A stretch of 64,000 nt of DNA from Chitinophaga sancti (GTDB lineage: Bacteria > Bacteroidota > Bacteroidia > Chitinophagales > Chitinophagaceae). The DNA lies in NCBI RefSeq assembly GCF_034087045.1, contig NZ_CP139247.1, forward strand, positions 186,001-250,000. The letters are read 5' to 3'. The position numbers were made by a program, and so were the translations under genes. The notes beneath the pieces are model-generated. The model saw only the letters and a program-made list of their open reading frames with translations. It made no database searches and was not told the DNA's origin. This document shows, one piece after another, positions 1 through 64,000 of the stretch (position 1 is the stretch's first letter; every line of letters starts with the position of its first letter).

Positions 1-132
1 TCATAACATTTAAAAGATGAGTATTTTCTCTATTTAACAATATTATTTTTAGGTTGTGCTAAAATGGATAACATTCACATTATACAGTACTTAAAAAGCA
101 ATTCACATAACTTCACTCAAGAACATTTTAGT

Positions 133-171
133 AAAAAAGCTGCCTGGCAAAACCTGAGTATTACCAGGCAG
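133..171 (-). terminator. Rho-independent terminator of the sus operon
   Basis: CTGCCTGG (140-147) pairs perfectly with CCAGGCAG (164-171). Read on the minus strand the hairpin is followed by a short T run (138-133). It lies just after the stop codon of the small exported protein gene at 189 and would end the sigma/SusC/SusD transcript. Confidence 0.7.
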
Positions 172-188
172 TGTAAAGCCCTGGTGAA

Positions 189-527
189 TCACTGGTCTTC
201 ATCATCATAAATGGTAAGTGTCGACCAACGGCTGCCAGTGGCTATTGTGTACGTGTAGGGGCCTCCACCTATTATAGTGATGGTCAATGTGACCCCTGTA
301 TACAATGGCCGCGTCACTGCTATAGTCGATTGGGTAATATCAGTAGGGAAAGTCCTATAAGGAGATAAGGTTGCATAAGTGAGCAAGCTACTCGCCCCCA
401 GGTTAACGAATATCCCCGTTGTAGTTAAGTATAAATTACTCAACCCCCTACTTACTTTAAATGCCAGCAACCCATTTATTGCCAGGCAGATTACAATGAA
501 TAAAAGAAGAATACGTGCTTTTTTCAT
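189..527 (-). CDS. small exported protein of unknown function
   Basis: This 112-residue protein starts with a basic tip and a hydrophobic stretch (about residues 5-23, MKKARILLLFIVICLAINGL) that looks like a signal peptide or membrane anchor, so it is probably exported. The remainder is rich in Thr, Ser and Tyr with no recognised domain and no cysteine. The LAFK sequence after the hydrophobic part resembles FAFK in the small exported protein at 13324, so the two may belong to one loose family of short Bacteroidota exported proteins. It is the last gene of the minus-strand SusC/SusD operon, 87 bp after susD, and is followed by a hairpin terminator. Function is unknown. Confidence 0.6.
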   Translation of the reverse strand: MKKARILLLFIVICLAINGLLAFKVSRGLSNLYLTTTGIFVNLGASSLLTYATLSPYRTFPTDITQSTIAVTRPLYTGVTLTITIIGGGPYTYTIATGSRWSTLTIYDDEDQ

Positions 528-614
528 AACTCATATGTTTATGAAATAAAGGTATATACTCACCGATCGATGCAATTAGGACCCACTGCACCCAATTACT
601 AGGTACAAGAATTT

Positions 615-1979
615 TCAGTAGCCTGTATTTTGCACAAGAGCGCGATCCAACTGCAGCTCATTTTCTGGAATTGGATACAGTTTTTTATAATCATCCCAAT
701 TACCTCCCTTCCATTTCGTCACTTCCGGCATTACTACTTGTAATCCTTCTACCCGCTTCAGGTCAAACCAACGATGTCCCCATTCTGCAAATAACTCCAC
801 CTGTCGCTCATGTTGTATCGCTACTGACAAAGCAGCGATAGTCGTATCCTTCATTGGTCCTAATCCAGCCCGCTCCCTAATCGCATTGATACACATAGCA
901 CTCGTTGTGCGATCACCCAAATTAACCGCAGCTTCTGCCTTGATTAAATATAATTCTCCCAATCGCAACACCATTAAATACTCAGGATTTAATTTTACCT
1001 CCTCATAAACCTTATATTTATAGGGATAATAATAAACACTATCACCCACTATTACCTTATTTGTCCAGCTGGTTTTTCTCCGATCCCCTTTTTCAAATAC
1101 ATTCATTAAATAAGGGCTTAGATATACAGGTCTGTCTACATTAAATAGTTGTCCATCCAGGGTATAATCTGCTACAACTGGCTCTAATTGCCATATTGCC
1201 TCCTTGCTACCTTGAAGAAACACATTCCCAATTGGCGCTAATTCAAATAACGAAGTATTGTTGATGACACTATCCGCAGCTGCCATTGCCTCCTGCCATT
1301 TTTTTGAATATAAATAGACCCGTGCCAACAAAGCATTCACGGCCCATTTAGAAGGCCGCACTCTATCTGTAGAGAGAGTAGATATATCCGCTCTCAAATA
1401 CTGATCATTCATTAATTGCCTGGCTCTCAATAAATCATCCACCACCTGCTCATAGATTTTATCCACATTCGTTCTTGCCGCCAACTTATTATTTTGTGCA
1501 TCCGGGCTTAATAATAAAGGTACATCACCAAACAGCCCCACGAGATAACTATAACAAAATGCCCTTATGAAATAAGCTTCTCCCATTAATTGACTTTTTA
1601 CAGCCGGCGTCAGCGAATTTGAATTTCTAAGTCCTGCCAGTGCGCTATTTGCCACATAAATGTAATTGAACAATTTTGCCCATGCAGGCACCATCATTGG
1701 TGTAAGCGCATTTTGATAAACGGCCCTGAGCCCTTCATCACTATTCACTAACTTATACTCGTCTGCTGACAAACCTGCTATCAGCGATAGACTTTCATTA
1801 CCAGTGGCCGGTCCTCCACTACTCATGGTATAATATAATCCCGTCATCACGCTCGCAGCCGTAGCATCTGAAGCATATACAGTAGCTGATACAATCTTGT
1901 CTGTTGGCAATCCTGCATCTAATACCTTTTTACATCCACAAAAAAATAACAGGAGAAATATAATTGTATAAAGACGCAT
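615..1979 (-). CDS. SusD/RagB-family outer-membrane nutrient-binding lipoprotein
   Basis: SusD-family proteins are surface lipoproteins that form a lid over the SusC barrel and capture glycans or peptides. The 454-residue product starts with a short lipoprotein signal with lipobox FCGC (lipidated Cys16), followed by the charged KK typical after the lipobox. It shows the helical TPR-like organisation of the family (AYFIRAFCYSYLVGLFGDVPL near residues 135-155; RPSKWAVNALLARVYLY near 208) and the family C-terminal block (RLGELYLIKAEAAVNLGD; RQVELFAEWGHRWFDLKR; YPIPENELQLD). It starts 9 bp after susC and must be co-transcribed. The substrate cannot be read from the sequence: no glycoside hydrolase, sulfatase or peptidase is in the operon. 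Confidence 0.95.
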   Translation of the reverse strand: MRLYTIIFLLLFFCGCKKVLDAGLPTDKIVSATVYASDATAASVMTGLYYTMSSGGPATGNESLSLIAGLSADEYKLVNSDEGLRAVYQNALTPMMVPAWAKLFNYIYVANSALAGLRNSNSLTPAVKSQLMGEAYFIRAFCYSYLVGLFGDVPLLLSPDAQNNKLAARTNVDKIYEQVVDDLLRARQLMNDQYLRADISTLSTDRVRPSKWAVNALLARVYLYSKKWQEAMAAADSVINNTSLFELAPIGNVFLQGSKEAIWQLEPVVADYTLDGQLFNVDRPVYLSPYLMNVFEKGDRRKTSWTNKVIVGDSVYYYPYKYKVYEEVKLNPEYLMVLRLGELYLIKAEAAVNLGDRTTSAMCINAIRERAGLGPMKDTTIAALSVAIQHERQVELFAEWGHRWFDLKRVEGLQVVMPEVTKWKGGNWDDYKKLYPIPENELQLDRALVQNTGY

Positions 1980-1988
1980 GACTTGATA

Positions 1989-4900
1989 TTATAAAGTAAT
2001 TGTAACTCCTGCACGCACAGTTCTAAGTACAGGTAATACGTTATGTGATTGTGTTTCCGGGTCTATTCCTTCATAAGCAGTAATCGTAAATAAATTTTCT
2101 GCCTGCACATACAACCTCGCATCTTTCACCTGCAGGTTTTTAAACAGTATCTTCTTTGAAATAGATACCGTTTTACACCTTACATAAGAGGCATCCCCAT
2201 AATGAAGATTACTTTCCAGTGCCTTCATATATCCTTTTCGCAAAGTACTGGTCTGCGTAAACCGCTGCCAATCGCTTACCTGCCCTTTTTCCTGCCAACG
2301 ATTCAATACAGCCACATTTTGATTACGCTGGTAACCCGGCATATAAGTGGGATCAAAAATATCCTTCATCCCCTGCTGTTGTACAAACTGGAAAAAGACA
2401 TCTACTTCCCATGACTTGTACCGGAATGTATTTTCAATTCCGCCATAGAGCTTTGGTGCCAGGTTTACAGGCACTATTCTCTTCAAATTCTCTGATGCCG
2501 GTGCACCATGCCCCGTACCATCATCAAATAAATAAGCACCTGTATTAGGATCTGTGCCCATCGCCCTATACATCATTAATTGTGTGAGTGGCTTACCCAC
2601 AATACCTAAATCAGCTGGAACTTGTCCGGGATATGAAACCAGCTTATTGAAAGGTAATGTTACATTCACCATAGCCGACCAACCGAAACGATTGTTACCA
2701 ATATTATTCACATGTGCCATCCATTCCCAACCCGTATTACGCACGACTGCAGGAATATTACCTTTAGTACTGCCTGCCCCCGTTAGCTCCGGCAATGAAT
2801 AATTCACCAACTGGTTAGAGGATCGATACCTGTAATGACTGGTGGTCAGGGATATTTTATCTTTCAAAAATCCTAACTCCAATCCTACTTCAAATTTCCG
2901 GGTTTGCTCCCAGGCATACTCCTGGTTGGCCAGGCTAGATGGCTGATAGCCTATTACTCCCTGGTAACTGCCACCCACCCGTTCATACTGCTCCAGGTAA
3001 TTGTAGTCCCCAATTTGATCATTCCCGGCAATGCCATAGCTCATACGTAATTTCCCAAAACTGACCACATTTGCAGCAAAAGATGTAAACCGCTCTTCAC
3101 TGAAGATCCATCCCACACCAACTGATCCAAAATTGGCATACTGCTTTTTACTACCAAACCGGCTACTGCCATCTCTTCTTACATTCAGGTTTAATAAGTA
3201 CCTACTACATAACTGGTATCCTATACGTCCAAACAAAGCAGCATACCGATAATCAGTTTTATCAGAAGTGCCAGTTATGTTCCCCGCAAAAGCCAGGTTA
3301 CCCAGGAATGCATCTTCTTTAAATCCAGTTGCATATATAGCTTGTCTATTCTCTGAATGACCTTGCAAAGTGGCGCCGAGTATAATACTAAACTTACTAT
3401 TCCATAAATAGTTATCATAATTGATCTGGGGTTCAAATATGCGGGAGGTAGCATCATACTGGTAAGAGGTAGCACTACCTGTCGCACTATCTCTTAACGA
3501 CGGCGGCCGTGTGCTAATGGGTGTAGTAGTCTGGGAATTACCTTCCAATAAATAATCGCCAAAACTTGCCTTTAACCACAATCTTGGTAAGATTTCATAT
3601 TGGATTTTTACATTTCCATACAGGTTTTTCACATTCGCCTTAAACAGTGGCCCTATCAATGCGATCAACGGGTTCACATAACTAAAATTCAAGCTACCAT
3701 CTGGATTGTAAATCGGGGGAGCATCCGGGGCAAATGTCGTAGCATTACTCATATCAGCCCCTGGCAAAAATGATTGATTCGTTGCATAAGCACCCGTTAT
3801 CCCTACCTGGAACTTCCTATCAGGAGAAATCGCTGTAGAATTAAAATACACGTTACTCTTTTGTGTGTTAAAAGAACCAGGAAAAACAGTCCCCCTCTTC
3901 TGGTAAGATCCACTGATTAAATATTGCATTAACCCAATTCCACCCAACACACTCGCATGTACATTCATGATTCCTGCAGCATGACCTATTAATTCTTTTT
4001 GCCAATCAGTATACCTGGTTGTATCCCAAACCTCCAGGTCAGGAGCATTTCGTTCCCCAGCTGGTACATCATCATTTTTAAATGCCTCCCTACGCATGGC
4101 CAGGTATTGTTGTGTATTTAACAAGTGATTATACCGAGGCACCTGCTCAATGCCATAATTCACATCTACACTCAATGATGGCTTTCCTACTTTCCCTTTT
4201 TTTGTTGTAATTAAAACAACTCCGTTAGCACCCCTTGATCCATAAATGGAAGTAGCATCAGCATCTTTTAAAATAGTAATTGATTCAATATCGGAGGGAT
4301 TAATAAAATCTAACGCATTACTTTCCTCTCCCCAGATCACAGAACCTAAGCCTCCTCTCAAAATTGGATTAAATGGGATATCATCTATTATATACAATGG
4401 CTTAGTATCATTCATCAAACTATTTTTCCCCCTGATTTGAACATTAATCGCTGTGCCAGACATACCACTGGTTTGAGAAATAAACATTCCAGGCACTCTT
4501 CCTTGTAACGCCAGTAAAGGATTTGATACAGGTTGAATGGATATATCTTCCGATTTAACAGGAGTAGCATTACCCGTATAAATTCTACGGGTAGTTAATT
4601 CGTATGCTACTACAACTGTTTCCCCTAGCGTAGTTACCTTATTTATCTTGCCTAAAGAATCTACTTTACGTGGAACTGTTCGAACTGGAATATCCTTCCC
4701 TTTTTCATCCCTGGCTGCCAACATAATTGTGTTAGTGCTATAGGTAAAATAGATCCCACTTTGCGCTTCAATCTTCTTTAAAACATCATCTAGGGGTGCA
4801 TTATCACAGTCCAGGGTGATCCTTTTTGGTCCATTGAATATGTCCTTCGCATACATAAAATGTAATGCTGGTTTAATCTGCCGTTCAACTTGTTCTACAA

Positions 4901-5042
4901 CTGATTGTAATTTTGCTTGTTTAACATGTAATGTAATTTTGGTTGGTGCATCTTGTCCCATGCTGGTAATTGGATGCAAGACCAATATTAGGTGCATGCC
5001 AATACAAGCAATAAAATTGCTTAAAAGTTTGTAATACTTCAT
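1989..5042 (-). CDS. SusC/RagA-family TonB-dependent receptor with N-terminal STN transducer domain
   Basis: This 1017-residue outer-membrane receptor imports nutrients captured by SusD using TonB energy. After a signal peptide, residues about 35-110 form an STN (secretin/TonB short N-terminal) domain, which in transducing receptors contacts a FecR anti-sigma factor in the periplasm. The plug follows (about 150-280) with the SusC signature region PLYIIDDIPF and SIYGSRGANGVVLITTKKG, then the beta barrel to the C-terminal LRTVRAGVTITL. The carboxypeptidase-regulatory-like domain usually found between STN and plug in Bacteroidota SusC appears to be absent: only about 40 residues separate the two, and total length is a little short for the family. 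Upstream on the same strand is an ECF sigma factor (5270-5836). The arrangement sigma > SusC > SusD with a divergent FecR suggests cell-surface signalling control. Confidence 0.95.
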   Translation of the reverse strand: MKYYKLLSNFIACIGMHLILVLHPITSMGQDAPTKITLHVKQAKLQSVVEQVERQIKPALHFMYAKDIFNGPKRITLDCDNAPLDDVLKKIEAQSGIYFTYSTNTIMLAARDEKGKDIPVRTVPRKVDSLGKINKVTTLGETVVVAYELTTRRIYTGNATPVKSEDISIQPVSNPLLALQGRVPGMFISQTSGMSGTAINVQIRGKNSLMNDTKPLYIIDDIPFNPILRGGLGSVIWGEESNALDFINPSDIESITILKDADATSIYGSRGANGVVLITTKKGKVGKPSLSVDVNYGIEQVPRYNHLLNTQQYLAMRREAFKNDDVPAGERNAPDLEVWDTTRYTDWQKELIGHAAGIMNVHASVLGGIGLMQYLISGSYQKRGTVFPGSFNTQKSNVYFNSTAISPDRKFQVGITGAYATNQSFLPGADMSNATTFAPDAPPIYNPDGSLNFSYVNPLIALIGPLFKANVKNLYGNVKIQYEILPRLWLKASFGDYLLEGNSQTTTPISTRPPSLRDSATGSATSYQYDATSRIFEPQINYDNYLWNSKFSIILGATLQGHSENRQAIYATGFKEDAFLGNLAFAGNITGTSDKTDYRYAALFGRIGYQLCSRYLLNLNVRRDGSSRFGSKKQYANFGSVGVGWIFSEERFTSFAANVVSFGKLRMSYGIAGNDQIGDYNYLEQYERVGGSYQGVIGYQPSSLANQEYAWEQTRKFEVGLELGFLKDKISLTTSHYRYRSSNQLVNYSLPELTGAGSTKGNIPAVVRNTGWEWMAHVNNIGNNRFGWSAMVNVTLPFNKLVSYPGQVPADLGIVGKPLTQLMMYRAMGTDPNTGAYLFDDGTGHGAPASENLKRIVPVNLAPKLYGGIENTFRYKSWEVDVFFQFVQQQGMKDIFDPTYMPGYQRNQNVAVLNRWQEKGQVSDWQRFTQTSTLRKGYMKALESNLHYGDASYVRCKTVSISKKILFKNLQVKDARLYVQAENLFTITAYEGIDPETQSHNVLPVLRTVRAGVTITL

Positions 5043-5269
5043 ACAATGACTTTTACGAAATAAATAACAATAGAATATTCTAAGTATAGAAATGGTGGAA
5101 TTAAGCTAGCATTATGATACCCTCATTTACTAATTGATTGTGCTATTATTACTTAGTTGCCAGAACGGCAAAAAAGTACTTATACGATTGAACAATTTTT
5201 GAAAAAAAGTTCAATCATTATCAACTCGTAATGAATAGATCTATAAACGTAAATTATTATTAATAAAAA

Positions 5270-5836
5270 CTAAAGGATTTTCGTGTCGTAAACATTCTGG
5301 GATAATGTATGACGGAGTAACTTTAATGCTCTTTGAATATGGTTCTTAACAGACTGAACATTAATATTCATTTCTTCAGCAATTTCTTTATAACTTTTGC
5401 TTTCAAGGTAAGCCAGTACAAAAGCTTTCCGTGTGGCGGGAGATATACCATGAATAGCCGTATAAATACGAACATATATTTCTTTTCCCTCTAGTGGCAA
5501 TGTTGATGTAGTCTGATCCAGTTGTTCCAGGTAAAAAGATTCCCTTTCACGGCGTTTAATTTTTTGCCGTATTAATTCTGATACCTTATTATGAACAGCT
5601 CCACTTAAGTAACTCTGTAAACTTGTGTTGATTTTTATTTTCCCCCGATTATTCCAAACAGATATAAGAATATCCTGTACTACATCTTTCGCTTCGTCCT
5701 CATTTTGAAGCTTCCTAAAAGCCAACAAAAATAAATATGAACGGTAATGATCTATGATTTCTCTAAATGCATCGTTATCCCCATCTCTTAGCCGCTCGAT
5801 AAGTTGGTCCCCATTGTAATGGTTGTCTACAGTCAT
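5270..5836 (-). CDS. ECF RNA polymerase sigma factor (FecI/SusC-associated type)
   Basis: A 188-residue ECF sigma factor. Region 2 is at about residues 10-75 (DAFREIIDHYRSYLFLLAFR, then DEAKDVVQDILISVW) and region 4 at about 130-180 (YKEIAEEMNINVQSVKNHIQ), where the helix-turn-helix contacts the -35 element. It lies 227 bp upstream of the susC start on the same strand and 188 bp from the divergent fecR at 6025. It most likely drives the susCD transcript when the FecR partner is signalled by the STN domain of SusC. Paralogue of the sigma factor at 8697 (shared INVQSVKNHI.RALK). Confidence 0.93.
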   Translation of the reverse strand: MTVDNHYNGDQLIERLRDGDNDAFREIIDHYRSYLFLLAFRKLQNEDEAKDVVQDILISVWNNRGKIKINTSLQSYLSGAVHNKVSELIRQKIKRRERESFYLEQLDQTTSTLPLEGKEIYVRIYTAIHGISPATRKAFVLAYLESKSYKEIAEEMNINVQSVKNHIQRALKLLRHTLSQNVYDTKIL

Positions 5837-6024
5837 AATGATTTGAGATTATACATTGTACTCTAAGCTACGAATAAGGATGGTCGTAGTGGTTAACCGG
5901 ATGTTAATGAACCAAAATATTTCTTTAAAAAAAAGCCGTTTTCGATGAGTACCTTTTTCAGATTGCGACTACTTACATCATACTTAGTTGAATACTGATT
6001 ATGTAATTAACACCTGATTGTATC

Positions 6025-7188
6025 ATGCCTATTCCCCCCGATTTTGTCGAAAAACTGGTGCTAGAGAAGATATCCGGGGTTATTACCCCTGAACATAGCG
6101 CCCTCCTGGATAAACTTTTAGCTGAAAGTGAAGAAGCGCAGGCAATTTGGAAAGAGCTTAGAGAACTGCTACCTGATAGTTATCTCGACAAAATAAAAAC
6201 TGAACTGGAATCTTCTCTCCCAATGGAAAGAATATTAAGGTATGCCCAGGAAGAGGAGACCAGGCGAAGAAAATACAGGTATCGAATTGCACTACTGGCT
6301 CCTGTTACGCTCCTGGCTATAGGTGGGCTTTGCTATTTAGGAATAGTTAAATCTACCAGTCAGAATCAGGCGCTGGCAAAAAAAGAAAGATTGCTAAGCT
6401 CCAGTATTACACTATCCTTACCCGGCCAATCACCAGTGATATTGGGCCAACAATATGCAACTTTTAATAGTAAAGGAGCAGCCTTTCATGAAGAGAAAGG
6501 AGCTTTGTCATGGACTGGTAAAACTAAGCCAGAGCCGGCCACACTCACTGTTCCTGTTACCAAACAGTATAAGGTAACCTTACCTGATGGTACTAAAATA
6601 ATGCTGAATGCCGCCTCATCTATTCAATTTCCTTTAAATTTTGGTAAGGGCAACCGGGAAATCACCCTCCTTACCGGTGAAGCATTTATAGAAGTAGCAA
6701 AAGACCCAAGCCACCCGTTTTTAGTTCACCTCCCTAACAATACCATCCAGGTATTAGGCACTGCTTTTAATGTTGATACCTATGAAAAAAACCTTGTTAA
6801 AGTGGCATTGACCAGTGGGAAAATAACACTCAGGTCTGGTAGTTATTCCACTACTTTATCTCCAGGCCAACTAGCCATTAGCGAAACGGGCAAACAAATA
6901 AAGATCAACACTTTCGACCAGGACTCTTTACTTGCCTGGAAAGATGGTGTTTACGATTATGATGAAGCCTCCCTCCAGGAGGTAATGAATGCTGTATCAC
7001 GAACATTTGGCATTCTTGTCGTATTTGATGATCCGGGAGTTGAATCCAGGAAGCTAAAGGCATACTTTACAAACACTGACACATTATCAGTATTTATGAA
7101 GAACCTGAATACTGCCCAGGTATGCAATTATACATTTACAGGTACTGGTATGGATAGTGTGCTTCACATAAAAGAATACAAGAAATAA
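6025..7188 (+). CDS. FecR-family anti-sigma factor
   Basis: A 387-residue inner-membrane anti-sigma factor. The N-terminal cytoplasmic part (about 1-85) would bind the ECF sigma factor, one membrane segment (about 87-107, IALLAPVTLLAIGGLCYLGI) crosses the inner membrane, and the periplasmic part carries the FecR domain (about 175-270: VTLPDGTKIMLNAASSIQFP, GEAFIEVAKDPSHPFLVHL, IQVLGTAFNVDTY) and a C-terminal DUF4974-like domain. It is transcribed away from its probable partner sigma gene (5270-5836), unlike the usual co-directional sigma-fecR order. The AraC-like gene 7217 follows after 28 bp and is probably co-transcribed. Confidence 0.93.
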   Translation: MPIPPDFVEKLVLEKISGVITPEHSALLDKLLAESEEAQAIWKELRELLPDSYLDKIKTELESSLPMERILRYAQEEETRRRKYRYRIALLAPVTLLAIGGLCYLGIVKSTSQNQALAKKERLLSSSITLSLPGQSPVILGQQYATFNSKGAAFHEEKGALSWTGKTKPEPATLTVPVTKQYKVTLPDGTKIMLNAASSIQFPLNFGKGNREITLLTGEAFIEVAKDPSHPFLVHLPNNTIQVLGTAFNVDTYEKNLVKVALTSGKITLRSGSYSTTLSPGQLAISETGKQIKINTFDQDSLLAWKDGVYDYDEASLQEVMNAVSRTFGILVVFDDPGVESRKLKAYFTNTDTLSVFMKNLNTAQVCNYTFTGTGMDSVLHIKEYKK

Positions 7189-7216
7189 CCCTACATCCCT
7201 GATCATTAAAACATCC

Positions 7217-8218
7217 ATGAAAATGAATTCTACACTATTTAAAGCCAATAAATTGCTCTTAATTGAAAAAAAAGAGCACCATCATACATCTTCTGTGAAT
7301 ATACCAGAAGAATATGTAAAACTTGTACTGCCCTATGCTGGAATTCATTTTCGCCAGGATAATGATTGCGACATCCTGACACAAAACATTGCGGCCGGTC
7401 CTTTCTCCGTTTGGGTACACGATATCTTTGCCAAAGAAGATATTACGCTGTTACCATATACCCCCTACCACATTTGGGCACTTAATTATATGTATGAAGA
7501 TAGCCTGGTAGCAGAAACACGCCAGAAAAATTCGTTCCTGCTGGAAGAAAAAGAATGCAATCTCTTCAATCTTTATCCAGGCGTCCACAGCATTCCAATG
7601 GAAGCTAACAAGAAAATACTATCCGTACACATCAACATCCGACCAAAACTGCTGCCTTACCTGGTGGATAAATATCCAATTCTTGCTTCACTTCAATCGG
7701 ACATCCGGTTGATCAAAAGTGGCCCGGTAAATCCTTTGCCGCACCATATCAACCCTGTATGTGACTTTCTTATTCAGAAATTATTAAGTTGTACTTACAC
7801 AGGCAGCAGGGCATATTTTTTTATCCAACGATGCTGCATTGACTTATTCATCAACTTTGCCCGCCAGGATGCGGCATCGGATCAGCCATTCCTGTTCCAT
7901 AATTTGTTGCATATGGACACCTTCCATCAATTATTTCAACATCTGCTCGAGCATCCGCATAAAAATCATTCACTGGCCGAATTGTCCTATATGTTCTTTA
8001 TGGAACCAGCTCAGCTGGCCCACGGATTTGAACAACATTTTTCCATGCCGATAGAGGATTTTATTACAATGATAAGGATGATAGTGACTTATAACCTGCT
8101 GTATAAAAGTAAGTTGTCATTAAAAGATATCATGTACGCGGTAGGATTCAGCACTGTAGAGGAAATGGTGCAAAGAATAGAATGTTATTATGATTGTGAT
8201 ATTGACCAAATGAGGTAA
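7217..8218 (+). CDS. AraC-fold transcriptional regulator (paralogue 1 of 3)
   Basis: A 333-residue protein. The C-terminal ~100 residues follow the AraC/XylS double helix-turn-helix pattern (HSLAELSYMFFMEPAQLAHG ... LSLKDIMYAVGFSTVEEMVQ), but the presumed recognition helices are poor in basic residues, so DNA binding is not certain. The N-terminal ~210 residues form a cupin-like sensor region shared with the proteins at 10459 and 11574: common blocks are LPYAGIHFRQD.DCDIL, GPFSVWVHDIFA, EE.ECNLF.L.PG and LS.HINI.P. It starts 28 bp after a FecR gene, an uncommon pairing. Start codon chosen is ATG at 7217; a second ATG two codons later is possible. Confidence 0.75.
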   Translation: MKMNSTLFKANKLLLIEKKEHHHTSSVNIPEEYVKLVLPYAGIHFRQDNDCDILTQNIAAGPFSVWVHDIFAKEDITLLPYTPYHIWALNYMYEDSLVAETRQKNSFLLEEKECNLFNLYPGVHSIPMEANKKILSVHINIRPKLLPYLVDKYPILASLQSDIRLIKSGPVNPLPHHINPVCDFLIQKLLSCTYTGSRAYFFIQRCCIDLFINFARQDAASDQPFLFHNLLHMDTFHQLFQHLLEHPHKNHSLAELSYMFFMEPAQLAHGFEQHFSMPIEDFITMIRMIVTYNLLYKSKLSLKDIMYAVGFSTVEEMVQRIECYYDCDIDQMR

Positions 8219-8349
8219 AAAACCACTAAATACCGTTCTCCCATTTCTTATTCATCACTCCTAAATAGTAAATAATACGAATCCGCTAACTTTATAACTA
8301 TCCCACCAAATTGCGCTTTCACTATCTTTTATCCCATTCAGCAGTGGCA

Positions 8350-8425
8350 TGCATCCGGGGCAAATAAACCGGGTTACCGGATACCCGGCAGAAAAACTAG
8401 CTAAAGATACCACATCCCGGATGCA
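8350..8425. repeat. nested inverted repeat in a 478-bp gene-free stretch
   Basis: Within the gap 8219-8696, TGCATCCGGG (8350-8359) is complementary to CCCGGATGCA (8416-8425), a 10-bp stem, and inside lies a second hairpin CCGGGT (8369-8374)/ACCCGG (8383-8388). As RNA it would fold as two nested stems. There is no following T run, so it is not an ordinary terminator. It could end or regulate transcription between the AraC-like gene and the next sigma factor gene. The rest of the gap, which must hold the promoter for 8697, shows nothing else recognisable. Confidence 0.5.
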
Positions 8426-8696
8426 ACACTCGCTTCCCTTTCTATCAGGCTATCAACTATCTAATTCACCAATACTCACAATTTGATACTTATATTAATA
8501 AGTATTTCCCATCATTAACACTGTGTTAACCTCGTTTTTCTATCGTTTTATTAGCTTAGAGTAACAATTATTTAAGGGAGGACGACTACCAGGATATGAT
8601 AAAAAGCTATATATTGTAAGCCGATCGTATATCGCGTCATGTGAGTACACAATCCTGGAAACATTACTAACCAAGGCTGAAATCCAAATTATCGTT

Positions 8697-9248
8697 ATGC
8701 AAAGTTTCGAAAGCTATAACGACGAGCAACTATTTCTGTTACTGCAGGCTGGTAGCAATGAGGCATTTAACATCCTCTTCGAACGATACCGTAAGCGCCT
8801 GTTCCTGGAAGCCTTCACCCGGTTGCAAAACGAGGAGGAGGCAAATGACATTGTACAAGAGGTATTCATGTGGCTCTGGAATAAAAGGGCCACATTGGAT
8901 ATTGGCAATTGCTTAAAGCCATATCTTGTAAGAGTCGTAAGAAACAAGGTGGTTGACCATGTTCGAAAGTCTACTACTGCCAGAAACCATAGGCAAAACT
9001 ATACCTGGGTAGCAGATACCCATACCAACCAATTACCTATGGAAGCAAAAGAACTGGGCAAACAACTGTCCGAAGCAATTAATAGCATTACGCCGGCCAG
9101 TCGCCTGGCTTTTGAGCAGCTATATTTGCAAGATAAAAGTCTCAGGGAAATTGCTATTGAAATGGACATTAATGTACAATCCGTTAAAAACCATATTCAC
9201 CGGGCGCTCAAAATCCTTCGAAAAAACTTAAAACATAGTTTGTCATAA
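8697..9248 (+). CDS. ECF RNA polymerase sigma factor (second module)
   Basis: A 183-residue ECF sigma factor with region 2 (about 15-75: AFNILFERYRKRLFLEAFTR, EANDIVQEVFMWLWNKR) and region 4 (about 130-178: SLREIAIEMDINVQSVKNHI). It is followed after 35 bp by a FecR gene in the same direction, the classical order. No SusC/SusD pair lies downstream; two AraC-like genes follow instead. It may act in trans on the susCD operon at 615-5042 or on receptors elsewhere. Confidence 0.93.
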   Translation: MQSFESYNDEQLFLLLQAGSNEAFNILFERYRKRLFLEAFTRLQNEEEANDIVQEVFMWLWNKRATLDIGNCLKPYLVRVVRNKVVDHVRKSTTARNHRQNYTWVADTHTNQLPMEAKELGKQLSEAINSITPASRLAFEQLYLQDKSLREIAIEMDINVQSVKNHIHRALKILRKNLKHSLS

Positions 9249-9283
9249 GTACCTTTTCTAACTTTTTACGACTATAGGGTAAT

Positions 9284-10411
9284 ATGTCTGTAAATCCGGA
9301 ATATATTGAACAATTGGTGTTGGATGAAATTGCAGGGGTCATTACACCGGAAGACAGTGCTACTCTCAATAACCTCCTGGTGAAGGAACCGGAAGCGCTT
9401 GTCATTCGTAATGACCTGTACAAACAATATAGCGAACACCCCGCTCTCCACGACCTACCACGTACCCTTTCAGTTGAAAAGGTATGGGAAGGAATACGGA
9501 AGCAAAGGAAAGGGTATGCATTCCTCCGGGCAGCAATGGGAATAGCCGCTGCTATACTTGTCATATTTGGATCACATCTACTTTTTTCACCGGGTGCAAG
9601 AAAGCCTGCTTTGGCACAAAAAGAGCTGCCTGCAACCAATAATAATATTGTGCTGCGGTTACCAGGTGGCCAGGAGGTAAACCTGGGCAACTCACAGCAA
9701 AAAGTTCAGATTGGAGACTTAACCCTCCAAAACAAAGAAAAGAAACTATCCTATGTAGCCCCATCCCACTACGGCAACCAAATGGCTACGCTGGTAGTTC
9801 CACAAGGGAAAGATTACGCCCTCACCCTCTCCGATGGAACAGAAATTCAGCTGAATGCGGCTACCAAACTAAGTTTTCCTTTTTCTTTTGATGGTAAAAC
9901 AAGAGAGATCACCGTTAGTGGGGAAGCTTATGTAAAGGTGGCGCCAGATGCGATCAAACCCTTCTTTGTCCATTTACCTAATAGTACCATCCAGGTGCTG
10001 GGCACAGAATTCAATGTGAATACTTACGATATTGACCAGGAACGTGTATCCCTGGTAAAAGGGGCCATTAAATTAGGAACAAATAAAGACTCTATCCTTT
10101 TGCACCCGGGTTTTTCCGTTAGCTCTTCTCCGGAAGGTAATCTTCATGAAATACCTTTTGATGCAGAGGAAATACTCTCCTGGCGCCAGGGCATTTATAT
10201 TTTTCAGAATGCAAATGTCAATGACATGGCAAAGGTTATTACCAGGTGGTTCGGCATCCAGGTAATTGTTGACAACCCTATGAAAGCTCATCATAAATTC
10301 AGGGGCTCAATTAATAAGAACCAACCCATACACGTTTTCCTGGATGGTTTAAAATTCACAGGACAGTTTGATTATCATTTTGACAAAGACAGTGTTTTGC
10401 ATATGCAGTAA
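9284..10411 (+). CDS. FecR-family anti-sigma factor (second module)
   Basis: A 375-residue anti-sigma factor: cytoplasmic part about 1-84, one membrane segment about 85-104 (AMGIAAAILVIFGSHLLFS), FecR domain about 170-260 (LTLSDGTEIQLNAATKLSFP, VSGEAYVKVAPDAIKPFFVH, IQVLGTEFNVNTYD) and a DUF4974-like C-terminus. The opening residues (PEYIEQLVLDEIAGVITPED) closely resemble those of the FecR at 6025, showing that the two sigma/FecR modules are duplicates. It is tightly coupled to the sigma gene at 8697 and to the AraC-like gene at 10459 (47 bp). Confidence 0.93.
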   Translation: MSVNPEYIEQLVLDEIAGVITPEDSATLNNLLVKEPEALVIRNDLYKQYSEHPALHDLPRTLSVEKVWEGIRKQRKGYAFLRAAMGIAAAILVIFGSHLLFSPGARKPALAQKELPATNNNIVLRLPGGQEVNLGNSQQKVQIGDLTLQNKEKKLSYVAPSHYGNQMATLVVPQGKDYALTLSDGTEIQLNAATKLSFPFSFDGKTREITVSGEAYVKVAPDAIKPFFVHLPNSTIQVLGTEFNVNTYDIDQERVSLVKGAIKLGTNKDSILLHPGFSVSSSPEGNLHEIPFDAEEILSWRQGIYIFQNANVNDMAKVITRWFGIQVIVDNPMKAHHKFRGSINKNQPIHVFLDGLKFTGQFDYHFDKDSVLHMQ

Positions 10412-10458
10412 CCAACCATGATCTTATTGAAGATAACCCCTTTAAGTAGTAAGTATTC

Positions 10459-11445
10459 ATGCATTCCACATTAAATAACGTGAACAAAAGTTTACCACTG
10501 GAACGAACTGCCCGCAAATATCTGCCTGCAGCTACAATTCCATCCGAATACCAGCAAATACTGCTTCCTCAGGCAGGATATTACTTCCGGCAGGATCATG
10601 CCTGCGATATACTTTCTCAACATCTTCTTCTCGGCCCTTACTCTGTATGGTTGCATGATATCCTGGCGAAAGGTCCTATCCTGTTACGCTCCTTTACGCC
10701 TATTCCTGTTTTTGTATTGCAATTTATGTTCGAAGACAGTTTGCCAGTACCCAGGGCAGGATATATCCTGGAAGAACGTGAATGTAATGGTTTCTACCTC
10801 ACGCCAGGGCAATTGTACAGAATGCCCATGAACACCGGGAAAAAGATATTTTCATTTCATATTAATATTGAGCCCCTGGAAATGGAAGGGCTTGCTAAAA
10901 AATATCCCCAGGTTACCCATTTAACCACAGGCATTCACCCCAAGGTTAGTGCCTCTATTAATAATCACCCTTATCATATAAATGCGGTATGTGATATGCT
11001 GGTCAGGAAAATAATGACTTGCAAATACACAGGGGTAACCGCCAGGCACTTCCTCCAACGCTGTTGCACAGATATCCTGCTCAATTATGCGAAACAACAT
11101 ATTGATTCTCAAACGCCATTTATATATACCAGTATGCTAAGGGCAGATACCTACCATAACCTGTTTAATTATCTCTCGGATCATCCTCACAAAGTACACC
11201 CCTTGCCAGAAATTTCTTATATGTATAACATTCCGGTAGAAGAACTGGAACATGGTTTCGAACAACATTTTGCTATTTCCATCGCTGACTACCTGCACAT
11301 GGGGAAAATGATGATGATATGGCATGCTATACAGGAGAATGCTTTTCCACTTGAAGAAATCGCAAAAGTGACCAATTATAAACAAGTAGCCTCTATGCTA
11401 GAGGCTGTAGAAGAATATTATGGGTTCAATCCTGTGAATCATTAA
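10459..11445 (+). CDS. AraC-fold transcriptional regulator (paralogue 2 of 3)
   Basis: A 328-residue paralogue of 7217 and 11574, with the same N-terminal sensor-like region (LPQAGYYFRQDHACDILSQH, GPYSVWLHDILAKGP, EERECNGFYLTPGQ) and a C-terminal AraC-type region (HPLPEISYMYNIPVEELEHG ... ITNY-like second helix set: FPLEEIAKVTNYKQVASMLE). The helix that normally enters the DNA major groove is acidic here (PVEELEHGFEQHF), so the protein may be a ligand-sensing adaptor rather than a direct DNA binder. It lies in a run of four same-strand genes: sigma, fecR, this gene, and the paralogue at 11574. Confidence 0.72.
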   Translation: MHSTLNNVNKSLPLERTARKYLPAATIPSEYQQILLPQAGYYFRQDHACDILSQHLLLGPYSVWLHDILAKGPILLRSFTPIPVFVLQFMFEDSLPVPRAGYILEERECNGFYLTPGQLYRMPMNTGKKIFSFHINIEPLEMEGLAKKYPQVTHLTTGIHPKVSASINNHPYHINAVCDMLVRKIMTCKYTGVTARHFLQRCCTDILLNYAKQHIDSQTPFIYTSMLRADTYHNLFNYLSDHPHKVHPLPEISYMYNIPVEELEHGFEQHFAISIADYLHMGKMMMIWHAIQENAFPLEEIAKVTNYKQVASMLEAVEEYYGFNPVNH

Positions 11446-11573
11446 AATGCATGTTACCTTTTCTACACCTCTGCAATGGAAGTGATAATAAGATTGTCAT
11501 ATTGACTTATAGCTAGTAGTAGTTAACACCACCATTAACAGAGAAAAACATCCCTTAAAATAAAACATCTCCC

Positions 11574-12575
11574 ATGTTAACACATCCAGCGGGTAAAACC
11601 GAAAAGCTGTTCTATGTAGAGAAGGGTAAAACAGCATTTGACGACGTTTCAAGGCTTCCGGAAGAATACTTACAGCTTGTATTACCATATGCAGGCGTCT
11701 ATTTTGAACAAGATGCTGAATGTGATATCATTAGTCAGACGATTGCGCTGAGGCAATTCTCCTTTTGGATACAGGAAGTATATGCCCACGAAGCTCTAAT
11801 ATTATGTCCATTCGCACCCATTCCTATTTGGGCGTTACATTTTATGTATGATGCCAGTCTCCAGGTTCAGTTGTATGAAAATAAATCATTGGTACTGCAG
11901 GAAAGAGAGTGCAACCTGTTTAGCCTGGAATCAGATATCCATAAAGTGCCCCTGGTAAGGGGGCAAAAGTTATTATCCTGCCATATTAACATTTTACCTG
12001 AAAAATTCCAGGAGCTGGCAAGAAAGTATCCCTCTTTACGGAACCTGGCAAAGCTGAAATCACCTGGTGTAAGTGGTCCTTTGAATAAATACCCCTACCA
12101 CATCAACCAGGTATGCAATTTTATATTACGCAAAATGCTCACCTGCAGGCATATTAACTTCCCGGCAGAGTGCTTCCTGTTCAGATGTTGTCTCGACCTG
12201 TTCTTTAATTTTGCCCAGCAGGACAAGCAATTGCCCCTTGAAAGCAAACATGTGTTATACACCAATGAGCTGAACCAGTTATTCAATTTCGTAATTGAAA
12301 ATCCACACCAACCTTGTAGTACCAAACAATTAGCATTGTTGTTTGAAATACCTGAAGAAGAGTTAGCACCCGCATTTCTTTTACAATTCTCAACATCATT
12401 AAAGGATTTTATCCTGATGGTAAAAATGATGATGATCTTTGCATTACTAACAGAAAAAGGAACAAGTCTTACGGAAATTGCATCAGTAGCCGGGTTCAGG
12501 AACTGGGAGTCAATGAATACCGCATTTAATAATTATTACGAATGCGAATTGGAAGAACTAAGGCGGGCAATGTGA
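11574..12575 (+). CDS. AraC-fold transcriptional regulator (paralogue 3 of 3)
   Basis: A 333-residue third copy of the family (LPYAGVYFEQDAECDIISQT, LQERECNLFSLESDIHKVPL, LSCHINILPE; C-terminal AraC-type helices CSTKQLALLFEIPEEELAPA and TSLTEIASVAGFRNWESMNT). It follows paralogue 2 after 128 bp. Its 3' end overlaps by 40 bp the 3' end of the convergent MauE-like gene at 12536-12976, so the two transcripts are antisense over their tails. Confidence 0.72.
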   Translation: MLTHPAGKTEKLFYVEKGKTAFDDVSRLPEEYLQLVLPYAGVYFEQDAECDIISQTIALRQFSFWIQEVYAHEALILCPFAPIPIWALHFMYDASLQVQLYENKSLVLQERECNLFSLESDIHKVPLVRGQKLLSCHINILPEKFQELARKYPSLRNLAKLKSPGVSGPLNKYPYHINQVCNFILRKMLTCRHINFPAECFLFRCCLDLFFNFAQQDKQLPLESKHVLYTNELNQLFNFVIENPHQPCSTKQLALLFEIPEEELAPAFLLQFSTSLKDFILMVKMMMIFALLTEKGTSLTEIASVAGFRNWESMNTAFNNYYECELEELRRAM

Positions 12576-12976
12576 GGTCTTGACAGCCAGATAGCCAGTA
12601 TCGCTACAACAATAAAGAAGCTATTGAACACCAGGTGTTCTCTCCAGGACATGAGTTCAATAACACCGCCACAACTACAGGGAATGTGGGGGCTAAAGTT
12701 GAGGATTAATATGATATAAATTGTAAAGCCCAACATTAAGGCCAGGGAAGCATACAACCCCTTTAATCTAAAAGCAGGAATTAACAGGGCAATCGATACA
12801 AGAATTTCGGCAATAGGTACTACCCAGGCAATCCAACTAGCTACCGGTGCTAAAATCGGGGAGGTGGCGATTTGCTCGCTAAATACACTAAAGTCCATGA
12901 ATTTGCTAATGGCGGTGTATACAAACAATATGATAAACAGCATAGAGATGATCTCTATTATGGTACTTCTTTTCAT
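12536..12976 (-). CDS. MauE/DoxX-family redox-associated inner-membrane protein
   Basis: A 146-residue protein with about four membrane segments (near 8-26, 45-66, 74-93 and 112-130). Before the last segment it carries IPCSCGG (Cys100, Cys102), the paired-cysteine signature of the MauE/DoxX redox family, whose founding member MauE is needed for disulfide formation during methylamine dehydrogenase biogenesis. A close paralogue lies at 24271-24723. Small exported proteins with four cysteines are encoded nearby (13324, 13638, 19804, 22866), so a role in disulfide chemistry of such exported peptides is a reasonable inference, not shown by the sequence itself. Confidence 0.85.
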   Translation of the reverse strand: MKRSTIIEIISMLFIILFVYTAISKFMDFSVFSEQIATSPILAPVASWIAWVVPIAEILVSIALLIPAFRLKGLYASLALMLGFTIYIILILNFSPHIPCSCGGVIELMSWREHLVFNSFFIVVAILAIWLSRPHIARLSSSNSHS

Positions 12977-13323
12977 AATTGGGGAATACTTGCTTTAAGA
13001 ACTACAACGATAAAGGTAATGGTGCAGGAGGATTGTATACTTAGGAGAAACATGCGAAAGTTTGGAGGCGTGAGCTGGTAATAATAAACAGGTACTCCAA
13101 AGCACACTGCGTCAAAATTACCGTACTTTTAATTATCCGGTTAAACATCTCATAGCGAAGGGATGGAGAACGCAGAGCAATTATACCGAACAACCAGTCC
13201 AACATTGTCAGTTACCTTCGGGAGAAGTTACCAACTACCACTTTTTCACACGGAGTTAATACCAGGTAGTAATTTCATTACATCAAAGTTTAGCTTTTTT
13301 GAATTACAAAAAGCATTCAAACT
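12977..13323. other. 347-bp intergenic region between divergent genes
   Basis: No gene seen. It must hold the promoters of the MauE-like gene (minus) and of the small exported protein gene (plus). I see no convincing operator, hairpin or repeat. Confidence 0.5.
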
Positions 13324-13557
13324 ATGAAAGCTAGAGTAATCGCCATGACCATGGCTGCCTTTACAGTGCTGGGAGCTTTATTTGCTTTCAAGGCATATAA
13401 GGAAGCTTATGCTGGCACGCTGTACTGTTCTTACACCACTTCATTGAGTTGTACTGCTGCTCAAAGTGGAAGTATTACCACCTCACCGTACATTGGAGGT
13501 TATTGTACTACAGGGTTTGGAGCACCTTGTACAACAATGGTATATATAACTGCATAA
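13324..13557 (+). CDS. small exported four-cysteine protein
   Basis: A 77-residue product with a basic N-terminus and hydrophobic segment (about 7-22, VIAMTMAAFTVLGALFAF), so probably a cleaved signal peptide. The mature part carries four cysteines spaced C-x7-C-x17-C-x7-C and is rich in Ser, Thr, Tyr and Gly. The minus-strand neighbour at 13638 has nearly the same spacing, so these are two divergent copies of one family. General shape fits short exported Bacteroidota families such as DUF6520, which I cannot confirm. It is followed by a strong terminator at 13571 and so is a single-gene transcript. Confidence 0.75.
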   Translation: MKARVIAMTMAAFTVLGALFAFKAYKEAYAGTLYCSYTTSLSCTAAQSGSITTSPYIGGYCTTGFGAPCTTMVYITA

Positions 13558-13570
13558 AATCGGTAAAAGT

Positions 13571-13620
13571 AAAGGCTGACCAAAAGCGATTGCAAACTTT
13601 TTTGGTCAGCCTTTTTATTT
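13571..13620 (+). terminator. strong Rho-independent terminator
   Basis: AAAGGCTGACCAAAA (13571-13585) is perfectly complementary to TTTTGGTCAGCCTTT (13600-13614), a 15-bp stem with a 14-nt loop, followed by T-rich sequence. It ends the transcript of the small exported protein gene at 13324 and could also serve the convergent gene at 13638. Confidence 0.9.
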
Positions 13621-13637
13621 TAGTTGAATAAAATCGA

Positions 13638-13871
13638 TCAAGGATCCTTTACTACAAGTACTAACGTACAACCATTGGCTTTTACAGTATTACAATACCC
13701 AAAATACGGACCAGGGTTGACAGGCACAAAATTCGGAATTGTTTTTGTGCAAATACCGGGGTTATTCCACTTGGCACAATAAATAACTCCTGAACCTCTC
13801 TTTTCCGTAAAGGATACTAATCCTACTACGGCTGAAAATGCAAAAAGAAATTTCAAGTACAGAAATTTCAT
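13638..13871 (-). CDS. small exported four-cysteine protein (divergent copy)
   Basis: From the ATG at 13871 the product is 77 residues, the same length as its convergent neighbour at 13324. An upstream in-frame start at 13913 would add 14 residues before the hydrophobic segment and is less likely. After the signal-like segment (LYLKFLFAFSAVVGLVSF) the mature part has four cysteines spaced C-x8-C-x18-C-x7-C, close to the C-x7-C-x17-C-x7-C of the 13324 product. Function unknown; the conserved spacing suggests two disulfides. Confidence 0.72.
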   Translation of the reverse strand: MKFLYLKFLFAFSAVVGLVSFTEKRGSGVIYCAKWNNPGICTKTIPNFVPVNPGPYFGYCNTVKANGCTLVLVVKDP

Positions 13872-14312
13872 ATTTGTTCCATCTTTGTTAAAAAGGAATT
13901 TAAATTTTCCCATAAGGAATAATTTAAGGAATTGGCCTACACTTAAAGGATAGTCATCTCAATATACTGGTCGTAGGCTTAACCAGTTATGAGATAAGGA
14001 TAGTGCAGATTTTGTTTGATAGCCATTCTTTGATTAAACATTCATTTTTTGGATAGCGAAGGAAAATTCGGAGTAAAGGTAAGATGAGGTAGGGGATATT
14101 GGATTGGAGACAGGGAATATTAAGTTTGGTATCAATAATATGGAATAATGTGATTGGCTGGAAAGTAAAAGTTAAATATAGTAATGATTATAATGTAGGG
14201 ATGGGCCAAGTTTATGGTATCGGGAAAATCAACAGCTTGGATTCAGGTTCTACTTCATCAAGGTTCAATCTATAGCTTAGTCCAGGCTTTAAATAAAAAT
14301 ATCCAACTTAAA
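13872..14312. other. intergenic region without recognised genes
   Basis: About 440 bp upstream of the small exported protein gene (13638, minus). No coding sequence, repeat or operator recognised apart from the hairpin at 14313-14364 described separately. Confidence 0.5.
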
Positions 14313-14364
14313 TTTATAAGCAGACTTTCAACTGTTTAGCCGCTTGAAAGTCTGCTTATAAAAT
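14313..14364 (-). terminator. long perfect hairpin after the DUF262 operon
   Basis: TATAAGCAGACTTTCAA (14315-14331) is perfectly complementary to TTGAAAGTCTGCTTATA (14344-14360), a 17-bp stem with a 12-nt loop, flanked by A/T runs on both sides. It lies 8 bp beyond the stop codon of the DUF262 gene (14372), so it is the likely terminator of that operon and could work in both directions. Confidence 0.85.
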
Positions 14365-14371
14365 TTATATT

Positions 14372-16780
14372 CTATTCAATCATCTCAGGATTCTTCTTTT
14401 GGGTGTCCATAAAATTTCGAATTTTAAAAAGCATACTCTCTTGATTGTCTTCATCAAAAATTTCGCTTGAAATTCTATCAACAAATGGTTCTACTCCATC
14501 AATTGATTCCACCAATGAATACCCATAACTGAATTCCATTTCTTGTATTTCAGACGGCTCCAAATCTTCCAATAAATGAAACACCAACCTCCCATCACTC
14601 AAAAAATTAGCTACAAGCGTTTCCGAATCCAATTTTTTATATAACGTCACATCATAATCCCAGTAAAATGGCGTCTCCCCACATTGCTTATGGGTAGTAA
14701 AATCAAATCGTTGAATCATAAGCGTAATGATCTCATTTCGAAAAGAATTAAGCATTACCCTATCATACCAGCTTCCTGGTCTATGTACATATAAATTATT
14801 CTCATACCATTTAAGCTCAATCCCTTTATCTGCGTGTAAATTCTGCAACCAATCATGAAAATCCGCCGGCTGGTACAATTTTTCATGCATATGCCTGGCT
14901 AAAGTAAAAAAATTAGGTTCATCTAAAGCAGAAGGCCTGTCTATTAATTCATTCATCAATTCTACTTGCGCAGCCTCGTCTGGCAACGAACAAATAGATT
15001 GAATGAAGTCCATGGCCTTAGGGTTTCTTCGTAATATCAATCTCCAATTATCAGTATAATCCTTTAAATTCATCATTAATAAATCACTCCAGGTTTGAAC
15101 CTGCGAAATATATGCTCTCATCAGCATATAATCTTTAGCGAAAGGTCCTTGAGGTCCAGCCCCTGAAAACATTTTCATCGCCAAATCACTTCTATGCAAA
15201 AATCCATTCACATCTTCATCATCCGACAATAGAAATCTAATATTACCCATAAATAAAGGATGTCCTTCCGCCTTAACCAGTAAAGGTTCCCAATCACCGT
15301 TTGATAATATCAATTTCGCCTTCGCCACCTCTTCTAATAATTGGTTCTTAAGAAACGAGCTTTCCGTTTTAATAATTTCTTCACATGCTGGTTGCAATAA
15401 GAAACTATAAATATCTTCCACCCCCACAGCCATTTTATCTACCAATCTCATTACTCTCCACATATTTTGAGAACTACGTACATCAGGGTCAATCGCCAGG
15501 TTCCAGACGACTCTTAACCATCGTTGCATTGCCACCCTATCATAAGGTATTTCCTCCAAAAAACGTGTCACACTATAATAGATAATACGCTGGGGAAATG
15601 TGGCATTCTCCTCAAAAAAATGCCACCTTTGCCTGGTTGGCCACGCAGGTTGAAGCAACTCATTAATCTCACTGTGATGAATACTAAGCCCATCTAATAC
15701 CCTTTCGATTTTCGAAACTACGTCACTATTCTCAAACACTTTTGCAAATTCATCAAAGCCGGTATACCTCTCTTGGTCATTGGCCACAAACCTCTCCCAA
15801 AATGGTTTCTGGTGTTCAAGACTATTAAGATAAGAGGGAGTAATTCCCATAAAATGATGAAAAAGGTACCAATTCCAAAAGCGAAAATAACCTCCATCTA
15901 CCACCTTACCAATATTGGGATCATTATCCTCCGCATAATTCCAGAAAAGGCGTGTCCATTCATTATCCAATTTTAGGCTAAAAGCCATATGATAGCTCAT
16001 TTCTCTCCCATCATACACTACTCGTTTAGCAAATAATGGATGTGCGCCATTAGCTTTTCCCTGCATCCACTTTATAAGATCCGCTTTAAAATTTTCAAAA
16101 TCTGATAGCTGTTTCCCTCTTGCATTCATTTTAATATACAGCTCATCTGTCAGGCTAAAACTCTTAAGCGGAAGAATATAAAACGTTACGTTACTCAGCA
16201 ATGGGAATAATTGCCGACCTTCTTGTTCATAACGTTCATGTATGTCATCAAGAACAACTAACATTGATGCTACGGTAGGATTTAAACGGTATACCTCATA
16301 ATACCAGGCTGAATTACCGATTTCTTTAGAAGGTAATATATCAAACGACAATCGAATACTACATAGCCGCTCACAAAATTCCCTGGCACTTGCCCTGGTA
16401 GAATAAGAAAAACGTGAAAGCAAATCACACATATTGGTTAGCTCCTGGCCATATAATTCACGATTTGAGATATACCAATACAAAAGAAAGAGTGCAGTAA
16501 GGCGTTGTTGTCCATCCAAGGGAATTAATATCTGCTTTCCATCCAATTCTTCAATCGCCCCATAAATAAAATCCAGTTCAAAGTTATCACCACTTATAAC
16601 AGCATTAAACAAAGCATCCAAAAATCGCTTCCGAATCCTATACTCCTGGGGCCTACCCTGCGCATAATCTCTCTGGATCATAGGTATTTGAATCCCTTGT
16701 AAATTATACGTATAAGCGTTTCCTTGTTCAAGTACATCTATAGTACCATTCAGCAAATCAGGTAGTGTATATTTACGCAT
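14372..16780 (-). CDS. large DUF262-domain protein (GmrSD-like restriction, second subunit)
   Basis: An 802-residue protein with an N-terminal DUF262 (ParB-like NTPase) domain: QIPMIQRDYAQGR at about 31-43 and the family signature LDGQQRL at 88-94. GmrS-type DUF262 domains use NTP hydrolysis in modification-dependent (type IV) restriction, classically of glucosylated hydroxymethylcytosine DNA. The long C-terminal part (about 330-800) is not recognised, and no clear DUF1524 HNH motif is visible in it. Its start overlaps the stop of the upstream DUF262 gene by 8 bp, so the two are translationally coupled and probably act as a pair. Confidence is high for DUF262 and low for target specificity. 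Confidence 0.85.
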   Translation of the reverse strand: MRKYTLPDLLNGTIDVLEQGNAYTYNLQGIQIPMIQRDYAQGRPQEYRIRKRFLDALFNAVISGDNFELDFIYGAIEELDGKQILIPLDGQQRLTALFLLYWYISNRELYGQELTNMCDLLSRFSYSTRASAREFCERLCSIRLSFDILPSKEIGNSAWYYEVYRLNPTVASMLVVLDDIHERYEQEGRQLFPLLSNVTFYILPLKSFSLTDELYIKMNARGKQLSDFENFKADLIKWMQGKANGAHPLFAKRVVYDGREMSYHMAFSLKLDNEWTRLFWNYAEDNDPNIGKVVDGGYFRFWNWYLFHHFMGITPSYLNSLEHQKPFWERFVANDQERYTGFDEFAKVFENSDVVSKIERVLDGLSIHHSEINELLQPAWPTRQRWHFFEENATFPQRIIYYSVTRFLEEIPYDRVAMQRWLRVVWNLAIDPDVRSSQNMWRVMRLVDKMAVGVEDIYSFLLQPACEEIIKTESSFLKNQLLEEVAKAKLILSNGDWEPLLVKAEGHPLFMGNIRFLLSDDEDVNGFLHRSDLAMKMFSGAGPQGPFAKDYMLMRAYISQVQTWSDLLMMNLKDYTDNWRLILRRNPKAMDFIQSICSLPDEAAQVELMNELIDRPSALDEPNFFTLARHMHEKLYQPADFHDWLQNLHADKGIELKWYENNLYVHRPGSWYDRVMLNSFRNEIITLMIQRFDFTTHKQCGETPFYWDYDVTLYKKLDSETLVANFLSDGRLVFHLLEDLEPSEIQEMEFSYGYSLVESIDGVEPFVDRISSEIFDEDNQESMLFKIRNFMDTQKKNPEMIE

Positions 16781-18644
16781 GTTGAGTAATTGACTGGGGT
16801 TTATTAGGTAAAAATCGTTCCAGGGTCTTCACAATGGCATTTCTATAGTCCTTCACATCCTCACTTGTCCAGGTTGACGGGGTATTGCCAGCATGATCAT
16901 AATACTTCAGGAAAACATTTCTCGTACACACCGGGATAAACACCCCCGCTTTATCTTTTTCTATAATAATTCTCCGTTTGGTAGTAAAAAGTGCATTGCC
17001 ATAAGCTCTATTGGTACCGGCATCCAATAATGCAAGGTTACCTATATTATCTTTCACAAGCTCATCATTCCTATCTTCCTTTGCAATTTTTGTAATCGCT
17101 GTAAATAAATTCTCAAACGGCTCCTTGCTAGCCTCATTATCCAGAAAGTTTCTAACCTTGAGTAGTAATGATTCATCAATATTTTCAAGGTCTACCAGGG
17201 CATTTTCCAGCCACTCTTTTCTGGCATCCTTAGTATGTAATTCATTTTCCGTGAGGGAATCTATATGCTCCACGTCCCACCCCTTGCCAATACTCACACC
17301 ATTATATGCTTCAAATGGGAATTTCAAAATAATACTGTTTTTCTTACATTGCTGTACAATACTTTCAATATTAAAAAGCAGTAATAGTTGCCGGACCTTT
17401 TCGTAGTCCTTATTGTAGGTAAGATCAAGGAAAATATCCTGGTTAGTTGGATCAAGGGCCCACTTGACAGTACTGAACAACGATCTTATTTTTTGCTCTA
17501 ACATATTTGTGATTGCCTCACGGCTGGGCAATTTTTCATTAACAATCGCCTTATAAATCCTGGATAGGGGCTCATTATTACACGCCACCCAAAATCCCAC
17601 ATAATGGTACCACACAGGGGTGTTATACCATTCCTGCACCTGCCTGAAGCATCCTATCACCACTCCCCAGATCCTCTTCATATCATCATAAGTCTTATTT
17701 TTATATAATAATTGATAAAAATAACGGAAGGTGGCATGATCATCTGTCCCAATAAGTTCGACTAATTGCGGGTCTTCCGCTATCGCTACTTCTTTTAAAA
17801 GATCCAGCAGCAATTCTATACGACAAGGTCTATTTGAAGGATACTTATTCAAGAAGGCCCAAAACAAGGGTTGTTGCAAAGCATTTTCAATTTCATCCCA
17901 TTCATTAGCAATCTCTAATTGACGAAGTCGGGCTAGCTCGTTTTTATCTGGTCCAAAATTGGTCTTTTGAAGAAATAATGCCTTAATAAGCTCCGCATTA
18001 CTAAGAGGGATTTTCCCAAGATTGATCCTCACAAAACTATCAATAGGATTTTCCATAGGATTCAATTCATACCAAATGATTTGGGCGACCCCTTCACTTT
18101 GTTGTGTTTGCTTATCATACACAAGCATGCGTAACATACTTTCTCTGGCATCCCTTGGTATATCCTGCTTTTCAAACCATAATCTAACAGCAGTATATGC
18201 CCTACTCATATGATACAGGTCAATATCATGTCCTACATTTTCTTCAATTCGCTGTAAAAACTGCTCGGATTCCATTCGGGTTTGATAATGTATACTATAC
18301 ACCTCTTTCTTATATTCACTCTTCAGTGTAGCCCCTCTCAAATGAGTTGCAATTAGATACTCCATTAATATCCTAATGGTTGTAAGCCTTTGCTGCCCAT
18401 CAACAACCTCCCACCCTGAAATTTCAGCATTAGTTTCATTACTCCAGGTAGACTTCTTCACGACAATGGGCTGTAAGCAATAAAACTCCTCAATGCTCTT
18501 TTTCTTTTTTGCGAAACTGAATAGATCCTCCAATAAATCATTGACATGCTGAGGGCTCCAACGATATCCTCTCTGGTAAGAAGGTATAAAGAATTGCTTT
18601 CCTAATAGGTCTGCTATTGAAAGCAACATAAGTGATTGTGCCAT
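16773..18644 (-). CDS. DUF262 + DUF1524 (GmrSD-like) restriction protein
   Basis: A 623-residue protein with an N-terminal DUF262 domain (FFIPSYQRGYRWSPQHVNDL from about residue 18; VVDGQQRLTTIRIL at 80-93) and a C-terminal DUF1524-like HNH nuclease region (KGWDVEHIDSL, then GNLALLDAGTNRAYGNALF and a terminal KRRII.EKD block). This is the complete GmrSD architecture in one chain. It is the first gene of a two-gene minus-strand operon; the second gene encodes another, larger DUF262 protein. The operon lies between small exported-peptide genes, and upstream is a long non-coding block (18649-19085) that is duplicated at 20210-20650. Confidence 0.9.
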   Translation of the reverse strand: MAQSLMLLSIADLLGKQFFIPSYQRGYRWSPQHVNDLLEDLFSFAKKKKSIEEFYCLQPIVVKKSTWSNETNAEISGWEVVDGQQRLTTIRILMEYLIATHLRGATLKSEYKKEVYSIHYQTRMESEQFLQRIEENVGHDIDLYHMSRAYTAVRLWFEKQDIPRDARESMLRMLVYDKQTQQSEGVAQIIWYELNPMENPIDSFVRINLGKIPLSNAELIKALFLQKTNFGPDKNELARLRQLEIANEWDEIENALQQPLFWAFLNKYPSNRPCRIELLLDLLKEVAIAEDPQLVELIGTDDHATFRYFYQLLYKNKTYDDMKRIWGVVIGCFRQVQEWYNTPVWYHYVGFWVACNNEPLSRIYKAIVNEKLPSREAITNMLEQKIRSLFSTVKWALDPTNQDIFLDLTYNKDYEKVRQLLLLFNIESIVQQCKKNSIILKFPFEAYNGVSIGKGWDVEHIDSLTENELHTKDARKEWLENALVDLENIDESLLLKVRNFLDNEASKEPFENLFTAITKIAKEDRNDELVKDNIGNLALLDAGTNRAYGNALFTTKRRIIIEKDKAGVFIPVCTRNVFLKYYDHAGNTPSTWTSEDVKDYRNAIVKTLERFLPNKPQSITQHA

Positions 18645-18648
18645 ATTT

Positions 18649-19085
18649 AACTAGCTAGCTTAACAATAATATATTAACCTCTTGGTAACAATAAAAATCC
18701 CATTTAGTTGACTATAAGGCAAATATTTCTCGAATTATTAATACTTTCCCACAGTTATTAACATGGACTTAACTAAATACTTGTAAGTTTTACCGAAATT
18801 ACACTAACCTCAAAATACATTTTTATGATCCCTCAATATTCTAAAATTGATACTTCCTAGTAGGGTGTATTCTTCACCAAAGATTCAGAAAAATCACGCT
18901 TATAAAAAACAAATCAGCAGGTCTAAAAAAAAGCTGCCTCCGATTATAAAATCGAGCAGGTGATTATCATTTTCAAAATCAGGGGATAATAACGAACCGG
19001 CAAGTTCTGCTAATTTTCTTCGGCAATTTTCCGGATTGAAATAAACCAGATATTCGTATAACCAATTAAGTAAAGCAAGAATTAC
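18649..19085. repeat. duplicated intergenic block, copy 1
   Basis: This 437-bp non-coding stretch is clearly homologous to 20210-20650. Matching runs in order include TTGTAAGTTTTACCGAAATT, a poly-A followed by GCTGCCTCCGATTATAAAAT, and GATATTCGTATAACCAA. Copy 1 precedes the AraC-type HTH gene at 19173, copy 2 precedes the MG2-like gene at 20727. Retention of so many identical runs in non-coding DNA suggests a promoter or regulatory RNA segment, or simply a recent duplication. Confidence 0.85.
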
Positions 19086-19172
19086 TATTAGTAGATTCTT
19101 GTTACCGGTATCTTGTTGCTTTTACCCAAGGTATAATAGGAGCCTCCTGGGTAGTATTCAATTCGCAACTCT

Positions 19173-19574
19173 ATGAAAAAGAAAAAAAACACCTCAATTA
19201 AGCTTAACACTTCGCTTCAGGCATGGAAGAAAATAGAGGAAATAAAAGAACTGATTGATGAACTACACAGGCAAAACGTCTACCATCTTACAATACGTGA
19301 ACTCTCATTAAAGTTTTTCATGAGCAAAAGTTTGATTACAAAAACGTTTCGTCTCCGTTATCACACTTCAGTACATCAATATATTATAAAACAAAAAATG
19401 GAGTATGCTAAAATCTTGTTGTTAAACAACAGGGAACAGTCAATAACTAAAATTGCTGAAAAGCTTGGATATTCCCTTAGTTCAAATTTCACAAGAGACT
19501 TTAAGAAACATACTGGCAATTTGCCTTTACAATTTTCAAAAAGTGCATTTCTGAGTAAGACAAGTAATTACTGA
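19173..19574 (+). CDS. stand-alone AraC-type DNA-binding protein
   Basis: A 133-residue protein consisting almost entirely of an AraC/XylS double helix-turn-helix (LTIRELSLKFFMSKSLITKT ... QSITKIAEKLGYSLSSNFTR DFKKHTG), with a short basic N-terminus (MKKKKNTSIKL) and no ligand domain. Unlike the three AraC-fold proteins at 7-12.6 kb its helices are strongly basic, as expected for DNA binding. It lies between two duplicated non-coding blocks and directly upstream of the small exported protein gene at 19804, whose expression it may control. Confidence 0.85.
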   Translation: MKKKKNTSIKLNTSLQAWKKIEEIKELIDELHRQNVYHLTIRELSLKFFMSKSLITKTFRLRYHTSVHQYIIKQKMEYAKILLLNNREQSITKIAEKLGYSLSSNFTRDFKKHTGNLPLQFSKSAFLSKTSNY

Positions 19575-19576
19575 AT

Positions 19577-19803
19577 AAAGAAGGTTCAATAATCATTTTG
19601 AATCTTTTTATACCCATTTTGATATCATTAAATTGAAAAATAATCAGGAATTTACATCAAAACATTTAAGTCACAGCTATAAGAATAGACACAGTTTTTT
19701 TAGCCTTATATCTGTTAGTTCCTTCAATTCAATTTTTCATAACAACAACTCCAAAAAACCTCAATTAATAACCTTTCGTATTTTTTCAACCCCAAAATAT
19801 AAT
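19577..19803 (+). promoter_or_regulatory. duplicated leader of the small exported protein gene, copy 1
   Basis: This 227-bp stretch matches 22638-22865, the region before the paralogous gene at 22866. Shared runs include CAATAATCATTTTGAAT, TTTTGATATCATTAAATTGA, GCTATAAGAATAGACACAGT and CCTTATATCTGTTA. TATAAG and the later CTTATA can pair. Both copies end directly at the start codon, so the segment is probably promoter plus a long 5' untranslated region. Confidence 0.75.
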
Positions 19804-20076
19804 ATGAAACAATTCAAATTAATCGCAGTAGCAATAATGCTGATTGCTACTTTCAGTGCATTCGCTGGAAAGAAATCCTCACAAAAGTTTCTTCAAAATT
19901 ACGGTTGGTTTAGATACCAGAATGTTGTTTGTATGTTTGACGTATTAGACAACAATACACTCTGTGACATTTACTCATATGGTTCCATATGTACCATTAA
20001 TTACACAACAGCATACGATACTGAAGCAGCTTGCAATTATGAATTATCATCTCATTACCTGAGAAGGTATTACTAA
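19804..20076 (+). CDS. small exported four-cysteine protein, duplicated copy A
   Basis: A 90-residue protein starting at the ATG at 19804. An in-frame TTG at 19633 would add 57 residues without homology in the sister gene, so it is rejected. Signal-like segment LIAVAIMLIATFSAFAG with a likely AFA|G cleavage, then a basic KKSSQKF and a mature part with four cysteines (C-x10-C-x8-C-x13-C). The sister gene at 22866 is almost identical from SSQKFLQ to the terminal SHYLRRYY. Followed by a terminator (20083-20119). Function unknown; conserved cysteines suggest two disulfides in the periplasm or outside the cell. Confidence 0.8.
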   Translation: MKQFKLIAVAIMLIATFSAFAGKKSSQKFLQNYGWFRYQNVVCMFDVLDNNTLCDIYSYGSICTINYTTAYDTEAACNYELSSHYLRRYY

Positions 20077-20082
20077 TCTGTA

Positions 20083-20119
20083 TTGGGATGATAAATGAAT
20101 AAACGACTTATCATCCCAA
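20083..20119 (+). terminator. hairpin terminator after copy A
   Basis: TTGGGATGATAA (20083-20094) pairs with TTATCATCCCAA (20108-20119), a 12-bp stem right after the stop codon of the gene at 19804. The T tract after it is weak. Confidence 0.7.
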
Positions 20120-20209
20120 TTCATAAACCTATAATTCAAGTGATTACACGACTGACACCCCGATATCTATAGATGTCATCCATTACAGCTAAAACAAGCC
20201 ATCCAGATC

Positions 20210-20650
20210 AACTAGCTAACTTAACATTAATATCTTAACCGCACCGCAACAATAAAATCCATATTTAGTTGCCTGAATCCGCAAATATTTCACCATTACA
20301 TCATACTTTTTCTCATTTTATTAACACCGACTTAACTATATAATTGTAAGTTTTACCGAAATTACACTCACCTCAAAATACCATTTATGATCACTCAATA
20401 TGCTACAATAAATACATCCTAGCGGCATGTCTTCTTCACTAAAAGATTAAGCAATAACCACTCCTTTTAAAACCAAATCAACGATTTTTTTTAAAAAAAA
20501 GCTGCCTCCGATTATAAAATCGAGCATGGGATTATCATTTTTGCAACCCAATGATAATATCGAAAAGGGAGGTTCGGCTAATTTTCATCAACAATTTTCT
20601 ACATTGAAATAATATAGATATTCGTATAACCAATAAAGTTAAATAAGTAT
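20210..20650. repeat. duplicated intergenic block, copy 2
   Basis: Second copy of the non-coding block at 18649-19085, with small indels. It fills most of the 650-bp gap 20077-20726 and leads to the MG2-like gene. The remaining part of the gap (20120-20209) shows nothing recognisable. Confidence 0.85.
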
Positions 20651-20726
20651 TATAAAACTTGTGACGAGCAACCCTGAGTAATAAAGTGAGGAGTGAAAAT
20701 AATAAAACCAATCCACGAAATCGGCA

Positions 20727-22637
20727 ATGAAAACACTCGCATTCTGGCTACTGTCATTATTACTATTTACATTCCATTCAAACGCCCAGCAGCTTAAACA
20801 AATCGTAGAAACCATTTCAGAAAAATTCATTAATTATTCAAAATCACATGCAGATGCAGCTCTCTTCCTCCACACGAACAAATCAATTTTCCAGGCAGGG
20901 GAATCTATTTGGGCTACAGCATATTTATTGAATATAGAACTGGAAGATTCTTTAAAATACAATACACTCATGTTGTGCCTGGTTGACCCAGTCATAAAAA
21001 AATCTTTTGCCCCACAAAAATTTGCTATTATAAATGGTATTGCACAGGTAGGTTTAACGATTCCAGATACACTCCCATCGGCAGATTACGTACTTACCGC
21101 TTACACAAACGCATATGCAGAAGGTAAGCATGAAAAAATTTTCAAACAGGTAGTAACTATCAGGTCTAACACAACACCATTCAGGAAAACAATACCTGGC
21201 GCTGATAAGCATTTTACAGCACCTATTAACGAAAAGGAAGGTTATAAGGTAGCTTTAGTACAACCAAAAGGTGAGGACTCCATCATTACAGCAATTAATA
21301 TCCCTGAAAGCCCACAAAACATCTTACTTTCCTACCATGATCTTAAAAAATCACTGGAAGTCCTGGCTGTTCAAATGAAAGGCACATTTGGTCAGCTAAA
21401 AATACCAAACACAGGACTGAGGCCAGGGTTGCAAAAAATAGAATTATTAAATACTGATCAAAAAATACTCGCCGATACTCTTTTCTGGAAAGAACCTGAA
21501 ACAATTAAAGTGAAACTGGAGATAGATTCAGCTATTCATAGTTTAAGGACTAACTGCCATTGTCGTATTTCAATCCACGATGCATCTGGGAACCCGATCC
21601 CTGCTATGTTTTCAATTAGCTGCTCGCTCAGCAAAACAATACTTCCTACTTTACCTGATATACGTAAATACTATTATTTTGAACAATTTTTACCTCCTGC
21701 TTTTCAAATTCCTTTTTATTGGGACTATAAAACAACAATTGACAGTATTAACACACTTCAAGGAATTGGTAATTGGATAGATGCAGATACAATAGCAGAG
21801 AAATCTACTCCTTTTATTCCCATCACCGGACAAGTATTCCAGAATGGCAGGAAGCCAAAACGTCCTGTATCAATTTTATTACTTGGAGGAACCACACCGG
21901 TAAATTTTCAAACTGACAATACCGGTTTCTTCAGTATTAGTAGTGACATGATAAGAAGTATCAACACCTCATTCTATGTTACCATTAGTGGGGGTGACAA
22001 TCTCGAATCATATGAAATTCAATTAAATTCTTCCACTGATACATTAAATGACCAGGTTGCCAATCAACCTTTCATATTTCCTAACCCACCAGGAAATTCT
22101 TCACCACAGGTATATAATATGCAAGTCATGAGTGATCAAACAATTACATTAAAAGCAGTAACTGTAAAATCGGCTCCATATAGTGCTGACTTCAATTCGG
22201 GGGTACCATTCTTTGACAAAGGTTGTAATGCCTATGTTTGCAATCATGACGTATGGATGTGCACGGCCAACCCGGTATCACTACACACGCTCACAAAGCC
22301 AATTCCTGGTAAAAAATATTTTGATCCTAAAACAAATACTTATATTCTATATAAAGGCTGCCCGCAAGATTATGAACCACCCAAATTCATGAAATCCATC
22401 TCTCCTATTTGGTATGCCGCTCAATTTCATGCACCAGACTATCGCCAGGAAAAGATAACAATCCCTCAAACAAACACTACATTATATTGGAACCACCTCA
22501 TGAGGAACAATACTGACGGGAAAGCATCATTTAATTTTTATACTAATGATCTCCCAGGCATATACAAATGTGTTATTCAAGGCATCACTGATAAAGGGCC
22601 ATTTTGCATAACAAAAACTTTCGAAGTAGTTAAATAA
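20727..22637 (+). CDS. exported MG2-like (alpha-2-macroglobulin N-terminal type) protein
   Basis: A 636-residue protein with signal peptide (MKTLAFWLLSLLLFTFHSNA, cleaved near residue 20). The region about 35-150 has the macroglobulin MG2-like pattern seen in many Bacteroidota surface proteins (LHTNKSIFQAGESIWATAYL, LPSADYVLTAYTN). A second carboxypeptidase-regulatory-like beta domain may lie near 370-440 (ITGQVFQNGRKPKRPVSILL). A cysteine cluster occurs near 490-550 (GCNAYVCNHDVWMC, YKGCPQD). No thioester motif is visible. Relatives often accompany TonB receptors, but here the gene is flanked by the duplicated small exported protein genes. Role unknown; surface or periplasmic location is inferred. 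Confidence 0.7.
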   Translation: MKTLAFWLLSLLLFTFHSNAQQLKQIVETISEKFINYSKSHADAALFLHTNKSIFQAGESIWATAYLLNIELEDSLKYNTLMLCLVDPVIKKSFAPQKFAIINGIAQVGLTIPDTLPSADYVLTAYTNAYAEGKHEKIFKQVVTIRSNTTPFRKTIPGADKHFTAPINEKEGYKVALVQPKGEDSIITAINIPESPQNILLSYHDLKKSLEVLAVQMKGTFGQLKIPNTGLRPGLQKIELLNTDQKILADTLFWKEPETIKVKLEIDSAIHSLRTNCHCRISIHDASGNPIPAMFSISCSLSKTILPTLPDIRKYYYFEQFLPPAFQIPFYWDYKTTIDSINTLQGIGNWIDADTIAEKSTPFIPITGQVFQNGRKPKRPVSILLLGGTTPVNFQTDNTGFFSISSDMIRSINTSFYVTISGGDNLESYEIQLNSSTDTLNDQVANQPFIFPNPPGNSSPQVYNMQVMSDQTITLKAVTVKSAPYSADFNSGVPFFDKGCNAYVCNHDVWMCTANPVSLHTLTKPIPGKKYFDPKTNTYILYKGCPQDYEPPKFMKSISPIWYAAQFHAPDYRQEKITIPQTNTTLYWNHLMRNNTDGKASFNFYTNDLPGIYKCVIQGITDKGPFCITKTFEVVK

Positions 22638-22865
22638 AAAATACAATAATCATTTTGAATGTTTTTATCTCCCTTTTGATATCATTAAATTGAGAAATTG
22701 TTAGCAATTTTATCCTCGAATAATCAACATCGCAGCTATAAGAATAGACACAGTTTTTCTTTTGATCCTTATATCTGTTAATTCCATTCATTTAATTTAA
22801 AAACGCCGATTAAACCTCATTAATAACCTATTTATAAAGCTTTTTTCTCAACCAAATACTAAAAC
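22638..22865 (+). promoter_or_regulatory. duplicated leader of the small exported protein gene, copy 2
   Basis: Homologous to 19577-19803 (see shared runs there). It separates the MG2-like gene from the small exported protein gene at 22866, so the latter probably has its own promoter and a long untranslated leader. Confidence 0.75.
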
Positions 22866-23138
22866 ATGAAACATTTCAAGTTAATCGCAATAGCAATCAT
22901 GTTGATTGCTACCGGTAGCGCATTCGCAGGAAGAAAATCTTCACAAAAATTCCTTCAAATTTACGGCTGGTTTAGGTATCAAAATGCAATTTGCATGTTT
23001 GATATTTTAGATAATAATTCAGTCTGCGATATCTATTCATATGGTTCCATATGCACTATTTCATACACAACCGCATATGATACTGAAGCGGCATGTAATT
23101 ATGAATTATCATCTCATTACCTAAGAAGGTACTATTAA
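22866..23138 (+). CDS. small exported four-cysteine protein, duplicated copy B
   Basis: A 90-residue sister of the protein at 19804, with the same length, signal segment (LIAIAIMLIATGSAFAG), cysteine spacing (C-x10-C-x8-C-x13-C) and C-terminus (SHYLRRYY). Most differences are conservative. It is followed by a 14-bp hairpin, then by a membrane-anchored protein and a MauE-like redox protein on the same strand. Confidence 0.8.
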   Translation: MKHFKLIAIAIMLIATGSAFAGRKSSQKFLQIYGWFRYQNAICMFDILDNNSVCDIYSYGSICTISYTTAYDTEAACNYELSSHYLRRYY

Positions 23139-23146
23139 TCACTCCC

Positions 23147-23179
23147 GGGATAATAAAGGTGATCTACCTTTATTATCCC
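23147..23179 (+). terminator. perfect hairpin after copy B
   Basis: GGGATAATAAAGGT (23147-23160) pairs perfectly with ACCTTTATTATCCC (23166-23179), loop GATCT. It sits 8 bp after the stop codon of 22866 and before the next start at 23189. With only a weak T tract it may attenuate rather than end read-through into the downstream genes. Confidence 0.75.
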
Positions 23180-23188
23180 TATTCCTTT

Positions 23189-24259
23189 ATGAACCCAATG
23201 AAAAACAGGATAAAAAATCTTCTGTCCATATTTGCATTTGCTGTTACTATCATAGTTACCCTACACATCTATGCAAAAATCGACACATTCAAATCCAACA
23301 ATTTTAATCGGTTAATTCTAAACAATGCTATCTCAGAAGAAAAGAATTGGCAGCTAGCGGGTAACACCTGGCAAATATCCGGTATTTCGGGAGATGATAT
23401 TTACCTGGGTAATCGTAAGTACCTGAACCTATTAATGAAATGCAATATCCCAAAAAACGACACTCACTTCATACAAATTAAATTGGACCAGGCAGATACA
23501 ATGCATTTCAACAATGCCAGCTTGTATATAAACGATACTAGTTTCTTCCTGGTAGATGGAAATCTAAGAAAAATTTACAAAGGAGATGTTGGAAAATGGG
23601 AAGCTCACTTACTCCAAGCCGACCGCTCTACATTCGATCTGGCGCTGCCTATATCTAACAATACATTCACTTATCGATTATTAAACCGCCAGGATGGATT
23701 TGAATTAGCTAAAAAATCATTTGACAAGGACAGCTTCACCCAGGTAAATGGATTACTCCAAAAACAGTTAGACGGTGTATTCTGTAAGGATGGGCAATTG
23801 CTATATGACCCTTATGAATCAAAAATCATCTATACCTACCTCTACAGGAACGAATTCATTGTAGCAGATAGTAACCTACACCTATTATATAGGGGACATA
23901 CATTAGACACAACCGTCCATGCAAAATTAAAGCTCTCAAACCGGAGAGAAAATGGGGTTGTTACAATAGAAGCGCCGCCGTTGATTGTAAGTAGGAAAAG
24001 CTGTGTAAGCCATGGATTATTATTTATCAACTCCGGATTAAAAGCTGATAATGAAAATAGGGAAGATTTTTCCCATTCTTCGGTAGTAGATATTTATGAT
24101 CTCAAAAATGGGAAATACCTTTCCAGCTTCTATATACCATATGAAAACGATGTCAAATTCAAGGATTTTAGAGTCAATGGAGACCAGGTGATTGCTCTTT
24201 ACGATCATGCACTTAAAATATACCAACTACATCTCCCGGGTATAAATTTAAAATCATAA
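23189..24259 (+). CDS. membrane-anchored protein of unknown function, MauE-linked
   Basis: Start chosen at ATG 23189 (356 residues; ATG 23198 also possible), because the in-frame GTG further up lies inside the hairpin of the preceding gene. One N-terminal hydrophobic segment (LLSIFAFAVTIIVTLHIYA) suggests a signal anchor. The rest has repeated beta-rich segments ending in VVDIYDLKNGKYLSSFYIPY and FKDFRVNGDQVIALYDHALK, which resembles the blades of a small beta-propeller. It is 11 bp upstream of the MauE-like gene and surely co-transcribed. Proteins of this general type are commonly seen beside MauE-like genes and small exported proteins in Bacteroidota; function unknown. Confidence 0.7.
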   Translation: MNPMKNRIKNLLSIFAFAVTIIVTLHIYAKIDTFKSNNFNRLILNNAISEEKNWQLAGNTWQISGISGDDIYLGNRKYLNLLMKCNIPKNDTHFIQIKLDQADTMHFNNASLYINDTSFFLVDGNLRKIYKGDVGKWEAHLLQADRSTFDLALPISNNTFTYRLLNRQDGFELAKKSFDKDSFTQVNGLLQKQLDGVFCKDGQLLYDPYESKIIYTYLYRNEFIVADSNLHLLYRGHTLDTTVHAKLKLSNRRENGVVTIEAPPLIVSRKSCVSHGLLFINSGLKADNENREDFSHSSVVDIYDLKNGKYLSSFYIPYENDVKFKDFRVNGDQVIALYDHALKIYQLHLPGINLKS

Positions 24260-24270
24260 AAATCCGAATC

Positions 24271-24723
24271 ATGCCACAATACAAATTGCCCCCCTACCCG
24301 AAACGGGTGTGGATAGTCGACCTGATCACATGTCTTTTTATACTATTATTCACATATGCTGCTGTCAGCAAATTAACAGATGTTCAAAATTTCAAAACAC
24401 AAATTAGTCAATCACCATTATTAACGCCTTTCGGTGCCACCATTATGTGGGTAATCCCTACGATTGAATTCATCATTGTAGGCTTGTTACTGTTCAATAA
24501 AACAAGAATGACAGGGCTATACTTTAGTTATGGATTAATGGTAATATTCACCATGTATATTATCGCCATTACCCAATTTAGCACTTTCATACCGTGCTCT
24601 TGTGGTGGAATCTTACAACAAATGACCTGGAACCAACATCTTTTTTTCAACCTCATTTTCGTCGTCTTAGGAATAATTTCGGTATTAATTTATCGCCCCA
24701 GGAATATAGCTTTTCCCTCATAA
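24271..24723 (+). CDS. MauE/DoxX-family redox-associated inner-membrane protein
   Basis: A 150-residue paralogue of the protein at 12536-12976, with the same order of four membrane segments and the same IPCSCGG motif (Cys109, Cys111). Shared details include FTYAAVSKL/FVYTAISKF and QISQSPLL/QIATSPIL. It is co-transcribed with the gene at 23189 and ended by the terminator at 24747. Likely role: thiol-disulfide chemistry in the inner membrane, plausibly for the four-cysteine exported proteins encoded alongside (inference). Confidence 0.85.
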   Translation: MPQYKLPPYPKRVWIVDLITCLFILLFTYAAVSKLTDVQNFKTQISQSPLLTPFGATIMWVIPTIEFIIVGLLLFNKTRMTGLYFSYGLMVIFTMYIIAITQFSTFIPCSCGGILQQMTWNQHLFFNLIFVVLGIISVLIYRPRNIAFPS

Positions 24724-24746
24724 GTCGAACAATGTACTTAAATTTT

Positions 24747-24780
24747 AAAGAGCTCCGTTTTACCACGGAGCTCTTTTTTT
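24747..24780 (+). terminator. Rho-independent terminator
   Basis: AAAGAGCTCCG (24747-24757) pairs with CGGAGCTCTTT (24766-24776), followed by a T run to 24780. Ends the MauE-like operon. Confidence 0.92.
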
Positions 24781-24874
24781 AAAAATACTATTATTCAACC
24801 ATTCTTTTAATCTATTTCCCCTGTTAGCATTGTCTTACTATAAATAGTCCATTTGTAGCCAACCACTAAAACCA

Positions 24875-26449
24875 ATGCCAGTTTTTCTGAAATTACTACT
24901 GATAACCTTATCTTTTAAGGTTAATGTAGATACAACCATTATACAATTGGAAGATAGCACCACCGTATTGTGTGCTACAGGAGAAAAATATGCACTTACT
25001 CAAAACAAAGTCAATGCATGGGAATACTATTGGAATCATCCTTTGCCTGCCGCTCTTTATCTCACTGAACTAAACTCAGGTAAAAAATTAAAAATAGCAG
25101 AAAACCCAAAAGGGTTAGTCATACATGCCAGTTTATCACCATCAGAAAAATACGTTTCCTGGTATGATACATATCTCAAAAGTATTTGTATCTACAATAT
25201 AGCAAGCTCCAGTATACTCATTCTTCAAAAAAACATTCAATGTTTACCCCAATGGTTTCCAGATGACTCAGCATTTATTGTGTATGATCAATATGATATC
25301 TGGAAAATAATTCCAGGTAGAAATATGCACATTAACCTGACTAATGGTTATGGAAGAAAACATAAAATCATTTTCAGACAACTAACCGATTCAATACTTG
25401 TTGCCTTTAACACTATAAATAAACAAAACGGCTTTTTTAAACTCACTGAAAATGATCCAAAGCTACTTTCCATGGATGATTGCCTCTATTATTTCCCAAT
25501 CTACCCCCTGGATGAATTTAAACCTGTAAAATCGATTGACAGCACCACCTGGCTTTTATTAAAACAAGACGCAGGAATTCCGCCTTCCTATTATTCTACG
25601 AGTGATTTTAAGACATTTTACCCAATAGATTCTTTCAAACCGCCGACTTTATTAAAATCCACAATTATCCGTTTTAAGCATATCACGGGGATCCTATATA
25701 CTCCTTTAACATTTGACAGCTCTAAAAAATATCCACTTATCATTACTTATTATCAAAATTTCAGTAACAACCTACATAAGTTTCAGCCATTGCAAAACAG
25801 CGAGGGGACACTTAATATACCGACTTATATTAGTAGCGGGTATATGGTATTTGTGCCGGACATAAAAACTAAAAAGGGACATCCTGGTCCATCCACTGCC
25901 AGGATAGTGGCCAGGTCTGCTAAACAGCTCCGTAAATATAAATGGATAGACCAAAAACATATAGGTCTCCAGGGGTTTAGCTTTGGAGGATACATCACCA
26001 ACTATGTCATTACACACTCCAGGATATTTGCTGCAGCCCAGGAATCTGCAGGGCCAGTGGATTTTATAAGTGGTTATGGAAGTGTAAAAAAGGGGTCAAA
26101 TACATCCTTGCAGCCGCTTTATGAAAGGGGCCAAAATAATATGTGGACAACACCCTGGGATAATCCCAGGAAATATTTATTGAATTCCCCAATCATCAAG
26201 GTGCAGCATATCACTACACCATTGTTAATCCTCCATAATGAGAATGATATCATTGTTCCGTATGCGCAATCTATGGAATTATTCATGGCTATGCGCCGCC
26301 TGGATAAACAAGTGTGGTGGATTCAATATAAAGACGAAGGGCACCAGTTATTTAAAAGGGAAAACCAGGAAGATTTTTCCAGGAAACAATTGGAATTCTT
26401 CAATCACTTCCTGAAGGGTGCTCCGCCCCCTTCCTGGATGGCAAAATAA
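24875..26449 (+). CDS. S9-family (prolyl oligopeptidase/DPP-like) serine peptidase
   Basis: A 524-residue alpha/beta-hydrolase of family S9. A short hydrophobic N-terminus suggests export. Residues about 40-260 form the beta-propeller-like part and about 270-515 the catalytic domain. The nucleophile elbow is GFSFGGY with Ser369, the aspartate is in NENDIIVPY (Asp458) and the histidine in EGHQLF (His490), so the triad is intact. The protein is short for an S9 enzyme (usually 650-800), the propeller part being reduced. It follows the small-peptide/MauE operon and may process exported peptides, which is an inference from position only. Confidence 0.88.
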   Translation: MPVFLKLLLITLSFKVNVDTTIIQLEDSTTVLCATGEKYALTQNKVNAWEYYWNHPLPAALYLTELNSGKKLKIAENPKGLVIHASLSPSEKYVSWYDTYLKSICIYNIASSSILILQKNIQCLPQWFPDDSAFIVYDQYDIWKIIPGRNMHINLTNGYGRKHKIIFRQLTDSILVAFNTINKQNGFFKLTENDPKLLSMDDCLYYFPIYPLDEFKPVKSIDSTTWLLLKQDAGIPPSYYSTSDFKTFYPIDSFKPPTLLKSTIIRFKHITGILYTPLTFDSSKKYPLIITYYQNFSNNLHKFQPLQNSEGTLNIPTYISSGYMVFVPDIKTKKGHPGPSTARIVARSAKQLRKYKWIDQKHIGLQGFSFGGYITNYVITHSRIFAAAQESAGPVDFISGYGSVKKGSNTSLQPLYERGQNNMWTTPWDNPRKYLLNSPIIKVQHITTPLLILHNENDIIVPYAQSMELFMAMRRLDKQVWWIQYKDEGHQLFKRENQEDFSRKQLEFFNHFLKGAPPPSWMAK

Positions 26450-26451
26450 AA

Positions 26452-26475
26452 GGGGAGCTCTTTAAAGAACTCCCC
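26452..26475. terminator. bidirectional hairpin between convergent genes
   Basis: GGGGAGCTCTTT (26452-26463) and AAAGAACTCCCC (26464-26475) form a 12-bp hairpin with one mismatch, between the stops of the S9 peptidase gene and the convergent gene at 26498. Confidence 0.75.
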
Positions 26476-26497
26476 TGATCAATGATCGGGTCCAACA

Positions 26498-27064
26498 CTA
26501 TGCCATCATCACTTCCAATACCGTCTCATTCGCCGGCAGGTCCAATGCACTAGCAGCAATGATACTGCCTTGCAATTCATCATTCAGCGCAGTGGCTGTA
26601 TACACCCAGTCCAGGCCATTACCCTGCAACACAGCATCACCTTGCTCAATCACCACACCTGCAGCAGTTGTAATCTTCACCCGTACACTGGCGACCTTAA
26701 AGTCATCAATGGCCCTGACGGTGATCTTACTACCAATCGCACCTGTGTAAAGATGAGTAGTGATACTACTGATCTCCGGCGCCTTGTAGGCATCTCTTAC
26801 TGCCAGGTTATAAGCCGACTGGTCTTTTTTAGCAGCTGCTTCATACTGCCCTTTCAGATCCGGGTCTTGCATCACCGCCTTTGCATACACAATCGCCATC
26901 TTAAACCTACTTTGCACTTCCTGCTGTTTTTCAGTGGGAGGAACCTTACTCGCTCCCCTGTGCTTACCTAACAGGGTTGTACCGGATCTCTTCTTCGTGA
27001 TCGTTAACATTTTCCCTACGGAGCCAGAGGCTTCCTTCAGGATGATATTTTCTGATTTTGCCAT
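26498..27064 (-). CDS. conserved hypothetical protein with Ig-like C-terminal part
   Basis: A 188-residue protein without signal peptide. The N-terminal part is basic (VGKMLTITKKRSGTTLLGKH) and is followed by a helical segment (about 45-90) and a beta-rich C-terminal half (ITVRAIDDFKVASVRVKITT, ... WVYTATALNDELQGSIIAAS) that reads like an immunoglobulin-like fold. No enzyme motif. It is preceded by the 11-bp-phased TTCGA array, which lies in its promoter region. Function unknown. Confidence 0.6.
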   Translation of the reverse strand: MAKSENIILKEASGSVGKMLTITKKRSGTTLLGKHRGASKVPPTEKQQEVQSRFKMAIVYAKAVMQDPDLKGQYEAAAKKDQSAYNLAVRDAYKAPEISSITTHLYTGAIGSKITVRAIDDFKVASVRVKITTAAGVVIEQGDAVLQGNGLDWVYTATALNDELQGSIIAASALDLPANETVLEVMMA

Positions 27065-27092
27065 AAAAATTTGTTTAGTTTGATAAGATTGC

Positions 27093-27207
27093 TTCGAATG
27101 TTGTTCGAGCGTTGTTCGAATGTTCTTCGAGTATTGTTCGAACGTTGTTCGAGTGTTGTATACCCTTTCTTCGACGCTTGTTCGACACTAGTTCGACGCT
27201 TGTTCGA
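27093..27207. repeat. TTCGA array with exact 11-bp phasing
   Basis: TTCGA occurs at 27093, 27104, 27115, 27126, 27137, 27148, 27170, 27181, 27192 and 27203: ten copies all separated by 11 bp, with one degenerate unit at 27159. The unit is close to TTCGANNNTTG. It lies within the 322-bp gap 27065-27386, upstream of the gene at 26498. The spacing equals about one helical turn, so all copies face the same side of the DNA. The rest of the gap shows nothing recognisable. Confidence 0.9.
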
Positions 27208-27386
27208 ATGACAGCTATCCAGTGGAATAGAAAGGTGCCTCTCTCCCATCCCGGGCACAGCCTGTACAACTGTCTTTCATGACAACAATATTAGCGAGGT
27301 AACAAAAGAGAAAAGAAAAAATTCGGTGGTGAAGCGATAAGCGATGGTTGGCGAAGCGATAAGTGGAGGATGAGTGCAACGAACAT

Positions 27387-27707
27387 TTACATGATAATAT
27401 TCAACCTGCTGAATAATTTTTCAGCATAAGATCTTGACAGGGGAATATCCCTGTCAAGAATTCTAACTGAATTAGCAGTAAAACTGCTAATATGCTCTAG
27501 AGCCGCTATGTAAGTGCGATGTACCCGGCAAAAGAGCGCCACGGGTAATTGCTCCTCCAGCTGGCCGAGTGTACTGCTTACCAGGTGTACACCCTCCTTA
27601 GTAATGATCTTAGACCATCCGCCACTGGCCTCGACCAGTATGACGACTCGGCTATCAACGCGCGTGAATAGCCCTTCGGTTTTCCGAATGAATAAACTGT
27701 CATTCAT
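27387..27707 (-). CDS. LytTR-type DNA-binding protein
   Basis: A 106-residue protein that is essentially one LytTR DNA-binding domain (RVVILVEASGGWSKIITKEG, SSTLGQLEEQLPVALFCRVH RTYIAALEHI, and the terminal IPLSRSYAEKLFSRL). No receiver domain precedes it, so it is not a standard response regulator. Such stand-alone LytTR proteins usually act as local regulators. It is followed on the same strand by the TTCGA array and the gene at 26498, and preceded by the small gene at 27723. Confidence 0.85.
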   Translation of the reverse strand: MNDSLFIRKTEGLFTRVDSRVVILVEASGGWSKIITKEGVHLVSSTLGQLEEQLPVALFCRVHRTYIAALEHISSFTANSVRILDRDIPLSRSYAEKLFSRLNIIM

Positions 27708-27722
27708 AATTAAAAATTTGGT

Positions 27723-27923
27723 TTATTTCCCTTTCTTCATTTTCCAGAAGCGGTAGATGAGAACATCCCGATCAATCCTTGTGAAGTAATCAAGGAATTG
27801 GCCGAAGGTTAACATATACTTAGGAGGCTTTCCATGGTATATTATCGCATCTCTCCTGAATCTGGTCGAATGCCTCAGGGAGTAATCTGTGATTTTTTCG
27901 ATTTCCTTTGAGGAAATCGGCAT
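27723..27923 (-). CDS. small HTH-like protein, possible mobile-element regulator
   Basis: From ATG 27923 the product is 66 residues (MPISSKEIEKITDYSLRHST...). The opening SSKEIEKITDYS followed by a YMLTFGQFLDYFTRI block resembles excisionase- or MerR-like small helix-turn-helix proteins in Bacteroidota mobile elements, but this is a weak match. The frame stays open up to 28091, but that extension would cross iteron-like direct repeats and the start of the divergent gene at 28092, so the short form is preferred. It lies 15 bp before the LytTR gene and is probably co-transcribed. Confidence 0.5.
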   Translation of the reverse strand: MPISSKEIEKITDYSLRHSTRFRRDAIIYHGKPPKYMLTFGQFLDYFTRIDRDVLIYRFWKMKKGK

Positions 27924-27944
27924 TTTCAATAAATAAGCGAATCT

Positions 27945-27988
27945 GCCATTTTGGCCAAATTCGCCATTTTGGTCAATTGCCACTTTTG
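27945..27988. repeat. iteron-like direct repeats
   Basis: GCCATTTTGG at 27945-27954 and 27963-27972 (18-bp spacing), then GCCACTTTTG at 27979-27988 (16-bp spacing). They lie between divergent genes at the head of the replication-like cassette and could be operator or replication-initiator binding sites. Confidence 0.5.
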
Positions 27989-28091
27989 TTGATTTTGGGA
28001 TCTTAACTTCATATTGTTTGATTTTACGTGGCAAGACGAATATAAAAATATTTCTTCTTATCACGATCAATTTACATCCAAAAAAATCCAA

Positions 28092-28844
28092 ATGAAGATG
28101 ACATTTTATCGTAAACGACTGCTAAGCAGGCGTAAAAGAAAAACTATGTCTTTAAGAAAAAACAGGAAAATAAATCCTGAATTGATTCATGCAGCACGTG
28201 TCGCAAAGCTAATACGGACAATAGGTTGCGCCGGTCCGATTATAATGCAACGTGATCGCAGTCGATTTCGTCAAATCGCAAAATTCATTTTGCAACAGGT
28301 GATAAAATCAGATAAACAGAACCCACCTGGTAAGCGAAATGTACTCAAAGGAAATATGCGATTATTGGAAGGATATGACCTGGAAACAGACGTACCACTA
28401 TTGGAAATTATACGTGCACCATTTACCTCCACTGTCGATGCTAATAATGGTGACATGCACATTTACTTTCCATCTTTTATTCCATCGAAGCAATTGATTT
28501 ACCCGGACAATGCCACCCATTGCAAAATAATAGCAGTAGGCGCTTCAATGGACTTGAATTATTACAATGCTACTATGGAATCTGACACCTCATCACTGAT
28601 TCCATTAGTAAATGAAGCTGTTCCAGCTTTTACCCTGAACGTGCATATTCCACCGAACCATGGGCAAACCATGCTATTGCTAATGGGTATTAGCTATATC
28701 AATACACCCACGTCAAGTGGTAATGTAGTCCCCCTTTGCCAGGCTGCAAAAATCCTGCAGGTGGAACGCACTCCAGAACGGTTAAAATTCATAAAAGGCA
28801 ATAAAATGCTCATTATGAATTTCGATGAAAAAAATCCTTTTTAA
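28092..28844 (+). CDS. protein of unknown function, first gene of the replication-like cassette
   Basis: Start chosen at ATG 28092 (250 residues); an upstream in-frame start at 28014 would add 26 residues over the divergent gene region. The N-terminal part is very basic (YRKRLLSRRKRKTMSLRKNR), the middle and C-terminal parts are beta-rich without a known motif (LLEIIRAPFTSTVDANNGDM, AFTLNVHIPPNHGQTMLLLM). It is followed after 18 bp by 28863 and stands in one plus-strand run up to 31024. No function can be assigned; the basic start suggests nucleic-acid contact. Confidence 0.65.
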   Translation: MKMTFYRKRLLSRRKRKTMSLRKNRKINPELIHAARVAKLIRTIGCAGPIIMQRDRSRFRQIAKFILQQVIKSDKQNPPGKRNVLKGNMRLLEGYDLETDVPLLEIIRAPFTSTVDANNGDMHIYFPSFIPSKQLIYPDNATHCKIIAVGASMDLNYYNATMESDTSSLIPLVNEAVPAFTLNVHIPPNHGQTMLLLMGISYINTPTSSGNVVPLCQAAKILQVERTPERLKFIKGNKMLIMNFDEKNPF

Positions 28845-28862
28845 CAATTAAAAATTCACAGT

Positions 28863-29735
28863 ATGAACGCAACGTATTACCCACTTTGGGATTTGCGTGA
28901 TTCCTTGCAAAGCTACCTGGACAATCCGAAAGAACGCTCCGGTAAATTGTATAAACATGCCAAAATAGCCATCACTGAGATGCACAGTGCGATGGCAGAT
29001 TACATGCTGACTACTAAAGATGACAATATACTGAAACGCTATATGCGTACCTGGCAGGAACAAATCAGGGTCTTATTTGACGAGATTCCGGATGATTGGT
29101 TTGAAGGCATGGACATTCATGCAGCATGTGCTCAACCAGATAAGCAATCCATTCAAAAATGGAATATTTGTTTCGAGTGCTTTCGACTCATCAGGGAAAT
29201 GCAATTGGCGTACCCCACATTCTTTGATAAGACTGCTTATCCGCCATTGCTGTACATACAGCTGGAGAAATCAAGTCATTATAACAACTGGTTGTTTATA
29301 TCCAAACACGCGAAGGAGAAAAGGGGTAAGTTAAGGCTGGTATGGAAAATCATTGCCGCTTATCAAGAGCGATTATGGAACAATTACTGTAGATTCTCTT
29401 ATGCTGAAATCGAATATGGCTGCAATTTCGTTGACCAGTTAATGCACAATATACAGCAACGGGGAGATGCATTTGGGCTGAAAGCACTTTATTCATTTCT
29501 CATTTACTTAAACTTCAATGATATCGGCTTTGCGCAACACCTTATCGCTGATATTGCGGAAGAAGCGGATGCTTTGCTTATAGAAGATGAAAAAACAGCA
29601 TGGCTACAACAAGTAAAACTGGACATGGATACGGCTACTGTAAGAACCGATTGCACGCTGGATCCTGGTAATCCACCTATCAATGTGATGATCAGCAAAT
29701 GGATAAAAAGAGAACTAAAAATGCTCCAAACTTAA
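28863..29735 (+). CDS. hypothetical helical protein
   Basis: A 290-residue, largely alpha-helical, slightly acidic protein (LQSYLDNPKERSGKLYKHAK, MADYMLTTKDDNILKRYMRT, FVDQLMHNIQQRGDAFGLKA). No signal peptide, membrane segment or catalytic motif recognised. It lies 18 bp after 28092 and 28 bp before 29764, clearly in the same operon as the HTH protein and AAA ATPase that follow. Unknown function. Confidence 0.7.
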   Translation: MNATYYPLWDLRDSLQSYLDNPKERSGKLYKHAKIAITEMHSAMADYMLTTKDDNILKRYMRTWQEQIRVLFDEIPDDWFEGMDIHAACAQPDKQSIQKWNICFECFRLIREMQLAYPTFFDKTAYPPLLYIQLEKSSHYNNWLFISKHAKEKRGKLRLVWKIIAAYQERLWNNYCRFSYAEIEYGCNFVDQLMHNIQQRGDAFGLKALYSFLIYLNFNDIGFAQHLIADIAEEADALLIEDEKTAWLQQVKLDMDTATVRTDCTLDPGNPPINVMISKWIKRELKMLQT

Positions 29736-29763
29736 CCTAACACACATAAAATTCAAAACGTGT

Positions 29764-30408
29764 ATGAATTATATTATTCATTTAAATGCCTTCCTGGAAA
29801 GGGCAGCAAAAGAACAATGGGTAGTAGCGTACCACTATTCCCTGTACATGGCACTATTCCGTATCTGGAACAAAACAGGTTTTCGAAAAACCTTCCAGAT
29901 CAGGAAAACGGATGCCATGAAGGCTGCCAGGATCAGTTCCAAAACGACATATTACCGTTGTTTAAAAGAACTGGAAGCAGCTAAATTGTTGATCTTTTAC
30001 TCTTCCTCTTCCCGGTTTACACCAGCGGAAATTGAAATGATTCCGTTAGTTAACATGCAGGATTATGGGACAGTACATGTACCTGCAGGAGGACCGCAAA
30101 AAGAGGAAAATGGAACTCCAACGGTACCTGGAGAGGGCCCCTTTCTTAAACAAGAAAATACAAAGTATACAAATAGTGTGTCAAAAGGGCCGGGATTGGA
30201 TGACGTGCTGAAACTTTTCCTGGTTCACGAGTACGATACTGGTTTAGGATTAAGATTCTGGTACCAGTTTGAAGCCACAGGCTGGAAAATAGGTAATACG
30301 CCCATTGCAAACTGGCAGGCATTAGCCCATAAATGGATGTTAAATACCACTCAACCAAAACAAAAAACTGATAACAACAATGACCAGGATTACGACCAGT
30401 CTTTTTAA
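29764..30408 (+). CDS. replication-initiator-like winged-helix protein
   Basis: A 214-residue protein whose N-terminal part (about 15-85) looks like the winged helix of phage replisome organisers or DnaD-type proteins (WVVAYHYSLYMALFRIWNKT, KAARISSKTTYYRCLKELEA AKLL). A Pro/Gly-rich linker (about 100-140) leads to a C-terminal segment (FWYQFEATGWKIGNTPIANW QALAHKWM) like those that bind helicase loaders. It overlaps by 29 bp the next gene, an AAA ATPase of DnaC type. Together they resemble the replication module of a phage or mobile element. Confidence 0.65.
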   Translation: MNYIIHLNAFLERAAKEQWVVAYHYSLYMALFRIWNKTGFRKTFQIRKTDAMKAARISSKTTYYRCLKELEAAKLLIFYSSSSRFTPAEIEMIPLVNMQDYGTVHVPAGGPQKEENGTPTVPGEGPFLKQENTKYTNSVSKGPGLDDVLKLFLVHEYDTGLGLRFWYQFEATGWKIGNTPIANWQALAHKWMLNTTQPKQKTDNNNDQDYDQSF

Positions 30409-31024
30409 CTACAAGGAAATCCTGCCAATGCTGGCTGCTAAGGGCAGACAGTTATTCGGCGAACATTTCAGGATCTACCCGGAAGATCTAAAATTGATTA
30501 TTCCTATCATAGCATGGATGGTAAGAGATGTAGAAGTTGCTAAGCAATTTGACATTGACCTGCAGAAAGGGATATTCCTGGGAGGACCAGTAGGAACAGG
30601 TAAAACACAGATCATGCAGTTATTACGTTGTATTACGCCAGGCAGTTTATGTTATGAAGTGAAACATTGTGACCTGATCAGCAGGGAATATACATTGAAA
30701 GGACCCTCTATGCTGGGCACCTACCTGGGCGGAGATAACAATGATAAATATAACCACCGCATCTGGTGTTTTGATGATTTGGGATCAGAGGATATGGCGC
30801 ATCATTATGGCAATAATTGCCAGGTAATGAAGAAGATCCTGTTAGGAAGATATGAGTTGTATACGCATTATGGAACTGTGACGCATATGACGTCCAGGTT
30901 GACAACAAAAGCGATAGAACAAAAGTATGGAACGGAGGTGAGGAGCAGGATGAGAGAGATGTTTAATAGGATAATATTTGATGGAAATGCGAAGGATAAG
31001 AGAGGTATAATTGTAGTCAGCTAG
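30380..31024 (+). CDS. AAA+ ATPase, DnaC/IstB-like helicase loader
   Basis: A 214-residue P-loop ATPase: Walker A GPVGTGKT at 69-76, Walker B FDDLG at 131-135, followed by a segment with sensor and arginine-finger candidates (HMTSRLTTKAIEQKYGTEVR SRMREMFNRI). This is the layout of DnaC-type helicase loaders of phages and plasmids. The start overlaps the upstream winged-helix gene. It is the last gene of the cassette. Confidence 0.82.
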   Translation: MTRITTSLFNYKEILPMLAAKGRQLFGEHFRIYPEDLKLIIPIIAWMVRDVEVAKQFDIDLQKGIFLGGPVGTGKTQIMQLLRCITPGSLCYEVKHCDLISREYTLKGPSMLGTYLGGDNNDKYNHRIWCFDDLGSEDMAHHYGNNCQVMKKILLGRYELYTHYGTVTHMTSRLTTKAIEQKYGTEVRSRMREMFNRIIFDGNAKDKRGIIVVS

Positions 31025-31230
31025 GATGGACAAAAGAAAAATGCCGGGCGTGGCATTTCACTTATCAAATAATCTTTTATTTCATAGAGAAGATACAAGT
31101 AGGATAGGGATGCGATTTTATCGTCGGCAGGTAATAATCGACATCCCTTTTCTATTTTATCCTGGTAAGAAGCCTTGGGATTATCAAGAATTTTGATCCA
31201 GGGCAATAGGATATTTATTATCCTTCTCAA
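31021..31230 (-). CDS. possible 69-residue ORF after the glycosyltransferase gene
   Basis: An open frame beginning at a TTG that touches the stop codon of the glycosyltransferase gene (31231). Its composition (KASYQDKIEKGCRLLPADDK IASLSYLYLLYEIKDYLI) reads like protein, but there is no ATG and no known motif. It may be a small coupled gene, a decayed fragment or chance. Confidence 0.25.
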   Translation of the reverse strand: MRRIINILLPWIKILDNPKASYQDKIEKGCRLLPADDKIASLSYLYLLYEIKDYLISEMPRPAFFFCPS

Positions 31231-32088
31231 TCAATGATGAGAAGAATTAGCTGAAATCTTATTATTAATTTCCGATTGAGATTCGATTACACTATGATCA
31301 ACGTTCACAAATTGTCGCTTCCCTTTCTTATGTGAATCTGGCTCAATCCCCTTAAACAAACTGTATTTTGCAAAGCCATGTTTATGCAAAAAATATTTCA
31401 GACTTACCCCCAACACACCTAGTCCATAAATCGCACTTCGTCTAAAATTTATGGATGAAGCTTCTTTAAAGTATTTAGTAGGACAAGTTACCTCTGCTAT
31501 TTCATATCCCTTATAACAAATCTGTCCCAACAGTTCATTATCGAAAACAAAATCATCAGAATTATTTTCATAGGGAATAGATTCTAAAACCTTCCGATCA
31601 TAAGCCCGATACCCCGTATGGTATTCAGATAATTTTTGTCTCATTAACAAATTCTGGCTAACAGTCAGGAGGCGATTAAAAAAGTATTTATAATAAGGCA
31701 TACCTCCTTTCAAGGCTCCCCTGCCCAGGATACGGGAACCTAGTACAACAGGATATACTCCTTTTGCAATAATTGAAGCCATTGATTCAATTAGAAGTGG
31801 AGTATACTGATAATCGGGATGTAACATGATAATGATATCAGCTCCTAATTCCAATGCACGTTTATAGCAGGATTTTTGGTTACCACCATAACCTTTGTTT
31901 TTTTCATGACAAATGATATGCACAATCCCTATTTCTTTAGCGACTGCTACAGTATTGTCCTTACTGGCATCATCTACAAGAATGACATCATCGACCAATG
32001 TGCGATCGATTTCTTCATAAGTGATTTTAAGGGTTTTACTGGCATTATATGCTGGTAATACAACGAGGATCTTCTTCCCATTTATCAT
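31231..32088 (-). CDS. family 2 glycosyltransferase (DPM1/GtrB-like)
   Basis: A 285-residue GT-A-fold glycosyltransferase of family GT2, similar to polyprenyl-phosphate mannosyl/glucosyltransferases. Nucleotide-sugar binding elements: LVVLPAYNASKTL (8-20), ILVDDASKDNT (36-46) and the metal-binding region IIIMLHPDYQYTP (86-97), where HPD replaces the usual DxD-like motif of this branch. No C-terminal membrane segments are evident, so it probably acts at the cytoplasmic face as a peripheral enzyme. Its sugar and acceptor cannot be told. No other cell-envelope gene is adjacent. Confidence 0.9.
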   Translation of the reverse strand: MINGKKILVVLPAYNASKTLKITYEEIDRTLVDDVILVDDASKDNTVAVAKEIGIVHIICHEKNKGYGGNQKSCYKRALELGADIIIMLHPDYQYTPLLIESMASIIAKGVYPVVLGSRILGRGALKGGMPYYKYFFNRLLTVSQNLLMRQKLSEYHTGYRAYDRKVLESIPYENNSDDFVFDNELLGQICYKGYEIAEVTCPTKYFKEASSINFRRSAIYGLGVLGVSLKYFLHKHGFAKYSLFKGIEPDSHKKGKRQFVNVDHSVIESQSEINNKISANSSHH

Positions 32089-32565
32089 AAGCTATGATTA
32101 ACAAGGTTAACAAGGGTGTGGTGTGTCAAATATCCGGCAAGGCAATGCATTTATTCCTCATTGAGAAGGATTATCCCGATGTCTAATAATACAGTCGCTA
32201 TGTCTAAAGTAAATCGATGAGGAAAATATGTTCAGGAAAAAACGACCGTTCATATTAAATATTTTTACACTTTAATGGTAAAAAATAGTGTTGCCCCTCT
32301 AAATTTTACCCTAAAAAAGGTGAAGGCCCCGGAGATTTAAGACCCAATAAACTGGATGAGTTCGCAAACATTTCCTTTTAAAATAATATATCGAACCCGA
32401 TTTTATCAAATGACACAGGAGTAAAACCGATTTCAAATTCTTAAAATGATAATGATTTTATCCAAACTGATAATTAAATTATCAAATAGATAATAATTTG
32501 AAAATCAACAAAATAATTTGACCCATTTTGTCTTTTTTTCAAAAATTTGTTGAATATTTACATCC

Positions 32566-32654
32566 GATTCCTTTTGATCGTTTCGAAGGAATCTGGTTTT
32601 AATTGAAATTAGAGTGGCTTGAGAATATTTCTATATTACTCAAGCCTTTTTTTT
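32566..32654 (+). ncRNA. candidate small RNA (hairpin plus intrinsic terminator)
   Basis: In the 1019-bp gene-free stretch 32089-33107. GATTCCTT (32566-32573) pairs with AAGGAATC (32586-32593). Then GGCTTGAG (32616-32623) pairs with CTCAAGCC (32639-32646), followed by eight T (32647-32654): a textbook terminator with no gene in front of it on the plus strand. The nearest explanation is a short untranslated RNA. No clean Bacteroidota promoter (TTTG / TAnnTTTG) could be pinned down upstream. The true 5' end is unknown. Confidence 0.45.
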
Positions 32655-32939
32655 GCCCTAAAAAAAAATTTAAACTTTTTTTCTATTCCAATCATACTTT
32701 TTGATCAACAGCATTGTCTTACTTATACCCTCTAAATTGAACCAGGTTGATATTCATGTCAGCCATGCTCTTTGCTTTCCCTTTTTAACCTCGAAGGCAC
32801 CTGGCATTTTATGGAAACCAGGAGTCACGTATGCGGAAAAGCTGCATACAAGTACATACCTCATTATTAACCTGTTGTCTTACCATACGAAGACAACGAA
32901 CCAGAAAGTTGTTTGAGTTCATTACCCATGTCACCCATT

Positions 32940-32978
32940 CAGCCACCGCAAAGGATGATTCCTTTGGAACGGTGGCTG
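32940..32978. repeat. strong isolated hairpin
   Basis: CAGCCACCG (32940-32948) pairs with CGGTGGCTG (32970-32978); inside, CAAAGGA (32949-32955) pairs with TCCTTTG (32960-32966). The result is a 16-bp stem with one 3-nt bulge and loop TGAT. It is not next to a stop codon. It could belong to a second small RNA or be the remnant of an insertion. The rest of 32089-33107, apart from this and 32566-32654, has only AT-rich sequence with GATAAT motifs near 32447-32492. Confidence 0.55.
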
Positions 32979-33063
32979 ATCGGTGGTGTTTATCCTCCTT
33001 TTTAAAATAGCATTGATTTATCCCTGAGTATGGGATAATTATCCTCAATATAGATGGTGAAGG

Positions 33064-33102
33064 CAAAAAACAAAAAAGCCATTGCTTGTTATCGCAATGG
33101 CT
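33064..33102 (-). terminator. Rho-independent terminator
   Basis: AGCCATTGC (33077-33085) pairs with GCAATGGCT (33094-33102); on the minus strand it is followed by a T-rich tract (33076-33064). It lies 6 bp past the stop codon of the gene at 33108. Confidence 0.88.
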
Positions 33103-33107
33103 CTCAA

Positions 33108-34550
33108 TTAATTATAAATAGGTATAGGAGCAATCATTTTTCTATACTGCTGGACATCCACCAATTCTATCAGCCCCTTATTTTCACTTACCAACTGTCT
33201 ATTCAATTTATAATTTTCAATCCCTTTAAATTTCGCTAATAGGAACTGGGCATAATAACACTTGTTGATGTCTGAAAGCTTTGCACCCACCGGCGTATAT
33301 TCATCAATTAATTGCTTATTCTTTAATATCGCATCCTTAGGATGTTCAATCATACCACTCGATGACAGCATGGTCGTTTCTAAAAAGGTCAAACCCGTTT
33401 CATCATCCGAATCTGCATCCAGGTAATAACCCAGGAAACAATGTGAAGGCACCAGCACTAATACGGGCCTCAATCCCATCCGCTTTAAAATAGAAGCCAT
33501 CAACACCGTACCATCCACACAATTCGCCTGGCTGGTATTCATGGCATTATCAAAAGTGCGTACTGTCTGAGAGAAAATATAGTTATCCTGTCGCGCGGCT
33601 GAATTATCAGTAATACTGCTATATTTAAATCCTCGGTCATGCAATACTCTCCAGATGGCGGCAACCTGGAGATCTACCGAATTCATGGCGTCCACTCTTT
33701 CAGCAGATGAAAGTGCATGGCCCCTATTGAATCCCTGGTATCCCATTACGGAACTAATCATCTTGGTATCTAACGCATCTTTTAATATCTTATCAATTAA
33801 AGGATGTTCTTCATTTACATAAGCGGCAAACATGAAGTTGTAAGACTGATTATCATAAAGGGTCATACAATCGTTAATACTCCTTAAGGTTGCTGTTACC
33901 AGCTTCTCTACCCTGGCACCGGTGACAGGGTCTATCAACCTGAAATAGATATCCATTGGCGCCGATGTCTGGTGCTTGGCCAGTTGTCGGAAATCCCAGG
34001 CGACTTTAGGCATGAAATTCAATGTCTCCCCTGAGCCTTTACAGGTGATATACCCACTGTCTATCTTAAAATAACTTTTATCTGCAGATTCTATCTCCCA
34101 CTTCAATACCACTCCTGAGACATTACTTTTGATCTTAAATCCTAAACTACTTCCCATGTCGACATCCTTCTCTCCTCTATAACTTGCCCAGGCAATAATA
34201 AAAGAAGGAAAGACCTGCGCGTGAAAATTGGTGACAGGCTCCCAGGAGAGATTGGTAAATTCCCCGTTTTCTACTGTTAACTTTTGCTTCTTGCTGATAC
34301 TAACTTCCTGCCGGCTACGATAATCAGGTATTTGTTCATACTTGATATTACCACTGGTATCCTTTTGCCAGGTGGATTTAAAGCCTTTTGAAGTATTGGC
34401 GACTTCTTTGGAGGTCTCACCTACCTGTTTGGTAAGATCCTGTAAGTCTTTCATGTTTTCTTTCAGCTTTTTCAAAATTTGGGCGTGGGTAAATGGTCCA
34501 CTTAAAAGGAAGAAAAGGGAGATTAGTAGCGTACTTTGAGGTCGTCTCAT
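33108..34550 (-). CDS. exported transglutaminase-like protein
   Basis: A 480-residue protein with a signal peptide (LLISLFFLLSGPFTHA). After a helical segment (LKKLKENMKDLQDLTKQVGE...) and a beta-rich middle, the C-terminal third has a transglutaminase/protease-like catalytic core: NCVDGTVLMASILKRMGLRP with Cys344, PSHCFLGYY with His370, and TFLETTM near 390 in the place of the third residue (usually Asp-x-T). This pattern is seen in bacterial transglutaminase-like cysteine proteins. Single-gene transcript with its own terminator. Substrate unknown. Confidence 0.75.
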   Translation of the reverse strand: MRRPQSTLLISLFFLLSGPFTHAQILKKLKENMKDLQDLTKQVGETSKEVANTSKGFKSTWQKDTSGNIKYEQIPDYRSRQEVSISKKQKLTVENGEFTNLSWEPVTNFHAQVFPSFIIAWASYRGEKDVDMGSSLGFKIKSNVSGVVLKWEIESADKSYFKIDSGYITCKGSGETLNFMPKVAWDFRQLAKHQTSAPMDIYFRLIDPVTGARVEKLVTATLRSINDCMTLYDNQSYNFMFAAYVNEEHPLIDKILKDALDTKMISSVMGYQGFNRGHALSSAERVDAMNSVDLQVAAIWRVLHDRGFKYSSITDNSAARQDNYIFSQTVRTFDNAMNTSQANCVDGTVLMASILKRMGLRPVLVLVPSHCFLGYYLDADSDDETGLTFLETTMLSSSGMIEHPKDAILKNKQLIDEYTPVGAKLSDINKCYYAQFLLAKFKGIENYKLNRQLVSENKGLIELVDVQQYRKMIAPIPIYN

Positions 34551-34753
34551 AAATGGGATAGTTAATGTGCTGGTGATTAAAATGATAATGGTATAATTTG
34601 GGGATTTGGACGCAATTATAGGGATAATAAAAGGTTATGGAGTTAATGCGATGTTAAGAGGGAATAGCAATCGATTTAAATGGGAAGAGTGTTTGTTTGA
34701 AGTAGTATTTTTTTTATATTTAGTTTATATTGTTAATCACATTATCTATACTT

Positions 34754-36901
34754 ATGGGGGATCACCTATACACTCAGTATTGGAGCGCTATCTTACCTGA
34801 ATTAATTCAATGTTTTGAAAGTAGCCCAACAATCATTCAAATACCTGTTTCTGGCCTCGAAGAATATGGAGATAGGAAAACCTATTATGCAAATTTCAGA
34901 ATTGTCTATGGACAGTTGGAGATTCCAAGAAATGGGTATGCGCAAGGCAGAGACTTGTACGAGGTATTAATAAATAATGATTTCTTCAAAGACTTGCTGA
35001 TGGATAAGATCATGCAGGTAACTATCACCCACAACTTATTATTGAAAATGGAAGTTATTCACGAAAACGCCCCAGACTTTTATACAGAAGAGGACTTTAT
35101 CAAATTAAAAAAATTAGCAGGGGTGAAAAAAGTGGAGGGTAATCAGGAGCACCAGGACTTATATAATGATCTAAAAGAAATTTATAAGAAAACGAAGTAC
35201 TGGGCGGAGGAAGTGAAAAAGAGGACCTTCCCGGAAATAGGGCATGTTCAGATTATTATGAAGCCTACTAATCAGAGTGGAAAATTTCAAAACTATCATT
35301 GGGCAAAAATCTATCCCAGTTCAACCTTCATTACTGACCGGCTTGCATTCACTGTCGGAATTTCTTCTGAACATGGATTTGTTATGAAGATTGATACCAT
35401 CTTACTGGAACCAAATGATCCACGATTGAAAATATATGAAAATGTGCGAGGAGATTTTATGCAGTCAAAATTAGTAAAGATTGTTAATGAGGAAGAGATG
35501 TTGGATAAAGGTTGGGAATACCTAATAGATCTAACCTATACTTTCTTTCAAGATTTAGAGCAGGACTATTTCGATATAATTAAGCTATACCATAAACATA
35601 CCCTGGAACAATTGGGCGCTACTGACGTCTCCGTCCCACACGCTCTAAATACCATTTTATATGGACCTCCGGGTACCGGCAAGACTTATCATACTATCAA
35701 TAAAGCTGTCAGTATCGCCAACCCGGGTTTCAGGTCTATTGATAGACAGGATATAAAAGCAGAATTTGCACGGCTACAAAGAGAAGGCCAGATTGAATTT
35801 ATTACTTTCCACCAAAACCTCAGTTATGAGGACTTTATTGAAGGCATTAAGCCCAAAGTTGATGGGGAGAAACTAGTATATGAAATTGAGGATGGGATCT
35901 TTAAGAAAATAAGTGATAAAGCGAGATTTATTGCTGGCAACTTTGAAACTGTGATTGAAAAGTTTAAAAAAGATATATCTCAGGCAGATGGCATGCCTGC
36001 TGCTACCATACAAGGTAGTTCTTCCACTTTCGATATCACCTTCAGGGGTACAGGCGTATTCTACGTTCAACCGCATGATACTGAAAAAGAAGATGCCTGG
36101 TACCCAGTAAACATCAATAACATCCGGAAAGCATTTGAAACGGAGAATTACATAGGACTCTATAATCCGACATACATCCGCGGCACGATCAGCCACCTTG
36201 TAAAAAATTATGGTCTTAAAAAAGGAAACGAGGATATTACTAATAAAAAGAACTATGTACTTGTAATCGATGAAATCAATCGTGGGAATGTATCCCAGAT
36301 ATTCGGGGAGCTAATCACCCTAATTGAAGATAACAAACGATTTGAGGAAGAAGAGTCTCTTGTTGTTACCTTACCATATAGTAAAACAGAATTCTCTGTC
36401 CCAAACAATCTCTATATCATTGGCACAATGAATACTGCAGACCGCAGTGTAGAGGCATTGGACAATGCGCTTCGAAGAAGGTTTTGCTTTGAAGAAATGT
36501 CGCCAGATGAATCTCTTATTGGAAAATCATTGGAGGAATTAGATTTACAAGCACTACTAAAAACGATTAACAATAGACTGGAAGCGCTATTGACAAAGGA
36601 TCATTTAATTGGTCATGCATGGTTGATGGGTATTGAAGACTTGTATGATCTGCAAAAGGCGTTTAAAAATAAGATCCTCCCTCTTTTACAAGAGTATTTC
36701 TTTAATGACTATGCTAAAATTGGCCTTGTATTAGGGGATACTTTTATATCCTTTAAAAGCGTCAGCAGAAACCTCTTCGCAAATTTTGCAAAAGGAGAGG
36801 AAATTGCGGGGGACTTCACAGATAGGATCATATATACCTTAAAAGATCCGATGGAGATGGATTTGGATGATTTCAAGTCAATTTATAGCCATGGCAAATA
36901 A
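34754..36901 (+). CDS. mcrB: McrB-type AAA+ GTPase of a type IV restriction system
   Basis: Start chosen at ATG 34754 (715 residues); a TTG eight codons upstream is less likely. The N-terminal ~290 residues are a divergent sensor region, expected to recognise modified DNA. The motor domain has Walker A GPPGTGKT (304-311), the McrB-specific FHQNLSYEDFIEGIKP, Walker B region VLVIDEINRG (D506, E507), and the McrB signature MNTADRS (559-565), followed by LDNALRRRF. McrB hydrolyses GTP to translocate and activates McrC. The stop codon overlaps the start of mcrC (ATGGCAAATAA), showing tight coupling. Confidence 0.93.
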   Translation: MGDHLYTQYWSAILPELIQCFESSPTIIQIPVSGLEEYGDRKTYYANFRIVYGQLEIPRNGYAQGRDLYEVLINNDFFKDLLMDKIMQVTITHNLLLKMEVIHENAPDFYTEEDFIKLKKLAGVKKVEGNQEHQDLYNDLKEIYKKTKYWAEEVKKRTFPEIGHVQIIMKPTNQSGKFQNYHWAKIYPSSTFITDRLAFTVGISSEHGFVMKIDTILLEPNDPRLKIYENVRGDFMQSKLVKIVNEEEMLDKGWEYLIDLTYTFFQDLEQDYFDIIKLYHKHTLEQLGATDVSVPHALNTILYGPPGTGKTYHTINKAVSIANPGFRSIDRQDIKAEFARLQREGQIEFITFHQNLSYEDFIEGIKPKVDGEKLVYEIEDGIFKKISDKARFIAGNFETVIEKFKKDISQADGMPAATIQGSSSTFDITFRGTGVFYVQPHDTEKEDAWYPVNINNIRKAFETENYIGLYNPTYIRGTISHLVKNYGLKKGNEDITNKKNYVLVIDEINRGNVSQIFGELITLIEDNKRFEEEESLVVTLPYSKTEFSVPNNLYIIGTMNTADRSVEALDNALRRRFCFEEMSPDESLIGKSLEELDLQALLKTINNRLEALLTKDHLIGHAWLMGIEDLYDLQKAFKNKILPLLQEYFFNDYAKIGLVLGDTFISFKSVSRNLFANFAKGEEIAGDFTDRIIYTLKDPMEMDLDDFKSIYSHGK

Positions 36902-38207
36902 GAACATCATCCGGGTTGCAGAATATGAAAAACTGTATTATGATAATGACAAGCCTTTCAAGAAGAAACATTGGGAGGCATTATGTTTATATCATGCCAG
37001 AAATGAAATCGAACATTTCCAAATTATTGATCGGGGAATTAGGTTTATCAACTATGTAGGTGGTTTACAAGCAGGCGAACTTACTATCGAAATATTGCCT
37101 AAAACCGATAGGCATTTGACAACTGCTGCAAATTGTAATATACAGCACCTCGAAAACGATGATGCCAACGCTAGGGCTAACTGGCATGAGGTGTTATTGT
37201 CTATGTTAAAGGAATGTAGATTCTTGCAGGTACATCATTCAGATAAAGCCAATTTAAACTTACGGTCTAATTCCATACTGGATATTTATATTCAGCTATT
37301 TTTGGAACAGACGGAAAAGATTCTACATGAAGGACTTACAAAGCAATATCGCAAAGAAGAAGGGAATAGACTGGCGATGAAAGGGCAGTTATTATTTTCC
37401 AAAAACATTAGCCAAAATTTAGTCCATCAAGAGCGTTTCTATGTAAGGCATACGGTATATAATGTGCAGAATAAGTACAACCAGCTGCTTTATATGACAT
37501 TACTATTAATATCCAAATTATGTAATGATTCATTAATAATAGATAAGGCACACCGGTTATTGCTTCATTTTCCTGAAATGGCAACTTCTAAAGTAACTGA
37601 ACAAACCTTTTCCAGCTTGGCTTTTGATCGTAAGACGGAAAGGTATAAGGAAGCATTGCTTATCAGTAAGCTATTACTGTTAAACTACCGGCCAGGGATT
37701 AATGGAGGAAGCGAACAGGTGATCGCGATTTTGTTTGATATGAATATGCTTTGGGAAGAGTTTATATATCATAGGATACAGAAAGCGGCGGCCGGTTATG
37801 CACATATGAGAGTGTATAGGCAGAGTAAGAAGGATTTCTGGTATCATAATGAATATAGGTCTTATAAGAAGGTTAAACCTGATATTGTGGTGGAGATGGG
37901 TGAGGAGATTTATATTTTGGATACGAAGTGGAAGGTAGTGGATGGTGATATGCCAGGGGATGATGATTTGAAGCAATTGTTTGTGTATAATTTACTTTGG
38001 AATGCCAGGCAGTCATTTTTAGTGTATCCAGGGAGTTTTAATAAGGTGGAGGGATCATATGTGCATTTTCCATTATCGGCTGGGGAGAAGAGGCAGGGAG
38101 ATGATTTTTATAGTCATTGCGGGCTGGTGTTTGTGAATCCGGTGGCGGAGGGGGGTGGGTTGTCAGGGAGGATTGGGGAGGAGTTGTTGGGGGTGTTAAA
38201 AGAATAA
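36891..38207 (+). CDS. mcrC: McrC-type nuclease subunit of a type IV restriction system
   Basis: Start chosen at ATG 36891 (438 residues), overlapping the end of mcrB by 11 bp. The N-terminal half contacts McrB. The C-terminal half has the PD-(D/E)xK nuclease centre: KPDIVVEMGEEIYILDTKWK with Asp331, Asp344 and Lys346, followed by DDDLKQLFVYN. Complete by length and motifs. The last ~170 bp are strikingly G-rich on the coding strand (see 38150-38193). Confidence 0.93.
   Translation: MANKNIIRVAEYEKLYYDNDKPFKKKHWEALCLYHARNEIEHFQIIDRGIRFINYVGGLQAGELTIEILPKTDRHLTTAANCNIQHLENDDANARANWHEVLLSMLKECRFLQVHHSDKANLNLRSNSILDIYIQLFLEQTEKILHEGLTKQYRKEEGNRLAMKGQLLFSKNISQNLVHQERFYVRHTVYNVQNKYNQLLYMTLLLISKLCNDSLIIDKAHRLLLHFPEMATSKVTEQTFSSLAFDRKTERYKEALLISKLLLLNYRPGINGGSEQVIAILFDMNMLWEEFIYHRIQKAAAGYAHMRVYRQSKKDFWYHNEYRSYKKVKPDIVVEMGEEIYILDTKWKVVDGDMPGDDDLKQLFVYNLLWNARQSFLVYPGSFNKVEGSYVHFPLSAGEKRQGDDFYSHCGLVFVNPVAEGGGLSGRIGEELLGVLKE
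38150..38193 (+). other. potential G-quadruplex motif at the 3' end of mcrC
   Basis: G runs at 38150-38155, 38157-38159, 38166-38168 and 38175-38178 are separated by loops of 1, 6 and 6 nt, which satisfies the canonical four-run rule; a fifth run lies at 38189-38193. It is on the coding strand, so it would be present in the mcrC mRNA. Confidence 0.55.
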
Positions 38208-38529
38208 GCTATTAATTAATAATATCAATATGAAATTAGGAGAGATTTCACGATATAATTTTAGCACTACAGAAAAAATTAAGTATACCCAGCTACTACA
38301 TAAATATTCTATTATATGTAATAATCACCATTTAGTCTTACACTATTTTCTTTTGAAAAAATTGATCTTACATCATTTTTTCACAGATCAATTTTTCAAT
38401 TACTTAAATATCACTATTTGTGATATGATTTATTCTGGTTTAAAATTCATAAGTCTTTGAGTGCTTGTTAAAAATAGGGCTTCCTTTAGTAATTATAGGT
38501 AGTTATTAATTCAAATAATTTTCAGCGTA
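38208..38529. other. 322-bp gap after mcrC
   Basis: AT-rich, with a 76-codon open frame (38230-38460) of very low-complexity composition that I do not accept as a gene. No terminator or operator recognised. Confidence 0.4.
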
Positions 38530-38757
38530 ATGACCATTGATAAGTTAAAAAAATGGGATGAGGAGCATCCTAACACATTCGCTAGAATACTATTCAAAGA
38601 TGGTTCAAATAAAACCGGAATATTGAAAAATATTTATCCTGAAGATCCCAATTATCCTGGAGGGAGTATCCAAATAGAGGACTACTTTACTTTAGAGAGT
38701 AAAGGGGAAAGTGCCCCTTATAGAATTTGTAGTATTGAAACTATCAAAGCCGTATAA
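38530..38757 (+). CDS. small hypothetical protein upstream of a HEPN protein
   Basis: A 75-residue, mildly acidic cytosolic protein (MTIDKLKKWDEEHPNTFARI ... SGEIQ-like beta strands: GGSIQIEDYFTLESKGESAP YRICSIETIKAV). The pattern of short beta strands could be a small barrel. It lies 24 bp upstream of a HEPN-domain gene, the arrangement of a small partner or antitoxin with its toxin, although no antitoxin family is recognised. Confidence 0.65.
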   Translation: MTIDKLKKWDEEHPNTFARILFKDGSNKTGILKNIYPEDPNYPGGSIQIEDYFTLESKGESAPYRICSIETIKAV

Positions 38758-38781
38758 CTTTCAATAAACATTCGATATAAT

Positions 38782-39456
38782 ATGTCTATAGAAAAAAAAC
38801 TAATGGATCGAGTTACTAAATTACTTGAACTTGCAAATAAGGTGATCGAATCTACCAAATATCCCCAAGGAATAGGTATTGCTAAGGTAAATAGGGAAAG
38901 TTTTAATGAATTCAGAACAGCATCTCTTTCTTTTATTAAAAATATCTATGGTGAAAGCCATTCCTATTATACAGACTTTGATGGCCGCGTTACCCGCTCT
39001 GAACCTTCCTGCGCCGAAATAGGAAGGGGCATAATAAGGGCTATAAAGTCCGAGATTGAAGATAATTGGTTAATGGATATAAAGGGCCTGATTTCCGCAG
39101 ATATTTTTGCAGATTTTTTAGAAATGGCGGGATATTTATTAAGTGAAAATTACAAAGATCCAGCTGCCGTTATGGTTGGAAGTGTATTAGAAGAACATTT
39201 AAGGCAGCTATGTAATAAATATAGTATTTCTATCACTGAAAACAGGGGAGGGAAGATCATCACGAAAAAAGCAGACACATTGAATGCTGAATTGTACAAA
39301 GCCAATGTTTATAATGCGCTTGATCATAAAAATGTGACGGCATGGTTAGATTTGAGAAATAAAGCCGCACACGGGCAATATACCACTTATAATAAGACAC
39401 AGGTTGAAGGGATGTTGCAGGGGGTGCTTGAGTTTATTTCGAGGAATAGAGTATAG
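38782..39456 (+). CDS. HEPN-domain protein, candidate RNase/abortive-infection effector
   Basis: A 224-residue helical protein. The C-terminal half shows a HEPN-type fold with the RNase signature R-x4-H as RNKAAH (Arg192, His197) after LDHKNVTAWLD, and a preceding long helix (AAVMVGSVLEEHLRQLCNKY). HEPN proteins often cut RNA in toxin-antitoxin and phage-defence systems. The N-terminal half (about 1-100) is helical and unrecognised. Its position between McrBC and the kinase-receiver-protease operon supports a defence role. The small gene at 38530 may be its regulator. Confidence 0.72.
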   Translation: MSIEKKLMDRVTKLLELANKVIESTKYPQGIGIAKVNRESFNEFRTASLSFIKNIYGESHSYYTDFDGRVTRSEPSCAEIGRGIIRAIKSEIEDNWLMDIKGLISADIFADFLEMAGYLLSENYKDPAAVMVGSVLEEHLRQLCNKYSISITENRGGKIITKKADTLNAELYKANVYNALDHKNVTAWLDLRNKAAHGQYTTYNKTQVEGMLQGVLEFISRNRV

Positions 39457-39735
39457 CTTTAAAAACGTTCAATTACAAAAACTTAAAAACATTGTAACTA
39501 TCAGAATAGATTTGAATGGTTAGATGATTTTTTTACAGTATCATCGTTACTAATCGTAATTGGGCACCTTCCCTTGAAATAAATGTTGAAAGCGCCAAAT
39601 AATATAGGGGTTACATTTAAAAGAGCTACCAAACCTGTAGAAAGTACATTGCAACAAAACCAGAGCTCTCTCAGATTTATCCAAGTGCCTAAATTTGTTA
39701 TGCACTTGAATCAAAATATTATGAATAAAAGTAAA

Positions 39736-40359
39736 TTAGAATTCTTCAAATGTCAAGGCTCCATTTCCGTGCATTATCAATGCATCCCTATTTCGTCTTA
39801 AACTGGACGCCCAAAGAAACTCCCCTTGATTAAGAAGAAAATCAATTTGCTGATTAAAAAATTCTTTCATCTCATCATAGGCATCCTTTAAAGTCGCACC
39901 TAAAATAAATTTCTTCAAGGCATAATTATCACAATCAATAGATAATTTTTCATAAGGTTCTGGCAAAGCTATCGCCTCATCCATATAACCTATAAATCCA
40001 TGGCTGCGATTAACAATTAAATCACCTCCCAATATATTTCCTGTATTGCAAGCCATGGAATAAAAAAAGCTATTACTGAATAAATATGAATTTACACCAG
40101 CTTGTATATACAGCTCTCCATCAACTTCAAGAGCATCATCTTTACCATGAGAGTATGCTATAAAAACAAAATTACTTTGGTTTAGCAAAGGCATTGTTCT
40201 GTCAATATTAGCGATAGTACATAAAGAAGCATTCAATTCACTAATATTTGCAGTATTACATTTGTCATTAATAAATGTAATAATATCATCCTTACTTTTC
40301 CTAAAATATGTCCCCAGCCTTACGTGGCTGTCATCAAAAGAAATACCGAAACTAGCCAT
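39736..40359 (-). CDS. caspase-fold (CHAT/C25-like) cysteine protease, candidate effector
   Basis: A 207-residue protein with the caspase/CHAT catalytic dyad layout: FVFIAYSHGKDD with His71 followed, after LFSNSFFYSMACNTGNILGG, by Cys104. The hydrophobic strand before the SHG motif and the small residues around the Cys are typical of CHAT and gingipain-type peptidases. It is only the catalytic domain plus a helical tail (about 150-200: DAYDEMKEFFNQQIDFLLNQ). It overlaps the upstream receiver gene by 8 bp and is the last gene of a three-gene operon with a sensor kinase, which suggests control by phosphorylation. Cytosolic: no signal peptide. Confidence 0.72.
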   Translation of the reverse strand: MASFGISFDDSHVRLGTYFRKSKDDIITFINDKCNTANISELNASLCTIANIDRTMPLLNQSNFVFIAYSHGKDDALEVDGELYIQAGVNSYLFSNSFFYSMACNTGNILGGDLIVNRSHGFIGYMDEAIALPEPYEKLSIDCDNYALKKFILGATLKDAYDEMKEFFNQQIDFLLNQGEFLWASSLRRNRDALIMHGNGALTFEEF

Positions 40360-40981
40360 TAATACTTTTTTTCCCTCTAGATAACATATCGATTACTAAC
40401 ATAAGAATATCTTTCTCTATTTCCATTCCCAATAGAGTCTGTTTACGAATCTCTGTTAGAAGCTGATTTAGAGAATATGATTGGCCATCACGTGTCATTA
40501 TGTAAGGCTTATTCTTTTCCGACTCAGGATGAAGTACTATCCAATTTTCTAATGCACTGTCTACTCTTGTATCTAGCTTATGGGCAGCACTTTCGACTAA
40601 GGATACTATTTTTGTATAACCTGCTGAAACACTTTCTACTGCAAATGCATCATTATTAATTAAAGAGATCAAATCATCATTATTAATTTTACTTATCTCA
40701 TTTGCGGTAATTAAAATTATGTATACGAGCGCGCTTTTCTCCCTAATTTCTTGAAATACTTCAATACCAGACTTCTCATTCCTGCTAAAATTCATATCAA
40801 GAATCACTACAATCGGTTGATGTAGATTATTTAAAACATAATCTAATCCGTCATCTGACTTTTTAAAATACAATACATTATCTATTCCAAACTTCCCTCT
40901 CAAAACAACAAGTAATGGATCTTCGTTTGAAATCAGCCCATCATGAATTACAACTATCTTTTTTGATATTTTATTTTCCAT
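40352..40981 (-). CDS. receiver-domain (response regulator-like) protein without known output domain
   Basis: A 209-residue protein. Residues about 8-125 form a REC domain: KKIVVIHDGLI with acidic residues at 20-21, phospho-acceptor in VVILDMNFSRN (Asp62), and LITANE with Thr92. The usual conserved Lys after beta-5 is not evident. The C-terminal ~80 residues (LDTRVDSALENWIVLHPESE... QLLTEIRKQTLLGMEIEKDI) are helical and carry no HTH, so this is not an ordinary transcription factor; they may bind the protease encoded next. It starts 1 bp after the kinase gene and overlaps the protease gene. Confidence 0.82.
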   Translation of the reverse strand: MENKISKKIVVIHDGLISNEDPLLVVLRGKFGIDNVLYFKKSDDGLDYVLNNLHQPIVVILDMNFSRNEKSGIEVFQEIREKSALVYIILITANEISKINNDDLISLINNDAFAVESVSAGYTKIVSLVESAAHKLDTRVDSALENWIVLHPESEKNKPYIMTRDGQSYSLNQLLTEIRKQTLLGMEIEKDILMLVIDMLSRGKKSING

Positions 40982-40982
40982 C

Positions 40983-43115
40983 TTAAATCTTGTTGAACGG
41001 TAACTTTATTTTAAATGTTGCACCTTGAGGCTTGAACTCACTTTCAACCAATTCTACGGATCCTTTTAGGGCTTGTATTCTTTTTTCAACAATATATAAT
41101 CCCAAACCTGCACCACCTTTATCTGCCGTCCTTGTATTGTATAACTCAAAAATCCATTTTTCATCCCCTTTAGATACGCCAACACCATTGTCGGAGAAGT
41201 ATAATGTAAAATTATCGCTATCCAAATATCCAGAACATTTGATCTGTTTGTTCGTATTACCCTCTAAGGCTTTAATAGAATTAGAAATTAGATTTTGAAA
41301 TATATCCTCAAAAATTTTCTTATTAAAATTAATGACAAAATCATCCTTGATTTCAACTTCTACAATAATTCCCTCTGATCTAAATGCTTGTGAATATGTG
41401 TGAAGCAACAAATTTTCTATTAGCTCTTTAACACTAAAATCTTCAAAATTCCCACCAGAACTCGCATAGCTTAACATGAAATCAGTCACCTTTAACAAAA
41501 CATCCATTTCATCATATATCAAAGACGCATATTGTTTAAAATAAACGTCATATTCAGGATTCGGAAAATTTAGTTTAATAAATTCTGCCATCCTTTTTAT
41601 TTTCCCAAGCGACGTTCTAATTGCATGTGAAATGTTAGATGCATAATCTTGTAGAGACATCAAACTTAAATAAATATTCTCCTTTCTTGTGACATCCGCT
41701 TGATATTTCTTTTGCTCACTTATACTTTGGGATATACTTTTACTTAGTTCTGCTGCTTGCTCTTTTAAAGGTTGAAGGACTGCCTTGAGCTCAGGTTTCT
41801 CTTTATCTATTTCTTGTTGAATTTTATCAATCGCATGCGAAAAAGACTTAACTTCTTGTCCCGCTTTATGCAGTTCCTTCTCAACAGCAGATCGTTTAAA
41901 TTCTCTCTCATATATTTTCACTGCACCAAAAACATCTATCTGCTGCATAAGAAATTCCTTCAAATGTCTATATTCGGGTGTATCTATAAAATCCTGTCTA
42001 TTAGTTCCATCTATGATTTGAGGATTATCATTCATAGTAATATCTACGATACCAATTATTTCCCTTGTGCTTACTCTATCAAATGTCTGCCTCCATCTCC
42101 TTTTATCTATCCCTAGAATATCTCTCCTTTTATCAGGATCAGATTCATATTCTGCAAATGGAGTAGTAATTACCGAATCTCGGTAAATTTTCACACCATC
42201 AATTCTTGTTTCATCGTTTTTATATACTGCATTAAATTTTCGTTTAGCTCCTTCATTAAAATAGAAAAACTTTGCTTTAATTGGACCAAAATCTCTTATA
42301 TCAATCAACTCCTTTAAAATCTTTCCAGCTTCTTTATTAAATACCAAGGTTTCCTGCTTTCCATTTGCTGAATCGTATTCAATTTCTGCATGGTGAGAAT
42401 AAAATCTAAATGGATCCGGTTTTACTAATTTTTCCTTAAACTCAATAAAATCGTTTGATCCGATATATATATCAAAAGGAGGATTAAGCGGATAAAATGG
42501 AGATTTTAATATTGATAACTCCCTTGTCAATCTTTCAAGATCTGCTTTCGACCAATTATCCCTAATCTGTGAAATTATTAATTTGGTACCGTGTTCATCA
42601 GGGGGTCCATCTGTAAAAAAGTAATGATTATCTACTTCAGTAAATAAGGACAACTGGTCACCTGCTGTTGCCTTTGTCGACAATTCCTCATATTCATCCC
42701 ATTTAATTTCTACATTCAACCATTTAGATTCTCCTACTTGCTTGGTCTTTATTACTAATCGCTCTCCTAACTTATCTACAGCAAATCGACCAATTCCCTT
42801 TTCCCCTACAAACTTCCTATTGAATGGCGGGTCAGAATACAATTTTGCTCTTTTGCTATTAGTACCAACAACCATCCATTTATTGTCAATGTCATTATAT
42901 GACATACCTATACCGTTGTCTGATATTATGATTTGTTTATCATCGGAGTCTTTTGTAATATTCAGGAATTCAACATTTACTTTTGTAGAGTTAGCATCAT
43001 AACAGTTTTTCACCAATTCGAATACAGCCGTTACCCTATCGGTAATCAACTCTCTTCCTAACAAGCGAAAAGCATTTACATCGAAGCGCCATCTTAGGGT
43101 GTCCTTTTTATTCAT
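40983..43115 (-). CDS. double-GHKL sensor histidine kinase (Hsp90/MORC-like ATPase + HisKA-HATPase)
   Basis: A 710-residue cytosolic protein with two GHKL ATPase domains. The N-terminal one is of Hsp90/MutL/MORC type: AVFELVKNCYDAN (Glu33, Asn37), IISDNGIGM (64-71) and GEKGIGRFA (104-112). Then come an S5-like region (to ~390), a long coiled coil (about 395-480) and a histidine-kinase core: H-box ISHAIRTSLGKI with His497, N-box FQNLISNSIKAL (606-617), G1 FSDNGVGV (about 640-647) and G2 GGAGLGLYI (667-675). No membrane segment, so the signal is intracellular. First gene of the kinase-receiver-protease operon. Confidence 0.9.
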   Translation of the reverse strand: MNKKDTLRWRFDVNAFRLLGRELITDRVTAVFELVKNCYDANSTKVNVEFLNITKDSDDKQIIISDNGIGMSYNDIDNKWMVVGTNSKRAKLYSDPPFNRKFVGEKGIGRFAVDKLGERLVIKTKQVGESKWLNVEIKWDEYEELSTKATAGDQLSLFTEVDNHYFFTDGPPDEHGTKLIISQIRDNWSKADLERLTRELSILKSPFYPLNPPFDIYIGSNDFIEFKEKLVKPDPFRFYSHHAEIEYDSANGKQETLVFNKEAGKILKELIDIRDFGPIKAKFFYFNEGAKRKFNAVYKNDETRIDGVKIYRDSVITTPFAEYESDPDKRRDILGIDKRRWRQTFDRVSTREIIGIVDITMNDNPQIIDGTNRQDFIDTPEYRHLKEFLMQQIDVFGAVKIYEREFKRSAVEKELHKAGQEVKSFSHAIDKIQQEIDKEKPELKAVLQPLKEQAAELSKSISQSISEQKKYQADVTRKENIYLSLMSLQDYASNISHAIRTSLGKIKRMAEFIKLNFPNPEYDVYFKQYASLIYDEMDVLLKVTDFMLSYASSGGNFEDFSVKELIENLLLHTYSQAFRSEGIIVEVEIKDDFVINFNKKIFEDIFQNLISNSIKALEGNTNKQIKCSGYLDSDNFTLYFSDNGVGVSKGDEKWIFELYNTRTADKGGAGLGLYIVEKRIQALKGSVELVESEFKPQGATFKIKLPFNKI

Positions 43116-43503
43116 TATGACCTTTATAAGGGTATTTTGCTTTTAACAATAGAATTAGCATTTCTCATTCCTCTAACTAATAAGGTTATATTCAACACAC
43201 ATTAAGCCAAAATACAATAATTATCAATCAGTTACACTTAACTAGATAAAAACAAAACAGGGAATGGAAATTTCATTTAACAAATTAATTATTTTTTTCC
43301 GCTTGACTTTCAATATTCTTCTCATGACTATATTAGTAAATCTAATATTTCGCGTTCATCCACTGTAATGCTATCCCTTTATTACCATTGAATTGCACAA
43401 ACGCCTCCATTGTCATATAACTAACAATGAATCCTAAGCGTTTCCCATGAAATATCAGTCCTTAGTTCAATTAATATAACAGTATAGGTAAACCATCTTA
43501 GGT
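43116..43503. other. 388-bp intergenic region
   Basis: Upstream of the kinase operon and downstream of the HNH gene, both minus strand. A small inverted repeat ATATTAG (43330-43336)/CTAATAT (43342-43348) may be an operator. Nothing else recognised. Confidence 0.4.
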
Positions 43504-44349
43504 TTACACACTCGCATTTACAAATACCTTCCACCTTTCGGCCAAAGCCTGTCTATCCGGTCTCCTTCCATCATTCCTTGGCTTTAATACCATTCCATCT
43601 AAATATTCATACTCACTCTCCATTAATTTACTCCCTATCCGAACTTTCAAAGTATCAGGTTCTATCCCTATTAAATTAGTATCAAACAATATATGTAAAT
43701 CTGCCCTCAACAACAATCCATTCTTAGACTGGTTATTCCCATTTAATTTATGCGGTTCAATATGGCAGCCAATCAATACCTCCGCTATACTAGATCCCGT
43801 TATACAACACTGCCCATCATATATTTGCATAAGCCCATCCTTCAATTTCTTCTGTCCATCCCTTACACGCTTAAGAACAGCCACCACTTTTTTTATCACA
43901 TCATCTGGAGCTTCCCCTTTCAAAATAAAATCCTTGATGACCTCATCTGTCTCTATTTCCTCCACAGGTTTCATCAAACTCCACTCAATCAATACAGGCT
44001 TTTTATTCTCATATTTAACGGGAACTCCCAATCCTCGATACAAAAACTTGCTCCTATCCTCCTCTCTGGTAAAGATATGCACTGGTACCTTTCCACTTAG
44101 CATCTCCTTAATAGACTTCTGACCTATATGAGACTTACTCTTTCCGTACCAAACTAATAAATCTTTCCCACCCCAATGATTGTCATAATCGTGACCAGTC
44201 CTTCCCGGCACACCAATATTGGCAAAAACATAGTAACTCCCATCGAATTTAGTATACCCAGTGTGCCAAGGACCTTTTCGCTTTTTTTCAGGTACAGACA
44301 GGAGCTTATAAAGATCCTCCTTATCGTATAGCTCTTTGTATTTTAGCAT
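43504..44349 (-). CDS. DUF3427-like domain + HNH endonuclease
   Basis: A 281-residue protein. The N-terminal ~120 residues resemble DUF3427 (GPWHTGYTKFDGSYYVFANI, LLVWYGKSKSHIG, PVHIFTREEDRSKFLYRGLG), a domain found in restriction-associated helicases and nucleases. The C-terminal part is an HNH nuclease: CCITGSSIAEVLIGCHIEPH (His196, His200), KNGLLLRADLHILFD (Asn210, His219). This is the arrangement of stand-alone modification-dependent or foreign-DNA nucleases. It lies between the kinase operon and the permease gene as a single gene. Confidence 0.82.
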   Translation of the reverse strand: MLKYKELYDKEDLYKLLSVPEKKRKGPWHTGYTKFDGSYYVFANIGVPGRTGHDYDNHWGGKDLLVWYGKSKSHIGQKSIKEMLSGKVPVHIFTREEDRSKFLYRGLGVPVKYENKKPVLIEWSLMKPVEEIETDEVIKDFILKGEAPDDVIKKVVAVLKRVRDGQKKLKDGLMQIYDGQCCITGSSIAEVLIGCHIEPHKLNGNNQSKNGLLLRADLHILFDTNLIGIEPDTLKVRIGSKLMESEYEYLDGMVLKPRNDGRRPDRQALAERWKVFVNASV

Positions 44350-44510
44350 AATTTCGCAGTATAAAATTGACTACCAAATATACAAATTCGAACACCCCAT
44401 TCTCAAATCCGAACACCATCTAAATATTCATAATATCTAATACTTAATAATATAAACACTTAAAAAATGGCCATCTTTTTGTGCCCTGCCTACCAGCCAA
44501 AATCCAACCC

Positions 44511-46865
44511 ATGTTCAGAAATTATCTCAAAATCGCTTTTCGCAATATTATCCGGCATAAGTCCTATACCACCATCAATGTATTGGGCCTTGCAGTCGGT
44601 ATGGCTTCCAGCATTTTGATATTACTATGGGTACAACATGAAAAAAGCTACGACCGTTTTCATAAAAACGCCGATCAGACCTATAGGGTCATTGTCAATG
44701 CCAGCGACTTTATAGCAGCAGTAAACCCTGCCGGGATGCCTGAAGGGTTAAAGGAGGTGATCCCCCAGATAAAGAATACAGTAAGGTTGAGCCATTTAGA
44801 ACAACACCTCTTCCAGGTCAATGAACTGAAATTCGCAGAGAAAAGGGTATTCTATGCGGATCCGAGTTTTTTGGAGATCTTCAACTTTGGCTTAGTAAAG
44901 GGAGATGCCAAAACAGCACTAAATAGTGTTGACGGTGTCCTCATCACCCAGGATATGGCCCAAAAGTACTTCGGTACGGAGAATGCAATTGGGAAAACGC
45001 TCAAAATAGATAATGGCAGCACAATCACAGTAACAGGGGTATTGGCTAATATTCCTTCTAACTCCCACTTGCAATTTGATTTCATTTTGCCAATGTCTGC
45101 AATAGCGAATACCAGTTCAGACCTAATCAACAACACCTGGACAAGTTTTAACTTCTATACCTATATCCAATTGGATAAAAGTTTTATCCCTACACCAGGC
45201 GCGTTAAGCAAATTAAACGCCGCCATGACCCAGGTATTTAAACAACACGTACCCACCATGAAAGCGGAATACATGGCACAACCCCTGACCAGTATTCACT
45301 TATCGCCTGCAGCCCAGGTAGATTTGCCTGGTCATGGAAATGTACAATATGTGAATATCTTCTTTATAGTAGCAATATTCATATTGATAGTCGCCTGTAT
45401 TAACTTCATGAACCTGGCCACAGCCCGTTCTGCAAGAAGAGCTAAAGAAGTAGGATTACGTAAAGTAATAGGCGCGCTAAGAGGTCAATTGATCAGGCAG
45501 TTTTTGGCTGAGTCATTATTAATATCCTTCTTCTCATTGATACTGGCTTTAATAATAGTCTGCTTATTCCTCCCTGTCTTCAATTTACTGGCGGATAAAG
45601 ATCTAACACTCCATTTAAAGGATGTAGGTATCCTATCAGGTATCGCACTCTTCACTGGCCTGCTGTCTGGCATTTACCCTGCACTTATTCTCTCAGGATT
45701 CCAACCAATCAAAGTATTAAAAGGGAATAACAACCTCCCCGGAGGCAACCTGATCTTCCGCAATGGGCTGGTGATCGTGCAATTTGTAGTATCTATTGTT
45801 TTATTAATAGGAACAGTAGTCGTGTATAAACAACTCCAATACATCAGGAACAGCAACCTTGGGTTTGACAAATCCAACCTGGTCTATATACCTATCAATG
45901 GCGAAATGTCAGGCAAAACACACGCATTACGAACTGCATTAGAACAAAATCCACATACCGCTAATTATACGATCATATCTGAACTACCTATCAATATCTA
46001 CAGCGGCAATTTGGATGTAACCTGGGAAGGGAGAGATCCTAATTTGCAGGTGGTCATCCCCAGCATGGGCGTAAGTGAAAACTTTACAAAGGTCTTTCAA
46101 ATAAACGTGTTGAGAGGGAGAAGCTTCTCTACCGCATTTAATGACTCAAGCAATTATGTGATCAATGAAACGGCTGTGAAACTAATGGGTATGACAGCCG
46201 ATAACGCCATAGGCAAACCACTATCATTAAATGGTACTAATGGCAAAATCATTGGTGTGATAAAAGATTTCAATTTCAAACCTATACAACAGGTCATTGA
46301 ACCACTCATCTTAGGGCTCAATAAATATGGCGGGTATGCAGTAGTCAAAAGCCAACCAGGTAGTACGGAAGCGACCATCAAAGCCTTAGAGAAAATAAGC
46401 ACAGACCTGAACCCTTCCTATCCTTTCACATATAGCTTCCTGGACCAGGACCTGGCTAATCAATACAAAGGAGAGCAGCAGATGAGCAAGATCTTCAATT
46501 TATTTTCCATGCTGGCGATCTTCATTTCCAGCCTGGGATTATATGGTCTTTCTGCCTTCCTTGCACAACAAAAGACTAAAGAGATTGGGGTGAGAAAGGT
46601 ATTAGGCGCTTCTATCCTAAATATCATTTACCTATTAACCACAGGATTTACCCGATTAGTACTCATCGCAATTGTCATCGCCATCCCTATTTCCATATTC
46701 GCCATCAATAACTGGCTGGAAACCTTTGCTTATCACATTCAGGTGAGCTGGCTCACATTTGTGCTAGCGCCACTGGCTGCTTTAATCATCGCTTGGATGA
46801 CCGTTAGCTTTGAAATATTGAAAGCGGCAGTAGTAAACCCAGTCATCAGCCTAAAAAGAGATTAA
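44511..46865 (+). CDS. MacB/FtsX-type ABC transporter permease
   Basis: From ATG 44511 (784 residues); a GTG ten codons upstream is less likely since MFRNYLKIAFRNIIRHKSYT is the usual start of Bacteroidota permeases of this type. It has an N-terminal membrane segment, a MacB-type periplasmic domain, then FtsX bundles (about 280-420 and 665-780: IGVRKVLGASILNIIYLLTT), repeated twice as usual. No ATPase gene is adjacent, so the partner must be elsewhere. Such permeases export macrolides, lipoproteins or peptides. It separates the two defence blocks. Confidence 0.92.
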   Translation: MFRNYLKIAFRNIIRHKSYTTINVLGLAVGMASSILILLWVQHEKSYDRFHKNADQTYRVIVNASDFIAAVNPAGMPEGLKEVIPQIKNTVRLSHLEQHLFQVNELKFAEKRVFYADPSFLEIFNFGLVKGDAKTALNSVDGVLITQDMAQKYFGTENAIGKTLKIDNGSTITVTGVLANIPSNSHLQFDFILPMSAIANTSSDLINNTWTSFNFYTYIQLDKSFIPTPGALSKLNAAMTQVFKQHVPTMKAEYMAQPLTSIHLSPAAQVDLPGHGNVQYVNIFFIVAIFILIVACINFMNLATARSARRAKEVGLRKVIGALRGQLIRQFLAESLLISFFSLILALIIVCLFLPVFNLLADKDLTLHLKDVGILSGIALFTGLLSGIYPALILSGFQPIKVLKGNNNLPGGNLIFRNGLVIVQFVVSIVLLIGTVVVYKQLQYIRNSNLGFDKSNLVYIPINGEMSGKTHALRTALEQNPHTANYTIISELPINIYSGNLDVTWEGRDPNLQVVIPSMGVSENFTKVFQINVLRGRSFSTAFNDSSNYVINETAVKLMGMTADNAIGKPLSLNGTNGKIIGVIKDFNFKPIQQVIEPLILGLNKYGGYAVVKSQPGSTEATIKALEKISTDLNPSYPFTYSFLDQDLANQYKGEQQMSKIFNLFSMLAIFISSLGLYGLSAFLAQQKTKEIGVRKVLGASILNIIYLLTTGFTRLVLIAIVIAIPISIFAINNWLETFAYHIQVSWLTFVLAPLAALIIAWMTVSFEILKAAVVNPVISLKRD

Positions 46866-46932
46866 TCCCACCGACCCCGGCAATTTTAATGATTGAAACT
46901 GCTATTCTCACAATCAGTCATTTTATTTAAAT

Positions 46933-46950
46933 TTGTCCTTTCAAGGACAA
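46933..46950. promoter_or_regulatory. palindromic operator (C-box) of the restriction operon
   Basis: TTGTCCTTTCAAGGACAA is a perfect inverted repeat (two 8-bp arms, 2-bp spacer), 18 bp before the start codon of the XRE-type controller gene. Controller proteins of restriction-modification systems bind such boxes upstream of their own gene, so autoregulation is the natural reading. Confidence 0.8.
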
Positions 46951-46968
46951 GACCAAATGTAGTAAAGT

Positions 46969-47265
46969 ATGCTGGGCGAAAAACTTAAAGAATTAAGAGA
47001 AGCTAGGGGACTCATGCAACGTCAAGTAGCTGCGGAGCTTGACATCGATACTGCTTACGTCAGCAAAATGGAAAGTAATGAAAAGCCGGTAAGTAGAACC
47101 AATCTTACCAAACTGGCCGTCTATCTGGAAGTAGACGAAAATAAACTGCTGATTCTTTGGCTGGCAGATAAACTATGTAATATTGCCAAAGGAGAAGCGG
47201 TTGCCATTGAAGCGCTGGAAGCTGCGCACAGCGAATTAATTAGTCAGTTGAACAAAGGCGTGTAA
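46969..47265 (+). CDS. XRE-family controller protein
   Basis: A 98-residue helix-turn-helix protein of Cro/CI (XRE) type: MLGEKLKELREARGLMQRQV AAELDIDTAYVSKMESNEKP at 1-40. Small XRE proteins at the head of restriction-modification operons act as controllers that delay nuclease expression until methylation is complete. It sits immediately after the palindromic box at 46933 and 33 bp before the first methyltransferase gene. Confidence 0.9.
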   Translation: MLGEKLKELREARGLMQRQVAAELDIDTAYVSKMESNEKPVSRTNLTKLAVYLEVDENKLLILWLADKLCNIAKGEAVAIEALEAAHSELISQLNKGV

Positions 47266-47298
47266 AAACGGTAGATATAATAGAAATTTATAAACTTA

Positions 47299-48198
47299 AT
47301 GAGAACTATAGATTTATTTTCAGGATGTGGCGGAATGTCTTTAGGATTTCAAAATGCGGGGGCTGAGATTTTAGCGGCTTATGATAACTGGAAGCCTGCG
47401 ATTGACGTGTACGAACAAAACTTCGATCATCCGATTCATAATGTAGACCTTTCTTCAGAAGAAGCTATTACTGATATAAGAAATTTGAATCCTGATCTAA
47501 TTGTCGGCGGTCCTCCTTGTCAGGACTTTTCTAGCGCCGGTCATAGAAATGAGAAATTAGGACGCGCGGACTTGACAGTAGCTTTTGCAAATATCGTTTC
47601 AGAAGTACGGCCAAACTATTTTGTAATGGAGAACGTATCCACCATTACTAAGAGCCCTATCCTTCCTAAAATAGTCTCCACATTGAAAGGGGCCGGTTAC
47701 GGACTGACTCAAATTACCTTAGACGCTAGCTTCTGCGGCGTACCCCAAAAAAGAAAGCGATTCTTTTTAATTGGAATACAAGGCGCAGAAGATAATGTAT
47801 TATACGAGCCGCTGACCAAAAAGCTGGGCAAAAAACCCATGACTATCTTCGATTACCTGGGCAATAGCCTTGGATTGGAATATTACTTCAGGGTGCCAAG
47901 ATCTTATTCCAGACGCGGAATATTTAGCATTCATGAACCTTCAATGACAATTAGAGGGGTGGACAGACCCGTTCCTAAAGGATATCCCGGACACCCGAAC
48001 GATCCTATCGCGGTAACTGAAGATCTGAGAGGGCTGACCGCAATCGAGCGAAGCTATCTTCAAACCTTTCCAACAACCTTTAACTTCACTGGATCAAAAA
48101 CTAATTTGAATCAAATGATCGGTAATGCGGTTCCTGTAAAACTCGCGGAATTCATCGCCACTTCGTTATTAGAATATCATCAAAATTTAGGTAGATGA
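47299..48198 (+). CDS. C5-cytosine DNA methyltransferase (first of a pair)
   Basis: A 299-residue m5C methyltransferase with motif I DLFSGCGGMSLGF (5-17), catalytic motif IV GGPPCQDFSSAG (70-81, Cys74), motif VI MENV (110-113), motif VIII QKRKRFFLIG and motif X NQMIGNAVP near the C-terminus. The target recognition region between motifs VIII and IX is short, so the enzyme is compact. Its stop overlaps the start of the second methyltransferase by 4 bp (ATGA). The two are aligned residue for residue over the first 110 positions and clearly arose by duplication. Confidence 0.95.
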   Translation: MRTIDLFSGCGGMSLGFQNAGAEILAAYDNWKPAIDVYEQNFDHPIHNVDLSSEEAITDIRNLNPDLIVGGPPCQDFSSAGHRNEKLGRADLTVAFANIVSEVRPNYFVMENVSTITKSPILPKIVSTLKGAGYGLTQITLDASFCGVPQKRKRFFLIGIQGAEDNVLYEPLTKKLGKKPMTIFDYLGNSLGLEYYFRVPRSYSRRGIFSIHEPSMTIRGVDRPVPKGYPGHPNDPIAVTEDLRGLTAIERSYLQTFPTTFNFTGSKTNLNQMIGNAVPVKLAEFIATSLLEYHQNLGR

Positions 48199-49091
48199 GG
48201 GCAATTGATTTATTCTGTGGCTGCGGAGGAATGAGTTTAGGATTTCAAAAGGCCGGGTTCGAGATGATTGCTGCTTATGACAACTGGAAGGCAGCCGTAG
48301 AAACATATAATGAAAATTTTGACCACGCCGCTCATTTAAGAGATATCACGGATCCGGAACTGGTCAATGAGCTGAGGGCAATGGGGGCTGATATCATCAT
48401 AGGAGGCCCTCCCTGCCAGGATTTCAGTATTGCAGGGAAAGGGAATCACAACGGAGAAAGGGCCAACTTAACGGCTACCTTTTCTGAAATAGTATGTACC
48501 ATTAGGCCTACATACTTTGTCATGGAAAACGTATACAATATTGAAAAAATGGCTATATTGGAAAAAGCTAAACGTAACTTTAAAGAAGCTGGCTATGGGT
48601 TGACTTATAAAGTATTTGACGCCAGCTTAATGGGAGTACCCCAGGCAAGAAAGCGCTTTTTCATGATAGGTAAACTAAACGCCGATGACAATTTCATATT
48701 GGATGTGTTAGATTCCCAGTTGAGTAAGAAGCCGATGACTGTGCATGAATATTTAGGAGATCTGTTAGAGACCGAATACTATTATATGCATCCCAGAAGT
48801 TATGCTAGAAGAGCCGTATTTAGTGTTCATGAACCTAGTTCGACAATTCGTGGGGTAAATAGACCCATCCCACAGAACTATCAGCCTCACCCAGCTGATA
48901 AAACAGCGGATATCAAAAAAGTGAAATCACTCTCGACCATTGAACGTAGTTTGATACAAACTTTCCCCCGATCGTTCAAATGGAATAGAAGTAAAACAGA
49001 AAACGAACAGTTGATCGGGAACGCCGTTCCTGTATCAATGGCAAACTATATAGCGAAAAGTATATTGAAATTTGACGAAACAGCTGATTAA
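48195..49091 (+). CDS. C5-cytosine DNA methyltransferase (second of a pair)
   Basis: A 298-residue paralogue of the preceding enzyme with all key motifs intact: DLFCGCGGMSLGF, GGPPCQDFSIAG (Cys74), VMENV (109-113), QARKRFFMIG and EQLIGNAVP. The target recognition region differs from its sister, so the pair may methylate the two strands of an asymmetric site, or two different sites. Translationally coupled to the first gene and 6 bp upstream of the MmeI-like gene. Confidence 0.95.
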   Translation: MRAIDLFCGCGGMSLGFQKAGFEMIAAYDNWKAAVETYNENFDHAAHLRDITDPELVNELRAMGADIIIGGPPCQDFSIAGKGNHNGERANLTATFSEIVCTIRPTYFVMENVYNIEKMAILEKAKRNFKEAGYGLTYKVFDASLMGVPQARKRFFMIGKLNADDNFILDVLDSQLSKKPMTVHEYLGDLLETEYYYMHPRSYARRAVFSVHEPSSTIRGVNRPIPQNYQPHPADKTADIKKVKSLSTIERSLIQTFPRSFKWNRSKTENEQLIGNAVPVSMANYIAKSILKFDETAD

Positions 49092-49097
49092 TATGCT

Positions 49098-51704
49098 ATG
49101 ATCGACATCTATAGTCAGATAGAATCTAAGCTTAAAGCCCTGAGATATAATACGAGCCCGCTTGAGTTCATATTAGACTTTCTTCGGGCTTTACAGTTTC
49201 CCCAATCAACAATCGACAAGTTAATCTCAGGCTACGAAGCCGCTGCGAATCCACAAGACGAACACATCGTGAATGGGAAGTACCTATTCAAATACATTCC
49301 ACATCACCACTTATCGGAGACGCTCAACAACTTGTTAACCAAAGGGAAAATCAAAACCGCAGTCACATTCGTCTTTATCTTTAATTCGACGAATACGTTG
49401 GTTTTCTTAAAAGAGTCCAAAGACTATGTGATTACTAGTCATGCGGAGCTATTTAAACAACTTGAACTACTATTGCCCTTAGCAGGTCTATCTGCGCCGA
49501 AGGTAAAGTTAATCAATAAGGATGTCAACGTCGCCGAAATAGCTGGAGGACTATACAATGCTTTGAGACTGTGCAATAAAAATCAAGACGACGGTTTGCA
49601 GCTATTCTTGTTGCAATTGTTAGTGATGTCATTTGTTAATTCCTTTGATAAAGAAGCTAATAGGTCGATCGAGAAGTACTACAAACACATTTCAAGCGAA
49701 TCAGGTGAAAAGATCACACAATATACCTTTGACCTGCTGCGATACGTGAAAGGCGAAGATCAATCAAAATTGCCCACATTCATAGGGTCTATACCAACCA
49801 TCAAGGTTGATCTATTTGATACGATTAAAGAATTCACAATCGATAAAAAAGCAGCAGGATTGATCGTTTCCCTCCTGTGTATTGAATGGAATGATCTCAG
49901 TTCCGATACGATTGGCAGTTTGATTTATAAGTTCGTTGGCGGTAGTGAAACGTCAGGACTTCATTATACCTCCACCGCGAATGTGAATAAGATATTGAAC
50001 CCATTATTACTGGACGACCTATACCTTACACTTTCTAAATCCAAGGAGAACGAAGACGCTTTACAAGCATTAGTCAAAAGAATCAACGCTATCCAAATAT
50101 TAGATCCGACCAACGGACCAGGTTGTTACTTAAACATTGCTTTTAAAGAGTTATTCACATTTCTATATAATGTGGAGATTGAGTTCGAGAAATTCTCGAC
50201 TAAAAGTGGTGTGACCATCCTTGATTCATTAAAAAATTTCCATGGGATCATCAGTAACCTCTTCGGCGTTCATCTGTCAAGGTTTACGTTGTCGGTGACT
50301 TATTTTCAATACTTCCGGGACAAATATAGCAGCGAGGAATTTAAGACCATTTACAACTCCCCACATATCATTCACGGGAATCCGCTTCAGTGGAGTTGGG
50401 AAAAGGTATGCCCGAATGAGGGAGCGACTTATATTGTCGGTAGTCCGGTATTTAAGGGCGCCAAAAAATTGAGTGACAAAGAAAAGGCGGATCTTAAAGT
50501 CGCTTTTAACGGATCAGATAATATTTCCTCGCTAGACTACTGCTCCGCCTGGTTATACAAAGCATCACAATACATAGGTCACACTTCGTCAAAGGCGGCA
50601 TTTGCTGTTACGAACAGTTTAACACAAGGCGAACAGGTAAGCGTATTATGGCCCAAAATATTTGATAACGGGTGTGTGATAGATTTTGGATATACGTCTT
50701 TCAAGTGGAAGAATAGCATTTCTCAGAATACAGGTGTTACCGTAGTGATTATTGGGCTCAGCTCAGCTGAGAACGGGGCTACACATCGATTGTATTCAGG
50801 AGCGAAAGTATATACAACGCCGATAATAGGTCCCTACCTCAATATTGGTTCTGTAACCATCATTCAAAGGAGAAAAAAATGTTTGGTAACACACTATCCT
50901 AAATTATCAAAAGGGAATATGCCCTATGAAGAAGGCCACTTACTTCTTAACAAAAAAGAATTGATGGCTATATTACAAGAAGATCCTTCCGCCAAAAGAT
51001 TTATCAAAAAAATAGTCGGTTCTGATGAATTTATTAATTCAATCGGCAGATGGTGTATCTGGGTAAAAGATGAGGACTTAGCGGATGCACTTCAAGTAGT
51101 ACCTATAAGAAGACAGATAGATGCAGTAAGAGATTACAGAAGCAAAAGCTCTGATAAAAATGTGCAAAGAATGGCTGGAAGGCCACATCAATTTCGGGAG
51201 GTGTTATTTACGACCACTCAATCTATCGTAGTCCCCTCAGTATCTTCCGAAAATAGAGTGTATATCCCGATGGGCTTTATTGGTCCTGATACGATCGTGT
51301 CGAATCTGGCATTTATCGTGTATGATTGCGAGCCATGGATATTGGGAATATTGACTTCCAAAATGCACTTGATCTGGATTAAAACAGTATGCGGCCAATT
51401 AGAAACCAGGATTCGATATAGCTCCGAACTTGGCTATAATAACTTCCCCTTCCCGAAGTTGAGCGAAGACAAGAAAGAAAAATTATCCAAACTTGTATTT
51501 AACATCCTTAGAATAAGGGAATGCTACTCTGAAATGACGCTCGGGAAAATGTATGAAGAGGAGAACATGCCTGGTGATTTGAGAGTAGTACACCAGGAAT
51601 TAGATTTATTCGTCGACAAATGTTATAGCGACGAACCTTTTGAAAGTGAAACCGATCGAATCACCTGTCTGTTCAATTTATATGAAGGCATTGTTACTAA
51701 GTAA
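49098..51704 (+). CDS. MmeI-like DNA methyltransferase homologue with degraded catalytic motifs
   Basis: An 868-residue protein with the layout of the MmeI/type IIG family: helical spacer (GLHYTSTANVNKILNPLLLD at 287-306), Rossmann region, TNSLTQGEQVSVLWP (505-519), YTSFKWKNS (532-540) and a C-terminal target-recognition part (LTSKMHLIWIKTVCGQLETR ... YNNFPFPKL). The SAM motif I is LDPTNGPG (335-342) instead of DPACGSG-like, and motif IV is VGSPVF (447-452) instead of NPPF/NPPY. The methyl transfer step is therefore probably lost and the protein may serve as a DNA-recognition subunit. No N-terminal PD-(D/E)xK motif was recognised. It lies between active C5 methyltransferases and a helicase. 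Confidence 0.8.
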   Translation: MIDIYSQIESKLKALRYNTSPLEFILDFLRALQFPQSTIDKLISGYEAAANPQDEHIVNGKYLFKYIPHHHLSETLNNLLTKGKIKTAVTFVFIFNSTNTLVFLKESKDYVITSHAELFKQLELLLPLAGLSAPKVKLINKDVNVAEIAGGLYNALRLCNKNQDDGLQLFLLQLLVMSFVNSFDKEANRSIEKYYKHISSESGEKITQYTFDLLRYVKGEDQSKLPTFIGSIPTIKVDLFDTIKEFTIDKKAAGLIVSLLCIEWNDLSSDTIGSLIYKFVGGSETSGLHYTSTANVNKILNPLLLDDLYLTLSKSKENEDALQALVKRINAIQILDPTNGPGCYLNIAFKELFTFLYNVEIEFEKFSTKSGVTILDSLKNFHGIISNLFGVHLSRFTLSVTYFQYFRDKYSSEEFKTIYNSPHIIHGNPLQWSWEKVCPNEGATYIVGSPVFKGAKKLSDKEKADLKVAFNGSDNISSLDYCSAWLYKASQYIGHTSSKAAFAVTNSLTQGEQVSVLWPKIFDNGCVIDFGYTSFKWKNSISQNTGVTVVIIGLSSAENGATHRLYSGAKVYTTPIIGPYLNIGSVTIIQRRKKCLVTHYPKLSKGNMPYEEGHLLLNKKELMAILQEDPSAKRFIKKIVGSDEFINSIGRWCIWVKDEDLADALQVVPIRRQIDAVRDYRSKSSDKNVQRMAGRPHQFREVLFTTTQSIVVPSVSSENRVYIPMGFIGPDTIVSNLAFIVYDCEPWILGILTSKMHLIWIKTVCGQLETRIRYSSELGYNNFPFPKLSEDKKEKLSKLVFNILRIRECYSEMTLGKMYEEENMPGDLRVVHQELDLFVDKCYSDEPFESETDRITCLFNLYEGIVTK

Positions 51705-51719
51705 AGAAACTAGGCAAAA

Positions 51720-53645
51720 ATGAATATTATAAACGTTCAATATAATCAAACTGGCAAAAGCCAGTTGACCGACAATAATGGGATGCGTGAAATGCAGCAA
51801 AGAGCTTATGCGGCTAATCAATCACAATATATTCTACTAAAGTCGCCACCGGCATCCGGTAAAAGCAGGGCGTTAATGTTTATCGGTTTGGAGAAATTGA
51901 AAAATCAAAATATAAAAAAGGTAATTGTAGCAGTTCCAGAAAGATCAATCGCTAAATCCTTCTCTGCTAACAAATTATCCCTACAAGGGTTTCATTCAGA
52001 TTGGGAGCCGAATGAAAGATTCAATTTGTGTTCGCCAGGCGGAGAAAGTAGGAAAGTAGAGGCGTTCAAAGAATTCATGCGACTGGAAGATGAGAAAATT
52101 CTGATCTGTACACATTCGACCCTTCGCTTTGCATTTGACAAAATTGGATCTGAAAGTTTTAATAATTGTCTGTTAGCCATCGATGAGTTTCACCATGTCT
52201 CCGCCGATTATGAAAATAAGCTGGGTGAGTTGTTGCGAGACATTATGCGAAACACCAATGCACATATCATCGCGATGACGGGCTCCTACTTCCGTGGAGA
52301 TTCCATCCCAGTATTGATGCCTGAAGACGAAATCAAATTCACAAAAGTAACCTACAACTACTATGAGCAATTAGACGGGTATAAGTACATGAAGTCCTTA
52401 GGGATCGGCTTTCACTTTTACCAGGAGAAATACATCGGCGCCCTCAAATATGTACTCGACCTGAATAAGAAAACAATCATACATATCCCTAGCGTGAATT
52501 CCGGAGAGTCTACAAAAGAGAAACTCAGGGAAGTGGATCAAATATTCGACATCATCGGTACAGTGGAGCACATCGACGCCGAGAACAATATATTCCATCT
52601 AAGAACTGCGGACGGACGCCTCCTGAAAGTAGCGGACCTGGTCAATGACGATCCGATGTTAAGATCCAAAACGATCAATTACTTAAGGAACATCAATAAT
52701 ATTGAGGATATCGATATTATACTTGCGCTAGGAATGGCGAAAGAAGGTTTCGATTGGCCTTATTGTGAACATGCATTGACCATCGGCTACAGAGGTTCAT
52801 TGACTGAAATCATACAAATCATTGGCAGATGTACACGTGACAGTATGAATAAGGAACATGCACAATTTACCAATCTAATTGCCGAACCTGATGCAGAAAG
52901 CGATGAGATTACTAACAGCGTCAATAATATACTTAAGGCGATAACCGCTTCGTTATTGATGGAAGAAGTGCTAGCTCCTAAATTCAAATTCAATCCGAAA
53001 ATAAATAAGTTAGAACACCAAGATGAGCACACCATCAATATAAAGGGCTTGAATGGGGATTTGACGGATAATGTAAAGAACATTATCATGAACGACCTTA
53101 CAGACTTAAAAGCACGGATATTGCAGGATAGTGAAATCTCAAAGGCCCTGCCTGGCAATGTGCCTGCTGAAACAATCAACAAGGTGATGATTCCAAAAAT
53201 CATCCGTGAGGTATACCCAGAATTGGATGAGGAGGAAAACACTACCTTAAGCGAGTATATAGTTGCACAAACTGTATTAAATACATCGTCTATATCACAA
53301 GTTGGAAATAAGAAATTCATTCAACTCGCCGATAAATTTATAAACGTCGATGAACTGGACATAGATCTGATTATGTCAGTCAATCCATTCCAAAATGCAT
53401 TCGAGGTATTGTCAAAATCACTGACACCTAAAGTATTTAAAGCGATACAACAATGCATCAGGGCGCTAAAAATTAAAATGACAGATGATGAGGCTGTTTA
53501 TTTATGGCCTAAGATCAATGAGTTCGTCCGCATTACGGGGAAACAACCGAATATCGATAGTTTAGATCCAGCAGAACGACGCATGGCGGAAGCGATCATT
53601 TATTTAAAGCAGTTAAAATTAAACGCGACCAATGCCCAAAAGTAA
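51720..53645 (+). CDS. SF2 helicase/translocase of the restriction operon
   Basis: A 641-residue superfamily 2 ATPase: Walker A SPPASGKSR (42-50), motif II DEFH (155-158), motif III MTGSYFRG (187-194), motif V region ALGMAKEGFDW and motif VI QIIGRCTRD (366-374). About 260 C-terminal residues have no recognised domain, and no nuclease motif is present, so cleavage would need a partner. Spacing of 15 bp from the MmeI-like gene and a 14-bp overlap with the GIY-YIG gene indicate one complex or pathway. Confidence 0.9.
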   Translation: MNIINVQYNQTGKSQLTDNNGMREMQQRAYAANQSQYILLKSPPASGKSRALMFIGLEKLKNQNIKKVIVAVPERSIAKSFSANKLSLQGFHSDWEPNERFNLCSPGGESRKVEAFKEFMRLEDEKILICTHSTLRFAFDKIGSESFNNCLLAIDEFHHVSADYENKLGELLRDIMRNTNAHIIAMTGSYFRGDSIPVLMPEDEIKFTKVTYNYYEQLDGYKYMKSLGIGFHFYQEKYIGALKYVLDLNKKTIIHIPSVNSGESTKEKLREVDQIFDIIGTVEHIDAENNIFHLRTADGRLLKVADLVNDDPMLRSKTINYLRNINNIEDIDIILALGMAKEGFDWPYCEHALTIGYRGSLTEIIQIIGRCTRDSMNKEHAQFTNLIAEPDAESDEITNSVNNILKAITASLLMEEVLAPKFKFNPKINKLEHQDEHTINIKGLNGDLTDNVKNIIMNDLTDLKARILQDSEISKALPGNVPAETINKVMIPKIIREVYPELDEEENTTLSEYIVAQTVLNTSSISQVGNKKFIQLADKFINVDELDIDLIMSVNPFQNAFEVLSKSLTPKVFKAIQQCIRALKIKMTDDEAVYLWPKINEFVRITGKQPNIDSLDPAERRMAEAIIYLKQLKLNATNAQK

Positions 53646-54816
53646 CGATAAGATATCCACCATATTTGACAACGATCCTTTTGGACTGTTGAACGCTAAC
53701 GCAGCGAATAACAGTGAGAGGAGAGAAGATAATAGACTAATCGATTCATTCGAAGAAATCAGCCAGTTCTACAGTGAACATGAGCGAGAGCCTGATACAC
53801 GAAACATAGTTGAATTCCAGCTTAAGTCCAGACTGGATGCGATTCGTTCCAATCCAAACAAAGTACGTTTTTTAAAAAAATATGACTTTTATGGCCTATT
53901 GGCTGGGGCTGGTGTAAAAGACGTAGGTGTGAATGATATATTAGAAAATGACAGTCTCGGCATTTTGGATGAAGAGGACGAATCGGATATTTTTAAATTA
54001 AAGTTTGCCAAGCCGTCAGAAAGGATAAAGCCTGATTACTTGTCTAGAAGAAAAGCTTGCAAGGATTTTGATTTGTATGAAGGGATGTTTAAAACAATTC
54101 ATGGAGATCTGAAATCGGGGCAGCGGAGATTGATAGAATTTAATGAGAAATCTCTACTACCTGGCCGCTTCTTCATATTGAACGGGGTGACGTTTTTCCT
54201 GAAAACCATTGACGGTAAGACAGAAATGAATGATTTTAAAAGCGGTGGTAGAAATCGATTTGACGGTAATACGTTATGCATATTTGATAATGGGACAGAG
54301 TCCGACATGCTTTATAGGTCTCTGGTCAAGGCGATGAATTTGGACGGGTTCATGGTCAGCGAACCAGTAAAACGAGTTAAAAATCAGGTAGAGGAAGTTA
54401 ATGACATTTTCAATGGTTATCTATATGTGCTAAAATCCAAATCGACCAATCCGCATGTTTCCTCAATTGAGAATTTATATAAAATTGGCTATACGACAAA
54501 TAGCGTAACACAAAGGATCAACAATGCGAAGAATGAAGCGACTTATCTTTTTTCCGATGTGGAAGTGATAGCGACATATCGCTGTTTGAATATAAAAACT
54601 GCGGCGATCGAGAATTTAATACATGTTTTTTTTCAGGCAGCGAGATTGGAAGTTGAATTGAATGACATACAAGGGAATTTATATATACCGAAGGAATGGT
54701 TTTCAATTCCACTGAAGGTAATAGTAACCGCCATAGAATTGATAATTAGTAATGAGTTAGAGAAATATTTCTTTGAGCCGAAAATTCAGGAGATCGTCAA
54801 GCGGCGATTGGAATAA
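53632..54816 (+). CDS. GIY-YIG nuclease (T5orf172/MUG113 type) with long N-terminal extension
   Basis: A 394-residue protein. Its C-terminal ~110 residues hold a GIY-YIG fold of T5orf172 type: GYLYVLKS (262-269), LYKIGYT (282-288), Arg295 and the metal-binding Glu327 in AAIENLIH (with His331). The N-terminal ~255 residues (EEISQFYSEHEREPDTRNIV..., YYGLLAGAG-like region) recur in this nuclease subgroup but have no known function. It overlaps the helicase gene by 14 bp and is the best candidate for the cutting subunit of the system. Confidence 0.87.
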   Translation: MPKSNDKISTIFDNDPFGLLNANAANNSERREDNRLIDSFEEISQFYSEHEREPDTRNIVEFQLKSRLDAIRSNPNKVRFLKKYDFYGLLAGAGVKDVGVNDILENDSLGILDEEDESDIFKLKFAKPSERIKPDYLSRRKACKDFDLYEGMFKTIHGDLKSGQRRLIEFNEKSLLPGRFFILNGVTFFLKTIDGKTEMNDFKSGGRNRFDGNTLCIFDNGTESDMLYRSLVKAMNLDGFMVSEPVKRVKNQVEEVNDIFNGYLYVLKSKSTNPHVSSIENLYKIGYTTNSVTQRINNAKNEATYLFSDVEVIATYRCLNIKTAAIENLIHVFFQAARLEVELNDIQGNLYIPKEWFSIPLKVIVTAIELIISNELEKYFFEPKIQEIVKRRLE

Positions 54817-54830
54817 TTAAATAGTAGATT

Positions 54831-55259
54831 ATGGCAGATGTATTTGATAAGGAGAAGCGGGCTGCGATAATGTCTAAGGTAAAACAAAAGGATACTCAAC
54901 CCGAATTAATAGTAAGAAAATTTTTATTTGCAAACGGCTTTCGATTCAGGAAAAATGTGACGACATTACCTGGATCGCCGGATATTGTGTTACCGAAATA
55001 TAAGACGGCGATATTTGTGAACGGTTGTTTTTGGCATGGGCATAAGGACTGTAGACATTCGAATCTTCCCAGTAGTAATAGAGAGTATTGGGAGAAGAAA
55101 GTTACAAGGAATATAGCAAGGGATGATACAAATGTTGCGAAGTTGGAGAGTCTTGGTTGGAGGGTGATCATCATTTGGACATGTGAGATTGGAAAAAAGA
55201 GTCAGAAGGAGGCTTTTTTAAATGATTTACTAAATAAGTTAAGAAACGATCATTCATAA
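54831..55259 (+). CDS. vsr: very short patch repair endonuclease
   Basis: A 142-residue Vsr endonuclease, which nicks next to T:G mismatches that arise when m5C deaminates. Motifs: SKVKQKDTQPELIVRKFLF (15-33), GSPDIVLPKYKTAIFVNGCF (48-67) with the catalytic Asp51, WHGH (68-71) with His69, and LESLGWRVIIIWTCE. Complete by length. Its presence after two C5 methyltransferases is the usual pairing and supports that they are active. Last gene of the operon. Confidence 0.95.
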   Translation: MADVFDKEKRAAIMSKVKQKDTQPELIVRKFLFANGFRFRKNVTTLPGSPDIVLPKYKTAIFVNGCFWHGHKDCRHSNLPSSNREYWEKKVTRNIARDDTNVAKLESLGWRVIIIWTCEIGKKSQKEAFLNDLLNKLRNDHS

Positions 55260-55267
55260 TTTGACAA

Positions 55268-55636
55268 ATGCATCAGTCATACCTCCTCGCCAGCATCATC
55301 GGACCTATCCTAATCATCCTATCCATCTCCGAATACCTAAACTTTAAAATCTGGGAAAACGTCCACCCTACACTCGTTTACCTGAATGGGTTGTTTTTAT
55401 TAACAGGAGGGCTAATAGTAATACGCATTCATAATGTATGGGTGCCTGGGTGGCCTGTACTAATCACTATACTGGGTTGGCTTTGTTTAGCAGCCGGCGT
55501 AGTTCGCATGTTCTTCCCCACCCAAAAACAACTTCCAAAAAATAGCATCTCAACGCTGATTATCATCCTCCTTCTCCTGACAGGTATCTTTTTATCCATC
55601 AAAGGCTACTTTATCGTCTCCCCTTCCGCGATCTGA
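55268..55636 (+). CDS. four-pass membrane protein of unknown function
   Basis: A 122-residue hydrophobic protein with about four membrane segments (near 5-22, 36-54, 65-83 and 95-115). No motif recognised. It starts 8 bp after vsr but its style (hydrophobic, no link to DNA) suggests a host gene at the edge of the restriction block. Its 3' end overlaps by 31 bp the 3' end of the convergent gene at 55606. Confidence 0.65.
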   Translation: MHQSYLLASIIGPILIILSISEYLNFKIWENVHPTLVYLNGLFLLTGGLIVIRIHNVWVPGWPVLITILGWLCLAAGVVRMFFPTQKQLPKNSISTLIIILLLLTGIFLSIKGYFIVSPSAI

Positions 55637-57750
55637 TTATATTCAGCATCCAATATCTTCACATACTTATACTTCGTTAAACTCATCAACGGCTCTCCTT
55701 TCTTCTGATCCGGAAACGGTACCTCATGCATATAAACCCCATTATTCACAACGACCTCACGGAACCGGGATCCTGTATCCACCAGCAATGTCACCGGCCT
55801 TCCAATCCGGGTCAGCGACTTCCTTTCCTGGGCAGGATTATATTTAATCCCTTTGGAAGGATTTGAAAACTCTGTATTAGTCGCCACCCGCAAAAATTGG
55901 CCACCTGGCGTTTCCCAAATACGGGAAATCGAATTATACACTTCATCTCTCACATTGCTCTTATACTTACCAACTGCCACATGCTGCAATAATTCCTGGC
56001 CATCTGGAGAAACAAACTTTCTTTCCGCTTCATTAAAGTACATGCCAATAGTATGATTAAAATACAGCTGCTTCTCCTTATCCCAGTACATCCCAGTATG
56101 AGGATCAAAATGCATATCCAGCTTGGGATTATAATGCATGAACGGCTCTTTGGGCAAGGCCGTAAATGACTGATCTATAGGATTACCTGAAAAATTCCTA
56201 AGTTGACCGTGCACAGGATCATAAATCACAGCTGCCGGATTGTTTTTCATAAATGCATCATGCTTAGGTTTGTAAAAGTAACCATATCGGCCAAAGTTAT
56301 ATGGTACATTCTTATTCTTATAATCATGATCATCCGCTTCAGACCTGGCTCTATCCCAATCTCCATGCTGCAAACCGGCCAGGGTATTCACACCCTGACT
56401 ACGGGTTTCTACTACATGCAATCGCTGCTGCCAGATACCAGGCATCTGTGCTTTATCAGGAGATACGTAAGTATCCTGCCTGGCACCAATGAGTTTAGGG
56501 TCATGCGCTAAAAATTCAACATCTTGCTGAGGACGGTAAATATTATCAGGTCGGGTCTTGCCCTCCGATATCTGGCTATGAATTTCCGTTAATGCCGCCT
56601 TGACATTGGCAGCAGCACGTTCACTTAAGGTATCTCCAGGAGTAAATTTGACAGTAAATGTTAGGGCTTTTTCAATAACCGCCATAATGTAGACCCAATC
56701 ATCAGGAGAAAGAATACCAGCACCAATACTCATAAGGGAATCCTTGATCCAAATCCGATGCCTGTCTTTGAGATTGCTGGTATAGCTGGCCAATTCAACA
56801 AAGGCTCCTACATGCTGACTGTCTTTTATTTTCTCATCCTCAAAATATTCTCTGTTTTGCATATTCCTCACAACAGTCATTGCCGTCACAGCCATTTGCT
56901 CACTCAGGTTCCGTTTTAATAGGGTAAAGAAAATCTCCTGTGCCTTATTTTGCTTAGTGCTCAACAAAAATTCGCTGATTTCTTTCACCATTTCCTCACT
57001 TTCCGCCTGCCGGGCGCGTCCTCCCTGGGGAATATTATTTTGCACAATTTCAGCATATGTAGCTGCATCTGTCGCAAAATTGATCTGCGTCATGATAGAC
57101 TTATGTTTCTCAGAAGGTCTTAAACGAATATTACGCAGGTCGAATTCAGGGATCTCGTTTTTATCTTTATTATATTCTCCTTTGGTAGCATGAGAGAGAT
57201 GATGTGGCAGCAGGTTCGCCTTGACTTTGTTAAAATTAATACCTGGGTCTGCACGCAACATACTAATGAGGTCCTGTATGGTGGGGAATTGCTGCACAAT
57301 ATCGTACAACCTATTCTCGATCACCCTGATCGCAATATCCACATCAACAGGGTGAGGAACCGGCTGACCTGGAGCGGTCGTTTCTATGAGGAAAGGTGGG
57401 TTGACCAGCTCTATTTCATTGTCAGCATCCGTTTCCAGTGAAAAAGGGAGACCTGTATAAGGTAATGTGGTGGTAGACTGTCCCAATTGCAAATGAGAAA
57501 CTCCATGTAAAGCAGGATCTGCCATACCGGCGAACTCGTGTTCAAATCCGACTGTCACATATTTACCTGCATATTTTTGAGGTTCTTCCTGGGCATCCTC
57601 CTGCAATTCCTGTTGCTCTGCCATTAAATCGCTGAATGTCCTTGCTTTCAGGCGAAGTTGCGCCGGGCGTTGCGCACCTTTGGTGCTAATATTGGCGGAG
57701 TTACTGCGGTTGGCAAAGGTTGAATTGGGTTGTTGACGCTGTTTGGGCAT
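55606..57750 (-). CDS. large protein with GCS/amidoligase-like start and aromatic octamer-like repeats
   Basis: A 714-residue cytosolic-looking protein of unknown function. A Gln/Asn-rich N-terminal tail (1-60) is followed by VGFEHEFAG (67-75) and, 30 residues later, ETDADNEIELVNPPF (106-120), an arrangement like the metal-binding E-x-E ... D ... E-x-V-x-P-P of amidoligase/glutamate-cysteine-ligase folds (weak). Residues 538-577 contain repeated aromatic units (MHFDPHTGMYWD, KQLYFNHTIGMYFN) like OCRE octamer repeats. It is the last gene of the minus-strand CTQ-oxidase operon, 33 bp after the flavoprotein gene, so it may serve that pathway. Confidence 0.65.
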   Translation of the reverse strand: MPKQRQQPNSTFANRSNSANISTKGAQRPAQLRLKARTFSDLMAEQQELQEDAQEEPQKYAGKYVTVGFEHEFAGMADPALHGVSHLQLGQSTTTLPYTGLPFSLETDADNEIELVNPPFLIETTAPGQPVPHPVDVDIAIRVIENRLYDIVQQFPTIQDLISMLRADPGINFNKVKANLLPHHLSHATKGEYNKDKNEIPEFDLRNIRLRPSEKHKSIMTQINFATDAATYAEIVQNNIPQGGRARQAESEEMVKEISEFLLSTKQNKAQEIFFTLLKRNLSEQMAVTAMTVVRNMQNREYFEDEKIKDSQHVGAFVELASYTSNLKDRHRIWIKDSLMSIGAGILSPDDWVYIMAVIEKALTFTVKFTPGDTLSERAAANVKAALTEIHSQISEGKTRPDNIYRPQQDVEFLAHDPKLIGARQDTYVSPDKAQMPGIWQQRLHVVETRSQGVNTLAGLQHGDWDRARSEADDHDYKNKNVPYNFGRYGYFYKPKHDAFMKNNPAAVIYDPVHGQLRNFSGNPIDQSFTALPKEPFMHYNPKLDMHFDPHTGMYWDKEKQLYFNHTIGMYFNEAERKFVSPDGQELLQHVAVGKYKSNVRDEVYNSISRIWETPGGQFLRVATNTEFSNPSKGIKYNPAQERKSLTRIGRPVTLLVDTGSRFREVVVNNGVYMHEVPFPDQKKGEPLMSLTKYKYVKILDAEYNQIAEGETIK

Positions 57751-57783
57751 GCTGGAGGTTTAACAATAAAAAGATACGAAATT

Positions 57784-59082
57784 TTATTGATCAGCCTTCA
57801 TCATCACCCTGTTATATACTAACCATCGAATAAGGTCCATTCCTAATAATTGGATGCCTTCTTTAGCGGTTCGCCTGTCCAAGAGATGAACCATCTCTAC
57901 TACCGGCTTTTCATTCACATATACAAAAGGCGCTTCATGACCAGGTATCCTGATGCCATGTTCATACTGAATGAGCTCTTTTCCTAATACAGGGATTTGT
58001 TCTACAATAGCAGCAGGGTTTGTTATTAACAGATCATCTAGACTTAATTTCAATACCTGGTCCTGTTCAATAAAAAGCGCCTTGCTTCGTTTCTCCCAAA
58101 ACGGACTGTCATAAATACTTTGTGACTGATAAAATTGCTGCGTCCATTTCACATGCTTACTCACCTCATCTGCAACCATGTTCTCATAAAACGCTATCCC
58201 CGCTGCTGCATCTCCTTTTAATATTGTATTTACGACTACCGCTCCCTGCACGGCAGTTTTTAATGCCTTTTGCACCCCTTGTGCTGATAAAGGATCCATG
58301 GTAAATACCGCATCTCCCATTTTTATAAAATTCTTCCCTACGGGCGATTCATCTACATAAGCAGTAGCGGTACACATCTTGACTTCGCCAAAGTTGTTTG
58401 GCTTCATCAATTGAGAACGTCCCATCTTATCCACAAAAAACGCTTGCACTGAATTATATCTCTGCACCTCACCCGGATCTGCAAACACAAATCCCATTCC
58501 CCCTCCACCCCAATACCAACAACTCTCCCCGGCCTCAATAAAAGTTTCAATAGATGAAGAACACCTCGCATACGCCGCCACCGTTACCGGCAATATAGCA
58601 CGACGGCGCCCCTTTAAGAGAGGTCGCCGTCCTGTAGCCACTACCAGAAATCTTGCTGAAAATAATTGTTCCTGTTCTATAAAAACATCCCACTCACCCT
58701 GTATATTCTCTATCGGATACGCATTACCAAAAATCACACGCGCACCTGATGCATTCAATAATAACTGATCAAACCATCCTCTATCCACATGCCAACCACC
58801 TTCTTTTTCCACCACTTCATTACGCTCCCATAATAATAAAGAGCGGGGAGACAAACGCTTTTCCACACCCATACCTGCACCCATACCCACACCTACACCA
58901 ACATCCACCCCCAATACCTTCAACCAATGCTCCACACCTGGTGATAACGAAATCCCTACATGTGATCTTGGAAACGGCATCTTCTCTATTACCACCACAC
59001 TATACCCAAACTCAATCAGCCGCTTTGCCATCGCACTTCCCGCTGGTCCTCCACCGAAAATACAAATGTCACACTTTGTCAT
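57784..59082 (-). CDS. FAD-dependent oxidoreductase, LodB/QhpG-like cofactor maturation enzyme
   Basis: A 432-residue flavoprotein: FAD dinucleotide-binding GGGPAGS (10-16), VVVIEKMPFPRSHVG and a second FAD element GDAVFTMDPLSAQGVQKAL. Enzymes of this type (LodB, QhpG) hydroxylate a tryptophan to start formation of cysteine tryptophylquinone (CTQ) in a partner oxidase or dehydrogenase. The LodA-like oxidase is encoded two genes upstream, which supports this role. Residues 58-73 (GVDVGVGVGMGAGMGV) are a low-complexity insertion encoded by a short imperfect DNA repeat. The start overlaps the rSAM gene by 14 bp. Confidence 0.82.
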   Translation of the reverse strand: MTKCDICIFGGGPAGSAMAKRLIEFGYSVVVIEKMPFPRSHVGISLSPGVEHWLKVLGVDVGVGVGMGAGMGVEKRLSPRSLLLWERNEVVEKEGGWHVDRGWFDQLLLNASGARVIFGNAYPIENIQGEWDVFIEQEQLFSARFLVVATGRRPLLKGRRRAILPVTVAAYARCSSSIETFIEAGESCWYWGGGGMGFVFADPGEVQRYNSVQAFFVDKMGRSQLMKPNNFGEVKMCTATAYVDESPVGKNFIKMGDAVFTMDPLSAQGVQKALKTAVQGAVVVNTILKGDAAAGIAFYENMVADEVSKHVKWTQQFYQSQSIYDSPFWEKRSKALFIEQDQVLKLSLDDLLITNPAAIVEQIPVLGKELIQYEHGIRIPGHEAPFVYVNEKPVVEMVHLLDRRTAKEGIQLLGMDLIRWLVYNRVMMKADQ

Positions 59083-60427
59083 AACCAGGCATCAATCTGT
59101 TTATCCTTTCATAAGACTGCAATGTATAATGCAGCCATCCCCTGATATAATCACAAGCACCTCTGCCTCTTTCCAATACCTCATGATGACAACCTCCTCC
59201 ACATAAATACCTCGCCCAACAACCACTACATGGCTGTTGATGATGTACATGTCGCTCTGTCAACCATGCCTGTTGTAAAGCAGCATCCACACCTTTATCC
59301 ACACTACCCATCTCCGCCCGGGAGTCATTCACAAATCTATGACAAGCCGCCAATTCCCCATTTGCAGATACCCCCAAATACCCCGCACCAGCTCCACATG
59401 GATAAGGCCGATGTGTAGACTTCGCAATTTCTTTATAAGCATTCACCATATTCAAAAACGGATATCGCCGGCCATTCAACACCGCCTCTTCAAACTGTAA
59501 CCCACATGCAATCATCTCCGCTAATAAATGTTCGAGATCATAAGCACTCATTTCATTCGCTCCATTATCTGCCCGCAATAATGGCGAAAATCCCACACTA
59601 TGAAATCCCATATTAATAAACGTGTCCAACGCTTTATGCAATTCCATATTCATGGGCGTAACCGTCACCCTTGCAGATACCTGCATGCGCTTTTGTAATG
59701 ATAACAAAGGCGCGATATTCGCCATTACCTGGTCATAAGTACCCTTGCCATTTTTAAAAGTTCGTATCCGATCATGTTCCTCCTTCAATCCATCTAAACT
59801 AATCGTTACCGCAAAACCATATTCTTCAAAAAAAGAAGCATCTTCTTCCCTGATCAAAGTACCATTAGAAGTAATCGAAAATCCAATATCCACTCCGCGT
59901 GCCAAAGCCTGCTTCGCAGCATACGCAGTAGCCATTCGTATCCCAGCCCTGTTCATCAGTGGCTCACCACCTAAAAAAGATAACTGCACCTTATCACCAG
60001 CAACTTTATCTTTCAATAACAAATCCACAGCCTTAAAAGCCATCTCCGCATTCATACTACTCGCTGCGCCAGTACCAAACTCTCCCTGCCCCGCATAGCA
60101 ATAACTACATCCCATATTACAACTCTGCGATATCGCCAATGACAACGCATGCAAAGGAGGATCAGGAATCGTATCATCTATCAAAACAGGTCCATCTATC
60201 TCCATACCTAATAGCCCTAAAGCTATAGAGGCATCATCTTTAGAAGATAATAATGAAGATATAAAAGCCGTCTGCTCAGGGTTTCCCCTGAACAAACGGC
60301 TGCCATTTGGTAAAAAGATTAAAGGCTCACCACTACCTGGTATCATATGGACATGCGCAGATCCAGGAGCTGCATCTTTTGCAATCTTGGCCGCCAGCTT
60401 AGTGGCGAGCTTATTATATGTACCCAT
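59069..60427 (-). CDS. radical SAM/SPASM peptide-modifying enzyme
   Basis: A 452-residue radical SAM protein. The [4Fe-4S] motif C-x3-C-x2-C is at Cys103, Cys107, Cys110 (SCNMGCSYCYA); LSFLGGEPLMN is the GGEP SAM-binding element. The C-terminal SPASM region has many cysteines (CGAGAGYLGVS, AACHRF, CSGCWARYLCGGGCHHE, CDYI). SPASM enzymes crosslink or oxidise peptides and proteins; QhpD in the quinohemoprotein amine dehydrogenase system is the closest functional analogue by context. It lies between the LodA-like and flavoprotein genes. Confidence 0.9.
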   Translation of the reverse strand: MGTYNKLATKLAAKIAKDAAPGSAHVHMIPGSGEPLIFLPNGSRLFRGNPEQTAFISSLLSSKDDASIALGLLGMEIDGPVLIDDTIPDPPLHALSLAISQSCNMGCSYCYAGQGEFGTGAASSMNAEMAFKAVDLLLKDKVAGDKVQLSFLGGEPLMNRAGIRMATAYAAKQALARGVDIGFSITSNGTLIREEDASFFEEYGFAVTISLDGLKEEHDRIRTFKNGKGTYDQVMANIAPLLSLQKRMQVSARVTVTPMNMELHKALDTFINMGFHSVGFSPLLRADNGANEMSAYDLEHLLAEMIACGLQFEEAVLNGRRYPFLNMVNAYKEIAKSTHRPYPCGAGAGYLGVSANGELAACHRFVNDSRAEMGSVDKGVDAALQQAWLTERHVHHQQPCSGCWARYLCGGGCHHEVLERGRGACDYIRGWLHYTLQSYERINRLMPGYDKV

Positions 60428-60469
60428 TATGCCTGTTTTTGTAGGATCTGTGTTCTTGTATTCTCCCCA

Positions 60470-62740
60470 TCACACACTCTTTTTACCCCCATCAGAATCC
60501 AACGCATCATTCCCCTTCACCAAAAAATTCAACTCCCCTTCCCAATCCAAAAACAAATCATCATAAGTCAGCAAACGACTATCTGCCCTATTATCCGGAA
60601 TATAATTCCCACTCCGCTTCTTCGCCATCCAGTTATCCCCCCGACTAATACCATCCGGACCCGGCACCACATTCACATAATCAGGGCGTGACGCCGCCCA
60701 GTAATAACAAGCACACTCTCTGTAATCATTCTGCCATGGCGCACATAACCCCTGTGTCAATTCCCCCGCATTGATAATATCATTATTTATCGCCGTACTA
60801 TTCTCCTCAAAGAAATTATTCACCGTCATCACCACGCGCACCAGGTTAGCATTACTTGTATTCAGATCCGCAGCGCTCACCACTACCTCCGTATTCGACT
60901 CATCTTTCGTAAAGTAGCACTCTACTTCCGTACCCTGGTGCTGTAATACATATGCCAACCCGTTAGACCACTCCATAAAAGACACCCCATTTGGATTGAA
61001 GGTATTGATCAAGGGCAGGTTTCCGCTCCGTGGGAAAGTAGGCCCTTGTGTAGGCACCATGGTCGGTTTACCCTGTACCCCTACTAACCGATGATACAAG
61101 AGATGTGAAAATTCCTCCTCCGTTTCCACGATGAAGTTGTTATTCTCAATCAAAGTGATCCCTTTAAACGCCCGTCTCCACAAGTTTCTAAAGTCCATCT
61201 CCAACCCAGGAAAACAATTTGAAATCGCGCTCCTTGCCATCACAGAATAAGGATTTCCATTCCCTTTATAATGTAACTGACCATATACATCCGCCACAGG
61301 AATACTGGTCGTCGTACTGGTATTCAACTTCGCCGCACCTGCCTGAAACATAGCCGACGCTGCACTCTGGATAATCGTATGAATCTGCCTGTAAGTAAAA
61401 CACAACGCCCTGCCATCCGCCCCACGCATCATAGCCGGCATTTTACGTCTTTCCTCATTGGATAAGTTACCAATGGTATCCGGTCTGCGCAATGCACTGT
61501 CAAACCATGTACTTGTAGATGGTGTACCAATACCATTAAACACCCGTTCATGAATTGCTCTCACCGCCAGGTTATCCACAATAGAAGTGGCCATGATCGG
61601 CTCATACATCCTGCCAAAGTCATTCGAATCCTGTGCAGGCATCATACTCGCTGGTCGGGGTCTACCATAATAGTTATTCCCATTCATGATAGCGGTATTC
61701 ATGAGACGTACCGTTTCCAGCGCTCTTCTTACAATCTCCTGCGCCTCTTCTATAGGCACTTCTTTATCCACATCCGGACCTAATAATATTTGCTCAATCT
61801 CATCTGTCACCACACGTACCGGTAATGTATCCGGTGCATACGCTGGTGGTCCTGCACATACATGCGCACTTGCCGTCAACAAAGTACCATCTGTTTGCTT
61901 CAACTCAATCGTGATTCTGCCATCACACTCATCATCCACATATCCCCAACTCACCCTGTTATCTCCCTGATCATATCCCGCAAATATTCCCGCAGGATTC
62001 GTTAAGATGGGTCTTTCCTGGTTACCCTCTACATAATTGAACCAGTCTCCATCCTTACTATACAATAAGAAATCATCTCCATATTTTAAATACAATGGAT
62101 CTGGTTCCGGCGCACTACCGTCAGCAGGGATCCTCGTAGTAGAACAACCATAGATCCTGCCAGGCCCAGGTGTGAACCTAAACCGAATCTGGGGAAAATC
62201 AGTCGTCGGTTGAATAAACTGCACATGGCCCAGTGGTAATTTTCTACCCGAAACAAAGTTATCACACTCTCCTTCTACGGGTATCAATTGATGCGACTGT
62301 ATATAAGTGATCTCCGCATTGATCTTATCCTTCTCACTCTGTGTACGACGATACAATTTAATGTTCGCCAGGTGGACATGCCATGAAATACTATCCAGGT
62401 TCAAACCTGCTTTTGTCAACAGGTCTGTCGTGAGAGGAACCAACTGATCCGGATTGTCTGTTGTAATGGCAAACACTTCCAGGAATGGTGCTACAGGCCG
62501 CACCGTACCATTTTTCACATCTATGTTAGTTGCATCTTTGAAGATGACTTTATCAGGTGTGAATTTTGTCATGATCCCTGTGGTGGGATCTACTTTATAA
62601 GATTCCTCTACTGTAATTTTTCTAAAATCAAGTGGATTTGTCGGGTCTACATCCAGCCTAAAAGCATCCATAGGCAATGAAGAGGAACCCAATCGCCCAA
62701 TAGCGATAGGAGGCAAAATCCTTAAACCAGAAATTTGCAT
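60470..62740 (-). CDS. LodA/GoxA-like CTQ-dependent amino acid oxidase
   Basis: A 756-residue protein with the LodA family layout: N-terminal ISGLRILPPIAIGRLGSSSL, the middle conserved blocks SWHVHLANIKLYRR and RFTPGPGRIYG, and the C-terminal Trp/Cys-rich segment PWQNDYRECACYYW (668-681) followed by RPDYVNVV, in the region where LodA forms its CTQ cofactor from one Cys and one Trp. LodA oxidises the epsilon-amine of lysine and GoxA oxidises glycine; the substrate here is unknown. No signal peptide. Neighbours supply a LodB-like flavoprotein and, unusually, a radical SAM enzyme. Confidence 0.88.
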   Translation of the reverse strand: MQISGLRILPPIAIGRLGSSSLPMDAFRLDVDPTNPLDFRKITVEESYKVDPTTGIMTKFTPDKVIFKDATNIDVKNGTVRPVAPFLEVFAITTDNPDQLVPLTTDLLTKAGLNLDSISWHVHLANIKLYRRTQSEKDKINAEITYIQSHQLIPVEGECDNFVSGRKLPLGHVQFIQPTTDFPQIRFRFTPGPGRIYGCSTTRIPADGSAPEPDPLYLKYGDDFLLYSKDGDWFNYVEGNQERPILTNPAGIFAGYDQGDNRVSWGYVDDECDGRITIELKQTDGTLLTASAHVCAGPPAYAPDTLPVRVVTDEIEQILLGPDVDKEVPIEEAQEIVRRALETVRLMNTAIMNGNNYYGRPRPASMMPAQDSNDFGRMYEPIMATSIVDNLAVRAIHERVFNGIGTPSTSTWFDSALRRPDTIGNLSNEERRKMPAMMRGADGRALCFTYRQIHTIIQSAASAMFQAGAAKLNTSTTTSIPVADVYGQLHYKGNGNPYSVMARSAISNCFPGLEMDFRNLWRRAFKGITLIENNNFIVETEEEFSHLLYHRLVGVQGKPTMVPTQGPTFPRSGNLPLINTFNPNGVSFMEWSNGLAYVLQHQGTEVECYFTKDESNTEVVVSAADLNTSNANLVRVVMTVNNFFEENSTAINNDIINAGELTQGLCAPWQNDYRECACYYWAASRPDYVNVVPGPDGISRGDNWMAKKRSGNYIPDNRADSRLLTYDDLFLDWEGELNFLVKGNDALDSDGGKKSV

Positions 62741-62882
62741 ACAATATGTTTATGTGGGTGAATTAAATGGTTTCGAGAATGATGACATTCGGAAATGCGA
62801 TCAATCTTCTGGTAAAAAATAAAACAGTTACGCAGAATCAATTCCTTCCTAATAAACTAAACAGCCTCAATCACCTCCATCC

Positions 62883-64000
62883 CTACTTCATACACACCTT
62901 ATCCCCCGCCAATATCGCATCCGCCACCTCCATCAACTTCCTATCCGCCGCCTGCAATGAATACAAATAAGTACTATACTGCTGATCACCAAACGCCAGT
63001 AACGCTGAAATAATCCCCAACGAAGCATCCAGCAAATCCTTATGCACCCGCCACCTATTCTTCTCCCCAAAAGGTAAATCCAACGTATAAGGCGACAAAA
63101 ACGGCGGCCCCGCCTTCTTATCCGTTCCCCCACCCGCAGGCAAATTCATCAACACATTCGCCAGTGTCCGCAAATTATACATCTCCCCAAACGTCGCATG
63201 TATAATCATACCCCTCGGTGAATTCACCATATCATTATACCCATCTCCCAACAAAAAACTATGCGTTAAAAAATTCAACAACATCCGATACCGCACATCG
63301 AATAAATTCGCCCAGAACTTCGTCTGAAAATCCGTAATCATACTCACCCCATCACTCGGTATCGCACTCTGCTCAGGAGAAACATAAGGATTCGTGAGAA
63401 TATTCTTAGAAGGATTAAACGTTGCAGGCAATTTCCGCCATGCTTTATAAATATTTAAAAACCGCTGGAAATGCGATTCATCTGCATCATCCGCATCCGG
63501 GTTCTCCCCCTGCTCTGCAATCGCTTTCACAGCAGCAACGGTATCTGTACGACAGGTTAATGGCACCACCAACACATTCGGTGTATTCGCCGGACTCGCA
63601 TGCGTTGAATTCCCCCTCGCGCCATGATCATACCCACGCTGCCATTCATCCTGCTTTGCCTGAAAAGGATATGTTTCCACACCAAAGACATCATCTGGTA
63701 TCATCTCTTCATTTTCCAACAATTCAATGATGCTTTCAAACAACACACTAATCGGATCGCCTATATTCGTCGAAGGTAGCAACGCTTTAATCTCCTGCTT
63801 GATCGCCTTTGTCTCTGCATCATCACTATCCTGTACATTCAGCCACCCTGCAGGTGACTCTGCATACACATACTTGGCCAGAGAAGCTTTGGACAATGGC
63901 TCCAACGTAAAATCAAACGGGTACAAAGATGAATCATAAGGAAAATCCTGCCTGGCAAAATTCAATGGCGCACCAATCACCCGCAGTACATTTTGAATAG
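62883..64000 (-). CDS. ferritin-like (VioB-type) protein, cut by the window edge
   Basis: The frame is open to position 64000 (upstream codons read IQNVLRVIGAPLNF), so the gene starts outside the window; the GTG at 63980 is internal. The visible ~370 residues match the ferritin-like domain of VioB (iminophenyl-pyruvate dimer synthase) proteins: VKAIAEQGE ... DESHFQRFLNIYKAW, then FDVRYRMLLNFLTHSFLLGD and FGEMYNLRTLANVLMNLP. VioB acts on imines made by an amino acid oxidase. Being directly upstream of a LodA-like oxidase (142 bp) fits an oxidase-plus-coupling pathway, which is inference. Confidence 0.78.
   Translation of the reverse strand, partial: IQNVLRVIGAPLNFARQDFPYDSSLYPFDFTLEPLSKASLAKYVYAESPAGWLNVQDSDDAETKAIKQEIKALLPSTNIGDPISVLFESIIELLENEEMIPDDVFGVETYPFQAKQDEWQRGYDHGARGNSTHASPANTPNVLVVPLTCRTDTVAAVKAIAEQGENPDADDADESHFQRFLNIYKAWRKLPATFNPSKNILTNPYVSPEQSAIPSDGVSMITDFQTKFWANLFDVRYRMLLNFLTHSFLLGDGYNDMVNSPRGMIIHATFGEMYNLRTLANVLMNLPAGGGTDKKAGPPFLSPYTLDLPFGEKNRWRVHKDLLDASLGIISALLAFGDQQYSTYLYSLQAADRKLMEVADAILAGDKVCMK

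Follow-up and report, generated by a model that had tools for sequence, protein, structure and literature searches.

A cluster of three genes, DnmA-YeeB-YeeC, is known in Bacillus subtilis and its relatives, and a Type I-like action has been proposed for it (PMC7261158, PMC9973331). According to the same reports, the MmeI-like protein of B. subtilis is an m6A methyltransferase of GACGAG, and the core is reported to give no phage or transformation phenotype in this species. B. subtilis is also among the organisms with MmeI_TRD. MmeI, a Type IIL enzyme, has methyltransferase (MTase), target recognition (TRD) and C-terminal domains (PMC4833311, PDB 5hr4), and its substitution A774L is reported to limit recognition at base 4 to G:C and to stop cleavage of the 5mC-modified sequence (PMC4833311). 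A separate methyltransferase, DEAD-family ATPase and nuclease make up CglI/NgoAVII, for which NTP-dependent restriction at an asymmetric site is described (PMC4267653, PMC5737866). A precedent for two 5mC methyltransferases serving one asymmetric site is given by HgaI/MhoVI, with the non-palindromic GACGC and, in M. hominis, a cassette that shares its operon with an XRE gene (PMC12376442).

In this work we analyzed a locus of Chitinophaga sancti (NZ_CP139247.1) within a window of 64,000 nt, the window being the whole stretch of DNA studied. Judging from its sequence, the locus is probably a bacterial DNA-cutting defence system. Its sequence-reading MmeI-like protein seems to have given up protective methylation once two C5-cytosine methyltransferases had entered the operon, reading and protecting now residing in separate proteins. 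The three-gene core is not new; what is new is the variant with C5 genes and decayed MmeI-like motifs.

Results

Seven open reading frames, all on the + strand and arranged head-to-tail, were found between 46969 and 55259, where the original prediction had placed them, and each one matched the corresponding Pfam family (Table 1). From the first C5 methyltransferase gene (M1) to Vsr, the spacings consisted of overlaps or gaps of 6 to 15 bp. The ATGA overlap announced for the two C5 genes was present, whereas the 14 bp said to lie between the helicase and nuclease genes turned out to be an overlap of 14 bases. Nor did a unit of seven genes hold up: in the 14 loci with the C5 pair (C5 loci, window included), Vsr stood directly 3' of the nuclease gene in only two (the sequence of L005 ends 206 bases past the nuclease gene), and a HTH gene preceded the C5 genes in 8 of the 13 loci with sequence there (the window and 7 further loci, with small HTH genes). 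The recurring unit is C5-C5-MmeI-like-helicase-GIY.

Table 1. Position of the features of the locus in the window of C. sancti NZ_CP139247.1.
Feature	Position	Strand	Evidence
Perfect 8+8 bp inverted repeat (HTH operator candidate)	46933..46950	.	weak
XRE/Cro-type HTH regulator, 98 aa	46969..47265	+	Pfam HTH_3 9.9e-12
C5-cytosine methyltransferase, first orthologue group, 299 aa	47299..48198	+	DNA_methylase 1.5e-68; trees
C5-cytosine methyltransferase, second orthologue group, 298 aa	48195..49091	+	DNA_methylase 4.6e-68; trees
MmeI/DnmA-like protein, 868 aa, predicted DNA reader	49098..51704	+	MmeI_TRD 2.6e-75, MmeI_Mtase 8.4e-58
TRD of MmeI-like protein, residues 587-788	50856..51461	+	Pfam; MmeI-equivalent residues
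SF2 DEAD/DEAH helicase, YeeB-like position, 641 aa	51720..53645	+	Pfam DEAD 4.8e-10; motifs
GIY-YIG protein, C-terminal T5orf172 domain, YeeC-like position, 394 aa	53632..54816	+	T5orf172 5e-13
Vsr mismatch endonuclease, 142 aa, optional member	54831..55259	+	Pfam Vsr 4e-34; TIGR00632

The C-box of the original prediction stood only in part. One 8+8 inverted repeat does exist upstream of the HTH gene (TTGTCCTT-tc-AAGGACAA), but at least one such repeat also appeared in 109 of 5000 mononucleotide shuffles (103 upstream bases), so it is tentatively kept as an operator candidate only. The HTH protein probably tunes expression. The Vsr of the window scored 142.8 bits against TIGR00632 (cut-off 97.85) and, as expected from its family, would repair, in the loci that have it, T:G mismatches arising from 5mC deamination.

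The helicase displayed the P-loop and the motifs DEFHH and GRCTRDS, and also matched the general ResIII model. Helicase motifs and GIY-YIG-type residues were kept in the aligned members (21 helicase and 18 nuclease rows). Structure models were weak (mean pLDDT of 73 for the nuclease and 67 for the helicase) and were left aside; a fold search of the PDB with the nuclease model yielded nothing at E<=0.001, and neither protein had a match when PDB sequences were searched with profiles.

The MmeI-like protein of the window aligned to MmeI (PDB 5hr4) over residues 106-864 with 380 bits, the recognition residues being alignable. As had been predicted, it looks like a catalytically degraded reader, with DPTNGPGCYL and GSPVF at motifs I and IV. 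All 14 C5 loci had a motif I other than DPACGSGNFL and 13 of them lacked NPP[YFW], whereas both motifs were intact in each of the 54 loci without a detected C5 gene of this kind (flanks of at least 2 kb on both sides in 41; in the other 13, with less than 2 kb on one side, absence of the pair was not fully seen). In L006 the C5 pair coexists with GNPPY and a near-normal DPACGAGNFL, and because of this its MmeI-like protein may still methylate. The GxG of motif I is kept in the window and in most C5 loci; since it survives in the window, binding of SAM by the window protein may persist as well.

Conservation of the domains was reversed between the two groups of loci. Thus, TRD identity exceeded MTase identity in 91 of 91 pairs of C5 loci as compared to 29 of 1431 pairs without C5, and the mean TRD and MTase identities reversed in all six helicase-identity bands holding C5 pairs (90 of the 91 pairs). 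Motif decay together with this flip would be expected if self-methylation had moved to separate enzymes, leaving the MTase domain free and the DNA reader locked. The TRD of the window carries the MmeI-equivalent residues M645, S751, N773, L774, E806, R808 and R810, and M645, N773, E806, R808 and R810 (MmeI numbering) were invariant in the 14 C5 loci and variable in the others. Position 774 was Leu in 11 C5 loci and Asn in 3. Leu774 also occurred without C5 (4 of 31 loci, and more in a second set), as did E-R-R at 806/808/810 (4 of 31 loci in one set and 6 of 27 in another).

Helicase (E<=1e-40) and nuclease (E<=1e-10) were detected in the same 9 of 395 sampled Bacteroidota genomes, own genome included, always on one strand and at most 0.9 kb apart by match coordinates, and the MmeI-like gene was matched in 8 of these 9; the genes travel together, in agreement with the original prediction. 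The C5 loci were distributed among Bacteroidota, Bacillota, Campylobacterota, Cyanobacteriota and two viral contigs, and formed one clade in the helicase trees and in the tree of the N plus MTase part of the MmeI-like protein. Because they share one origin, the link with C5 would correspond to one acquisition followed by decay and not to many independent cases. Two independent handovers were considered when a quick helicase tree of 86 rows set L105 and L108 widely apart from the remaining C5 loci; this was dropped, as all of them come together in thinned helicase trees, in the MmeI-like tree and in the nuclease tree (support 91, not starred), and the separation was treated as long-branch trouble.

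According to the trees, the first and second C5 proteins are two orthologue groups kept as a pair, which is fused in L105 and L108. Each group carries its own conserved TRD stretches, and may serve one strand each, in the manner of an HgaI-like guard cassette. HindV-like plasmid genes are found among the relatives of these proteins. C5 matches in L099, L112, L127 and L134, with scores of 48 to 120 in contrast with at least 490 for the pair members, were taken as unrelated and not counted. Among the open PMC papers listed by our searches, none reports a C5 pair next to a MmeI-like-helicase-GIY core, as judged from titles and the first lines of abstracts.

The locus had been held to be neither type I, classic type II, ISP, BREX nor DISARM. 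As regards type I, ISP, BREX and DISARM this was borne out. Among the matches listed (best 25 of 63 for the C5 proteins) there was no HsdM, HsdS or HsdR model of classic Type I; window proteins matched the DISARM methyltransferase models DrmMI/DrmMII of PADLOC, with no DrmA, DrmB or DrmC among the PADLOC matches listed (with the same limit for the C5 proteins). Nuclease, helicase, MTase and TRD, joined in one polypeptide in Type ISP, are encoded here by separate genes, and of the BREX set (PglZ and BrxC with PglX) nothing was listed beyond PglX, which the MmeI-like protein matched weakly (E 0.003 to 0.05). Type IIL enzymes such as MmeI have an N-terminal nuclease domain in the same protein, whereas the window protein had no Pfam match to MmeI_N at E<=1, its catalytic motifs are degraded, and the presumed cutting parts lie in separate genes. 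CglI/NgoAVII has, to our knowledge, no MmeI-like subunit and a nuclease of another family, although the window system would work alike. HgaI/MhoVI, likened here by description and not by sequence, has a dedicated REase in place of MmeI-like reader, helicase and GIY-YIG protein.

A system outside the known kinds was nevertheless not supported, because the core has the architecture of the DnmA-YeeB-YeeC cluster (PMC9973331, PMC7261158). At the level of architecture, order and strand are the same for the MmeI-like protein (which lacks a REase motif), the SF2 helicase and the T5orf172/GIY-YIG protein. The window differs in lacking intact m6A motifs I and IV and in the addition of two C5 methyltransferases. 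The same three annotated genes are present on the Bacillaceae plasmid NZ_CP095745, with a helicase 53% identical.

Discussion

We consider it likely that the locus encodes a DnmA-YeeB-YeeC-like restriction-modification system, with the C5 pair having taken over self-protection from the MmeI-like protein. The pair would mark both strands of one non-palindromic site, and the MmeI-like protein, with its methyltransferase centre decayed and its TRD kept, would act as a specificity subunit engaging this site only when free of 5mC. It would then recruit the SF2 helicase and the GIY-YIG nuclease, which, from their families and from the Type I-like proposal, are expected to use ATP and cut DNA. Gene content, co-travel, motif decay in the C5 clade, reversed domain conservation and shared recognition residues were computed directly; they support the earlier idea of the C5 pair as likely guard, accompanied by a motor and a nuclease, while protection, translocation and cutting themselves are inferred from sequence.

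Part of the evidence could be read otherwise. The nuclease has an N-terminal part of 260 residues without Pfam match, and GIY-YIG restriction enzymes with a specificity of their own exist; the C5 pair might thus protect the nuclease's own recognition site, with the MmeI-like protein and the helicase as an accessory loader having no say in specificity. This is improbable, given that conservation in C5 loci falls on the TRD of the MmeI-like protein (91 of 91 pairs), and that in loci without the C5 pair a related nuclease occurs beside a MmeI-like methyltransferase that looks intact. Still less probable is a MmeI-like protein that continues to make m6A despite its unusual motifs, next to a C5 pair that forms, with Vsr, a separate HgaI-like or HindV-like unit and just happens to lie there. 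The NPPY of L006, the GxG kept in most loci and the single C5 relatives elsewhere (one copy each in 2 of 340 genomes besides the own genome; HindV-like plasmid genes) would agree with it, but the motifs are decayed with C5 and intact without, two M1 matches per genome occurred only in genomes with the core (M1 searches of 6 and of 340 genomes), and the ATGA overlap and the short M1-to-Vsr spacings also speak against it.

A non-restricting relic, or a regulatory role of the sort put forward for B. subtilis DnmA, has an equally slight chance of being correct. Deletion of yeeB or yeeC is reported to be without effect on three phages, whereas loss of the homologues in V. crassostreae is cited in the same report as raising sensitivity to some phages (PMC9973331). 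Moreover, helicase motifs and GIY-YIG-type residues are conserved, and a locked TRD would be hard to explain without a nuclease.

Returning to the transfer of self-protection to the C5 pair, a more detailed version of it has, in our judgement, about even chances. A self-modifying, Type I/IIL-like machine with free specificity would have changed to separate guards: the acquired C5 pair would protect, and the old adenine methyltransferase would have become a dead reader that senses 5mC via a bulky residue 774. The recognition code would be frozen near 5'-nA(C)GnC-3', both strands of which the C5 pair would mark, and L006 would be a surviving intermediate.

The family would thus offer an apparent natural division of labour in restriction-modification: most relatives read and protect with one protein, whereas in one clade the two tasks lie in separate proteins. 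It also provides a probable dead methyltransferase as a 5mC-sensitive DNA reader, for which the many ordinary relatives may serve as controls. The old question of why Type I and IIL specificities drift freely while those of Type II are locked becomes testable, because one gene family holds both states and domain conservation flips between them.

Gene content of the operon

The seven ORFs of the original prediction, with their strands and families, were borne out by the ORF map and Pfam matches. The MmeI-like protein matched MmeI of PDB 5hr4 (residues 106-864) and carried the MmeI_Mtase, MmeI_TRD and MmeI_C domains; MmeI_N was absent at E ≤ 1 in Pfam. The helicase and nuclease genes, thought to be separated by 14 bp, instead overlap by 14 bases, and the presumed C-box is a single 8+8 inverted repeat, a candidate operator of a kind also contained in 109 of 5000 shuffles.

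Co-occurrence and spread of the core

The expected co-occurrence of helicase and nuclease was confirmed. Among 395 genomes sampled from the phylum, own genome included, the helicase (E ≤ 1e-40) was found in nine and the nuclease (E ≤ 1e-10) in the same nine, always on the same strand and no more than 0.9 kb apart by match coordinates. The MmeI-like gene was matched in eight of these nine (as a fragment only in G071), and no match was obtained in G238. A pattern scan of a species-genome collection, run with the nuclease alignment, gave 36 loci; a helicase ORF or fragment stood directly before the nuclease gene in 34 (the exceptions being L036, cut at its start, and L037), and an MmeI-like ORF or fragment was present in 27. 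Of the nine loci lacking the latter, L012, L018, L022, L027, and L036 have a core that starts no more than about 2.6 kb into the locus; L009, L028, L034, and L037 do not.

In three samples centred on known members (398, 150, and 146 genomes), the helicase was present in 1, 4, and 8 genomes, respectively, the centre being counted each time. Within the family of the window's host it was present in 7 of 147 genomes, the host's among them. Helicase matches by tblastn were obtained in 263 of 72,556 plasmid records (153 of the 263 spanning at least 80% of the query), most commonly from Acinetobacter (74), Pseudosulfitobacter (33), and Ligilactobacillus (18); plasmid records L138 and L139 are both annotated with consecutive methyltransferase, helicase, and GIY-YIG genes. 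Only 2 of 50,697 phage records were matched, both partially, and viral contigs yielded 43 loci.

Loci with and without the C5 pair

C5 genes of the window's kind accompanied the core in 12 of 62 mapped loci (L090 being a copy of L026) and additionally in L105 and L108, two of the 43 loci on viral contigs, where the two methyltransferases were fused into one protein of about 600 aa. One C5 gene was visible in L004, which is cut at the contig end. An HTH gene preceded the C5 genes in 8 of the 13 loci with sequence there (the window, L006, L007, L008, L013, L024, L105, and L108); none was seen at that place in L003, L005, L011, and L015, L010 held only a piece of one, and L004 was cut there. A Vsr gene followed the nuclease gene in 2 of the 14 C5 loci (the window and L007; the L005 sequence ends too early to judge) and in the partial locus L009. 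It was located before the core in L108, and in pair-less loci it lay about 5 kb away (L079) or farther (L134). The nuclease ORF measured 575 aa in L010 and L024 vs. about 395 aa elsewhere.

Some pair-less loci contained other genes between the MmeI-like and helicase genes, typed from ten ORFs by Pfam as Fic, Schlafen AlbA_2, Shedu, RhuM, and HTH with M78. Type I loci likewise carry cargo genes inside, which offers a comparison for the first four.

The C5 proteins split into two groups, first and second. Searches with the first (M1) covered six genomes in which other members lie: five gave exactly two matches each, and that of the pair-less locus L035 gave none. In 340 genomes of the phylum, two others carried one relative each (52% identical), neither being among the nine helicase-positive genomes.

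Coordinates of features in the window and in related loci
Feature	Location	Strand	Position
GmrSD_N genes (two)	window 14372-18644		
AAA_5 + McrBC pair	window 34730-38207		
710-aa protein, two HATPase-type domains	window 40983-43115	minus	near HNH gene
HNH/DUF3427 protein	window 43504-44349		
Fused C5 methyltransferases	L105:12625-14421	opposite	after nuclease gene
Fused C5 methyltransferases	L108:13153-15018	opposite	after nuclease gene
Shedu	L029:4017-5258		between MmeI-like and helicase genes
Fic	L019:6879-7991		between MmeI-like and helicase genes
Schlafen AlbA_2	L021:4989-6431		between MmeI-like and helicase genes
RhuM	L031:6942-7955		between MmeI-like and helicase genes
Long nuclease ORF	L010:9992-11716		
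Long nuclease ORF	L024:9986-11710		

Methyltransferase decay and reversed constraint

Motifs and identities were compared in 68 of 105 mapped loci (14 with and 54 without the C5 pair), the minimum length being 780 aa for the MmeI-like ORF and 600 aa for the helicase ORF. Split, cut, truncated or duplicate loci (L026, L061, L085, L090, L122, and L132) were removed manually, and some near copies remain among the rows. Motif I was DPACGSGNFL in 54 of 54 loci without the pair (41 with at least 2 kb on both flanks, before the MmeI-like and after the nuclease gene, and 13 in which a pair could lie beyond the stretch) vs. none of the 14 with it. Motif IV was NPPY, NPPF or NPPW in all 54, and in the C5 loci NPPY once (L006), NPTY in three, NPSY in two, NTQY in two, and SPxF in six.

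All 91 pairs of C5 loci had higher identity in the target recognition domain (TRD) than in the methyltransferase domain, vs. 29 of 1431 pairs of other loci; since locus pairs lack independence and all C5 loci belong to one clade, this reversal is to be read as a pattern and not as a probability. At helicase identities of 0.60-0.65, mean methyltransferase and TRD identities were 0.36 and 0.48 with the pair, vs. 0.54 and 0.40 without it. The order of the means was reversed in all six helicase-identity bands holding C5 pairs (90 of the 91; one lay above the top band).

C5 loci formed one clade in the helicase trees of 55 rows (12 loci plus L002, whose contig is cut before the pair's place) and of 27 rows (14 loci), with support 100/100 in both, and also in the tree of the MmeI-like N-terminal and methyltransferase regions; an 86-row quick tree was at odds with a single clade for L105 and L108. 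The 27-row tree required at least five changes among motif IV classes and at least two between NPP and non-NPP.

Recognition code and predicted site

Residues setting MmeI specificity were taken from PMC4833311. M645, N773, E806, R808, and R810 were identical across the 14 C5 loci, and position 774 was L in 11 of them and N in the other 3. Without the pair, the E-R-R triplet (806/808/810) occurred in 4 of 31 loci (two rows left out) and in 6 of 27 in a second set (copies included). Among 31 database relatives, M645 and N773 together with the triplet were found in 16 of 17 proteins without NPP (window included) vs. 3 of 14 with NPP, the triplet alone reaching 9 of these 14. Two relatives, P0127 and P0128, displayed an intact motif I (DPACGSGNFL), motif IV NPLY and the recognition code of the C5 class, and their sequences suggest possible intermediates.

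Under the MmeI rules, A would be favoured at base 2 by M645, G at base 4 by L774 together with R810, and C at base 6 by E806 together with R808; C is also possible at base 3, though S, C or A replaces E at residue 751. Applied to the C5-locus code, these rules predict nA(C)GnC. HindV, a name taken here from annotation, recognises GRCGYC. The predicted site would agree with the CG-centred sites of the C5 systems HindV and HgaI, the latter given as GACGC in PMC12376442. According to PMC4833311, the substitution A774L in MmeI abolished cleavage at a 5mC-modified site, which would provide a physical route for 5mC to block a reader of the window type.

Neighbourhood and comparison with known systems

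Judging from its genes, the window resembles a defence island that includes modification-dependent systems, the 710-aa protein being possibly a further defence gene. An McrBC-type system next to one making 5mC raises a question of compatibility: McrBC should spare the sites of the C5 pair.

The claim that the system was none of the known kinds did not stand for its core, whose architecture is the same as that of the DnmA-YeeB-YeeC cluster. According to PMC7261158 and PMC9973331, DnmA is MmeI-like, without REase motif, and makes m6A at GACGAG, and a Type I-like system is proposed. In PMC9973331, restriction was not observed for the B. subtilis cluster, and V. crassostreae homologues are cited as having altered sensitivity to some phages. 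No paper describing the C5 variant was found among those that searches of open PMC papers listed, judged by titles and starts of abstracts. CglI (PMC5737866) shows that a system with its ATPase and nuclease in separate subunits can restrict by moving along DNA at the expense of ATP. The comparisons above establish the gene content, the co-occurrence, the motif decay and the reversed constraint. For the C5 variant we infer that 5mC made by the pair would protect, the degraded MmeI-like protein would read unmethylated sites, and helicase and nuclease would translocate and cut.
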